A stretch of DNA of 40,646 nucleotides, from positions 1 through 40,646 of the forward strand of contig CACZIO010000035.1 in NCBI GenBank assembly GCA_902781215.1, read 5' to 3'. Origin of the DNA: an uncultured Lachnospiraceae bacterium. GTDB taxonomy: Bacteria; Bacillota; Clostridia; Lachnospirales; Lachnospiraceae. The translations under genes were made by a program, and so were the position numbers. How positions within the stretch are numbered: the first letter of the stretch is position 1; every line of letters begins with the position of its first letter. Positions 1-40,646 of the stretch are shown in pieces. The notes under the pieces are model-generated. The model was not told where the DNA came from, searched no databases, and was given only the letters and a program-made list of their open reading frames with translations.

Positions 1-243
1 CATCGCACCGGAGCCATCCAGGTAATACCATTTGCCGGACAGGTATTTCCACCCCGTCACCATCGCACCGGAGCCATCCAGGTAATACCATTTGCCGGAT
101 ATTTTGACCCAACCGGCCTGCATCTCTCCATCTGAATTAAAAAAATAGTAATCTCCGTCAATGAAATTCCATCCGGTTACAGCTGCATGGTCATCACTGA
201 AATAGTAGCTTTTTCCATCACTACTTCGATACCATCCCGTTAC
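1..243 (-). repeat. Cell-wall-binding repeat array (60-bp units) in the coding sequence
   Basis: Four consecutive 60-bp units (1-60, 61-120, 121-180, about 181-240) each encode one 20-residue wall-binding motif. Units 1-60 and 61-120 are nearly identical over most of their length, which indicates recent duplication. The outer two are diverged. The array runs off the window. Confidence 0.85.
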
Positions 244-1980
244 CGGTCTGACGACGTGGTCCATGTGCTGTTCATGATCCGGACTCTCTCCTGAACCCAG
301 CACTGCATACAAAACATCCCCGCCTGCAGCAGGATCAAACGCAGTTTCAATCAAAGCATTGATCAAAACGGTATGTCGATCGTCCCGAGAACACACAAAA
401 AACGCTGCTGCACTGGAATAGTCTGAAGCCCACATCCATCCATCGAGATGATAATCATGTCCTTCCCCGCACAGGTCTGTAGCCTCCTCATTTCCCGATA
501 CATATGGGTTTAACGACAATGTCAACTCTGTTTCGCTGAATACCTCTCTTGCATCATCATCGTATGTATAGGTAACAATTCCGGCCGAAGGAACCTTCAG
601 GATATAATAAGTATCAACATCCCCTTCAGAAGCTCCTGTCAGGAATAAGCGGTCAGGATAACCGGCTGCACCGGTATCACAGTTGGTAATGTCTGTCAGA
701 TAGTTTTTCCCATCCTCCATCGTGACGAGGTTCCACATATGGTCTCCGCCATTTATTGTGCCCGTCACCGAGCACACACGAATATTGTTCTGGAAGGATG
801 AAAGATCGCAGAGATACTGGAATGACTTCGAATAGCCTTCACAGACCACGTTCGTAGCAGAATCATCATCAAAGACCCATATAATCTGCCAGGGGTTTCC
901 GTATGCCGTATTCTCCTCTGCCACGGCATAATTATAGGAGACACGTTCGCATATCTCATCGCGGTAGGCTGCCAGCTTATCATAATCACTTTTGGCGCTG
1001 TGACTGGATACGATGTCGGAAGCGGTCTGTACTGCACTCGTGATTCCGGCTCCATAACTGGTATTCAGTGTATAATCCGACACCGCATATTCCATAGCAA
1101 CAGGAAAGCGGATGCTCAGGGGTCCGGTAATACTGAGCACATTCCCGCTCAACGAGAGTCCATAACTTTTATATTTTGTGCTCTGTGTTTTGTCGTACCA
1201 ATAAAGTTCATAAGGGCAGTCTGCCAGCAATGTTTTGATTACCAGAGGTATGTCCAGCAAGAGCTGCTCATTGACAGCACTTTTGGCATCCGGAGATATC
1301 ACAGTTCTGCCATCCACTACTGAAGTCAGCGAAGAAACCCCAAGTTCATCTGCTGTCCAGCCTGTTTTCTCGATTCCCAGCTCTGAAAAATCCAGAGTGA
1401 ATTCTGTCGAATTCTCTTCACCTGCTGCAACTAAGGAAATCCGGCGATAGACTTCCGCATAGACAGGAATGTTCATCCCTTTCAGCTTCGAAGCGTTACT
1501 TCGCGGTGCACGCAGCATTCCTCCGGACCGGCGCAGCTGTTCCTTTAATTTCTGGTCCGCATACAGGTTCAGAAGCTCCGAACTATCCTCCCCCCGGCCT
1601 TCGGGAAAAAAATCCTCTTCTGTCGGACCTTCCGTCAAATACACCGGCTCTTCCTGCTCCTCAGGACCAGTGCTCTCTTCTTCTACACTTATATTCTCTT
1701 CTCCGCACGAGGAATATATTTCCACAGATGGCATTTCACCTGATAAGTCATCTTCAGGATCTGAGAATTCGATATCCATCCCATTCTCAGAATCACGCAA
1801 GGGCTCAATATCTTCATAGCCGGAGGTTTCCTCCTCGACTTTTTCCACCTCTACAGTGATAATATCTGAATCATTCTCCTGATCATCCGGTATCTGAGCA
1901 GCCAATACCGATAGACTGAATGAACTGATCAAGGCAATATTTATAAGCAAAAAGGCCGCATATCTTTTAAATCTTTTCAT
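1..1980 (-). CDS. Secreted transglutaminase-like protein with cell-wall-binding repeats (3' end cut by window edge)
   Basis: The frame is open from ATG at 1980 to the window edge, giving 660 codons without a stop. The start is preceded by AAGAGGA. Residues 1-28 form a signal peptide (MKRFKRYAAFLL, hydrophobic stretch, then VLAAQ). A long acidic, Glu/Ser/Pro-rich linker covers about 29-130. A transglutaminase-like domain follows, with the expected triad order: Cys380 in VVCEGYSKSFQYLC, His414 in GGDHMWNLV and Asp430 in YLTDITNCD. From about residue 580 there are four 20-residue wall-binding repeats of the GW..ISGKWYYLDGSGAM type. By family this is an exported surface protein held non-covalently in the wall; TG-like folds act as cysteine proteases, amidases or cross-linkers. 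The substrate is unknown. It is the last visible gene after the polysaccharide operon, with its own possible promoter. Fold and export are fairly sure, activity is not. Confidence 0.85.
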   Translation of the reverse strand, partial: MKRFKRYAAFLLINIALISSFSLSVLAAQIPDDQENDSDIITVEVEKVEEETSGYEDIEPLRDSENGMDIEFSDPEDDLSGEMPSVEIYSSCGEENISVEEESTGPEEQEEPVYLTEGPTEEDFFPEGRGEDSSELLNLYADQKLKEQLRRSGGMLRAPRSNASKLKGMNIPVYAEVYRRISLVAAGEENSTEFTLDFSELGIEKTGWTADELGVSSLTSVVDGRTVISPDAKSAVNEQLLLDIPLVIKTLLADCPYELYWYDKTQSTKYKSYGLSLSGNVLSITGPLSIRFPVAMEYAVSDYTLNTSYGAGITSAVQTASDIVSSHSAKSDYDKLAAYRDEICERVSYNYAVAEENTAYGNPWQIIWVFDDDSATNVVCEGYSKSFQYLCDLSSFQNNIRVCSVTGTINGGDHMWNLVTMEDGKNYLTDITNCDTGAAGYPDRLFLTGASEGDVDTYYILKVPSAGIVTYTYDDDAREVFSETELTLSLNPYVSGNEEATDLCGEGHDYHLDGWMWASDYSSAAAFFVCSRDDRHTVLINALIETAFDPAAGGDVLYAVLGSGESPDHEQHMDHVVRPVTGWYRSSDGKSYYFSDDHAAVTGWNFIDGDYYFFNSDGEMQAGWVKISGKWYYLDGSGAMVTGWKYLSGKWYYLDGSGAM

Positions 1981-2045
1981 CTCAAATCCTCTTAAGATAG
2001 TGGCATTTTACCAGTGGCTCATTCCGGGAGTATCAGATTGGTTAA

Positions 2046-2075
2046 ATGATATCATTTCAGCAAACAGTATAGCAA
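2046..2075 (-). promoter_or_regulatory. Possible promoter before the transglutaminase-like gene, overlapping a palindrome
   Basis: On the minus strand TTGCTA (2075-2070) and TATCAT (2051-2046) are separated by 18 bases. The perfect 14-bp palindrome AAATGATATCATTT (2044-2057) covers the -10, so a repressor could sit there. The gap of 127 bp to the upstream gene is larger than the spacings inside the operon. Confidence 0.4.
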
Positions 2076-2107
2076 GACCCCCCGATTATCCGGCAAGGCT
2101 TATACTG

Positions 2108-4042
2108 TTAAGTGATCTTAACCAATTTATCGTGATCGTAGTCTATCTGATATATGGAATTGTCCTTTATGTCTCCCGGTTCAGCAAATAACTCCTTGAA
2201 TTCGCTTTTAAAGTACTCGTCGCACTGCATGATAGCAACCCATTTATATTTATGCTCTCCAAACAACTCCTTCCTGAAATCTTCAGCATGCATCTCTTTG
2301 TAATACATGTTTTCCGGATCCGCCTTATCTACAAAGCACCAATTGTAGTTATTCCCTGCTGTCGATTGCAAGGTCAGTTCAGGGCGGAGCATAAATTTTA
2401 CATATAAGTAATGCGTACCAGTATTGGACTGGGAGATAAAATAAACCTGATCTCCAGGCTCACCAATTGCCTTCAGTTCTTCACTTATATAATCTGTATA
2501 TTTCCTTTCTTGTTGTTCTCCATACGGGTAATAACGAGTCAAATACAGATATGTTGTAGATAAGGGCGATGCAAGTACTGTGACCACCAATGAGACAAGT
2601 ATCAAACTCCGGTGTAGTGTGTGTTTTTTGCATTCAAGAAATACGATCACCAGTATTTCGAGTAGCAGCATACAAAACAAAGTGTTTGTATATCTCTCAA
2701 AAGATGCAAGCGTTTCAGCTTCTGTTTTAACAAATTTATCGACATAGACACCGCCCAGTCCAATGAAGTAGACACCCATACAGAAAAAGCTGACAAGTAT
2801 ACCTACGCAAATCCTTTTATTATCTCTTTTTAAACAGCATATGCATATACATATTAGCACCAGGCCGAGCAAGAGCTGTATGTAACTGACCTGAACTAAT
2901 CCACTCACCAGACTGATCTGCCTGGTAAACAGCGCAGTTCTGAATGCTTCGATACACGTGTTCTTATATGATTCACTGTATGTTTCGAAGCCTGACAATA
3001 CCTTAAAGTATTTTCCCCACCTGACCCGGTCCGGTTTGGGATCAATAACATGATATGCCCGGATAATCATAGTCCAGCTAAGTTTTCCTATGACAACAAG
3101 TAATGCAGCAACGAGCACTTTCGCATGTTTTCTTTGTCCCGTTTCAATTATGATGAAATATAAAAGTCCGAATATAGAAAAGAGAAGTCCCATATCTTTC
3201 GTTAATACCGTCGCAGGCAGCAGGATACAAAAGTATAAAAACGAATATTCGGGGACATCCTCGTACATTACAAGCAGAAATAAAACTGCTCCCTCACACG
3301 CCAGGAAAGGGTCGATCATGAGCCTGAAAAAAACACCTCCAAAAAACACCGTCACTGCCAGGCATACAGTTAACAGAAATGCAGCTGCATATTGAACATT
3401 ATTTAAAGAGAGGGGCGATTTGGTGCGAAATTTGGATTCTAATATAGTTTTATTTCTGAAACAGCCTGATACAAAAGGTAGAAACAGGGAGAGACATACC
3501 ATGTGATAAGTCAGAAACATCAACCATTCAGAAAAAGTTTTCCGGGAAATGAACAGATAATATTTCTGTATAATGAACTGAATCAATGCCATCATCGGCG
3601 GATATGTTGGAAAAGACGAATTTGTAGAGGGATCAGTATAAAAGACATCATTATAAGTCAATACTTTGACACAATCCAGCCAATGTCCCGGATCATCTGT
3701 TCCTGTTACAAGCTGTCCATAATCACAGACTATGAACAACAGAAAGAAAAATAAGTAACATAGAAAGGCAGCATTGATGAATGAGCGAATACCGACACCA
3801 GCGGTTCCGTTTCGCAGAGACACAACAAGCCCTGTCAGCCAGCATGTTGCCACAATTATACCTACGATTACAATCCCGGATTTCAGGGATCCTGCCAGAC
3901 CACATACATATACTATAATTCCATAAAGAAGAACTGCGACAGGCGTAACTTCACCAAACTCTTTATGCAGAACAAATGCTGCACAAAAATCTCCCGAAAA
4001 AAGTACGATGAAAAGAACTGCGCTTCCGATTATTAAACTCAT
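2108..4042 (-). CDS. Polytopic membrane protein, GT-C-type glycosyltransferase-like
   Basis: The product has 644 residues with a dozen or more hydrophobic segments over about 1-500, then a soluble C-terminal domain of about 120 residues. An acidic pair in GTDDPGHW (Asp116-Asp117) lies in the first large loop after the early membrane segments, followed by a TYPPM stretch. This layout recalls lipid-phosphate-sugar-dependent GT-C enzymes (PMT/ArnT-like) that act on the outer face of the membrane. The start is ATG, one base after the flippase stop, so translation is probably coupled. I infer that it adds a side sugar to the polymer outside the cell. It could also be an uncharacterised membrane protein typical of surface-polysaccharide loci. 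The family is not certain. Confidence 0.7.
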   Translation of the reverse strand: MSLIIGSAVLFIVLFSGDFCAAFVLHKEFGEVTPVAVLLYGIIVYVCGLAGSLKSGIVIVGIIVATCWLTGLVVSLRNGTAGVGIRSFINAAFLCYLFFFLLFIVCDYGQLVTGTDDPGHWLDCVKVLTYNDVFYTDPSTNSSFPTYPPMMALIQFIIQKYYLFISRKTFSEWLMFLTYHMVCLSLFLPFVSGCFRNKTILESKFRTKSPLSLNNVQYAAAFLLTVCLAVTVFFGGVFFRLMIDPFLACEGAVLFLLVMYEDVPEYSFLYFCILLPATVLTKDMGLLFSIFGLLYFIIIETGQRKHAKVLVAALLVVIGKLSWTMIIRAYHVIDPKPDRVRWGKYFKVLSGFETYSESYKNTCIEAFRTALFTRQISLVSGLVQVSYIQLLLGLVLICICICCLKRDNKRICVGILVSFFCMGVYFIGLGGVYVDKFVKTEAETLASFERYTNTLFCMLLLEILVIVFLECKKHTLHRSLILVSLVVTVLASPLSTTYLYLTRYYPYGEQQERKYTDYISEELKAIGEPGDQVYFISQSNTGTHYLYVKFMLRPELTLQSTAGNNYNWCFVDKADPENMYYKEMHAEDFRKELFGEHKYKWVAIMQCDEYFKSEFKELFAEPGDIKDNSIYQIDYDHDKLVKIT

Positions 4043-4043
4043 T

Positions 4044-5495
4044 TCACCTAAGACACTTCACTTTATAAAATATTTTTCTACAGTAAGTGACTGCAATACT
4101 ATTTTTAGAAATCAGTAAAAGAAAGAGATATAAAAAACCAGATACTACAACTTGCAAAAATAACCGTAATAACATATTATGAATATTTCCCAAAAGCCGG
4201 CACGCTATTATAATACCAATGCAGGAAAAAACGACAGACCCGTTATCTCTGTCAATCAGCCGGAATGTTAAACACTTTTTTGAGTAGATAAGGCAGATAA
4301 CACACATGATTGCTTCCGCCATGATTGTTGTCAACGCTGCAGCATTAATACCTATTACCGGTATAAGAATAAAATTAAAAACTACGTTTACCACCGCACT
4401 CAGAAGGGATGCATACAGAATAATTAATTCCTTTTTATTCGGCAGCAACACACAATTTGTGCACAGATAAGCAAAAATAGAAAACAATATACTAATACTA
4501 AGCAGACGTAATGCTCCGCCTGCTGAACTATACTTGCCGCTTGCGATCAAACAGATGACATCGTTACTGGTCAGAAACAGCCCTACAACTACAGGTATCA
4601 GAAATACAACTATTGTGTGAGATGTAATGTTAAATAAATTCTCGGCACGTTTACGTTCCTCTCTCATAAACAAGATAGAGAAACGGGGTACCAATACAGC
4701 GAGCAGAGCAACCAGCAGATTCTTTATTATTGTGTATATTTTGACGGCAGTGCTGTAGAGTCCTACTTCATAATCTCCCGCAAGGAAGCCCAGGATAATA
4801 ACATCCGAATTAACATAAATCGTAATCGTTACAGTAGAGGCAAAAATTACCAAAATAGGTTTTATATGCTTTATAAGACTTTTACTTAATGAAAACGTAA
4901 AGCCGATATATTTTTTCCTGACATAAAAGAAATTAACGATATGTGCTCCAGATAAAGCAATAGCGGTAATAATAACATATGTATAATAATCGTCTGCAGT
5001 TTTGACCAAAACCAGTGTTGCTATCAGGGAAAAAAACTGAAACATTATTGTACGGATTGCAATAAATGTAAAGTCCTCATATATATTGCATATCCAGCCC
5101 ACGCCTATCGTTGTGCTGATGATCTGGGCACTCATAATCAGGATCGACCAGAAATACACCCTTATCTTAGGTTGGAACAGCATTAACAGCAGCAAAGCCA
5201 AATATACAATGATTGTTGAAATCATATTGATAGAAAACACTTCTGTAGTGAAGTTTTTCATTTCTTCTGTGTTTTCTCTGTACTGCGCTCCTTCTCGAAT
5301 AGAATAATTCGATACGCCCAGACCAGCGAACAGAAGGCCATAATTGACGATTGATGCAGAAAAGTTAAACGCCCCGATCGATTCAACTGAGAGTACCCGG
5401 GAGACATACGGAAATGTAATGATTGGAAATACGATACTTGCAATAGTTTTAATTACATTTAACGCTGCATTTTTTTTTGCTGAACTGTAGACCAA
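4044..5495 (-). CDS. Wzx-type oligosaccharide flippase
   Basis: The 483-residue protein has about 12-14 membrane helices throughout. The N-terminus carries the pattern of the polysaccharide transporter (MATE/MOP) superfamily: ALNVIKTIASIVFPIITFPY, then SRVLSVESIGAFNFS. Such flippases move undecaprenyl-diphosphate-linked repeat units across the membrane. The length is normal for Wzx. The start is a TTG codon (5495-5493), supported by GGAGG eight bases upstream; no better in-frame ATG precedes it. It sits in the AT-rich cassette between the WbsX gene (36 bp upstream) and the GT-C-like gene. A Wzy-like gene nearby supports a Wzx/Wzy pathway. Confidence 0.9.
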   Translation of the reverse strand: MVYSSAKKNAALNVIKTIASIVFPIITFPYVSRVLSVESIGAFNFSASIVNYGLLFAGLGVSNYSIREGAQYRENTEEMKNFTTEVFSINMISTIIVYLALLLLMLFQPKIRVYFWSILIMSAQIISTTIGVGWICNIYEDFTFIAIRTIMFQFFSLIATLVLVKTADDYYTYVIITAIALSGAHIVNFFYVRKKYIGFTFSLSKSLIKHIKPILVIFASTVTITIYVNSDVIILGFLAGDYEVGLYSTAVKIYTIIKNLLVALLAVLVPRFSILFMREERKRAENLFNITSHTIVVFLIPVVVGLFLTSNDVICLIASGKYSSAGGALRLLSISILFSIFAYLCTNCVLLPNKKELIILYASLLSAVVNVVFNFILIPVIGINAAALTTIMAEAIMCVICLIYSKKCLTFRLIDRDNGSVVFSCIGIIIACRLLGNIHNMLLRLFLQVVVSGFLYLFLLLISKNSIAVTYCRKIFYKVKCLR

Positions 5496-5531
5496 AAAGG
5501 TGCCTCCAATCTTTTCCTTTCCCCCAACGAA

Positions 5532-6710
5532 TCAGTTTTTCTCTAACTCCCCAAGTTTCTCCAGAACATCTTTAATCGCATCCAGATAACCAGTGCCCCA
5601 CTTCTTATCAGGCTCGAGATAACCCCCTTCGCTCCATTCATTCCACGCAAATATTACAATTGTATCAGACTTATACACATCTCTTGCGCGTATAACCTGC
5701 TTTTCAAAATATTTCCGGAATTTCTCGGGAGAAGCTCCCAGAATCACTTTTCCGTTTCTGGCTCTTCTAGGGGTATTATCCCAGTCAGTAAATGCTCCGG
5801 GGATGTATCGTGAATAATCATCATGCTTGATCGAAAGTATTTTCTGCCAGTCAGAATCATAATCTCTGATATATTTGACACCTTCTGTCAGTTCATCTTT
5901 ATCAGTTCTCCTGTTCCTTCTCTTCAAAAGCTGATTGACAAAAGGTATTCTGTTTCTGATTGTCTGTGTGATATAACTTCTCCTGTAACGCTTGAGTTCC
6001 TTTTCGAAATCATCCTCCAGTCGTTCGACCAGACTAGGCTGATATTCCACGCCCTGATCAAACAGATTCTTCAACCTATCACTCATATAGCACATTGTTT
6101 CAGCGCAGAGATATTGGAAGGAAATTCCCTTAAATCCATTCTTTTTTGCGAGTTCATCCCATCTCTTTAAAGTATACTTCATGAGCTTTGGCGGTATTGC
6201 AATCGGATTATAGATATTTAGTATCGGACGTCCGTCTATCTTAATGTATCGCTCATCTTTGAAGAATTTTAAGAAATAGTAAAAATGATTATCAATATCT
6301 TTTCGGTCGCTGTAATTGTGTTCTATAAGAACACGCGGATTTGTCTCGCCTTCCCAAACTGTCGTCCAGCGCTCATTCGCCCAACAAAGGTAATAGCGAA
6401 AATCAATCTCTGTATGCATGAGATATTGTTCGATGGGTTTTTCGAGAAGACATTTTCCATTAAACCAATAGTGATAAAAGCAGAATCCATAAATACCATG
6501 TGACTTGGCCAGCTCTGCCTGCCACTTCATCACATTGATATCAGTCAGATCATAGTAGTTATCATCAAGAGGCTCACGTGGTTGATACTGTCCATCAATA
6601 TAGACCTGCCCTCGTTTTAAGGATGTCCACTCCGTATAACCATTTCCCCACCACGCATTGTTTTCTTTAATCTCATGATATTGGGGCAAGTAAAGCGCAA
6701 TAACTTTCAT
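5532..6710 (-). CDS. WbsX-like / glycoside hydrolase family 99-like protein
   Basis: The 392-residue soluble protein starts MKVIALYLPQYHEIKENN with WWGNGYTEW immediately after, the hallmark of the WbsX family. Further conserved blocks are FCFYHYWFNGK near residue 76, CWANERWTTVWEG near 108 and AWNEWSEGGYLEPD from residue 355. The fold is the GH99-type TIM barrel. Members occur widely in O-antigen and capsule loci, often fused to or beside glycosyltransferases. Whether they hydrolyse, transfer or edit glycans is not settled. A GGAGGG site lies just before the ATG. There is no signal peptide, so it probably acts in the cytoplasm on lipid-linked intermediates. Confidence 0.88.
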   Translation of the reverse strand: MKVIALYLPQYHEIKENNAWWGNGYTEWTSLKRGQVYIDGQYQPREPLDDNYYDLTDINVMKWQAELAKSHGIYGFCFYHYWFNGKCLLEKPIEQYLMHTEIDFRYYLCWANERWTTVWEGETNPRVLIEHNYSDRKDIDNHFYYFLKFFKDERYIKIDGRPILNIYNPIAIPPKLMKYTLKRWDELAKKNGFKGISFQYLCAETMCYMSDRLKNLFDQGVEYQPSLVERLEDDFEKELKRYRRSYITQTIRNRIPFVNQLLKRRNRRTDKDELTEGVKYIRDYDSDWQKILSIKHDDYSRYIPGAFTDWDNTPRRARNGKVILGASPEKFRKYFEKQVIRARDVYKSDTIVIFAWNEWSEGGYLEPDKKWGTGYLDAIKDVLEKLGELEKN

Positions 6711-6760
6711 GCTGATCCCTCCAAATATATAACAGATATTACAATTCTTTCCGCTATGGC

Positions 6761-7936
6761 TTAATATATTTTTTCTTTCCTCGCAATTATATCCGCGATA
6801 ACTATTCCAAAATAGAAAACGTGAGACACGAAATTAGTAAGGTGCGCAACAAAGAAAAGCCCTGTAAAAACAACACAGCAACACCACACATAATTGTCGA
6901 TTTTCTTAGCCATAAGGTTCAGAATACAAAGAGCCTCAAGAATTACACCTACCACACCGTATTTATAGATTGTGTCAACAAATCCGGTAATATACCACTC
7001 ATAATTGTGTTGATCACCATACCCGAATAGCAGTGTACTGCCATTCATATTACCAATAGCATCCTCCCAGTTATGAGTCCTGCCCGCAATAGCATTATAC
7101 CCATCCACGGAAGAGAAAATACGTTGCAGAGCGACCTTAAAAAACGGGATCTGTAACAGTACGAGGAGAGCAACTGCAGCCAATGGAATCCACTTAAGCC
7201 AGCTGAGGATTTTTCTATAGAGCGACTGGTTATTTAGAATGACATACCATGCAAAAACACCAGCGGTCAGTACAATTCCCATCCCCGACGTTGTGAATAT
7301 ACACCCCATCCCGATCAAAATAGCCCTATTTAGTTTTATTTTCTGCTGCCCGCCAGGAAACAGAGTAGAGATTAAACCATAAATACAGTATTGTGTGAAG
7401 TGAGAAGGTTCCAGAAACAGCGCGCTTGGCCTATATAAACCGCTAACTTCTGCAAATACGAAACTATTCCTATATTCCTCATAAATCAGTTGTTGAGGTA
7501 TATACTGCAACCGGATATGTAAAAAATAGTACGATACCAGCTGTGTCATCAACAGCACAACATTTAACAGAGAATAAATCTCAATGATGTTTCTGATTTT
7601 TCGTGAATTGATGGATCCCTTCATCATTCCGTACAAATGCAGGAAAGCTGAACATCCCAACATAATACGACTGATATTTCCTTCAAAACGAAGAATCAAA
7701 TATCCATAAAACAGGAAAAAGAATACTGCAGTTGAATTTCGTACATATACTCCTTTGAGAATATAATAAAAAGCATATGGAATGAATCCCAATAAGATTA
7801 CAGTCCCAAAGCTCAAGTTGAGTCCCGGTACCCATAAGAGATACAGCACGGGTAACAGAGCAATACTGATATGATAAAAAGCGCCAATGAGTCCCAACGG
7901 CCGGAAGGATCTCCAAAACTTTGTTATTCGAATCAC
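6761..7936 (-). CDS. Wzy-like polysaccharide polymerase (O-antigen polymerase)
   Basis: The 391-residue membrane protein has about 10-12 hydrophobic segments. A large extracytoplasmic loop near residues 130-185 contains SGLYRPSALFLEPSHFTQY; Arg/His-bearing loops of this kind are usual in Wzy proteins. It starts with GTG at 7936, preceded by GAGG nine bases upstream. Wzy enzymes polymerise undecaprenyl-linked repeat units on the outer face of the membrane and are poorly conserved, so the call rests on topology, length and position between LicD and Wzx. The LicD gene ends only 24 bp upstream, so the two are surely co-transcribed. Confidence 0.8.
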   Translation of the reverse strand: MIRITKFWRSFRPLGLIGAFYHISIALLPVLYLLWVPGLNLSFGTVILLGFIPYAFYYILKGVYVRNSTAVFFFLFYGYLILRFEGNISRIMLGCSAFLHLYGMMKGSINSRKIRNIIEIYSLLNVVLLMTQLVSYYFLHIRLQYIPQQLIYEEYRNSFVFAEVSGLYRPSALFLEPSHFTQYCIYGLISTLFPGGQQKIKLNRAILIGMGCIFTTSGMGIVLTAGVFAWYVILNNQSLYRKILSWLKWIPLAAVALLVLLQIPFFKVALQRIFSSVDGYNAIAGRTHNWEDAIGNMNGSTLLFGYGDQHNYEWYITGFVDTIYKYGVVGVILEALCILNLMAKKIDNYVWCCCVVFTGLFFVAHLTNFVSHVFYFGIVIADIIARKEKIY

Positions 7937-7960
7937 TGTTTTTAACCTCAGCTAAAGGCT

Positions 7961-8782
7961 TCAAATGTTGTGGTCGCTGTCGAGATAAAAAGCCTCAAAT
8001 ACATGATGGCTTTTCTGTTCTTCAATAGGCGGTAATTGCATATAGTTTCCATAATATGCTTTCAACCAGGTATCATACGCAGCTGGAGCGGGATATTTCT
8101 TACCCTCAAATTCAATTTCAATGAAGTTTTCGAAGAGGCTTCTTGGTATTGTTAGGTATCTGGTATCGTAAGGATCCGCAAAGTCGCAAACAAATTCGTT
8201 GTATTTGTTTTCGTATTTTTTTGCATTTTTATCCAACATTCTGTTGACTCTGCTTTGGGGCATTCCGCTCAAAAGTGCAGCTCCGAGACGGTACATCAAC
8301 TTCTTTGGTTGCGTCATCCCATCTCTCATTGGCAACTGCAGTCTCCTGATTCGCCCGAGTAAGTCTCTCTTTTTGAACATTCGTTGTTTCTCATGTTCAT
8401 CATCAGGCGCGTTGTCATACGGAAAAACATCAACGTACACAGATGATCGAATTCCTTCACTTCCATACTCGAGTAATACAGTATCAGTCCTGACAAGCTT
8501 TCCAAAAGGATACCGATGGTCAGGGTTGTTTTGTGGGGTAAATAGTTTGTACCTTCTGTCTGTCTGCTCGTTGAATAACTTTTCTGCTATAGAATAGTCT
8601 TCTCGCAACATTCCTATATCAATATCGTCATCCCAGGGAATATATCCCCCATGGCGTACAGCACCAAGCAATGTACCATAATCAAGCCAGTAATGAATAT
8701 TGTTTTTTTTGCAAAAAGCATCAAATTGATCCAGGATTTCTATCTGGATTAATTTCAGTTCTCTTATATCTATCTGTCTCAT
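7961..8782 (-). CDS. LicD-family phosphotransferase
   Basis: The 273-residue protein has the diagnostic LicD block at residues 31-56: YWLDYGTLLGAVRHGG, then IPWDDDIDIGM. This is a nucleotidyltransferase-fold active site with paired aspartates (Asp51-53, Asp55). Family members transfer phosphocholine or other phospho-groups onto surface glycans. No licA/B/C choline genes lie in the window, so the transferred group may be something else, such as a phospho-polyol or another phosphodiester-linked group. The ATG is preceded by a weak GGGAA site, only 20 bp after the GT4 stop. It is probably a decoration enzyme acting on the repeat unit. Confidence 0.9.
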   Translation of the reverse strand: MRQIDIRELKLIQIEILDQFDAFCKKNNIHYWLDYGTLLGAVRHGGYIPWDDDIDIGMLREDYSIAEKLFNEQTDRRYKLFTPQNNPDHRYPFGKLVRTDTVLLEYGSEGIRSSVYVDVFPYDNAPDDEHEKQRMFKKRDLLGRIRRLQLPMRDGMTQPKKLMYRLGAALLSGMPQSRVNRMLDKNAKKYENKYNEFVCDFADPYDTRYLTIPRSLFENFIEIEFEGKKYPAPAAYDTWLKAYYGNYMQLPPIEEQKSHHVFEAFYLDSDHNI

Positions 8783-8802
8783 ATAAGTTCCCGGGGCCGA
8801 GC

Positions 8803-9960
8803 CTAATTATTTCTCGCCAAATCTTCATATTGATGAAAAACATTCTTTTCCATTTGTTCCAGAGAATAACTGCCAACAGCATCTGCTCTGGCCTTTTTGG
8901 CTATAGCTATCATGTCTGCCCGGTTGTAATATAGGAACTGTATCAAATCCGAAAGGTCTGTTTCGCTCTGATAATCAAAGACATAACCGTTTCTGCTATT
9001 TTCTATAATTTCTGTGTTTGCTCCTGTATTACTTACCACTGGGCACAGACCAGCCGCCATATATTCCACTGTTGCCAATCCAAATCCTTCGCCTCTGGAA
9101 CAGTTCAAACCAATATCATAGTTTTTTAATATCTGTCCGACATCATTCCGATATCCATGCAACTTCAAATGCAATTGATATTCACGTGCCAGCTTTCTCA
9201 AGGACGACACATATTCTTTTGATCCTTCACCTATACAGTCAAGGTACAAATGTTCTTTCACATTTGCGGGCAGCCGTGAAAGCTTTTCAATTACGGCCAG
9301 TTGACCCTTCGCCGGGACAAGATGACCTACTATAACAAGTTTCAGTATTTCTTTGTCATCATATTTTGTCTTAGGCTGAATTGAGTTGAGATCGATGCCA
9401 TTGCGGATGACAGACATTTTTTTTTCCGGCAGTCCATTCTCTACCCATTCTCTTGCGACTGTGGCGGAGATAGCTGCAAACCGGTCCGCATGACATGCCA
9501 TCCATTCCATCTGATTATTCTTTAGAAAAGACAGCTGATAATGTGCTTTGAACAATTCCTGTATATGCCATAGATGTGGAATCTGATATTTTTCTGATAG
9601 AATTCCTCCGAGAAGATCTCTTGTAAGATTCGTGTGGATCACATCAATTGATTTTATATCAACATGAGACTCAACAAATCTACATGCCTTTGTTGTAAGA
9701 TATTCTGCTTTGATCAGCCATATATTGCGTTTAATCTTATCCAATGTCCTGACAGACATTTCTTTATACACAAAAAAGGTAAACGGGACAACATAGTATT
9801 TGACATCGAGCTTACTGCATACTTCAGAGACAACCCCTTGATGGGCACAAATAACAGTATAATTAATATTATTTTTTACCCCTGCCTTGATCAGATTGAT
9901 TGCTATAATCTCCGAGCCGTACTTATTTCCTTCTCCGCCAACAATGTAGAGGACATTCAT
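8803..9960 (-). CDS. Glycosyltransferase family 4 (GT-B fold)
   Basis: The 385-residue protein starts MNVLYIVGGEGNKYGSEI, a GT-B N-terminal domain with the glycine-rich loop. The donor-binding half carries LVIVGHLVPAKGQ and the retaining EX7E signature in RGEGFGLATVEYMAAG. It likely adds one sugar to the lipid-linked repeat unit on the cytoplasmic side. An AAGGAG site lies before the ATG. The ATP-grasp gene ends nine bases upstream. The sugar donor cannot be read from sequence. Confidence 0.92.
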   Translation of the reverse strand: MNVLYIVGGEGNKYGSEIIAINLIKAGVKNNINYTVICAHQGVVSEVCSKLDVKYYVVPFTFFVYKEMSVRTLDKIKRNIWLIKAEYLTTKACRFVESHVDIKSIDVIHTNLTRDLLGGILSEKYQIPHLWHIQELFKAHYQLSFLKNNQMEWMACHADRFAAISATVAREWVENGLPEKKMSVIRNGIDLNSIQPKTKYDDKEILKLVIVGHLVPAKGQLAVIEKLSRLPANVKEHLYLDCIGEGSKEYVSSLRKLAREYQLHLKLHGYRNDVGQILKNYDIGLNCSRGEGFGLATVEYMAAGLCPVVSNTGANTEIIENSRNGYVFDYQSETDLSDLIQFLYYNRADMIAIAKKARADAVGSYSLEQMEKNVFHQYEDLARNN

Positions 9961-9969
9961 ATGTACTCC

Positions 9970-10920
9970 TTATCCGTTCACAAGGATACTTTGATCAAAC
10001 CGGCTATAGATTTCTCCATCTTTCGCCACTTTCTTTCCATAATAATCGCAACGTTCTCCCATAAGGAGTCTAAGAAGTGCCTCGCTGCTGTCTGCTCCCG
10101 CCTTGATACTCAGTGGAGCTCCCCCGCCAAATCTTGGATTGATTTCAATATAATAATCTTTCCCTGAAGCAGTCTCTCGTATCAATTGAATCGTCATAGG
10201 TCCACAGGGCTTAAACGCGGCAACAATCGCCTCTACCTCAGAAATAATTCTTTTGTCCTGACAAATCTGTGTTTTCAATACCTCTCCAGATCGTACTGCC
10301 AGTCTGATGCGAGGAGTAATGTATATAGGAATGCCATTGAAGTCACAAAAAACATCTACAGTATATTCTTCCCCTCTGATAAAAGGCTGTACTATATAGT
10401 CTGGAACCATTTTTGAAAGCGTTTCCAGTTCACTGGAATCCGAGACCTTATAAGCATTAATGCTTGAGCTTCCATCCTTCGGCTTAATAAAAGCCGGATA
10501 TCCCTTATCGTATTTCTTATAATCATCTACAGGCTGTGGATAATCCACCCCTGCTTTTTTGAAGAATTCTCCTGTCAGTCTCTTATCCCTGCAGATTCTG
10601 ATAGCATCCGCAGAACTGACTATAACTCTTGTATTTCCAAATAACTCTTTGTTTTCTGCCAGAATCTGAAGATCCGTATCAATCGTTGGGATCAGTGCAT
10701 CTATACCATTGCCCTCGCAATACTCCGTCAGAAACGGGATGTACTCAGGATCGCTTATCCTCGGGGTACGCACTTTTCTATCACAAAAGAATAAAGCCGG
10801 TGCTGAAAGAGAAATATCTGCTCCTATTATTTCCAGTTGCAAACATGCTTTCTGCGCCGCAGTTCTAAATGATTGTACGAGTTCAACCCTGCGTCCAACG
10901 CTAGTAAATAGAATTCTCAT
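9970..10920 (-). CDS. ATP-grasp family ligase of a surface-polysaccharide locus
   Basis: The 316-residue protein opens with a pre-ATP-grasp Rossmann-like domain (MRILFTSVGRRVELVQSF). The ATP-grasp domain has lysines in AFIKPKDGSSS (Lys146, Lys148), the acidic pair in FIRGEEYTVDV and the metal-binding YIEINPRFGGGAPL (Glu259, Asn261, Arg263). It resembles carbamoyl-phosphate-synthase-large-subunit-like proteins of capsule loci. ATP-grasp enzymes join a carboxylate to an amine or thiol through an acyl phosphate. Here it may attach an amino acid or other acid to an amino sugar (inference). The ATG at 10920 is chosen because GGAG sits at the right distance upstream; a GTG 12 bases earlier overlaps that ribosome site. 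Confidence 0.88.
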   Translation of the reverse strand: MRILFTSVGRRVELVQSFRTAAQKACLQLEIIGADISLSAPALFFCDRKVRTPRISDPEYIPFLTEYCEGNGIDALIPTIDTDLQILAENKELFGNTRVIVSSADAIRICRDKRLTGEFFKKAGVDYPQPVDDYKKYDKGYPAFIKPKDGSSSINAYKVSDSSELETLSKMVPDYIVQPFIRGEEYTVDVFCDFNGIPIYITPRIRLAVRSGEVLKTQICQDKRIISEVEAIVAAFKPCGPMTIQLIRETASGKDYYIEINPRFGGGAPLSIKAGADSSEALLRLLMGERCDYYGKKVAKDGEIYSRFDQSILVNG

Positions 10921-10936
10921 GTCTTTCTCCACTGAC

Positions 10937-11971
10937 CTACCTTCTCTTTATTACGCCCACTAAAGAGGAGATCGTATTAATCATCCAATATTGATGGTGA
11001 TATAGTGCCCAGGCAATAACTTTCCTGTATGCCTCAAGATGGTTGAGTGAAAAATCTTCTCGAAACATCTCATCCTCAGAGAGCATTTTCAGATACTGTT
11101 TTTTGCTAACCGGTGATTTCGGTGGCATGCTCCTGACTTTGACTGCCGCAATACAAATATCTGTGATATAATTAGCTTTTATTAAACTATCCGTGAATTC
11201 AGACTTGTACTTCCATCCCTTTGAATAATTGATAACGCTCCTGTGAAGAAACCGAATACTATTGTAAAAATTCACAACATCATAGTGTTTACTGGCGCTG
11301 TTTTGATTCTGTACTCTCCAATAATAAAAAGTATCCTGTAAATACATTACCTTGGATGCTCTTGAGAGAATCGGAAGAATCAATAACGGGCCGTCTCTAA
11401 GCATCCGATAGTTCTCCGTATATTCAAAATCTCCGTCAAACAACTCCCGTTTAAATACCATCATCCAGATATGATGCAGATTCTTGCTTTTCAAATACTC
11501 ATCATATATTACTTGGAGTTTTTCTCCTTCAAATAACTCCTTGTCCGCGAAAGGAATGTTGCACAGGAGATGCCCGGTCTCTATATTATCAGTCGCATTG
11601 AAAATGATTAAATCACATTCATACTCACAAATACGATCTCTGATTGTTTCAAACGCGGTTTTCGACACAATCAGGTCGTCATTGTCCATTACATATAAAT
11701 ACTTTCCATGAGACGCATTAATACCGTTCCTTTTTGCAATATAAACTCCCGTATTTTTCTGATGAATTACCTGTATCTTTTCAGGATACTTCCTCTTCCA
11801 TTCATCACAGATTTGTACACTTCGGTCCGTTGACTCATCATCTACCAATATCAGTTCGTAATCTGTACATGTTTGAGCAAAAACCGATTCTATACATTCA
11901 TTCAGATATTTTTCACTGTTATATACTGGAATTACAACTGAAAAGAAGGGATTATTTACACTACTCACCAT
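10937..11971 (-). CDS. Glycosyltransferase family 2 (GT-A fold)
   Basis: The 344-residue protein has the GT2 start FSVVIPVYNSEKYLNECIES, the nucleotide-binding Asp pair in LILVDDESTD (Asp44-45) and the metal-binding DxD-type VMDNDDL (Asp96, Asp98). The C-terminal 200 residues are the variable acceptor domain. ATG at 11971 is preferred because AGAGGGAG lies just upstream and the GT2 fold begins at once. An ATG 48 bases further up would add an uncharacteristic extension inside the previous gene. The gene overlaps the end of the sugar-transferase gene by 11 bp. It probably adds an early sugar to the undecaprenyl-linked primer. Confidence 0.92.
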   Translation of the reverse strand: MVSSVNNPFFSVVIPVYNSEKYLNECIESVFAQTCTDYELILVDDESTDRSVQICDEWKRKYPEKIQVIHQKNTGVYIAKRNGINASHGKYLYVMDNDDLIVSKTAFETIRDRICEYECDLIIFNATDNIETGHLLCNIPFADKELFEGEKLQVIYDEYLKSKNLHHIWMMVFKRELFDGDFEYTENYRMLRDGPLLILPILSRASKVMYLQDTFYYWRVQNQNSASKHYDVVNFYNSIRFLHRSVINYSKGWKYKSEFTDSLIKANYITDICIAAVKVRSMPPKSPVSKKQYLKMLSEDEMFREDFSLNHLEAYRKVIAWALYHHQYWMINTISSLVGVIKRR

Positions 11972-12593
11972 GACCACTCCCTCTAAATTCAGACATAACA
12001 TCAGCAGTACCGTTTCCAATACCTTCTCTTTTCAGAACTGTTAGTATTGTCTTTATAATAATGGCAGCATCCATGCGAAAGCTGATATTTTCAACATATC
12101 GAACATCCATATCAAACTTTTCTTCCCAGCTAATAGCATTTCTACCATTTGCCTGTGCATACCCTGTTAAACCGGGACGAACCAAATGTCTCTTTCGCTG
12201 ATGCTCATTGTATAAAGGCAAATACTTTACCAGCAGCGGACGAGGTCCGACAATGCTCATATCCCCTTTTAAAATGTTAATTAATTCCGGCAACTCATCC
12301 AGAGATGTTGAACGAAGTCTTTTCCCGAATTGTGTCAGCCTTAATTCTTTTGGGAGTAATTCACCGTTCTCATCTGTTTCATTGGTCATTGATCTAAACT
12401 TATAAAGTCGAAAAATAACTTCCTTTCCAGTCAGAGGATCAATCTTACCTGGTCTTTCCTGTGTGAATAAAACCGGGGATCCCAATTTCATCCGAACCAA
12501 TATGGCAACTATTGCAAATACAGGCGATAAAATAATTAACGCCAGCCCGGATAGAATTATATCCAATGGCCTTTTAATATAATGTTGATACAT
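11961..12593 (-). CDS. Initiating phosphoglycosyl transferase, PglC-like
   Basis: The 210-residue protein is a small monotopic sugar transferase. One hydrophobic re-entrant helix at about residues 8-34 is followed by KFRSM (65-69), the Asp99-Glu100 catalytic dyad in SLDELPELINIL, GPRP (116-119) and RPGLTGYAQANGR. Enzymes of this short form move a phospho-HexNAc-type sugar from UDP to undecaprenyl phosphate, the first membrane step. PglC itself uses UDP-di-N-acetylbacillosamine, which fits the dehydratase and aminotransferase genes upstream. The ATG directly follows the stop of the acetyltransferase gene, with AGAGGA upstream. The C-terminal tail is slightly longer than in Campylobacter PglC. 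Confidence 0.92.
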   Translation of the reverse strand: MYQHYIKRPLDIILSGLALIILSPVFAIVAILVRMKLGSPVLFTQERPGKIDPLTGKEVIFRLYKFRSMTNETDENGELLPKELRLTQFGKRLRSTSLDELPELINILKGDMSIVGPRPLLVKYLPLYNEHQRKRHLVRPGLTGYAQANGRNAISWEEKFDMDVRYVENISFRMDAAIIIKTILTVLKREGIGNGTADVMSEFRGSGHGE

Positions 12594-13187
12594 TTATTCG
12601 CATCCTCTCGTGCCTTTTTTATTATTCATCTGGTTCCAACACCATTTTTCTAATTCCACCGACATTTTATGTCCATATGGGGTCAAGTGCTCAGGATAAG
12701 TCATCTCTTTCTTTCTTCGAACAAAGAAATCATCAAATGTACCAATCACCTTAGCCGGCACTCCGACAGCAATGGAATTGTCAGGAATATCTTTATTAAC
12801 AATGCTGCCGGCGCCTATTATCACTTTTGAACCAATTCTGACATCACACAGAATTGTCGTATTAGAACCCACAAAAACATTGTCACCTATTTCAATACAT
12901 CCGATTTTTTCTCTGATATAGTCTGGCCCTTGAAGATTCGCATAATTATTGAGACAGAGGTGAATTGCATCATGGGGCACAAGCAACACTTTCGCAGCGA
13001 GATGAACATTATTTCCTATGGAAATCAACCTGGGATACAACGGGATTTTTCGCTCAACAATTGTACAGTTGTCTCCTACATGATAAAAAATATGGTGCCG
13101 CTTCAAATAGTCTGCCCTGTCACCGCTCGAGAAAATCATCATCAGTCGCAATGAATGCCAGCCCCGTTTTAATGTTTGTATGTTCAT
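12594..13187 (-). CDS. Hexapeptide-repeat acyltransferase (maltose/xenobiotic acetyltransferase-like)
   Basis: The 197-residue protein has left-handed beta-helix hexapeptide repeats, such as IEIGDNVFVGSNTTILCDV and IGSKVIIGAGSIVNKDIP, ending with the usual GVPAKVIG cap near residue 150. Such trimeric enzymes acetylate sugars using acetyl-CoA. It lacks the N-terminal Rossmann-like domain of PglD, so it is not a clear PglD orthologue, although its place between aminotransferase and PglC-like genes makes acetylation of the 4-amino sugar possible. ATG 13187 is chosen because CGGAG lies five bases upstream; the ATG at 13217 has no such site. Confidence 0.88.
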   Translation of the reverse strand: MNIQTLKRGWHSLRLMMIFSSGDRADYLKRHHIFYHVGDNCTIVERKIPLYPRLISIGNNVHLAAKVLLVPHDAIHLCLNNYANLQGPDYIREKIGCIEIGDNVFVGSNTTILCDVRIGSKVIIGAGSIVNKDIPDNSIAVGVPAKVIGTFDDFFVRRKKEMTYPEHLTPYGHKMSVELEKWCWNQMNNKKGTRGCE

Positions 13188-13247
13188 AATCGCTCCGCTG
13201 CATACCCCATCTATCAATGCACTCTATGCTAAAACTTAAGGCTTACC

Positions 13248-14555
13248 TTATATGAAACAACGATGGATGATCTTGATCACAATTTCCTGTTCTTCTGGCG
13301 TCATCTTGTTATCGCTGGGCAGGCAGAGGCCCCTGCGGAAGATGTCAGCGCCGACATCTGTGCCGGTTCCGGCGATATAGGCGTTGCTGCGCCCTCGGCC
13401 GTTGCCCTCTACCGTTATGAAGGCATGAGACTGGTAGATCGGCTGCATGTGCATGGGTTTCCAGATGGGTCGTCCCTCGGCATGAAAGGCAGTGAGTGCA
13501 TCCAGAATCTCCTGCGGGGAGCTCTTGCCGGGTACGCTCTGGTAGAGATAATCCCGTTCTCCGCGCACCTGGGGAGCCATGGCATCCTCATCGATCAGCA
13601 TGCAGGAGAGCCAGAAATTGGGCTGACTTTTCTCCTCATCCCAGGGATTCATGGAGACAGGGAGGTCCTTCAGGCCCTCCTTATACCGCTCGTAAATGGC
13701 GCGCTTCTGGGCAATGTGCTCGTCCAGATAAGGGATCTGGCCGCGGATGACACCGGCGATGATGTTGCTCATGCGGTAGTTGTAGCCAATCTCCTCGTGC
13801 TGATACCAGGGAGCTGCCTCCCGGCTCTGGGTAGACCACTTGCGAACCTTATCGGCATCCTCCCCGGAGTCGGTCAAAAACATGCCTCCGGCAGAACCGG
13901 TGATAATCTTGTTGCCGTTGAAGGAGATGCAGTTGTAGTTGCCCAGGGTGCCTGTCTCGACCCACTGTCCGTTCAGCTTATATTTAGCGCCCAGGCTCTC
14001 GGCGGCATCCTCGACGATCAGAGCGCCGTGGCGGTCCGCAATCGCCTTGATCTCCTCCATCTTCCCGGGCGTGCCGTAGAGGTGGGCGACGACGATGAGG
14101 CGCGTATCCGGATACATCTCGAAGGCCTTCTCCAGGGCTTGCGGGCTCATGTTCCAGGTATCGTACTCGGTGTCGATAAAAACAGCCTCGCCATCCTCAT
14201 AGGAGACCGGATTGATCGAGGCGTCGAAGGTGCAGTCCGAGCAGAAGACGCGGTGACCCTGCAGGGTGCCGGCGTTCGGCCTTGCCTGGCCGTAGAGCTT
14301 CTCTCCGGCGAGCTTGGTCGCCAGGTGCAGGGCAGCGGTACCGGCAGAGAGGCCGACTGCATATTTTACGCCGACATAGTCTGCGATCAGCTTTTCGACC
14401 TCATTGATGTTGGCGCCGACCGTGGAGACCCAGTTGGTCTCGATTGCATCATCCACCCAGCGTTGCTCGTCGCCATGCATGGTCGGGCTGCTCAGCCAGA
14501 CTTTCTTTTCAAATTTCTGAATTCCTTCAAATCTTGGATCCTTTAAAAAATCCAT
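13248..14555 (-). CDS. DegT/DnrJ/EryC1/StrS-type PLP aminotransferase for a nucleotide 4-keto sugar
   Basis: The 435-residue protein has the family layout: an N-terminal substrate loop (SSPTMHGDEQRWVDDAIETN), SAGTAALHLA near residue 70, VEDAAESLGA with the PLP-contacting Asp183, and SFNGNKIITGSAGG with Schiff-base Lys216. The NWVSTVGANINEVE and SFNGNK forms are those of PglE/LegC enzymes, which aminate UDP-4-keto-6-deoxy-HexNAc. The dehydratase gene directly upstream supplies that substrate. A GAGGAA site precedes the ATG. Base composition is clearly GC-richer than in the genes downstream. It is slightly longer than the usual 370-400 residues. Confidence 0.92.
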   Translation of the reverse strand: MDFLKDPRFEGIQKFEKKVWLSSPTMHGDEQRWVDDAIETNWVSTVGANINEVEKLIADYVGVKYAVGLSAGTAALHLATKLAGEKLYGQARPNAGTLQGHRVFCSDCTFDASINPVSYEDGEAVFIDTEYDTWNMSPQALEKAFEMYPDTRLIVVAHLYGTPGKMEEIKAIADRHGALIVEDAAESLGAKYKLNGQWVETGTLGNYNCISFNGNKIITGSAGGMFLTDSGEDADKVRKWSTQSREAAPWYQHEEIGYNYRMSNIIAGVIRGQIPYLDEHIAQKRAIYERYKEGLKDLPVSMNPWDEEKSQPNFWLSCMLIDEDAMAPQVRGERDYLYQSVPGKSSPQEILDALTAFHAEGRPIWKPMHMQPIYQSHAFITVEGNGRGRSNAYIAGTGTDVGADIFRRGLCLPSDNKMTPEEQEIVIKIIHRCFI

Positions 14556-14769
14556 TTGTTTTTCCTCGTTATTTCCTTCTAATACAGGCTGACTCTGTCT
14601 GCTTTCCGGATCAATTCAGAATAAAATGATCATCCTGTTCGTAAAAATTCAGAGGCATGGTTAGCATAAACATGTTAATGAGATGTTCTAGCCGTATGTT
14701 TATTTTTCTCATATTATTTATGCAATGTGAATCTATTCGCACACAGATAATCAATATCCAGACAAATCC
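14556..14769 (-). other. 214-bp gap in the polysaccharide operon, possible secondary promoter
   Basis: This AT-rich gap separates the dehydratase and aminotransferase genes. TTGCAT (14725-14720) lies 17 bases before TAAACA (14702-14697) on the minus strand, a weak match to a housekeeping promoter. No terminator-like hairpin with a T run was seen, so read-through from the main promoter is likely. Confidence 0.35.
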
Positions 14770-16836
14770 CTATGTAGTTTCAGCAGCCTGCTCCGTGGTC
14801 TTCAACAGCTTCTGATACATGGCATCCTTTTTCCCGGAATCACTCGCATTCTCGGGATGGTACGTTGAAACGATTCCTTCTACCATCTCGCGTATGATGT
14901 CCTCACGATTCGCATAAGCTGTATTCATGAGTTCCGCGAGCTGCCCCAGGAAGTTCTCCGTTTCAAAGGGAATCGGACAGCCGATATGAATCAACTCATT
15001 CTCTGTCTTTTTCAGCCCTTCTTCTGCCATAAGTTTCTCTTCATAAAGCTTCTCACCGGGTCGAAGGCCTGTGTATTCAATTTTGATGTCCACATCCGGT
15101 TTGAATCCGGAGAGGCGGATCAGGTTTCTCGCCAGGGTATCGATCTTAACCGGACTTCCCATATCCAGGACAAAGATTTCTCCCCCGTGGGCATAGGTTC
15201 CCGCCAGCATGACAAGGCTGACCGCCTCAGGAATGGTCATGAAATAGCGGATAATATCCGGATGTGTGACCGTGACAGGACCACCCTTTTCAATCTGTTT
15301 CTTGAAAATCGGAATGACTGACCCGTTGCTACCCAGGACATTGCCAAAGCGGACCGCGACGAATTCTGTCCGGATGTTCTCAAACACATGACCCGTACCA
15401 TCCCTGTCCGCGTTTTCAACGCCTTCATGGGTGAACAGCTGGGGGATCTCTCCGGCCTTGCCATCTTTGATTTTCTGGTCAAAGCTCTGAACGATCATCT
15501 CACAGAGCCGCTTGGAAGCTCCCATAATATTGGTGGGATTCACGGCCTTGTCTGTAGAGATCAGGACGAATCGCTCACATCCATGAACCATGGCAGCGTA
15601 TGCCGTCTTATAGGTCCCGATCGCATTGTTCTTAATTGCCTCGCAGGGGCTGTCCTCCATAAGCGGAACATGCTTGTGTGCCGCTGCGTGATAAACAATC
15701 TGCGGCCGATAGGCTTCAAAGAGTTCGAATATTCTCCTGCTGTCCCGCACAGATCCGATCAGGACATCCAGCTTCAGATCCGGATACTTCTCCCTCAGCT
15801 CCAACTGGATGGAGTAGGCATTGTTCTCATAGATGTCGAAAATGATCAGATGCCCGGGATTGTGAGCAGCGATCTGCCGGCAGAGCTCACTGCCGATGGA
15901 TCCACCGCCGCCCGTGACCAGGACTGTCTTCCCATTAATAAAGGAAAAGACCTCCTGCATATCCGCCCGGATCGGCTCACGTCCAAGAAGGTCCTCAACA
16001 GAGACATCCTTCATGGCGGAGACTGTGACCTGGTCCAGGATCAGTTGGTACATGCCGGGCAGGTTCTTCAGTTCACAGTCCGTCTCCTGACAGATGTTGA
16101 GGATATCTCGTCGTTCCGCAGCGGTCGCACTGGGAATTGCCAGATAAATCTTTTCAATCTGAAACTTCTCGACATTCTCAAGTATTGTCTCACGTCCCCC
16201 GACGACCGGGATTCCGTCGATAAAGCGGTGCCATTTATTGGGCTCATCGTCGATGATACAGACGACCCTCTCCACAACCTCCTTTGCCGCATTGATGTCC
16301 CGCAGGATCAGGCGGCCGGCAGAGCCGGCTCCAATCAGCATGACCCGCTTAGGCGGCAGACCATTTGGCTGTTTCTTACGCCCTTCCGCCAGGAGGAGAA
16401 CCAACCGGTAGGAGAACCGGACACTGATGACCAGCACGAACTGAAGCAGGGCTCCGAATACGTAATAGGTCATGGGCATACGGCGCAGCCACAGGGTAAT
16501 ACCTGCAGTGTGGACAACAGCCGAAATCACAGATGCAATCACAACCCTGATCAATTCTGTGTAGCTCGCAAAACGCCACACACTGTTGTACAGCCGCATC
16601 CGTGTAAAAAGGATAAGACAGCAAACTGTGTAGATTGGTGCAAACCGCAGCCAACTCCCATAATAAATCTCTGGTATCCTGGAAAACTGGCAGTCAAATC
16701 GCAGCCACAGCGCTCCAAAATAGGCTGCATTGACCACGATTGCATCGTAGACCACCAGGAGGGCACTGATCACCTGCCAGTGCTGGATCCGGCGCCTTCC
16801 CACCTGATTATTCTCTGCTGAAGATTCCATGCCCAT
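14770..16836 (-). CDS. Membrane-bound UDP-HexNAc 4,6-dehydratase (PglF/WbpM/CapD family)
   Basis: The 688-residue protein has four N-terminal membrane helices (about residues 20-160), a CoA-binding-like Rossmann domain (MLIGAGSAGRLILRDI near 167-182) and a short-chain dehydratase domain (VLVTGGGGSIGSEL near 305-318). The catalytic set is the WbpM/PglF type: Ser427 in STDKAVNPTNIMGASKR, with Met438 replacing the usual Tyr, and Lys442. This class converts UDP-GlcNAc to UDP-2-acetamido-2,6-dideoxy-4-hexulose. It is the promoter-proximal gene of the operon. ATG 16836 follows AGGG; an upstream ATG at 16890 adds 18 atypical residues. Confidence 0.93.
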   Translation of the reverse strand: MGMESSAENNQVGRRRIQHWQVISALLVVYDAIVVNAAYFGALWLRFDCQFSRIPEIYYGSWLRFAPIYTVCCLILFTRMRLYNSVWRFASYTELIRVVIASVISAVVHTAGITLWLRRMPMTYYVFGALLQFVLVISVRFSYRLVLLLAEGRKKQPNGLPPKRVMLIGAGSAGRLILRDINAAKEVVERVVCIIDDEPNKWHRFIDGIPVVGGRETILENVEKFQIEKIYLAIPSATAAERRDILNICQETDCELKNLPGMYQLILDQVTVSAMKDVSVEDLLGREPIRADMQEVFSFINGKTVLVTGGGGSIGSELCRQIAAHNPGHLIIFDIYENNAYSIQLELREKYPDLKLDVLIGSVRDSRRIFELFEAYRPQIVYHAAAHKHVPLMEDSPCEAIKNNAIGTYKTAYAAMVHGCERFVLISTDKAVNPTNIMGASKRLCEMIVQSFDQKIKDGKAGEIPQLFTHEGVENADRDGTGHVFENIRTEFVAVRFGNVLGSNGSVIPIFKKQIEKGGPVTVTHPDIIRYFMTIPEAVSLVMLAGTYAHGGEIFVLDMGSPVKIDTLARNLIRLSGFKPDVDIKIEYTGLRPGEKLYEEKLMAEEGLKKTENELIHIGCPIPFETENFLGQLAELMNTAYANREDIIREMVEGIVSTYHPENASDSGKKDAMYQKLLKTTEQAAETT

Positions 16837-16939
16837 TAAATCCCTATCTGTAAACAAAAACACCGGTTGAGACAAAATCTCCCTCGGCACTCATTTTTGT
16901 CTTATTTCTATCTATATTTCCGTGAACACAAGTGTAGAA

Positions 16940-16968
16940 ATTAAAGCATGTTTTGCATAGTTTGTCAA
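16940..16968 (-). promoter_or_regulatory. Main promoter of the polysaccharide operon
   Basis: Minus-strand TTGACA (16968-16963), a 17-base spacer and TTTAAT (16945-16940) make a near-consensus sigma-A promoter. It lies about 100 bases before the dehydratase start. Its -35 box is only 11 bp from the -35 box of the divergent plus-strand promoter. Confidence 0.75.
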
Positions 16969-16979
16969 TGTGCGCCAGT

Positions 16980-17008
16980 TTGACAGGCTATGGCCAATAC
17001 ACTAAAAT
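16980..17008 (+). promoter_or_regulatory. Divergent promoter for the ligase/polymerase-like gene
   Basis: TTGACA (16980-16985), a 17-base spacer and TAAAAT (17003-17008) form a near-perfect sigma-A promoter. The start codon is 75 bases downstream. A regulator bound between the two back-to-back promoters could control both directions. Confidence 0.78.
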
Positions 17009-17082
17009 GAGTCTGATTAACAACTATTACGAAAGGATTATAGCACAGGACCTTCGTCCTGTCAGCAGAAAGGCATCCGACT

Positions 17083-18741
17083 ATGAACGAACCAAAACGC
17101 ATGCAATCTTCCCTGGAATACATCTTTATAAAGATTCTGGAGCCTGCCACCCTGATCTATCTCACAGCCTGCATTGTGTGTTATTCCCTCTATACTATTC
17201 CTGCCTTTCCAAGGCTCATGAATACGATAAATATGAACAGCATTCTGCGCCCGCTTCTACGGAATATTGGAGTTATTCTATGTATTTTGGAAGGTATCTG
17301 CTCTCTTCGCATGCACAAGGGACCTGGTCGACTGCTTCTCTATGGAATGATTGCCACAGCCGCGTTTTCATCCTGGCAACAGAGGGCTTACGGTTTTACT
17401 GCCAATATAAACAGCCTCCTGTGGATGTCTATTATTTTCATCCTGGGCTACAGCGCTGTCTACCATTACGGAAGCCGGGTTCTGCGCCTGTATTCAGCTC
17501 TGGCCTATGCAGTCTTTTTGACGGTGTGGTGTACAGCCTGCTGCCTGTCACTGGTTCAGTTCGCATTGCGAATCAGCAACATAGGACCTAATTACACTGA
17601 CTCCCCCTGGCTGCAGGGAACTGGTTTTGTTCCGCCTCGTCTGACCGGCATTTTCGGCTATCCGGAATATGGCGCCTCCTTCGGTCTCCTGCTCATAATT
17701 GTCGGTCTGTACTGGATTGTAAAGGTCAGATGGTGGATCCTGAGGATTATCATTGCTCTGTTTAATCTCCCTCTTTTCTTTTATTTAGTGCTCAGTATTA
17801 CTCGTAACGCCATTCTGGCCATGTACCTGGCTGTCTTCGTCGGTGCCTTCCTGCTTTTCCTAAAAAATGTCCGTCAAACTGCCCGTAATGGCATACTTGT
17901 CAGTCTCGGTCTTGCCTGCGCGGCCATTTTTGTTTTGTTCTGTGTACAGATGGGAACTAAAAGAATTGCTGAACCTATCCCGGAATTCTTTGACAAGGCC
18001 ACACCCACGACTGAATCACCCGCTACATTTGTACCTTCCCCATCCCCGGGATCATCTGTACCCGTTCATGCTCTGCATAGCAGGATAACATCTGACAGAA
18101 TTCCCCTGGCCGTCAATCTGGCGTATATACATCATCCAGAGGCAAGTGCTGCCAGGATCCCCACACCCGAAAAAAGCCCAGCTCAGACAGACAAGTCTCC
18201 CGGTCTCCTGGATCGCAGCTACGGCACGAGTGATTTAACATCTGGCAGGATTCAAATATGGAAGGATTATTTGAGCATTTCCAAAGAAATTGGTTTGGTC
18301 GGGCTCTCCCCGGAAAATGCCTCGTGGTATATTCAGGAACACCATCCCGATTTACAAATTTGTACATATATTAAAGTCACCAATCCCTTCTTATATGAAA
18401 AGGGTTATGTCTTCCACCCCCACAGCGGCTATCTGAAGGTCTTCGTCTCTGCCGGCTTTGTCGGTCTTGCCTGTGTGCTCGTGTTCTTTCTGCGCTGTGC
18501 TATCACAGTCATCTCCTATATCCGAAGGAGCCGTCATCTGTCCGCAGAGTTCATCTGCTCCCTGATGGTGGTTGTGGCAGGTCTGTCAACCGCACTGTTC
18601 GAGAACGAGCTCTTCTTTAATCTGACCAATCCGATCATGTTTTTCTTCTGGATCGCAGTTTCCATCCTGATGAGAAGCATGTCCCATCCGGAAAAGGCCA
18701 GGTCAGAAAAACGGCGCAGCCAGCAGGGCGCCCGGCAGTGA
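17083..18741 (+). CDS. O-antigen ligase/polymerase-like membrane protein (Wzy_C/WaaL-type)
   Basis: The 552-residue protein has about ten membrane segments and a large extracytoplasmic loop at about residues 300-440. The loop carries a Pro/Ser/Thr-rich stretch (TPTTESPATFVPSPSPGSS) followed by the ligase-family region with GRIQIWKDYL and FHPHSGYLKVFVSAGFVGL. The His of PHSGYL matches the conserved loop His of the family. Such proteins polymerise glycans or transfer them from undecaprenyl diphosphate to an acceptor. This is the second polymerase-like protein of the locus, read against the operon from its own promoter. AGAAAGG lies before the ATG. A role in attaching or extending the polymer is inferred. 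Confidence 0.85.
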   Translation: MNEPKRMQSSLEYIFIKILEPATLIYLTACIVCYSLYTIPAFPRLMNTINMNSILRPLLRNIGVILCILEGICSLRMHKGPGRLLLYGMIATAAFSSWQQRAYGFTANINSLLWMSIIFILGYSAVYHYGSRVLRLYSALAYAVFLTVWCTACCLSLVQFALRISNIGPNYTDSPWLQGTGFVPPRLTGIFGYPEYGASFGLLLIIVGLYWIVKVRWWILRIIIALFNLPLFFYLVLSITRNAILAMYLAVFVGAFLLFLKNVRQTARNGILVSLGLACAAIFVLFCVQMGTKRIAEPIPEFFDKATPTTESPATFVPSPSPGSSVPVHALHSRITSDRIPLAVNLAYIHHPEASAARIPTPEKSPAQTDKSPGLLDRSYGTSDLTSGRIQIWKDYLSISKEIGLVGLSPENASWYIQEHHPDLQICTYIKVTNPFLYEKGYVFHPHSGYLKVFVSAGFVGLACVLVFFLRCAITVISYIRRSRHLSAEFICSLMVVVAGLSTALFENELFFNLTNPIMFFFWIAVSILMRSMSHPEKARSEKRRSQQGARQ

Positions 18742-18757
18742 TCATAATTACGAAATA

Positions 18758-18806
18758 AAAAATGCAGGCTCCGATCGTTTTTCCGCTGATCGGGGCCTGC
18801 ATTTAT
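18758..18806. terminator. Bidirectional terminator between convergent genes
   Basis: The arms AAATGCAGGCTCCGATC (18760-18776) and GATCGGGGCCTGCATTT (18788-18804) pair over 17 bp with one mismatch. T-rich tails on both strands let it end the ligase-like gene (plus) and the GT2-GtrA gene (minus). Confidence 0.85.
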
Positions 18807-18907
18807 TATCTTATTGTCAATCTCTTCCAAATCAAATTGAGCATTCGTACAGATCTGCAGATAGTCATACCGATTCCATATCACATGGCATGTACGATGC
18901 ACCGTTT

Positions 18908-20041
18908 CTAAAACACATACTTTCTCTGCACATAGTAGCTGACCAGGAAGAGAACTGTATCCACCACAGCCTTAACCAAGACCTCCGGAAGCATAGGCAG
19001 CAGAGCTGTGCCTCCGGTCACGAGAACTGCACTGAGCAGCATCTGAACAAGAGCCAGGGCAATATATTTGGCTGCGGAACCACCGACCTTCTCCCTGCTC
19101 CTGAAGACGACCTTGTAGTTCATGGTAAAGTTATAGGTCGCCGAGAGGACGCGGGCCAGGATGGTCGCTGCCGCCACGTAGGGAATCCTGTTCAAGGGTG
19201 CGGGAGCCGTCAGCATCGTGCCTTTGAGCAGTCGGCAGAACAGGGCAAAGAGGACCAGATCGATCACACATGAGGAAAGCGACGCGAAAAGGTATTTGAT
19301 GAACTTTGCGCCCAGGATCCGATAGATCCTGACAGAGTCCTTGAGAGGGTTGAAATGGGTCTGGTGGTTTTCCTTTGAGTCGTAGATGGTTCTGATCGGG
19401 ACTTCCTCGATGGGATAGCGTCCGGCCGTCTCGAGCAGCATCTGGGTCTCGAATTCGAACCGCTCTCCCGGGACATCGAGGAGGTCGCGCATGAAAGCGC
19501 GGGGGATGCCGCGCAGACCGGTCTGGGTGTCGCTGACCCGGACACCGGAGACATAGCTCAGGACCTTCATGGTGAGCTTGTTGCCAAAGGCACTCTTCCA
19601 GGGGACGTTCTCCCCGTCGAAGGTCCGCACGCCAAGGACAAGGGCCTTGGGTTGTTCCCGGAGCCGCTGCATGACTGCGCGGATGCAGTCTACGGTGTGC
19701 TGACCGTCCGAATCGGCCGTAACGACGCCCGGCGCTTCCGGGGCATTCTCCAGCACCCACTCGAAGGCAGTCTTGAGCGCTCTTCCCTTGCCGCGATTGA
19801 CCTCATGTACCAGAAAAGTACCGCCCAGATCCCGCAGGATTGCCTGTGCCCGGTCAAAGATCTCTGTATAGGCCTCTCCGCTCCCGTCATTGACAATGAT
19901 CACATTCCGGATCCCCTGTGTTCTGAAATCCTCCAGGAGGGTGATCAGCCGCTCATCCGGCTCGTAGGAAGGAATCACAACCGGGATCGCCGGTTCCGAA
20001 GTTCCTATCCCTTCTCTTACATCTATCTTCTCTAATCGCAT
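18908..20041 (-). CDS. Glycosyltransferase family 2 fused to a GtrA-like membrane domain
   Basis: The 377-residue protein has an N-terminal GT2 domain of the dolichyl-phosphate-mannose-synthase type, with PVVIPSYEPDERL, IVNDGSG and the DxD-type TADSDGQHT near residue 107. From about residue 245 a C-terminal GtrA-like domain has four membrane helices (KFIKYLFASLSSCVIDLVLF and onward). GT2 enzymes of this kind charge polyprenyl phosphate with a sugar; GtrA-like domains are thought to help move or anchor that lipid-sugar. The product could feed the GT-C-like protein encoded at 2108-4042 (inference). AGGAA precedes the ATG. The gene is GC-rich like its neighbours. Confidence 0.92.
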   Translation of the reverse strand: MRLEKIDVREGIGTSEPAIPVVIPSYEPDERLITLLEDFRTQGIRNVIIVNDGSGEAYTEIFDRAQAILRDLGGTFLVHEVNRGKGRALKTAFEWVLENAPEAPGVVTADSDGQHTVDCIRAVMQRLREQPKALVLGVRTFDGENVPWKSAFGNKLTMKVLSYVSGVRVSDTQTGLRGIPRAFMRDLLDVPGERFEFETQMLLETAGRYPIEEVPIRTIYDSKENHQTHFNPLKDSVRIYRILGAKFIKYLFASLSSCVIDLVLFALFCRLLKGTMLTAPAPLNRIPYVAAATILARVLSATYNFTMNYKVVFRSREKVGGSAAKYIALALVQMLLSAVLVTGGTALLPMLPEVLVKAVVDTVLFLVSYYVQRKYVF

Positions 20042-20129
20042 TTTGATTTCCTGCTATCTCTCTGGTGTTCCCGTCAGTATTCATTTTCTGTCCGAAACGC
20101 CCCGTCAGTATGATTACTTACAGAAGATT

Positions 20130-21032
20130 TCAGATCCTCCCCAACAGCATGAGGAGCCTTGTGGGCAGTTCCTGGCCGGCCTCTGTTTTCCAACGCCCGG
20201 GATAGAGGGCTTTTTTGACCGCGTAGTCCGGACGGTAATGCCTGGATGCAAACCAGCGGGCATATTTGGCAGGGCGGTCCTTCATCTTCCTGCCAAAGCT
20301 TTCTGTGTAGGCACCGGCGCAGGATCGGATATCTTCGTCCCCTGATCGCAAGGTATGACCGAAGACCCGGAGACTGTCGGACAGACTCTTTTTATGATTC
20401 CTGCTGTTCATATCCGGGATTGGACAGCGGTGCTTCAGGGCGACGCGGGCATCGAAATAGTGGACGCCAAAACGCTCAGCCAGGATCTGGGCCCACTGGT
20501 CAGACGCTGTGATCCGGTCGGTGTCCGCCTCAAGCATAAGGGTCCGCAGGGGGCTATTGACAGCCATGGCAAAGTCATTGTAGATACGGTTGGTCAGAGC
20601 CCTGCGGAAGTCCACAGTACGTCGGGGCGGCAGAACTGTTCCGATAGGCTCGTCTGTCTGCTCATCTGCCTCCTCATAAGAGCATCCGTAGAGAGCCGGG
20701 ACGCCGGTCGGCTGCTGCGAGAGCCATTCGACCGCCTGCTGCACCTTGTCCGGGTACCAGAGGTCCTCCTGGCCGCTAAAGCACCAGTAATCGCCCTCTG
20801 CCGCGATCCTGAGCAGACGCATGTAGGACCGTCCCGCTCCGACATGCCGGCCCCTGATCAGGCGGATCTCCTCCCGCTCACTGTACTCCCACAGGATTTT
20901 CAGGGTCCCGTCGGTAGAGCCGTCATCGCGAACATAGATCCGGATATCCGGATATGTCTGATCGAGGATACTGTTGAGCTGTTCGCGGATGTGTCGTTCG
21001 CCGTTCCACGTAGAAACCAGTACATTGACCAT
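20130..21032 (-). CDS. Glycosyltransferase family 2, rhamnosyltransferase-like
   Basis: The 300-residue protein starts MVNVLVSTWNGERHIREQL and has VRDDGSTDGTL near residue 35 and FSGQEDLWYPDKV near residue 83, where QED replaces the more usual DQDD metal-binding motif. It resembles the RfbF/RgpB group that uses dTDP-rhamnose. The rmlB and rmlC genes just upstream fit this, although no rmlA or rmlD is in the window. GGAGGAAA precedes the ATG. It lies 89 bp before the GT2-GtrA gene on the same strand, so the two may form an operon. Confidence 0.85.
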   Translation of the reverse strand: MVNVLVSTWNGERHIREQLNSILDQTYPDIRIYVRDDGSTDGTLKILWEYSEREEIRLIRGRHVGAGRSYMRLLRIAAEGDYWCFSGQEDLWYPDKVQQAVEWLSQQPTGVPALYGCSYEEADEQTDEPIGTVLPPRRTVDFRRALTNRIYNDFAMAVNSPLRTLMLEADTDRITASDQWAQILAERFGVHYFDARVALKHRCPIPDMNSRNHKKSLSDSLRVFGHTLRSGDEDIRSCAGAYTESFGRKMKDRPAKYARWFASRHYRPDYAVKKALYPGRWKTEAGQELPTRLLMLLGRI

Positions 21033-21440
21033 TTCCGATTTCCTCCGCTGTATTATAATATGGCAGCTGTGTTCCTAAATCTTTCTGTCGTTTTCAACTA
21101 TGATAAACTTACATGCTTAAAAGAACCTTAATCAGTTTCCCTGAAAACAATTTCAGCGGAGGCCGGTCCGGAATCCGGCCGCCTGCCGCTGATTGTACAA
21201 TGTCTCTTCTGAAAATGCCTGTCTGTTTTTGCGCGCATAAGTCGTCAAAGCATCCGGGGTGAAAAAGCTATCGAGTATAATAATTTTTCACGTTTCCTAC
21301 TATGCCGCCCGTCAGAGCGGCAACGCAAGGAGAAATCCTGTAAGGGTTTCTCGGATGCGAACACACGCTTTGACCTGTTTCCTGTCCCCTGCACCTCATG
21401 TCCGAATCATCCGTAAGAAACGAATACGTGAGATCATTGC
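21033..21440 (-). other. Gene-free region with four inverted repeats after rmlC
   Basis: No convincing gene was found in this 408 bp. A strong nested hairpin at 21147-21196 has an outer arm CAGCGG/CCGCTG and an inner arm GGCCGG/CCGGCC; on the minus strand it ends in TTGTTTTC and may terminate the rml transcript. Further inverted repeats lie at 21259-21291 (GTGAAAAA/TTTTTCAC), 21304-21321 (GCCGC/GCGGC) and 21324-21359 (CGCA/TGCG around GGAGAAA/TTTCTC). A TATAAT-like box is at 21276-21281 on the plus strand without a clear -35. Confidence 0.5.
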
Positions 21441-22049
21441 TCAGGATCCGAAATGGAAGGTCTTCTCGATGCCCTCCCAGCGCTTGTCCTTATCGCTTAG
21501 AATGAGGGGGCTGCCGTCGGCCAGGGTATAGCCCTCGCTGTCCGCAGTTCCCTTGTAGGTCCCCACGACCTGCGGCCACTCGATACCGATTGCAGGGTCA
21601 TTCCAGGCCATGCCGCCCTCGTCACCGGGGTGATAGAAGTCGGTGACCTTGTAGACAAATTCGGCCTCGTCACTCAGAACCAGGAATCCATGGGCAAAAC
21701 CCTCGGAGATGTAGAACTGCTTTTTGTTCTCCGCCGAAAGGAGGATTCCGTGCCACTTGCCAAAAGTGGGGCTGCCCTCGCGCAGATCAACTGCAACATC
21801 AAAAACCTCGCCGCGGATCACGCGGACGAGTTTACCCTGGGGATACTGTTTCTGGAAATGGAGTCCGCGGAGGACGCCCTTGACGGACATACTCTGGTTG
21901 TCCTGGACGAAAACCATGTTCAAGCCGGCCTCCTCCATATCGCGCTGGTTATAGGTCTCCATGAAATATCCACGGTTATCTCCGTGCACAGCGGGCTCAA
22001 TAATATAAAGTCCCTCTATCTCGGTTTTTGTCACTCTGATCTGTCCCAT
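21441..22049 (-). CDS. rfbC: dTDP-4-dehydrorhamnose 3,5-epimerase
   Basis: The 202-residue cupin protein matches RmlC along its length: IIEPAVHGDNRGYFMETYNQ, then VRGLHFQ-type GVLRGLHFQKQYPQGKLVRV, VFDVAVDLREGSPTFG, and FYISEGFAHGFLVLSD with catalytic-region histidines. It epimerises C3 and C5 of dTDP-4-keto-6-deoxy-glucose in dTDP-L-rhamnose synthesis. AGGAGAGGA precedes the ATG, 29 bp after rmlB, so they form an operon. The C-terminus has an extra segment after IEWPQV that is common in Clostridia. Confidence 0.95.
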   Translation of the reverse strand: MGQIRVTKTEIEGLYIIEPAVHGDNRGYFMETYNQRDMEEAGLNMVFVQDNQSMSVKGVLRGLHFQKQYPQGKLVRVIRGEVFDVAVDLREGSPTFGKWHGILLSAENKKQFYISEGFAHGFLVLSDEAEFVYKVTDFYHPGDEGGMAWNDPAIGIEWPQVVGTYKGTADSEGYTLADGSPLILSDKDKRWEGIEKTFHFGS

Positions 22050-22078
22050 TTATCCTCTCCTGTCTGTCGTCTTATTTC

Positions 22079-23098
22079 TCATCGATTGCCGTACATCTGC
22101 TCGTAGTAGTTCTGGTATTCCCCGTCAATAATGGGCTGCCACCAGGCCTGATTGTCGAGGTACCAGCGGATGGTCTTCTTGATGCCGTCCTTGAACATGG
22201 TCTCGGGGAGCCAGCCCAGCTCATTGTGGATCTTGGTGGGATCGATGGCGTAGCGCATATCGTGGCCCTTGCGGTCGGTGACGTGCGTGATCAGGCTCTC
22301 GGGCTTGCCCAGCTCAGCGCAGATCAGCTTGACGATGTCGATGTTCTTCATCTCATTGTGGCCGCCGATGTTGTAAATCTCGCCCTCACGGCCTTTGCGC
22401 ATGACCAGGTCGATGGCCTTGCAGTGGTCCTCGACATAGAGCCAGTCGCGGACGTTGAGGCCCTCGCCGTAGACGGGGAGGGGCTTGTCATGCAGGGCGT
22501 TGATGATCATGAGGGGGATCAGCTTCTCCGGGAAGTGATAGGGGCCATAGTTGTTGGAGCAGCGGCTGATCGACACGGGCAGGCCGTAGGTCCTGTGATA
22601 GGCCAGGACCAGCAGGTCCGCAGAGGCCTTGGAACTGCTGTAGGGGCTGCTGGTGTGGATGGGTGTCTCCTCGGTGAAGAAGAGGTCGGGGCGGTCCAGG
22701 GGCAGGTCGCCGTAGACCTCGTCAGTGGAGACCTGGTGGTAGCGCTTCACACCGTATTTGCGGCTGGCATCCATCATGACAGAGGTCCCGATGATATTGG
22801 TCTGGAGGAAGATCTCAGGGTTCTCAATGGACCGGTCCACGTGGGACTCCGCGGCAAAATTGACGACAATATCAGGCTTTTCCTCTTCAAAGAGTTTATC
22901 GACGGCAGCGCGGTCGCAGATGTCCATCCGGACGAAGCGGAAATTGGGCTTATCCATGATGGGCGCCAGCGTGGACAGATTGCCCGCGTAGGTCAGCTTG
23001 TCGATGCAGACGATCCTGTCCTCCGGATGTCTGTCGAGCTCATAATACACAAAATTGCTTCCGATAAATCCGGCGCCGCCGGTCACGATAATGGTCAT
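22079..23098 (-). CDS. rfbB: dTDP-glucose 4,6-dehydratase
   Basis: The 339-residue short-chain dehydratase starts MTIIVTGGAGFIGSNFVYYE (NAD-binding). It carries VNFAAESHVDRSIENPEIFL, STDEVYGDLPLD and the catalytic Tyr/Lys in SSPYSSSKASADLLV, then RCSNNYGPYHFPEKLIPL. It converts dTDP-glucose to dTDP-4-keto-6-deoxy-glucose and feeds RfbC. AGGAGAG precedes the ATG. rfbA and rfbD must be elsewhere if L-rhamnose is made. Confidence 0.96.
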   Translation of the reverse strand: MTIIVTGGAGFIGSNFVYYELDRHPEDRIVCIDKLTYAGNLSTLAPIMDKPNFRFVRMDICDRAAVDKLFEEEKPDIVVNFAAESHVDRSIENPEIFLQTNIIGTSVMMDASRKYGVKRYHQVSTDEVYGDLPLDRPDLFFTEETPIHTSSPYSSSKASADLLVLAYHRTYGLPVSISRCSNNYGPYHFPEKLIPLMIINALHDKPLPVYGEGLNVRDWLYVEDHCKAIDLVMRKGREGEIYNIGGHNEMKNIDIVKLICAELGKPESLITHVTDRKGHDMRYAIDPTKIHNELGWLPETMFKDGIKKTIRWYLDNQAWWQPIIDGEYQNYYEQMYGNR

Positions 23099-23411
23099 AA
23101 TACTCTCCTGTCTTTGTCTGTTTGTAGAATAACTGTGCAGGGTTTCCGGTTCCGGAATCCTCTGCCGGCTGCCGTTTGTTCCAGTTTGCGGCTTCTGTGT
23201 AGTCTATATACTGCCGGTGCTACCTATTCGGGGCAGAGATTATTATTCCGCAATCAAATTATTATAGCATAGAATAGCTCTGGCAGGGAAGAAAAAAGGA
23301 CGTGTGACGCTGTGCCTTCCGGCCTCATTCTACCGTCATGTCTCCCCGGCTGTTTCCTCTCACTTCGCCGTCTTCTGGCCGGGCTCAGGAATCCAAACCG
23401 CATGATTTTCA
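23099..23411 (-). other. Gene-free region holding the probable rfbB leader and promoter
   Basis: This 313-bp gap separates the lipid-kinase stop from rfbB. Apart from the extended -10 box at 23261-23269, the leader contains the short inverted repeat TCCGGTTCCGGA near 23145. No gene is seen. Confidence 0.5.
23261..23269 (-). promoter_or_regulatory. Extended -10 promoter for rfbBC
   Basis: On the minus strand TGCTATAAT is a perfect extended -10 (TGnTATAAT). The -35 region is poor, which extended -10 promoters tolerate. The predicted 5' untranslated region is about 155 bases. Confidence 0.5.
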
Positions 23412-24482
23412 TCACATCCCGCTCTCCGGCTGTTCGGCGTACTGCTCGGGCACGAGGATGCGGAGCTGGCCGGGGCGGATGCGGAGGTCGACCTGCTTGT
23501 GGGAGCCGCCGTACTCGCCGTCACGGGTCCAGGCGATCCGTTCGTCGCAGGTCAGACGGATGCGGGAGGTCTTGAAGCTCTCGACCATACTGCTCTTCAT
23601 GTCGGGATTGCTGATGGACATGAGGATCTCGCTGACCTCGAGGGGGTTTTTGGGCATGCGGACGAGGGTGACCTCGAAGAGGCCGTCCTGGAGGTCGACC
23701 TCCTGGCCCGTGATATTCTGAAAGCCGCCGATGGAGCGGGAATTGGTGATGAGACCCAGGGCGAACTCACCGTCGAATTCGATCCAATTGCCGTCCGGAT
23801 CTACTGCCGGCAGGCCATCGACTGCCGGATTTTCAGCCGACAAATGATCACTCGGCAGGCCTTCCGCCGGCTGCTCTTTTACAATGTATTCCGCCGGCAC
23901 ATCCTCGTCCCGGGGCACAAGGGCCCTCACATGCATCTGGTAGGCGTGCATCTGGCCCAGTTCCGAGATGCCCTGCAGGATGTAGGCGAAGTGGCCCAGC
24001 TGGTTTTTGAGCTCCTGAGGGGTCTGGTAGGAGGTCCCGGTGAAGAGGCCGAAGGCGGCGACGTAGGTGAAGTAGTCTTTGTCGTTGAACTGGCCCAGGT
24101 CGCAGCGGAAGGTGCGGCCGTGGGCGACGACGCGGGCCGCCTGGATCATGTCCGTGGGGATCCGCAGGCTGGAGGCAAAGTCGTTGGTCGTGCCGGCCGG
24201 GATGTAGCCGACCGGGACGAAGGGCTTGTCGGGGTTCTCCATCATACCGCTGACGACCTCATCCAGGGTGCCGTCTCCGCCGGCGCACACAATGTAGAGG
24301 TAGTCCCCCATGCGCTCCCGGGCAATGCGGCGGGCATCTCCCTGTTTGGTTGTCGGGTAACAGACCACCTCGTAGTCTGCCGCCGACAGTGTCTCGATGA
24401 TATCCAGCAGATGGTTGCGGATCTGAGACTTACCCGCTACAGGATTGAAGATAAACAGGATTTTTTTCCAGGTCGTGATCAT
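23412..24482 (-). CDS. Diacylglycerol/lipid kinase, YegS/BmrU family
   Basis: The 356-residue protein starts with FIFNPVAGKSQIRNHL and has the nucleotide-binding CAGGDGTLDEVVSGMM (GGDGT at 68-72) and VGYIPAGTTNDFASSLRIP. These enzymes phosphorylate diacylglycerol or related lipids and recycle lipid left by wall-polymer synthesis. Residues about 191-230 form an unusual insertion rich in Pro, Ala and Glu (EQPAEGLPSDHLSAENPA) encoded by short CTGCCGG-type repeats, just before the conserved IEFDGEFALGL strand. GGAGG precedes the ATG. Confidence 0.92.
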   Translation of the reverse strand: MITTWKKILFIFNPVAGKSQIRNHLLDIIETLSAADYEVVCYPTTKQGDARRIARERMGDYLYIVCAGGDGTLDEVVSGMMENPDKPFVPVGYIPAGTTNDFASSLRIPTDMIQAARVVAHGRTFRCDLGQFNDKDYFTYVAAFGLFTGTSYQTPQELKNQLGHFAYILQGISELGQMHAYQMHVRALVPRDEDVPAEYIVKEQPAEGLPSDHLSAENPAVDGLPAVDPDGNWIEFDGEFALGLITNSRSIGGFQNITGQEVDLQDGLFEVTLVRMPKNPLEVSEILMSISNPDMKSSMVESFKTSRIRLTCDERIAWTRDGEYGGSHKQVDLRIRPGQLRILVPEQYAEQPESGM

Positions 24483-25077
24483 GCAAGTGTCCTCCGCGAT
24501 TCACCCTCATTGTCTGCCGTTTTCCGGTCCGGTCGTCTGCCGGCGATTCAGCCTCATCGTCTGGTCCGTCTTCTACCGGCGATTCAGCCTCATCATATGT
24601 CGCCTTCAGATCTGGCAGTCCACCGTTCATCCGGTATGTTTCTTTACCGGATTATTGAACAAGATTATAGAACAAGGGCTTCACTTTCGCAATCCGGACA
24701 GGGTGCCGGGGCACTGAACTTTTTGTGAATTCGTCACTGCCCCTGCTGCATATTTGCATTGGGATGTCAAGATATTGGCCTTCCCTGCAGATTATTTCAA
24801 TATTTTCCACCAGTGATGGATTTTCTATGCAGTTTTCGTATTTTTTCGTGCATATACTTCGATTTCGAAATATTTTGCTATACAAAATGTAGAATTGATG
24901 TTACTATATATCGGGTCGTCTCCGTAAATATATATGGAGCAATTCCCGTATGTATATACTCGTTTTTTTATATACTCAGTCAGCTGTATATTCGGTCAGT
25001 TCAGTCAGTTATATGCGCTGTCATCTGTATTCCCAGTATATGCAGACCTGTCACCTGCCAACATAAAGGAGAGATTT
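24483..25077. other. 595-bp divergent intergenic region with short repeats and an AT-rich leader
   Basis: The left part repeats ACCGGCGATTCAGCCTCATC-like units (copies near 24538-24558 and 24577-24597, the first with GCCGG). The right part (about 24750-25060) is AT-rich, with several TATA-like stretches (TATACA near 24881, TATATATC near 24905) and CAGTCAG repeats near 24975-25010. It must hold the promoters of the lipid kinase and the GH114 gene, but I cannot fix either one. No gene was found. Confidence 0.4.
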
Positions 25078-25935
25078 ATGAAAACCACACCCAGCACTGC
25101 CGGGCTGACCCGGCTTACCAGGCGTACGGCTGCCCTCCTGCTCGCTTTCGTGATCAGCTTCCTGGCCCTGAGCGAGTTCAACGCCATTCCTGCCGAGGCG
25201 GCTTCCGCCAAGGAATGGGCGATCATCATCGGCACCAACATCGGCGGCAACACCAGTCGTGTCAAAAACAACAAGTCCATCGTCGTCGATGTCCAGTACT
25301 ACTATCCCAACCAGATCAAGGCGCTCAAGTCCGGCGGCCGCAAGGTCTATTCCTACATGAGCATCGGGAGCCTGGAGACCTACCGCCCCTACTACAAGAA
25401 GTTCAAGGGCCACACCATGGGCCGCTACAAGAACTGGGGCGATGAGCTCTGGATGGACGTCTCCTACAAGCCCTACCAGGACTTCATCGTCAACGAGCTG
25501 GTCGCCAGCGTCCGCAGGAAGGGCTGCGACGGCCTCTGGCTGGACAACTTCGACGTCTACTACGAGTACCACCAGGAGAAGATCTACAAGGGCCTCCTGG
25601 AGATCCTGACCCGCATCAAGAAGAAGAGCATCCCCGTCTACATCAACGGCGGCGACGTCTTCGTCACCCGCCTGCTCAACAGCGGCAAGAAGAAGCTCAT
25701 CAAGGGCGTCTTCCAGGAAGAGGTCTTCACACAGATCAGGGGCTACGACAGCAACCGCTTCGGCTCCCAGAACAAGTCCGACCGCACCTATTACCAGAAC
25801 TACCTCAAGAAGGCCGGCCTGACGGCCGGCATGCTGGAGTACACCACCGACCCCAAGATGCGCAAGACCATCATCAACTACGCCAAGAAGAACGGCTACG
25901 CCTACTATATATCCTCGACGACGCATCTGAGGTAG
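25078..25935 (+). CDS. Secreted GH114-type endo-alpha-1,4-polygalactosaminidase-like protein
   Basis: The 285-residue protein has a signal peptide (MKTTPSTAGLTRLTRRTAAL, hydrophobic core, PAEAAS, cleavage near 41) and a TIM-barrel domain of the GH114/TM1410 type. Signatures are RKVYSYMSIGSLETYRPYY, NWGDELWMDV and GCDGLWLDNFDVYYEYH, with acidic residues Asp156 and Asp159 in the LDNxD strand. GH114 enzymes cut alpha-1,4-galactosamine polymers such as those in biofilm exopolysaccharide. The start has AAAGGAGAG just upstream; an in-frame ATG 144 bases earlier lacks a site and lies before the signal peptide. Codons end almost always in C or G, far more than in neighbours. It ends before a strong terminator. 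Confidence 0.88.
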   Translation: MKTTPSTAGLTRLTRRTAALLLAFVISFLALSEFNAIPAEAASAKEWAIIIGTNIGGNTSRVKNNKSIVVDVQYYYPNQIKALKSGGRKVYSYMSIGSLETYRPYYKKFKGHTMGRYKNWGDELWMDVSYKPYQDFIVNELVASVRRKGCDGLWLDNFDVYYEYHQEKIYKGLLEILTRIKKKSIPVYINGGDVFVTRLLNSGKKKLIKGVFQEEVFTQIRGYDSNRFGSQNKSDRTYYQNYLKKAGLTAGMLEYTTDPKMRKTIINYAKKNGYAYYISSTTHLR

Positions 25936-26015
25936 GGCAATTCAATCCACCGATACACGTCAGCTGCATGATTTCTTTTTCAGATGTCAGTCACAACTAA
26001 ATCAAAGAAATGTAA

Positions 26016-26056
26016 GCAAAGAAAAATCCGGTCATGACGGCCGGATTTTTCTTTGC
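26016..26056. terminator. Strong bidirectional terminator
   Basis: A perfect 16-bp stem pairs GCAAAGAAAAATCCGG (26016-26031) with its complement at 26041-26056 around a nine-base loop. A-rich and T-rich arms allow it to stop the GH114 transcript and, on the minus strand, the toxin-antitoxin transcript. Confidence 0.88.
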
Positions 26057-26092
26057 TCCCTCGGAACCACCGGGGGCTACAAGGGGGGGCCA

Positions 26093-26157
26093 CAGGGACG
26101 GTTCTCCGGTCCCTGTTAACTGTTAGGGAACTACAGGGACGGTTCTCCGGATCCCTC
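26093..26157 (+). repeat. Two hairpin-forming REP-like repeats left of the toxin-antitoxin pair
   Basis: Copies at 26093-26115 and 26134-26157 share CAGGGACGGTTCTCCGG. Each is itself an inverted repeat (CAGGGAC...GTCCCTG in the first). They share orientation with each other and are opposite to the right-hand set at 26911-27026. Confidence 0.8.
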
Positions 26158-26163
26158 CAACTT

Positions 26164-26532
26164 TTAGGGTTCCAGCTTTTCGACTTGCAGACCTTCCAGC
26201 TTAAAGAAGCCTGTGTCTGCTGTGATCAATGATAGATCCCTCGTCATAGCTGTTGCTGCTATAATAGCGTCCGGTAGTTTAACCTTTTGCTTTTTTCTCA
26301 CCAAAATTGTCTTTTCCCGTGTCAGTTCATCAATCGGGAGAATATCACATTTATCCAGAAATTGTCTTATTGTTTTCTCCTCTTTGTCAGTAATAGAAGG
26401 AAAGAAGAGAAGCTCCATAAAGCTAATCACAGATACTGCCAGCTTCTTCTGGAGAAAAGGCTTCATACAATCATTCCCGGATAGAAGATATATGACTGCA
26501 TTCGTATCCGCAAGATACTCAATTCCATTCAT
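26164..26532 (-). CDS. PIN-domain toxin (VapC-like ribonuclease)
   Basis: The 122-residue protein has the four acidic PIN positions: Asp9 in EYLADTNAVIYLL, Glu40 in ISFMELL, Asp88 in KLPDAIIAATA and Asp106 in ITADTGFF. PIN toxins cut RNA, often tRNA or rRNA, and are held inactive by the co-encoded antitoxin. ATG 26532 is chosen because AAAGGAGG lies seven bases upstream; this puts the start 14 bp inside the antitoxin gene, the usual coupled layout. The stop lies seven bases from a repeat copy. Confidence 0.9.
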   Translation of the reverse strand: MNGIEYLADTNAVIYLLSGNDCMKPFLQKKLAVSVISFMELLFFPSITDKEEKTIRQFLDKCDILPIDELTREKTILVRKKQKVKLPDAIIAATAMTRDLSLITADTGFFKLEGLQVEKLEP

Positions 26533-26728
26533 CGCGAAGCCTCCTTTGCTCCTCCAGTCCATCAGGCATCTCTTTCAGGGCTCCGAAATATTCACTCAAG
26601 TCATGAGGCTTCTCATTCTTTTTACTTAATTGGAACCTGTATATTACAAATTCAATATAATTAGAGACATCTTCCAGGCACTCTTCCGGAAGCATGCGGA
26701 TCTGCCTCTCGAGTGTATCGTATGACAT
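26519..26728 (-). CDS. Antitoxin partner of the PIN toxin (DUF2281-like)
   Basis: The 69-residue protein (MSYDTLERQIRMLPEECLED, then VSNYIEFVIYRFQL) has a short helical N-terminus like small antitoxins common in Firmicutes, and a charged C-terminal tail (EEQRRLRDEWN) that would wrap the toxin. AAGGAGAGGAG precedes the ATG. It overlaps the toxin gene and is read first. DNA binding to its own promoter is expected but not visible as a named domain. Confidence 0.85.
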   Translation of the reverse strand: MSYDTLERQIRMLPEECLEDVSNYIEFVIYRFQLSKKNEKPHDLSEYFGALKEMPDGLEEQRRLRDEWN

Positions 26729-26767
26729 GCGATTACTCCTCTCCTTGGCCGTTTATTAGTCTGTTAT

Positions 26768-26852
26768 GAATCTCTAATCGATTCTTTCAAGTTATGTCTT
26801 TAAAATATAGTTTTAACATAATTATCGTATATTATTTGGTAATCCTCGTCAA
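26768..26852 (-). promoter_or_regulatory. Toxin-antitoxin promoter and possible operator
   Basis: Minus-strand TTGACG (26852-26847), 17 bases and TACGAT (26829-26824) fit a sigma-A promoter. Downstream, GAATCTCTAATCGATTC (26768-26784) is an inverted repeat (GAATC/GATTC) 40 bases before the antitoxin start, a plausible autoregulatory site. Confidence 0.5.
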
Positions 26853-26910
26853 TGTAAACAGGAGTACAGGGCGATTCCCTGGTTTCCTGCCCCTCTGCTC
26901 CTGGATGCGG

Positions 26911-27026
26911 GGCCGGAGAACCGTTCTCAGGGTCTGTCTGGATATGGGGCCGGAGAACCGTCCCCCCTGGGCCCATCCCCGTGGGCCCACCGGATGCGGG
27001 ACCAGAGAACCGTCCCCGTGGTCCCT
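26911..27026 (-). repeat. Three REP-like repeats right of the toxin-antitoxin pair, inverted relative to the left set
   Basis: Copies at 26911-26932, 26947-26966 and 26998-27026 contain GGAGAACCGT or GAGAACCGTCCCC, the reverse complement of the left-hand repeats. The last forms a hairpin (GGGACCA...TGGTCCC) and ends five bases from the Nudix gene stop. Confidence 0.8.
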
Positions 27027-27030
27027 CGGT

Positions 27031-27687
27031 TCACGAGCGCAGGTATTTGGCGAGCGAATAGGTCACGCGGGCGGTGACGCCCCATAGCATGGGGTCCGTC
27101 CCAGGATAAAAGGGAATCTGGTATTTCTGGGCGCGCCAGTGGTAGTTCTCGCCGCCTGGAACCGACGAGAAGGGAAAATCATCCGGGAAGCGCTGCTCCA
27201 GGCGGACCGGGTAAATGTCGGGATCTCGCTCCAGGATCCAGTCCAGGGGCAGGGTAAAGACCTTGTCGACCTCTGCCTCCGACCAGGTGTCCTGATAGTC
27301 CTTCAGAGTGCCTATAAAGGCGTAGAAAGGGATGCCGCCGGGGCCGATGGTGGTGTCCAGGGCGCCCACGATCTCAATCTGGTCGCGCGTGATGCAGAGC
27401 TCCTCGCAGGCCTCTCGGATCGCTGCCTCGCCGGGGGTCTCGCCCTGCTCAATCCTGCCGCCGGGAAAGCAGACCTCTCCGGGCTGGGTCTTGAGCTTCG
27501 CGGACCGCACTTCATAGAGGACATGATAGCTGCCATCGCGGATCAGGATCGGGATCAGGACGGCGGCGCTGCCCCTGGGGAGGGCACGGCTCTTGCGGGC
27601 CTCCGCCTCCGCGATCCAGGCCCGCAGGTTGTCTGTGGAAGGCGTCTTTCGGGCATATGTGGAAGGAGTCTTGTTAGTATCTGCCAT
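27031..27687 (-). CDS. Nudix hydrolase, CoA-pyrophosphatase-like (NudL/YeaB type)
   Basis: The 218-residue protein has the extended motif of the CoA-diphosphatase group (LKTQPGEVCFPGGRIEQGET, with the Nudix box running on to PGEAAIREACEEL). The final Gly of the REXXEEXG box is replaced by Cys (EELCI). The upstream PRGSAAVLIPIL segment is also typical. Such enzymes split the diphosphate of CoA or its derivatives. GGGAGAAG precedes the ATG. The 3' end abuts a REP-like repeat, and a 20-bp tandem repeat lies just upstream. Confidence 0.87.
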   Translation of the reverse strand: MADTNKTPSTYARKTPSTDNLRAWIAEAEARKSRALPRGSAAVLIPILIRDGSYHVLYEVRSAKLKTQPGEVCFPGGRIEQGETPGEAAIREACEELCITRDQIEIVGALDTTIGPGGIPFYAFIGTLKDYQDTWSEAEVDKVFTLPLDWILERDPDIYPVRLEQRFPDDFPFSSVPGGENYHWRAQKYQIPFYPGTDPMLWGVTARVTYSLAKYLRS

Positions 27688-27706
27688 AAGGTGCTTCTCC
27701 CATCGT

Positions 27707-27785
27707 CCTTAGTTATTCTAAGTGATCCTTAGCTATTTTAGTTGTTCTTGTTTATTCTTACTGATCCTAAGCTATTCTGAATTAT
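27707..27785. repeat. Four 19-20 bp tandem repeats upstream of the first Nudix gene
   Basis: Units at 27707-27726, 27727-27746, 27747-27765 and 27766-27785 follow CCTTAGYTATTCTAAGTGAT with substitutions. They lie 20-98 bases before the start of the Nudix gene encoded at 27031-27687. The two-helical-turn period would put each copy on the same DNA face. Confidence 0.75.
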
Positions 27786-27820
27786 CTTCACTTATGTTTT
27801 GAGCGAAACCGAAAAACGCC

Positions 27821-28435
27821 TCAGCTCTCTTGCTCGATAAACCCGAATGGTTCCTCGTCGGCCAGGAAGTGCATGAGCTGGTAGGCGCACATGAGGGCGA
27901 CGCGCTCTTCGCGCAGGATCCTGCGGACCTCGTCGCGGTCGGCAAGGATGATCTGGATCTCCTCGCCCTCCTCGAGGAACTGGCGGCTGGGCTCGCCCTC
28001 CGCATAGCCATAGACCATGCAGCAGGACTCATCAGTGAGTCCGGCCGTGGTAAAGCGGGGCGCCTCGTACATGGTGCCCGCCTCGATGGGGGTCATGCGC
28101 AGGCCGGTCTCCTCGTGCATTTCGCGGACAGCCGCCTCGCGGAAGTCCTCGCCCTTTTCGACCAGGCCGGCCGGGAATTCATAGATGTAGCCACCGAGCG
28201 GGATCCGGTACTGGCGGATCAGGACGACACGCTCCTTTTTCTCCCCGTACAGGGCGTACATGATGACGCCGTCGGGGTGGTTCTCGCCGCTGACAGCCTT
28301 GAGGTCCTCCTCCTTCGCCGCGCGGGAGGCGACAAAATAGCGGAATTCGTGTCCGACCTTGTTGGTTCCCTTGAATTCAAACATGTTGAGAAACTTGTTC
28401 TGTGTCTGACGGATGATTTCTCTGATCTGTGCCAT
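27821..28435 (-). CDS. Nudix hydrolase, ADP-ribose-pyrophosphatase-like
   Basis: The 204-residue protein has a full Nudix box, AGLVEKGEDFREAAVREMHEETGL, centred near residue 115, preceded by RQYRIPLGGYIYEFP as in ADP-ribose pyrophosphatases. Family members hydrolyse ADP-ribose or other nucleotide sugars. ATG 28435 is favoured because AGAAGGAG lies eight bases upstream; an ATG at 28477 has only a distant weak AGGA. The gene is separate from the other Nudix gene by 133 bp. Confidence 0.9.
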   Translation of the reverse strand: MAQIREIIRQTQNKFLNMFEFKGTNKVGHEFRYFVASRAAKEEDLKAVSGENHPDGVIMYALYGEKKERVVLIRQYRIPLGGYIYEFPAGLVEKGEDFREAAVREMHEETGLRMTPIEAGTMYEAPRFTTAGLTDESCCMVYGYAEGEPSRQFLEEGEEIQIILADRDEVRRILREERVALMCAYQLMHFLADEEPFGFIEQES

Positions 28436-28661
28436 AGCCCTGACTCCTTCTGATACAGGTATTATATCGGGTTTCATTACAGACTTTTATCCTGCGATAT
28501 CCTGCGGTGCCTTTCCTGCCGGGCTTTCCCGGCGTTCATTGCGCACCAGGTGTTTCCTGCCGGACGTTTCCGGTAATTGATATTAAACCAGGTGCATTCT
28601 GCCGGTCATTTTTCCACCAGTCATTTCCCGTCGGTTATTTCTGTCATGCGTCTCCTGTCGG

Positions 28662-30668
28662 TCATTCGTATACAACAACGGGCATTTTCTCGTCGCAGTA
28701 GGAAAACAGGGCCTCTGCGCCGTCTACGGGCAGGTTGACGCAGCCGTGGGAGCCGTCGCCCTTGTAGATATTGCCACCGAAGGCGGTGCGCCACCAGGCG
28801 TCGTGGAAGCCGCAGCCATCGTAGAAGGGCATCCAGTAGCCGACCTTGGTCTCGTACTCGTATTCTCCGTTTTTCTGCATGACCCCGCGGAGCGTGGTGT
28901 CTTTTTTCATGAACATGATGCCGAAGACGCCGGTAGGTGTCGCGTGGCCGTCGGTGGTGTTGCCGCTGACGCAGTCGCAGTCCATCTTGAGCTCGCCGTC
29001 GATGTAGCACCAGACGTGCTGGGCGGAAAGGTCGACCTCGATGTAGGATTTGCCGATGCCGTCGTTCTCGGTCTCCTCGTTGTAGGGTGTGAGATAGTAG
29101 GACGGGCGGCGGGTCTCCTTCTTGCAGGCGGGCAGGTCCTCCATGAGGAGGTCATGCTCGACGATCTGGTTGACCATGTAGCCGTAGTCGCCGCCGCTGA
29201 CGGTGATCTCGCCGCGCAGGGTGGACCGGAAGCGCCTCTTCATGCCCAGGGTATTGCCGTGGTTGGCCAGCTCCTGCAGGAAGGCCCACAGGTGCTCGTC
29301 CCAGACGTCGTCGTCCTTGACGAGGCGCCCCTTCTTGTCCTCGACCAGCCAGTTGACCATGACGTCGGAATTGAGCTTGATCAGCTCCCCGTCCGGCATT
29401 TCGTAGGTGATACTGGCGCCGACGATTTCATTGAGGTCCTTGCAGCGCGACACGATATCGGGGTTGTCCTTTGTGATCTCCGCCGTCTGGTAGGCGCCGG
29501 GAACCTCCTCCGCGTCGACGACCTCCTCGTAGCGGGACGCCGCGTCGCCCAGGGCTGCCGCCAGCTGGACGGGGTCGATCGTGCTGCCCGCCGTGTCCGG
29601 AACGATCTCAAAGACGCCGTCCTCTTCGTCATTGCCGCTCTTGAAGTGGATGTAGGCGTTCTCCGGCTTCTCCATGTTTGCTTCCTGGAGCTCGGGGAGC
29701 GCGGTGACGGCGGCCATCAGCTTGTCTTCATCGTAGGTCCCGCCCGTCTCAATGTTGTATGTGCTGTCTTCAAAGAAGTATTTGGGCCAGACCAGCTGGT
29801 CCTGCTGCTGCAGGAGGGCCGCGACGCTCCCGTCCGGCTTGTAGGCAAAGCCCATGTCCTCCGCGCTCAGCATCTCCGTGGCCCCGCCGCGGAAGCGGAT
29901 ATTGAGCACGTAGTCCTGCGCCGCGTCGGCGAAGCGCTGCTGGACCTCCTCCTCCGTCAGCCCGCTGCAGTCAAAAATATTGATCCGCGTGTTGGGCATG
30001 AAGTGGGTGCCGCAGTACTCGTAACCGTAGTAGTAGATGCCGCCCAGGGCCAGCAGGAAGAGGAGCAGCGTGATCCGAAAAGCGATCCGCCCCGCAGAGG
30101 CTTTTTTCTTCTTCTTTTTCTTTTTGCCGCCCTGGTCCTTTTGATCAGCCTTGTCCTTCTGGACGATCTGATTCTTCTGGTCGCTTTGCTCTCCCTGGTC
30201 CTTCTGGGTGCTCTGGCCTTCGTCAGCGCTCTCGCCTTCCCGTTCCTCTTCAGCGGTCTGGCCTTCCCGAGCGCTCTGGCCTTCGTCCTGAGCCTCCCGG
30301 ACGCTTTCCGGTTCGTTTTCCGCAGCGGGAGAAGCTGCAGGAAGCGGAGAAGCTTCAGGCGCCGGCGCAGCATCATCCTTCATTTCTTCAGGGGCCGTGC
30401 TTTCGGTGTTCTCTGTATCAGCTTCTATTTCTTCTATTTCTTTTTCTTTATCGTCTGTTACGCCCGCCTGGCTTTCAGTTGCTGCCTGCAGATGATCTGC
30501 CGCTTCCTGCAGGCCGTCTTTTTTCTCCTGAAGGTCTTCTGCTGCTTCCTGCAGGCTGCCTTTTGTCTCCTGAAGGTCTTCTGCTGCTTCCTGCAGGCCG
30601 TCTTTAATTTCTTTCAGGTTTCCGTTTTCTTCTTTCAAATCTTCTTCCTCCATGACGTCCGCATCCAC
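28662..30668 (-). CDS. Membrane-anchored L,D-transpeptidase (YkuD domain) with long cytoplasmic tail
   Basis: The 668-residue protein ends with a YkuD domain (about 545-668) carrying SHGCVNLP, catalytic Cys643 and His641. Two peptidoglycan-binding-type regions (about 225-540) precede it. A single membrane helix at about 196-216 follows eight lysines, giving an inside N-terminus. The first 195 residues are unusual: three 14-residue coiled-coil repeats (DGLQEAAEDLQETK-like, residues 23-64), then an acidic Pro/Ala region and a Gln/Asp/Lys-rich stretch. L,D-transpeptidases make 3-3 cross-links or attach proteins to peptidoglycan. The start is GTG 30668 or ATG 30653; neither has a clear ribosome site. 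Confidence 0.92.
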   Translation of the reverse strand: MDADVMEEEDLKEENGNLKEIKDGLQEAAEDLQETKGSLQEAAEDLQEKKDGLQEAADHLQAATESQAGVTDDKEKEIEEIEADTENTESTAPEEMKDDAAPAPEASPLPAASPAAENEPESVREAQDEGQSAREGQTAEEEREGESADEGQSTQKDQGEQSDQKNQIVQKDKADQKDQGGKKKKKKKKASAGRIAFRITLLLFLLALGGIYYYGYEYCGTHFMPNTRINIFDCSGLTEEEVQQRFADAAQDYVLNIRFRGGATEMLSAEDMGFAYKPDGSVAALLQQQDQLVWPKYFFEDSTYNIETGGTYDEDKLMAAVTALPELQEANMEKPENAYIHFKSGNDEEDGVFEIVPDTAGSTIDPVQLAAALGDAASRYEEVVDAEEVPGAYQTAEITKDNPDIVSRCKDLNEIVGASITYEMPDGELIKLNSDVMVNWLVEDKKGRLVKDDDVWDEHLWAFLQELANHGNTLGMKRRFRSTLRGEITVSGGDYGYMVNQIVEHDLLMEDLPACKKETRRPSYYLTPYNEETENDGIGKSYIEVDLSAQHVWCYIDGELKMDCDCVSGNTTDGHATPTGVFGIMFMKKDTTLRGVMQKNGEYEYETKVGYWMPFYDGCGFHDAWWRTAFGGNIYKGDGSHGCVNLPVDGAEALFSYCDEKMPVVVYE

Positions 30669-31045
30669 CGCCCCGGAATCCGGGACTGGCCTGTCTGTGT
30701 CGTCTGTATTGTCGAATCCGATGGGTTGAATTATACATCATTCTGATCTGTAAATACAGCCGCACGGGGAAATAATTCGTGATGTGTTCACAATTGAGGA
30801 CGACCTCCCGGAAGACAAAAAAGTCAATATGTTTGTGCCTAATGATGTTTTTGTACACTCTATTATTCGTTTTTTCTGTTTTTACGATTTAATTCACTTA
30901 TAATTACACATTTATGCAGTTTTGTCAAAAAATTCCAGAAATTTAAATTTGTTTTTTAGAACATCTCCCTGTAAAAGTCCGATATTTTTCTTTTTATTTC
31001 GTTTTATCCAATCATATCTGGTCTCCGGATATATCGATCCACCAT
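30669..31045. other. 377-bp gene-free region before the L,D-transpeptidase gene
   Basis: The region is AT-rich between about 30840 and 31020. Minus-strand TTGACA (30928-30923) is followed 20 bases later by TATAAG, an imperfect promoter for the L,D-transpeptidase gene. No terminator for the LacI-family gene and no further gene was recognised. Confidence 0.35.
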
Positions 31046-32332
31046 TTATACCGTTTCTCCCGGTGCTCTGTACATTTTCCCGGGCGTCCAAATGCTGCTG
31101 ATCGTCTCTCCCAGTTGAATATGTCCGGGTATTTTTCTCGTCTGTCGGCTTGTTTTTCCGGGAAAAAGGATATCCGAGAGGAGCATTCTCACAGCTTCCT
31201 CCGCGATCAGCGCCGGCCGGATCCTCCAGGAGGTCAGGGCATGGACCATGCCCTCCATCGAGTTCGACATGTTTTCACAGGAGATGGAAGCGACCGAGAT
31301 GTCCTCCGGGATCCTGCATCCGCGGCTTCGCAGGGCGGCACAGCCTCCTTCCAGGAGGAAGTCATCCCCGAACAGGCAACAGGTCGGGCGGATCCACCTC
31401 GCGCCCTGCAGCACGGAAGTCACAGCTTCATAGGAATCCTGCATACTCTCCGCCCTGACCCGGATCAGATAGTTGACAGGTATGGTCAGGTGCAGCTCCG
31501 CGCATATGCGCCGGAATTCATTTTTCATTGTGGTCCCGGCATTTCCATTTCCGTAGATCAGGCAAATGCGGCTGTGCCCCATCCGAAACGCTGTGGTCAG
31601 CAGGGCGCGGATGCCTTCTTCGTAGGCCGGAACTACACTGCCGCACAGTCCATAGCTGCAGTCGACGGAAACAACAGGGATCTCGCTGAGAATGAGGTCT
31701 CTGAGTGCGCGGTTCATCTGGAGGTCTTCCGCTTGTGAGTTTTCCCCGGTATGTTTGACCGCTCCTATAGGTACTATATGATTGGCCGGATCGTACAGGC
31801 TGCTTTCCCTGGCTCCGCTGATCAGAATCACGCCGTCCAGTCCCATCAGCCGTGCCCTTGAAAGGAAGCCGGGCCTTCTGGCAGACTGCGCGGCGCTCCT
31901 TACGGCAGGATGACCGGTGATCATGGAAGCAGTATGACCGGCTGCCTTATCTTCAGGCCAGCTTCCGTCTCCACCTTCAGTCTGTTCCGACAGTGAAATG
32001 TCAGCGATGATCCGGCCCTCCATATCGTCAATCTCTCCGCAGACCGGACTGAGCATGACCAGGTCATAGCCTTCCTCCATCAGGGTCTGCCGGATCTCCA
32101 GAATCAGGTTGTGGTGAAAAAACGTCTCCGCATCTTCTGTCACCAACAATCCGATCATATGCGAGCGGGGCTTTACCATCGTGGGTATCGATTTTTTGTA
32201 TCCCATTTTCGCCGCGGTCTCGCATATGAACCGCTTCATCTCTTCACTGATGTCCGGGAGATCGTTCAGCGCCTTACTGACCGTTGCCGTTGATACTCCA
32301 CATGCAGCTGCGATATCTTTTTGTGTAACCAT
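31046..32332 (-). CDS. LacI-family transcriptional regulator
   Basis: The 428-residue protein begins with a LacI helix-turn-helix (MVTQKDIAAACGVSTATVSK, then ALNDLPDISEEMK) followed by a periplasmic-binding-protein-like effector domain (MIGLLVTEDAETFFHH, LMGLDGVILISG, ISVASISCEN). It is longer than the usual 330-350 residues owing to an insertion of about 40 residues near 115-160, rich in Gly, Ala and Arg, plus a long C-terminal tail. ATG 32332 is chosen because the HTH starts there with AAGGGAG ten bases upstream. No sugar operon is adjacent, so its ligand is unknown. Confidence 0.9.
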   Translation of the reverse strand: MVTQKDIAAACGVSTATVSKALNDLPDISEEMKRFICETAAKMGYKKSIPTMVKPRSHMIGLLVTEDAETFFHHNLILEIRQTLMEEGYDLVMLSPVCGEIDDMEGRIIADISLSEQTEGGDGSWPEDKAAGHTASMITGHPAVRSAAQSARRPGFLSRARLMGLDGVILISGARESSLYDPANHIVPIGAVKHTGENSQAEDLQMNRALRDLILSEIPVVSVDCSYGLCGSVVPAYEEGIRALLTTAFRMGHSRICLIYGNGNAGTTMKNEFRRICAELHLTIPVNYLIRVRAESMQDSYEAVTSVLQGARWIRPTCCLFGDDFLLEGGCAALRSRGCRIPEDISVASISCENMSNSMEGMVHALTSWRIRPALIAEEAVRMLLSDILFPGKTSRQTRKIPGHIQLGETISSIWTPGKMYRAPGETV

Positions 32333-32448
32333 GTTGACTGTTCTCCCTTCCGTATCATAGTATGAAGGCTCTTCCGGCCGCTTATGGAAAGCGGGCACCG
32401 GCAGACAGCCGGATTCCGCTCTACATATAGGGCAGATGCCGGCCTTTC

Positions 32449-32513
32449 TGCCGGATCTCGCCCAACATCTGGTGCTACTGACATCATGCCGGATTTCGAG
32501 CCCAACATCAGGG
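32449..32513. repeat. Pair of direct repeats upstream of the LacI-family gene
   Basis: TGCCGGATCTCGCCCAACAT (32449 onward) recurs as TGCCGGATTTCGAGCCCAAC (32487 onward), 38 bp apart, with a degenerate GCCGGATTCCG near 32408. They lie 115-180 bases before the regulator start. They may be operators or decayed repeats. Confidence 0.5.
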
Positions 32514-32568
32514 TATCAGTCTCTTCCGCCACCGGTCAGTCTATCCGCCGAAATAAAGTTGTACGGAT

Positions 32569-32578
32569 TTGTATACAA
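32569..32578 (-). promoter_or_regulatory. Possible LacI-family gene promoter with palindrome
   Basis: TTGTATACAA (32569-32578) is a perfect palindrome. Minus-strand TTGTAT at its start, 17 bases, then TATTTC is a weak promoter match about 230 bases before the regulator start. A palindrome on the -35 could serve autoregulation. Confidence 0.3.
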
Positions 32579-32593
32579 TATGTGCACTTAACA

Positions 32594-32737
32594 CTATTCA
32601 GCAGAAACAGCAACTTTCAGGCATCCCGTCTTTCTTTTAAAAATGTCAAAAAAGACCAAGTGTATAGGGAAGCCATCCCTTTCGTATTCTACACGCGTTT
32701 TCTGGTCATACATCTGTTTGCCGCAGCGATAGATCAT
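32594..32737 (-). CDS. Possible 47-residue small protein
   Basis: ATG 32737 opens a 47-codon frame (MIYRCGKQMYDQKTRVEYER, ending in CLKVAVSAE) with natural-looking composition. The predicted ribosome site is poor. The tandem-repeat array lies directly upstream. I do not recognise the protein and it may be a chance frame or the remnant of a larger gene. Confidence 0.25.
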   Translation of the reverse strand: MIYRCGKQMYDQKTRVEYERDGFPIHLVFFDIFKRKTGCLKVAVSAE

Positions 32738-32758
32738 TCTGAAGGGATCCAGAAGTAA

Positions 32759-32917
32759 CACTGGGATTTTTTGAAAACCTGCACTGGAATTTTTTGAAAA
32801 GTTGCATTGGGATCTTTCGAAAAACAACACTGGGATATTTGAAAAGTTGCACCGGGATATTTTGAAAAACAACACTGGGATTTTTGAACACCCACACTGG
32901 GAATTTTTTCAAAAATC
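32759..32917. repeat. Array of seven 22-23 bp tandem repeats
   Basis: Units begin at 32759, 32782, 32805, 32828, 32850, 32873 and 32895. Each starts CACTGGGAT or a one/two-base variant, then TTTTTTGAAAA and a variable four- to five-base end alternating GTTG, ACAA and others. Unit lengths are 23,23,23,22,23,22,23, not multiples of three and mixed, so they are not coding. The array ends 15 bases before the -35 box of the tRNA-Arg promoter. Confidence 0.9.
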
Positions 32918-32932
32918 TTTTCAAAAAACGTG

Positions 32933-32961
32933 TTGACAAATTGTCTTTTCAGAGTTAAACT
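32933..32961 (+). promoter_or_regulatory. Promoter of tRNA-Arg
   Basis: TTGACA (32933-32938), a 17-base spacer and TAAACT (32956-32961) form a good sigma-A promoter 31 bases before the mature tRNA start. Confidence 0.8.
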
Positions 32962-32992
32962 TAATTTCGCTGTTGAGGAACAGCAAAGAAAT

Positions 32993-33066
32993 GTACGTGT
33001 AGCTCAGCTGGATAGAGCGTCTGGCTACGGACCAGAAGGTCGCGAGTTCGAATCTTGTCACGTACA
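32993..33066 (+). tRNA. tRNA-Arg (anticodon ACG)
   Basis: The acceptor stem GTACGTG pairs with CACGTAC, the discriminator is A and the D-loop is AGCTCAGCTGGATAGAGC. The anticodon loop CTACGGA has ACG flanked by TCTGG/CCAGA, and the T-loop is TTCGAAT. ACG would be edited to ICG and read CGN codons. CCA is not encoded. Confidence 0.97.
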
Positions 33067-33070
33067 TGCA

Positions 33071-33104
33071 AAAGCAGTCGATTTTCATCGGCTGCTTTTT
33101 TATT
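33071..33104 (+). terminator. Terminator after tRNA-Arg
   Basis: AGCAGTCGAT and ATCGGCTGCT pair around a four-base loop with one G-T pair, followed by a run of seven T. Confidence 0.9.
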
Positions 33105-33235
33105 TCGCTTTTATATTCATTTTTCACATCTCATTCCGGATCAGGATCCTGATTCGGATCCTGATTGAGAAGCGTTCTTAGATGGAGAAGCATTCCTTCC
33201 ATCTTTCCCGGTTCAAATCCCGTTTGTTCTATATC

Positions 33236-33284
33236 CTATTCCCTGGTCAGTTCTATTCCCTGGTCAGCCCTATTCCCTGGTCAG
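33236..33284. repeat. Three 17-bp tandem repeats spanning the ybaK stop codon
   Basis: CTATTCCCTGGTCAG occurs at 33236-33250, 33253-33267 and 33270-33284. The third copy encodes the last residues and stop (LTRE, TAG) of the deacylase gene on the minus strand, so the array extends downstream from its 3' end. Confidence 0.85.
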
Positions 33285-33764
33285 GTCGGCGTATTCGGCC
33301 TTCCATGCAGCCTTGAGGAAGTCCTCGGGGTTCAGGAGGATCTGGCATCCAATCTTGCCGCCGCTGATATAGATTCGGTCATAGAGCATGGCTGACTCGT
33401 CGATCCGGGTGACAAAGTTCTTTTTCATGCCGATGGCTGTACAGCCGCCGCGCATATAGCCTGTCAGGGGGAAGAGCTCCTTCTGGTGGATCATGGCGAC
33501 GGACTTGGCGCCGACAGACCTGGCGCACTTCTTGAGGTCCAGTTCCTCGTCGATCGGAATGACAAAGACGTAGTTCTGGCGGTCGGGGGCCACGGTCACA
33601 AGGGTTTTGTAGACCTGGTCATGAGGAAGGCCCAGCTTGTCCGCCGTGGCGGCGCCGTCGATGAATTCGTCGCACTCGTAGGAGAAGTGCTCGTAGGGGA
33701 TGCCTTCACGTTCCAGGATGCGCATGGCGTTTGTCTTCACTTCACCCTTGTCTTTCTTTGCCAT
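33270..33764 (-). CDS. ybaK: Cys-tRNA(Pro)/Cys-tRNA(Cys) deacylase, YbaK family
   Basis: The 164-residue protein has the YbaK/ProRS-editing fold: AMRILEREGIPYEHFSYE, then DQVYKTLVTVAPDRQNYVFV, with Lys in YKTLV the conserved active-site residue, and GYMRGGCTAIGMKK. It hydrolyses mischarged Cys-tRNA(Pro). AGGAAGAG precedes the ATG. It is a single gene beside the electron-transfer flavoprotein genes, with a terminator-like hairpin between. Confidence 0.93.
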   Translation of the reverse strand: MAKKDKGEVKTNAMRILEREGIPYEHFSYECDEFIDGAATADKLGLPHDQVYKTLVTVAPDRQNYVFVIPIDEELDLKKCARSVGAKSVAMIHQKELFPLTGYMRGGCTAIGMKKNFVTRIDESAMLYDRIYISGGKIGCQILLNPEDFLKAAWKAEYADLTRE

Positions 33765-33796
33765 TTTGACTCTTCCTTTCTTTCCCTAAATTACAA

Positions 33797-33829
33797 GCAC
33801 CCCTCTGCGGGGTTGCCGCAGGGGGGTGC
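33797..33829 (-). terminator. Hairpin after etfA
   Basis: GCACCCCTCTGCGG and CCGCAGGGGGGTGC pair over 14 bp with one mismatch. The minus-strand tail TTGTAATTT is only moderately T-rich. It lies about 40 bases after the etfA stop. Confidence 0.6.
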
Positions 33830-33868
33830 CGTCAGATTCACTTGATCAGATTAGATCCGAAATTGCTA

Positions 33869-34859
33869 TTAAGCCTTCAGAGCCTTGATCTCAGCGGTCA
33901 GAGCAGGAACAACCTCGAACAGGTCGCCGACGATACCGTAGTCAGCGATGTTGAAGATGCTGGCATCCTCGTCTCTGTTGATGGCGATGATGCAATCAGA
34001 GCTGCTCATACCAGCGACGTGCTGGATCGCGCCGGAGATACCGCAGGCGATGTAGAGCTTGGGACCGACGGTCTTACCGGTCTGGCCGACCTGGTGAGAG
34101 TGAGCGATCCAGCCGGAGTCGACTGCTGCACGGGAAGCGCCTACGACGCCGCCCAGAAGGTCTGCGAGCTCTTTGAGGGGAGCGAAGCCCTCGGGGCCGC
34201 CGACACCACGTCCACCGGCGACGATGACGTCTGCGCCTTCAAGGTCAACGATCTCACCAGCTGCCTCTTTGACAACCTCGAGAAGGACGGGGAGCTACGT
34301 GGAACTCTTCCTTGATAACCTCAGCCTTGTTCTCGCCGGCTTCGGGCTTCTTGAACACGCCGGGACGGACAGTGCCGCACTGAGGACGATGGTCCGGGCA
34401 CATGATGGTAGCCATCAGGTTACCACCGAATGCAGGACGGGTCCATGCGACGTTGCCGGTCTCCTCATCGATGTCAAGGCTTGTGCAGTCTGCGGTCAGA
34501 CCGGTCTTGACGCGGGAGGAGAAACGAGGGCCCATGTCGCGGCCGTTGTTGGTCGCGCCGATCATGATGGTGGTGGGACCATACTTCTCGGTCAGGTGAT
34601 ACAGAGCCTTTACATAAGCGTCAGTTGTGTACTGCTTGTACTCGGGTCCCTCAACGACGATGACCTGGTCAGCGCCGTAGATGCCGGCCTGCTCAACAGA
34701 CTCAGCAACGTTGTCGCCGATGACGACAGCGACGAGCTTTCCGCCCTGCTTGTCAGCCATCATGCGGCCGGGATTCAGAAGCTCAAGGCCAACCTTCTTC
34801 GGAGAGCCGTCTTCATTTGTTTCAATAAATACCCACAAATCTTTTGTCTTAGCTTCCAT
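33869..34859 (-). pseudogene. etfA: Electron-transfer flavoprotein alpha subunit, broken by one frameshift
   Basis: From ATG 34859 (GGAGGGG upstream) the first 188 codons match EtfA: MEAKTKDLWVFIETNED, GATNNGRDMGPRFSSRVKTG. Near 34290-34300 the frame is lost and ends about 13 codons later. The -strand frame shifted by one base continues a normal EtfA C-terminus to TAA at 33869: [20 protein letters not shown], then [20 protein letters not shown], the FAD-binding [31 protein letters not shown] and [15 protein letters not shown]. The whole is 991 bases, one more than a multiple of three. Everything else is intact, so this is either a recent mutation or a sequencing/assembly error. EtfA pairs with EtfB to carry electrons to acyl-CoA dehydrogenases. 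Confidence 0.92.
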
Positions 34860-34876
34860 TCTTCAATCCCCTCCTA

Positions 34877-35680
34877 TCAGACAATGTTGTTGTCCACAAG
34901 AATCTTAGCAAGCTTCTTAGCGGACTCCTCGCCGGTCTCTTCCTTGATCTTCATACCGCCAGACTTAACGGGAGGTGTGAAGGACTTCTTAACGTGAGTC
35001 GGGGAGCCGTTCAGGCCGTAGTTCGCTGCATCCATGGTGGGATCGAAATCGTCGCCAAGGGTCTCGAACTTAGCCTTGTTCGCCATCAGTTTTCTCTTGA
35101 TGGTGGGATAGCGGGGATCAAAGCTGGGCTTTGTGAAGGTGATGAGGCAGGGGCTCTTGATGCCGATGACCTGCATGCCATCCTCAGCTTCCTTCTGAAC
35201 CTTGAAGCCATCCTCAGTTGCCTCGATCTCAAGGCCATAGGTGACCTGGGGGAGATCCAGCCACTCAGCGATCTCGGGGCCGACCTGTGCGGTGTCGCCG
35301 TCGATAGCCTGCTTGCCGCAGAAGATCGCGTCGAACTTGCCCTCGGTCTCCTCGATCTTCTTGATCGCGTGGGAGAGAATGTAGGAAGTAGCCAGAGTAT
35401 CGGAACCGCCGAAGGTGCGGCCCGAAACGAGATAACCCTTATCTGCGGCGATGCCGACGCACTCCTTCAGGACTGCAGTTGCCTGAGGCGGTCCCATGGT
35501 GACGACGACGATCTTGGTGCCGGGATCTTTGTCCTTAATGCGGGCAGCTGCCTCGAGAGCATAGCCGTCAAAAGGATTCAGGATTGCCGGAACACCTTCG
35601 CGGATAAGGGTGTGCTTGACCGGATCGATCTTGATCTGAGTCGTATCCGGAACCTGTTTTACGCATACCAGAATGTTCAT
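34877..35680 (-). CDS. etfB: Electron-transfer flavoprotein beta subunit
   Basis: The 267-residue protein starts MNILVCVKQVPDTTQIKIDP and has LNPFDGYALEAAARIKD, GPPQATAVLKECVGIAADKG, the AMP/FAD-binding FCGKQAIDGDTAQVGPEIAE and the conserved KSPCLITFTKPSFDPRYP. It forms the EtfAB heterodimer; in butyrate producers this works with butyryl-CoA dehydrogenase. AGAAGGAGG precedes the ATG. etfA follows after 17 bases. Confidence 0.96.
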   Translation of the reverse strand: MNILVCVKQVPDTTQIKIDPVKHTLIREGVPAILNPFDGYALEAAARIKDKDPGTKIVVVTMGPPQATAVLKECVGIAADKGYLVSGRTFGGSDTLATSYILSHAIKKIEETEGKFDAIFCGKQAIDGDTAQVGPEIAEWLDLPQVTYGLEIEATEDGFKVQKEAEDGMQVIGIKSPCLITFTKPSFDPRYPTIKRKLMANKAKFETLGDDFDPTMDAANYGLNGSPTHVKKSFTPPVKSGGMKIKEETGEESAKKLAKILVDNNIV

Positions 35681-36086
35681 AAATGCCTCCTTCTAAAGTG
35701 AATCTTACATACAATATAATATATCACGCACTGTATTCTATCCGCAAGTTAGCCAAACAAAATGCCTGTATTATTTTTTATACTTTTTATGCGAACTATT
35801 TACTTGACAAACTATCTTGCGCCCACAGTTTCACTTTCCTGCCTACAGTATGCTGCAGCAGGACTGCAGGGAACATGCTCCCGGTTCGGTCAGCCCGGAC
35901 AGGGCTTCCGGATCAGACGGCGCGGATTTCCCCTTTTTGCGTATTTTCTATAAGGGCTGTCCCCGCGGCCCGGATACGGCTGGCGCGGGAACAGCACAAT
36001 ATAGCGCATTGCATGGACAGAACTGTCATGCATGATATACAGATCCTGTCTTTAGAAACCTTCGCAAATCACTTTGCTGCAGTTCC
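35681..36086 (-). other. Gene-free region between hbd and etfB with a putative etfB promoter
   Basis: Minus-strand TTGCGG (35747-35742), 18 bases and TATATT (35723-35718) suggest an etfB promoter about 38 bases before the start. Near 35955-35995, GCTGTCCCCGCG and CGCGGGAACAGC form a hairpin that may end the hbd transcript, though without a T run. The gap of 406 bp is where bcd would sit in the common butyrate operon, but no trace of it is seen. Confidence 0.5.
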
Positions 36087-36965
36087 TTATTTGTCGGTCG
36101 CGACCTTGTCCTTCATGCCTTTGGAATAGTCATAGAAGCCGATGCCGGTCTTGACGCCGAGCCTCTTGCCGCGGACCATCTTGCGAAGGAGCGGGCTGGC
36201 GGCATACTTGTTGTCGCCAGTGTCAGCATAGATGACGTCCATGATTGCCAGGCAGATGTCCAGGCCGATGAAATCGCCGAGCTCGAGCGGTCCCATGGGG
36301 TGGTTGCAGCCAAGCTTCATGGCAGTGTCGATGCCGGCGATATCGGAAACGCCGGTGTACTTGACGTTGATCGCCTCGTTGATCATAGGGATCAGGATCC
36401 TGTTGACGACGAAGCCTGCAGCCTCGTTGACCTGTACCGGAACCTTGCCCAGCTTCTTGGAGATCTCGTTGATCTTGTCAACATACTCCTGAGGAGTGTT
36501 GAGTCCGGCAATGACCTCGACCAGCTTCATGACGGGAGCGGGATTGAAGAAGTGCATGCCGATGATGGGCTTGGCCAGGCCGGCACCGATCTCGGTGATG
36601 GAAAGGGAGGAAGTGTTGGATGCGAAGATGCAGTCAGGGTTCTTGACGATCTCATCCTGGAGTTCCTTGAACGCATTTTTCTTGATGTCCATTACTTCGA
36701 GAGCTGCCTCGACGACGAGGTCAGGATCTACAGCGATGGTGTTGAGACCGCACTCGAATTTAGCGAGAATAGCGTCCTCAGCGGCCTGCTCCATCTTTCC
36801 CTTTGCGACCATCTTGTCAAGGTTGCCCTTGATCCTGTTGAAGCCGCCCTGCGCAAACTCAACCTTGATATCGCAGAGATAAACCTTCTCCACGTCTGCG
36901 CACTGTGCGAAAGACTGTGCAATGCCGGATCCCATAGCACCAGCGCCGATAACTGCAACTTTCAT
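36087..36965 (-). CDS. hbd: 3-hydroxybutyryl-CoA dehydrogenase
   Basis: The 292-residue protein has the NAD-binding MKVAVIGAGAMGSGIAQSF, the catalytic-region FASNTSSLSITEIG and MHFFNPAPVMKLVEVI, and the C-terminal dimer domain with GPLELGDFIGLDICL. It reduces acetoacetyl-CoA to 3-hydroxybutyryl-CoA in butyrate formation. AAGGAGG precedes the ATG. hpf ends 77 bases upstream, and a GCCGCTG/CAGCGGC hairpin lies in that gap. Confidence 0.95.
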   Translation of the reverse strand: MKVAVIGAGAMGSGIAQSFAQCADVEKVYLCDIKVEFAQGGFNRIKGNLDKMVAKGKMEQAAEDAILAKFECGLNTIAVDPDLVVEAALEVMDIKKNAFKELQDEIVKNPDCIFASNTSSLSITEIGAGLAKPIIGMHFFNPAPVMKLVEVIAGLNTPQEYVDKINEISKKLGKVPVQVNEAAGFVVNRILIPMINEAINVKYTGVSDIAGIDTAMKLGCNHPMGPLELGDFIGLDICLAIMDVIYADTGDNKYAASPLLRKMVRGKRLGVKTGIGFYDYSKGMKDKVATDK

Positions 36966-37042
36966 GATCGTATCCTCCTTATATTGCTTTTTACGATATA
37001 ATTATGCCGCTGACGGATACAGCGGCGGGTTCCCTTTAAATC

Positions 37043-37570
37043 TTACGCCTCCGGCTCGATCATGCCGTAGGTGCCGCCCTTTCTCTTGTAGACGACGGCG
37101 ATCTGTTCTGTCTCCGCGTTGATGAAGACGAAGAAGTTGTGTCCCAGAAGTTCCATCTGAACACAGGCATCATCGGGATACATGGGCTTGAGGTCAAACT
37201 GTTTCTTGCGGACGATGCGGATGTCCTCTTCATCATAGTAGGAGCGCTCCACATATTCGCGCTTGAAGGCCGCCGCCTCCTGATGGCGCTTGATCAGTTT
37301 GCTCTTGTACTTCTTTAACTGCCGCTCAATGACCTCCTCGACCAGATCGATCGAGACATACATGTCATTGCTGACCTGCTCGGAGCGGATGATATTGTCC
37401 CGCACCGGGATCGTCACCTCGATTTTGTGCCTGTCCCGGTTCACCTGCAGTGTCACATGCACCTCTGTATCAGGCGAAAAAAACTTGTCAAGCTTGTCCA
37501 GTTTCTGTGTCACGGCGTCTTTGAGGGACTGTGTGACTTCCATGTTTTTTCCGACAATCACATATTTCAT
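37043..37570 (-). CDS. hpf: Long-form ribosome hibernation promoting factor
   Basis: The 175-residue protein has an N-terminal HPF/RaiA domain (MKYVIVGKNMEVTQSLKDAV, KLDKLDKFF) and the C-terminal dimerisation domain of the long form (VRKKQFDLKPMYPDDACVQM, LGHNFFVFINAETEQIAVVY). It makes inactive 100S ribosome dimers in stationary phase. ATG 37570 is preferred to one seven codons upstream because AGAGG lies six bases before it and the domain starts there. Confidence 0.94.
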   Translation of the reverse strand: MKYVIVGKNMEVTQSLKDAVTQKLDKLDKFFSPDTEVHVTLQVNRDRHKIEVTIPVRDNIIRSEQVSNDMYVSIDLVEEVIERQLKKYKSKLIKRHQEAAAFKREYVERSYYDEEDIRIVRKKQFDLKPMYPDDACVQMELLGHNFFVFINAETEQIAVVYKRKGGTYGMIEPEA

Positions 37571-37686
37571 AGATGCCTCTTTCCGCGGCATGCCTGCCGC
37601 TTTTATTTTTGCCCTCCCGCATACCCAGAAGGCAAATGGATGGCGCGCAGAAAGCAGTTTGCGTCACACTGCTTCTGCACAGGAAC

Positions 37687-37717
37687 ATTATAACATAACA
37701 TCCCGCTAATTGCACAA
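37687..37717 (-). promoter_or_regulatory. hpf: Promoter of hpf
   Basis: Minus-strand TATAAT (37692-37687) is perfect. TTGTGC lies 19 bases upstream (37717-37712), or TGTGCA at 18. It is about 115 bases before the hpf start. Confidence 0.6.
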
Positions 37718-37933
37718 TTATTATGTTCCGGAGGGGCATGGTTTTGTGCATTTTTTGTGCAACATTTATTTCGAATTCCAGGTAAATGCCCTGAAACATG
37801 TACAGTTTTCCTGAGTCTCCTGAGCAAGTCCCTGACATGCTCCGGGCGGGCCCGCCCATCCCCTGCGCATATCCCGCGCATGTACCGCTTAAGTCCGGAA
37901 CCTGATCAGGCAGCCGCTATAGATCCGGAACAG

Positions 37934-37966
37934 AAAAAGGCAGCCCGGAACGAATCCGGACTGCCC
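37934..37966 (-). terminator. Terminator after the NlpC/P60 gene
   Basis: Minus strand: GGCAGTCCGGA, short loop, then the complementary TCCGGGCTGCC (one G-T pair), ending in five T. It lies about 55 bases after the stop. Confidence 0.88.
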
Positions 37967-38020
37967 GCAAACAGCTTGTACAGTTGATTGGCAGCCTTCG
38001 CTGCCGCCTGGCGCAGGTGC

Positions 38021-39517
38021 TCAGGTGAAGAGTCTGCGGATGCAGACGATGTGCATGAAATTGGCCCTGGAGGTCGTGATGCCGTGGCGCTCGTCCTGGG
38101 CGTGCACGATCATGCCGTCGCCCATGTAGAGGGCAACGTGGCCGTTGTAGCAGATGATGTCGCCCGCGCGCGCTTCCTCGAGGGAGGCGACAGGCGATCC
38201 GACGCTGCGGTCGGAGACATCGTAGTGGGGCAGGCGGAAACCGAAGTTTCCATAGACTGCCATGACAAAACCGGAACAGTCCGCGCCGTGGGTCAGGCTG
38301 GAGCCGCCCCAGACGTAGGGATTGCCGATATACTGGGTCGCGAATTCAATGACGGCCTGACCGGATTCCTCGCCGGCCTGGCTGACTGCGACGCGGGCCA
38401 CATCTGCCTGGGCGGCAGCTGCATCCGCTGCGCGGAGGGCGACCTCGACAACTGCGGTCGCGGTCTCTTCGTCCTCGCCGCTGGCGACTTCTGCTCTGGA
38501 CTGGGCCAGTTCGACAACAGCGTCCGCCTTGTCGGCCTTGCGCTGCTCGTGGTCTGCGCGCTCCTTGACGTTGGATGTGCTGACGCGGTCCTCTTCCTGA
38601 CGGGCAGTCTCCGCGACGGGATAGGCCATGCTGAGCGTGACTTCCGACGAAGGAATGTATCCCTCACCGTCCTCGGTGAGAATTCCAAGCCAGCCGTCCT
38701 CACTCTCGGTCACTTCATACTGATCACCGGCCTTGGCTTCGGTGACGATCTTGGCCGTATCGCTTGCTTCCTGGTAAACTTCCTTTTCGCTCTTTTTTTC
38801 GACAGTCGCGACCGGCGTGCTGACGATCTCGGAGAGAGCCTCCGCTTCTTCGCCGTCAACCAGGTACTCATTCATAACATAGCCGACGATATTGCCGGAG
38901 CGGATTCTGGTCCAGCGGTCATCCTCCTTGTGGAGCTCGACGGCCAGGTCATTGCTGTACATCTTGCCGAGAACTTCACTGCTCATGGAAGGCTCCGCAT
39001 GAATGTTCAGATAAACATTCGGGGACGCGACAACAATGTTCTTCTCCGAAGCCAGGGTCTGGACAGCGGGAGCAGCTTCTTTATCTGCGCGGGGATCAGC
39101 TTCGTGCTTCTCACCCAGGATGCCGGTATAGACATTGCCGGGCTGCAGGGCCACGGTCAGCTCAGGAAGGACTGCGCGGTTATATGCCTTTGCAGCCTCC
39201 AGATACAGATCGGAAGCTTCCGCCTTCTGATCCTCAACGACATTCTCCGTCAGCGGGATCTGCAGATCTGCCGTGACAGCATTCAGCTCACTGCCCTGGT
39301 CGACAAGACCGGCCGTATCGACCTCACTTGTCTTTCCATTCAGGAACTGTGCGATCGAACCTTCTTCTGCATCTTCAGCCTGATCGTTCTCGAGAGTTTT
39401 TGCCAGGGGAAATTTCTCTTCAGGAATCTCAGCTGCCATAACGGGTGCTCCCGCAATACCTGCAAGTGCGGCGGCTGAAAGCATTCCAGACAACAGCTTA
39501 ACTCTTTTAAACTCCAT
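38021..39517 (-). CDS. Secreted NlpC/P60 peptidoglycan hydrolase with two SH3-like domains
   Basis: The 498-residue protein has a signal peptide (MEFKRVKLLSGMLSAAALAG, cleavage after PVMAA), two bacterial SH3-like domains (about 140-210 and 225-300), an Ala/Glu-rich helical linker and a C-terminal NlpC/P60 domain. The catalytic set is Cys414 in GADCSGF, His460 in CYNGHVALY and His472 in VHAQD. It cuts D-gamma-Glu-diamino-acid bonds in stem peptides. ATG 39517 is chosen because TTGGAGGAAGA is adjacent and the signal peptide begins there; the frame stays open 71 codons upstream. A WalR-type box lies 65 bases before it. Confidence 0.94.
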   Translation of the reverse strand: MEFKRVKLLSGMLSAAALAGIAGAPVMAAEIPEEKFPLAKTLENDQAEDAEEGSIAQFLNGKTSEVDTAGLVDQGSELNAVTADLQIPLTENVVEDQKAEASDLYLEAAKAYNRAVLPELTVALQPGNVYTGILGEKHEADPRADKEAAPAVQTLASEKNIVVASPNVYLNIHAEPSMSSEVLGKMYSNDLAVELHKEDDRWTRIRSGNIVGYVMNEYLVDGEEAEALSEIVSTPVATVEKKSEKEVYQEASDTAKIVTEAKAGDQYEVTESEDGWLGILTEDGEGYIPSSEVTLSMAYPVAETARQEEDRVSTSNVKERADHEQRKADKADAVVELAQSRAEVASGEDEETATAVVEVALRAADAAAAQADVARVAVSQAGEESGQAVIEFATQYIGNPYVWGGSSLTHGADCSGFVMAVYGNFGFRLPHYDVSDRSVGSPVASLEEARAGDIICYNGHVALYMGDGMIVHAQDERHGITTSRANFMHIVCIRRLFT

Positions 39518-39581
39518 TCTTCCTCCAATAAATAAATTTATTAATATTTTATATTCGTTTTTTACAGATTTAATATCTTTT

Positions 39582-39598
39582 GTTACAAATTTGTTACA
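39582..39598 (-). promoter_or_regulatory. WalR (YycF) binding-site match
   Basis: On the minus strand TGTAAC-AAATT-TGTAAC exactly fits the published WalR consensus TGTWAH-N5-TGTWAH. It lies 65 bases before the NlpC/P60 start. A TATAAA box at 39553-39548 could be the -10. WalRK controls wall hydrolases in other Firmicutes. Confidence 0.65.
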
Positions 39599-39831
39599 AC
39601 CTTGCCTACTATAACAGATATCCAACATGCTGTCAAGCAAACCCCACTGCGCACCATATGGCACATGACCGTCAGCCGCTCTGCATGCCGGATCATATGA
39701 GGTCCCCGGCCGAGCCTGATCGCCGCTCATCTCCGCCAGGTATATAGAAACAGAAAAAAAGAGAACGATTTCAGTTTCTTGATTTATTCAGGCAAACACA
39801 GACAAAATTTGAAAATAACAGTCACATTTGC

Positions 39832-39878
39832 ACAAAAAAAGACCCGAAAACACAGTACTTCTGCATCTTCGGGTCTTT
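39832..39878 (-). terminator. Terminator after tRNA-Leu
   Basis: AAGACCCGAA and TTCGGGTCTT pair over 10 bp with a 20-base loop. On the minus strand this is followed by a run of eight T. Confidence 0.9.
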
Positions 39879-39881
39879 GGC

Positions 39882-39967
39882 TGCCGGCAGTCGGGGTCGA
39901 ACCGACACTCGATTTAAGTCGAACGGGATTTTAAGTCCCGCGCGTCTGCCAATTCCGCCATGCCGGC
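39882..39967 (-). tRNA. tRNA-Leu (anticodon TAA)
   Basis: The 86-base type II tRNA has acceptor GCCGGCA/TGCCGGC, anticodon loop CTTAAAA with TAA, a long variable arm (GTTCGACTTAAATCGAG) and T-loop TTCGACC. The discriminator is A; CCA is not encoded. Confidence 0.97.
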
Positions 39968-39988
39968 AAAATAAGTACACAACTGTGA

Positions 39989-40017
39989 TTATTACAAATT
40001 GTTTACGAATTTGTACA
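39989..40017 (-). promoter_or_regulatory. Promoter of tRNA-Leu
   Basis: Minus-strand TGTACA (40017-40012), 17 bases and TAATAA (39994-39989) lie 22 bases before the tRNA. Confidence 0.55.
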
Positions 40018-40126
40018 TTGCAGAGGCGTACGAAACGGAAGCTATTTGCACCGGAAGGCCTGCCGGCTGCAGACCGGGCGGACTCCGGAGACCGTAACGA
40101 TCGATCTCTGCTTTGATCACAGCAAG

Positions 40127-40200
40127 TGGATCCTCGGGGACTCGAACCCGGGACCGACCGGTTATGAGCCGGTTGCTCTAACCAACTGAGCTAAGGATCC
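40127..40200 (-). tRNA. tRNA-Met (anticodon CAT)
   Basis: The 74-base tRNA has acceptor GGATCCT/AGGATCC and anticodon loop CTCATAA. It has a G1-C72 pair and no run of three G-C pairs in the anticodon stem, so it is an elongator Met, or a CAT tRNA modified to read isoleucine ATA. It is five bases from tRNA-Glu and probably co-transcribed. Confidence 0.95.
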
Positions 40201-40205
40201 ATAAG

Positions 40206-40277
40206 TGACTCCGACGGGAATCGAACCCGTGTTACCGCCGTGAAAGGGCGATGTCTTAACCTCTTGACCACGGAGCC
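40206..40277 (-). tRNA. tRNA-Glu (anticodon TTC)
   Basis: The 72-base tRNA has acceptor GGCTCCG/CGGAGTC, anticodon loop CTTTCAC with TTC and T-loop TTCGATT. First gene of a Glu-Met unit. Confidence 0.96.
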
Positions 40278-40308
40278 GTATTATTAACACGTATCATTAA
40301 CATATGAA

Positions 40309-40344
40309 TGACCGGCAGCAGATCCATGCCCTTCGGGCCGGTCA
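40309..40344 (-). other. Hairpin at the start of the tRNA-Glu transcript
   Basis: TGACCGGC and GCCGGTCA form an 8-bp stem that begins about seven bases after the -10 box, so it would be the first structure in the RNA, ahead of tRNA-Glu processing. Confidence 0.5.
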
Positions 40345-40350
40345 CCTGCT

Positions 40351-40359
40351 ATTATACCA
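40351..40359 (-). promoter_or_regulatory. Extended -10 promoter of tRNA-Glu/Met
   Basis: Minus-strand TGGTATAAT is a perfect extended -10. It lies between the tRNA-Asn terminator and tRNA-Glu. No clear -35. Confidence 0.6.
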
Positions 40360-40375
40360 TCTTGTAAAGAAAATG

Positions 40376-40407
40376 GTATAAAAAATGCGGCAGATATTTC
40401 TGCCGCA
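40376..40407 (-). terminator. Terminator after tRNA-Asn
   Basis: TGCGGCAGA and TCTGCCGCA pair over 9 bp; the minus-strand tail is a run of six T. Confidence 0.92.
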
Positions 40408-40414
40408 CTCTGAG

Positions 40415-40486
40415 CGCCTCGAGCAGGGCTCGAACCTGCAACACCGCGGTTAACAGCCGCGTGCTCTACCATTGAGCTATCAAGGC
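40415..40486 (-). tRNA. tRNA-Asn (anticodon GTT)
   Basis: The 72-base tRNA has acceptor GCCTTGA/TCGAGGC (one G-T pair), anticodon loop CTGTTAA with GTT and T-loop TTCGAGC. The discriminator is G, as usual for Asn. Confidence 0.96.
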
Positions 40487-40520
40487 ATGATCATCAATTA
40501 AATTACGTGCAGAATCTTCT

Positions 40521-40545
40521 AAAAAAAGATGCTCACGCATCTTTT
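40521..40545 (-). terminator. Terminator upstream of tRNA-Asn, probably after the rRNA transcript
   Basis: AAAAGATGC, loop and GCATCTTTT form a 9-bp stem; on the minus strand it is followed by T-rich sequence. It lies between the probable 23S end and tRNA-Asn. Confidence 0.8.
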
Positions 40546-40630
40546 CTTCATACCTTCAAAACTGAATAAGAGAAGTGCACACCTCACAACTGAGCACTGC
40601 TTATCTCGATCCCCGATCTAAAGAACCTGA

Positions 40631-40646
40631 GGATAAGCAACCGACC
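40631..40646 (-). rRNA. Probable 3' terminus of 23S rRNA (cut by window edge)
   Basis: The last 16 bases, read on the minus strand as GGTCGGTTGCTTATCC, resemble the end of 23S rRNA in Firmicutes (the segment equivalent to CGATCGAGGACTTAACC in Bacillus). The spacer from 40546 to 40630 has CTTATTCAGTTTTGAAGGTA, a sequence type I associate with rRNA operon spacers, and a possible GCTTATC/GATAAGC processing stem. Only 16 bases are visible, so this is a judgement, not proof. Confidence 0.4.

Follow-up and report, generated by a model that had tools for sequence, protein, structure and literature searches.

A probable Wzx/Wzy-type polysaccharide locus of an uncultured Lachnospiraceae bacterium in which an ATP-grasp ligase may take the role of PglD

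In Neisseria, PglB2, termed an 'ATP grasp/phosphorglycosyl-transferase' in the available text of PMC11130364, makes the 4-glyceramido primer GATDH, and the same text describes PglB2 and PglB as mutually exclusive. A HAD hydrolase is furthermore named in a legend on Neisseria pgl gene order in the accessible part of PMC6959607, and a legend of that paper gives oxonium ions at m/z 275.1/257.1 for GATDH and at 229.1/211.1 for diNAcBac (diacetylbacillosamine). The locus described here lies in a window (the whole stretch of DNA analysed) of 40,646 nt on contig CACZIO010000035.1 of assembly GCA_902781215.1, from an uncultured Lachnospiraceae bacterium; coordinates are counted within this window. We consider it fairly likely that the locus directs a Wzx/Wzy-type surface polysaccharide that begins with a 4-N-acylated trideoxyhexose, with an ATP-grasp ligase acting in the role of PglD.

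Gene content and enzymes of the primer sugar

The genes of the PglF, PglE, PglC, ATP-grasp and LicD families listed in the initial annotation were all found as intact minus-strand ORFs at, or very near, the positions assigned there, and the end of the region at 16836 corresponds to an internal ATG of the PglF/WbpM-like ORF (Table 1). The same gene run also holds genes absent from that annotation, namely a hexapeptide acyltransferase, a GT2 and a GT4 glycosyltransferase inside 7961-16836 and Wzy-like, WbsX and Wzx-like genes downstream. The Pfam scan covered 20 window proteins. A nucleotide search of plasmids with 7961-14555 returned partial matches only, the best covering 13%.

Table 1. Features of the locus and of the adjoining window edge
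Feature	Position	Strand	Evidence and remarks
PglF/WbpM-like UDP-GlcNAc 4,6-dehydratase, long form	14770..16890	-	PF02719, 382 bits; ATG at 16836 is a possible start
PglE/LegC-like PLP aminotransferase, predicted to make the 4-amino sugar	13248..14555	-	PF01041, 234.4 bits
Hexapeptide acyltransferase P0011, probably an O-acetyltransferase (WbbJ/MAT-like)	12594..13217	-	Hexapep PF00132, 38.7 bits
PglC-type phosphoglycosyltransferase, predicted to initiate the lipid-linked unit	11961..12593	-	PF02397, 198.3 bits
GT2 glycosyltransferase	10937..12019	-	PF00535, 105.6 bits; listed start is a TTG, with the genuine one probably further downstream
ATP-grasp ligase, candidate enzyme for acylating the 4-amine of the primer sugar	9970..10932	-	three Pfam matches
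GT4 glycosyltransferase	8803..9960	-	PF00534, 88.8 bits
LicD-family phosphotransferase, probably adding phosphocholine to the glycan	7961..8782	-	PF04991, 155.3 bits (cut-off 22.6)
Wzy-like polymerase, weak match	6761..7936	-	PF04932, 27.2 bits (under cut-off of 31.7)
WbsX-family glycosyltransferase	5532..6710	-	PF14307, 382 bits
Wzx-like flippase	4044..5495	-	PF01943, 105.4 bits (over cut-off)
Hydrophobic protein, probably membrane-spanning (by eye)	2108..4042	-	no Pfam match
Choline-binding-repeat protein, extending past the window edge	1..1980	-	PF19127, 83.2 bits; PF01473, 65.4 bits

PglF-, PglE- and PglC-type enzymes are present together at the locus, as judged by their families and their best matches in the PDB. 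The PglF/WbpM-like protein is closest to 5bju ('WlaL protein', E 5e-81), with which it has the stretch STDKAV-PTNIMG in common, while the aminotransferase is closest to 1o61 (E 2e-58), with 4ztc also matched, and scores 277 bits against the LegC model TIGR04181, below the cut-off of 420. We take 5bju/WlaL to be Campylobacter PglF and 1o61 and 4ztc to be Campylobacter PglE. The PglC-like protein is closest to 8e37 ('N,N'-diacetylbacilliosaminyl-1-phosphate transferase', E 7e-67) and also matches 8g1n (PglC). The amino-dideoxy HexNAc primer that had been proposed for this locus is supported by this homology, at the level of both Pfam families and PDB matches.

The initial annotation had allowed for either a glycan or a protein-glycosylation system, and of these a Wzx/Wzy polymer is the likelier. 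Two features of a Wzx/Wzy locus, the initiating transferase (PF02397) and the flippase (PF01943), exceed their cut-offs. That the locus instead makes an oligosaccharide for protein glycosylation would accord with the origin of the names PglF, PglE and PglC in such systems, with the O-antigen-ligase-family protein encoded at 17083-18741 on the other strand and with the sub-threshold score of the Wzy-like protein; however, a Wzx-like flippase and several glycosyltransferases lie in the same gene run and an STT3-type match is absent from the 20 window proteins scanned, and we regard this reading as very improbable.

Gene context of the ATP-grasp ligase and its alternation with PglD

The ATP-grasp protein matches PylC-like_N (85.0 bits), ATP-grasp_3 (70.4 bits) and ATPgrasp_Ter (55.0 bits), all above their cut-offs, and has the ATP-grasp fold with the metal-binding, invariant Glu/Asn. 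Among loci of its relatives, 80 of 185 were kept for counting. PglC lies within 5 kb of the ATP-grasp gene on the same strand in 69 of the 80 and PglE in 62, while 8 of the 56 loci with at least 5 kb on either side have no PglC within that distance. A HAD phosphatase is fused to the ATP-grasp protein in 47/80 loci, is separate but close by in 27/80, and occurs somewhere on the ATP-grasp strand of the stretch in 76/80; ORFs of L014, L015 and L017 served as examples of the fusion. The order PglF-PglE-PglC-ATP-grasp-HAD recurs in relatives, with three complete orders seen; on a Priestia plasmid the aminotransferase, sugar transferase, ATP-grasp and HAD genes stand side by side, and in Segatella they lie near one another. 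No HAD phosphatase was found in this window or in its two nearest loci, nor was such a partner found in the organism's own genome, in a search run without a positive control.

The initial annotation knew of no described polymer with this gene set and considered the system possibly undescribed. Such a view no longer holds: PglC and LicD occur alongside ATP-grasp in 27 of the 80 loci, so that a unique gene set is rejected, and a primer amidated via an ATP-grasp protein is already described for Neisseria in the available text of PMC11130364. Taken together, the recurrence and this precedent make the locus a variant rather than a new category.

Two samples were chosen without regard to ATP-grasp, one anchored on PglE and the other on PglC across the phylum, and were scored with profiles built for this analysis (at least 100 bits for PglD and at least 60 bits for ATP-grasp). 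The PglE-anchored sample comprised 71 places, of which 69 were used (excluded were the window itself and another fragment in G424:C54; L185 and L187, both among the 69, overlap). In 18 of the 69, PglC was missing from the 5 kb downstream, and three were too short, leaving 48 scoreable loci. ATP-grasp without PglD was present in 21, PglD without ATP-grasp in 14, both in one and neither in 12 (Fisher p=3.6e-4; p=0.011 by genus; related genomes were taken as independent). For the PglC-anchored sample, 60 of 76 places were used, after exclusion of the own locus, of G146 and of 14 others that were the weakest or partial; PglD was present in 37, ATP-grasp in nine (six with HAD), neither in 14 and both in none, whether at 2, 3 or 5 kb (p=1.2e-4 on the 48 loci with PglE, related genomes again being treated as independent). 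Several loci lie near the limits: L163, scored as having ATP-grasp alone, encodes a hexapeptide protein with weak likeness to PglD (85 bits, limit 100); L219 has a PglD-like gene past the 4-kb limit; L194 and L288, scored as neither, have weaker ATP-grasp matches; and L201 and L237, likewise scored as neither, have ATP-grasp or PglD just past the distance limit. A short, weakly PglD-like ORF (62 bits) also lies between PglC and ATP-grasp in Segatella.

Since PglD and ATP-grasp alternate in two unselected samples, amidation of the amino sugar, as suggested in the initial annotation, is well supported, though short of proven, and the PglB2 precedent in the available texts of PMC11130364 and PMC6959607 points the same way. 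The alternation is not absolute. Strict mutual exclusion is rejected, as PglD also lies within 5 kb in 9 of the 80 ATP-grasp-selected loci, and in some of these the ATP-grasp enzyme may thus act on another residue. Within the organism's own genome (94.67% complete) no PglD over the cut-off was found, the best score being 64 bits against 160.8. Exclusion at the level of whole genomes was also considered and set aside, as the numbers are too few for meaning (PglD at E 1e-20 in none of the seven genomes with a close ATP-grasp, at E <=1e-100 and including the own genome, vs 35/146).

Some zwitterionic polysaccharides contain 2-acetamido-4-amino-2,4,6-trideoxygalactose with a free amine. The primer of the present locus might similarly keep its 4-amine free, with the ATP-grasp enzyme forming an amide on another residue, for instance by linking an amino acid to a uronic acid. 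At the limits set, PglD and ATP-grasp are both missing from 12/48 and 14/60 of the PglE/PglC loci, whose primers may thus have a free amine or be modified by an acyltransferase that escaped notice; the nine ATP-grasp loci with PglD, and an ATP-grasp-HAD pair in Roseibium with neither PglE nor PglC in the stretch examined, also fit this alternative. Against it, the ATP-grasp gene directly follows PglC in many loci, in the slot occupied by PglD in others, the two are rarely found together in the unselected samples (1/48 and 0/60), and the 20 window proteins scanned gave no UDP-glucose dehydrogenase family match. A free 4-amine in this primer is, on balance, unlikely, and acylation by the ATP-grasp ligase is the reading followed below.

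The hexapeptide acyltransferase and LicD

P0011 is encoded between PglE and PglC, and hexapeptide proteins occupy this position in L059, L077, L093 and L104 as well. Such a placement would suit a 4-N-acetyltransferase; the primer would then be plain diacetylbacillosamine and the ATP-grasp enzyme would act later. The protein nevertheless scores better against the WbbJ model (74.5 bits) than against the NeuD/PglD model (58 bits), which it matches over the last 52 positions only, and WbbJ is an O-acetyltransferase in vivo. Additionally, among the 80 ATP-grasp loci the P0011 family tracks LicD (8/11, p=0.003) and shows no link with PglD (p=1.0), and a gene of this type lies within 5 kb in only 11 of the 80. 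An N-acetylating P0011 is accordingly quite improbable; from its sequence it is probably a WbbJ/MAT-like O-acetyltransferase that resembles PglD in its last part only.

As for LicD, which had been noted as lacking choline genes nearby, the gene is present and the Pfam scan of 20 window proteins gave no choline gene, but the genome carries a lic-type set elsewhere. Contig C18 encodes, in a row, a choline/ethanolamine-kinase-nucleotidyltransferase fusion protein, another nucleotidyltransferase and a transporter of the BCCT family, making phosphocholine the likeliest LicD substituent; LicD thus probably adds phosphocholine to the glycan. Choline-binding-repeat proteins are encoded both beside this set and at the window edge, and the latter, probably secreted as judged by eye, is a possible reader of phosphocholine. 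There is a smaller yet appreciable chance that the group which LicD takes from a CDP donor is a different one, such as glycerol phosphate or phosphoethanolamine, given that two of the three further LicD genes of the genome have small CTP_transf_like cytidylyltransferases next to them or nearby (C13 and C94) and that ethanolamine kinases, too, belong to the kinase family found on C18. The row of lic-type genes and the choline-binding-repeat proteins argue for phosphocholine instead.

Proposed pathway and comparison with known systems

By homology, PglF and PglE would convert UDP-GlcNAc to UDP-2-acetamido-4-amino-2,4,6-trideoxyglucose. The ATP-grasp ligase would then use ATP to activate a small carboxylic acid, which it would join as an amide to the 4-amino group, filling the role that the acetyltransferase PglD has in many relatives. 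Glycerate, which would yield a GATDH-type sugar by the Neisseria PglB2 precedent and add 88 Da to the amino sugar, is our leading guess for this acid, although we favour it only tentatively. PglC would transfer the sugar phosphate onto undecaprenyl phosphate, after which the chain would be extended by the GT2, GT4 and WbsX enzymes, possibly O-acetylated by the hexapeptide enzyme and decorated by LicD with phosphocholine (or another CDP-borne phospho group) supplied by the lic-type set on the other contig, before Wzx flips the unit and Wzy polymerises it. The HAD phosphatase of relatives probably either frees the acid from a phosphorylated form (e.g. phosphoglycerate) or dephosphorylates the product.

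A wider and more speculative reading is that the 4-amine of the starter sugar is a swappable site across bacteria, taking an acetyl group from PglD or a glyceryl or other hydroxy-acid amide from a split ATP-grasp and HAD pair, which would draw on a phosphorylated acid of central metabolism and then remove the phosphate; GATDH-type sugars might in that case often stand first in the polysaccharides of gut Lachnospiraceae, at times together with phosphocholine. If true, glycan gene clusters could be read by the rule that the gene adjoining PglC indicates which acyl group the starter sugar carries, a modification known from the protein glycans of Neisseria would extend to capsule-like polymers of gut Clostridia, and the HAD phosphatase would be a candidate for a so far unassigned step.

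The ATP-grasp protein resembles PylC and other ATP-grasp amide ligases in its fold and invariant Glu/Asn, but is only 20-21% identical to PylC and differs from it in gene context and presumed substrates. The locus shares the LicD family with lic-operon systems, and the genome has the kinase, nucleotidyltransferase and BCCT transporter, although this lic-type set is on another contig. As in the Campylobacter pgl pathway to diNAcBac, whose PglF-, PglE- and PglC-type enzymes provide the best solved-structure matches, the primer genes are present; in contrast to that pathway, PglD is absent from the locus. The closest likeness is to Neisseria PglB2 and GATDH, drawn from the available published description: a dehydratase, an aminotransferase and a PglC-type transferase are combined with an ATP-grasp protein in place of the acetyltransferase, and PglD and ATP-grasp alternate in relatives of this locus much as PglB and PglB2 are described to do in Neisseria. 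Unlike in PglB2, ATP-grasp and PglC are separate genes here, and they lie, together with LicD, in a Firmicute locus of Wzx/Wzy type. No such fusion was found among the 80 loci, and a 618-aa PglC ORF in L265 has no ATP-grasp match either.

Gene run and primer-sugar enzymes

The PglF-, PglE- and PglC-like genes, ATP-grasp and LicD named in the initial annotation are indeed present, and between 16890 and 2108 the assigned genes lie on the minus strand. Their order is PglF/WbpM-like dehydratase, PglE/LegC-like aminotransferase, hexapeptide acyltransferase, PglC-like phosphoglycosyltransferase, GT2, ATP-grasp, GT4, LicD, Wzy-like protein (family match below cut-off), WbsX, Wzx-like protein and a hydrophobic protein without a match in the Pfam scan, beyond which lies a choline-binding-repeat protein that is incomplete at the window edge. 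Adjoining the dehydratase, an O-antigen-ligase-family protein (PF04932, 47.5 bits) is possibly a second polymerase or ligase. In 2-kb steps, G+C is 38-41% across the variable genes (2-13 kb), close to 51% where the aminotransferase and dehydratase lie, and about 48-60% past 13 kb, as is usual for a variable glycan locus.

Coordinates of the discussed features
Feature	Location	Positions	Strand
LicD	window	7961-8782	-
ATP-grasp	window	9970-10932	-
PglC-like transferase	window	11961-12593	-
PglE/LegC-like aminotransferase	window	13248-14555	-
PglF/WbpM-like dehydratase	window	14770-16890	-
O-antigen-ligase-family protein	window	17083-18741	+
lic-type set	own genome, C18	L298:4640-14951	
LicD with CTP_transf_like neighbours	own genome, C13 and C94	L301:2752-4135, L300:6780-8111	

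The top solved-structure match of the dehydratase is 5bju (WlaL), presumably PglF, with the stretch STDKAV-PTNIMG common to both; those of the aminotransferase are 1o61 and 4ztc, which we take to be PglE, while the top matches of the transferase are chains named N,N'-diacetylbacilliosaminyl-1-phosphate transferase. If the amine stays unacylated, these enzymes would by homology yield a lipid-linked 2-acetamido-4-amino-2,4,6-trideoxy sugar.

Alternation of ATP-grasp and PglD

The window is contig C35 of an assembly of 3.33 Mb that is 94.67% complete. A model search of this own genome returned no match above cut-off to the acetyltransferase NeuD/PglD, the highest score being 64 bits where the cut-off is 160.8. 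Within the locus, the hexapeptide protein matches this model over its last 52 positions only, and scores higher against the WbbJ O-acetyltransferase model, yet under cut-off there too.

Two samples of relatives were chosen regardless of ATP-grasp, but anchored on the window's own PglE and PglC, and kinship enters their p-values only through a genus step. Among 69 PglE-anchored loci from the order, 48 were scoreable, with ATP-grasp in 21, PglD in 14, both in one and neither in 12 (Fisher p=3.6e-4); collapsed to genus-class pairs, the counts became 12, 12, 1 and 11 (p=0.011). In the second sample (60 PglC-anchored loci across the phylum, scored at 3 kb) PglD occurred in 37, ATP-grasp in nine and neither in 14, while "both" was zero at 2, 3 and 5 kb (p=1.2e-4 for the 48 loci having PglE). 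A HAD phosphatase lay within 3 kb in 6/9 ATP-grasp loci versus 0/37 PglD loci, one of which had it at 5 kb. Two gene orders were seen, PglC-PglD-PglE-PglF and PglC-ATP-grasp-HAD-PglE-PglF.

Two ATP-grasp classes share in the alternation, one window-like and mostly with HAD. The more distant class, near which no HAD was seen, follows PglC where PglD would sit (L167-L169, L173, L174, L177, L178, L180, L183, L206, L222 and other loci) and may use a different acid. Against simple replacement, PglD is also present in 9/80 ATP-grasp-anchored loci, L163 and L219 are borderline, and the Segatella ATP-grasp adjoins a short, weakly PglD-like ORF.

LicD and phosphocholine

Four LicD genes occur in the own genome. 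Unlinked to the window, contig C18 carries a lic-type set (a winged-helix/nucleotidyltransferase/choline-or-ethanolamine-kinase fusion, a second nucleotidyltransferase and a BCCT transporter) adjoining a protein of 1928 aa that bears both choline-binding and leucine-rich repeats, and phosphocholine is therefore the likeliest group added by the window LicD. However, small CTP_transf_like cytidylyltransferases are found next to or close by the LicD genes of C13 and C94, a hint that the donor may differ from one LicD to another.

Comparison with other bacteria and Neisseria

Aminotransferase, sugar transferase, ATP-grasp and HAD are adjacent on a Priestia plasmid. Segatella copri carries these four gene types near one another, along with glycosyltransferases. 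Within the stretches examined, Roseibium has ATP-grasp and HAD with neither PglE nor PglC, and a Palleronia plasmid (L304) has dehydratase and aminotransferase genes followed by a formyltransferase-ATP-grasp-HAD run, with no sugar transferase. Formyl transferase and HAD hydrolase genes are likewise named for N. oralis in a pgl gene-order legend of PMC6959607, in passages of which its glycopeptides bear glyceramido-acetamido trideoxyhexose (GATDH). In the literature searched, we saw no paper on PglC loci that carry an ATP-grasp/HAD pair as separate genes. The 420-aa ORF of L296 (G598:C164), from a genome of the window's phylum, joins PglC and PglD domains, the architecture of Neisseria PglB.

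According to passages of PMC11130364, PglB is an acetyltransferase/phosphoglycosyltransferase producing di-N-acetylbacillosamine, the variant PglB2 is an ATP grasp/phosphoglycosyltransferase producing GATDH, and the two are mutually exclusive in Neisseria; a passage of PMC6959607 proposes that the PglB2 C-terminal domain transfers a glycerol moiety instead of acetyl. Glycerate is not the sole candidate acid, since part of PMC4052302 describes hydroxyglutaric and malic acyl groups on marine-bacterial surface sugars. Together with the alternation, this precedent lends real support to the earlier proposal that the ATP-grasp amidates the amino sugar, although what we observe directly are the genes, their families, their neighbourhoods and the counts, and we infer the substrate, the acid, the order of steps, the phosphocholine and any part played by HAD. 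Amidation at the primer sugar would make the window system a variant of an already described kind, that of Neisseria PglB2.
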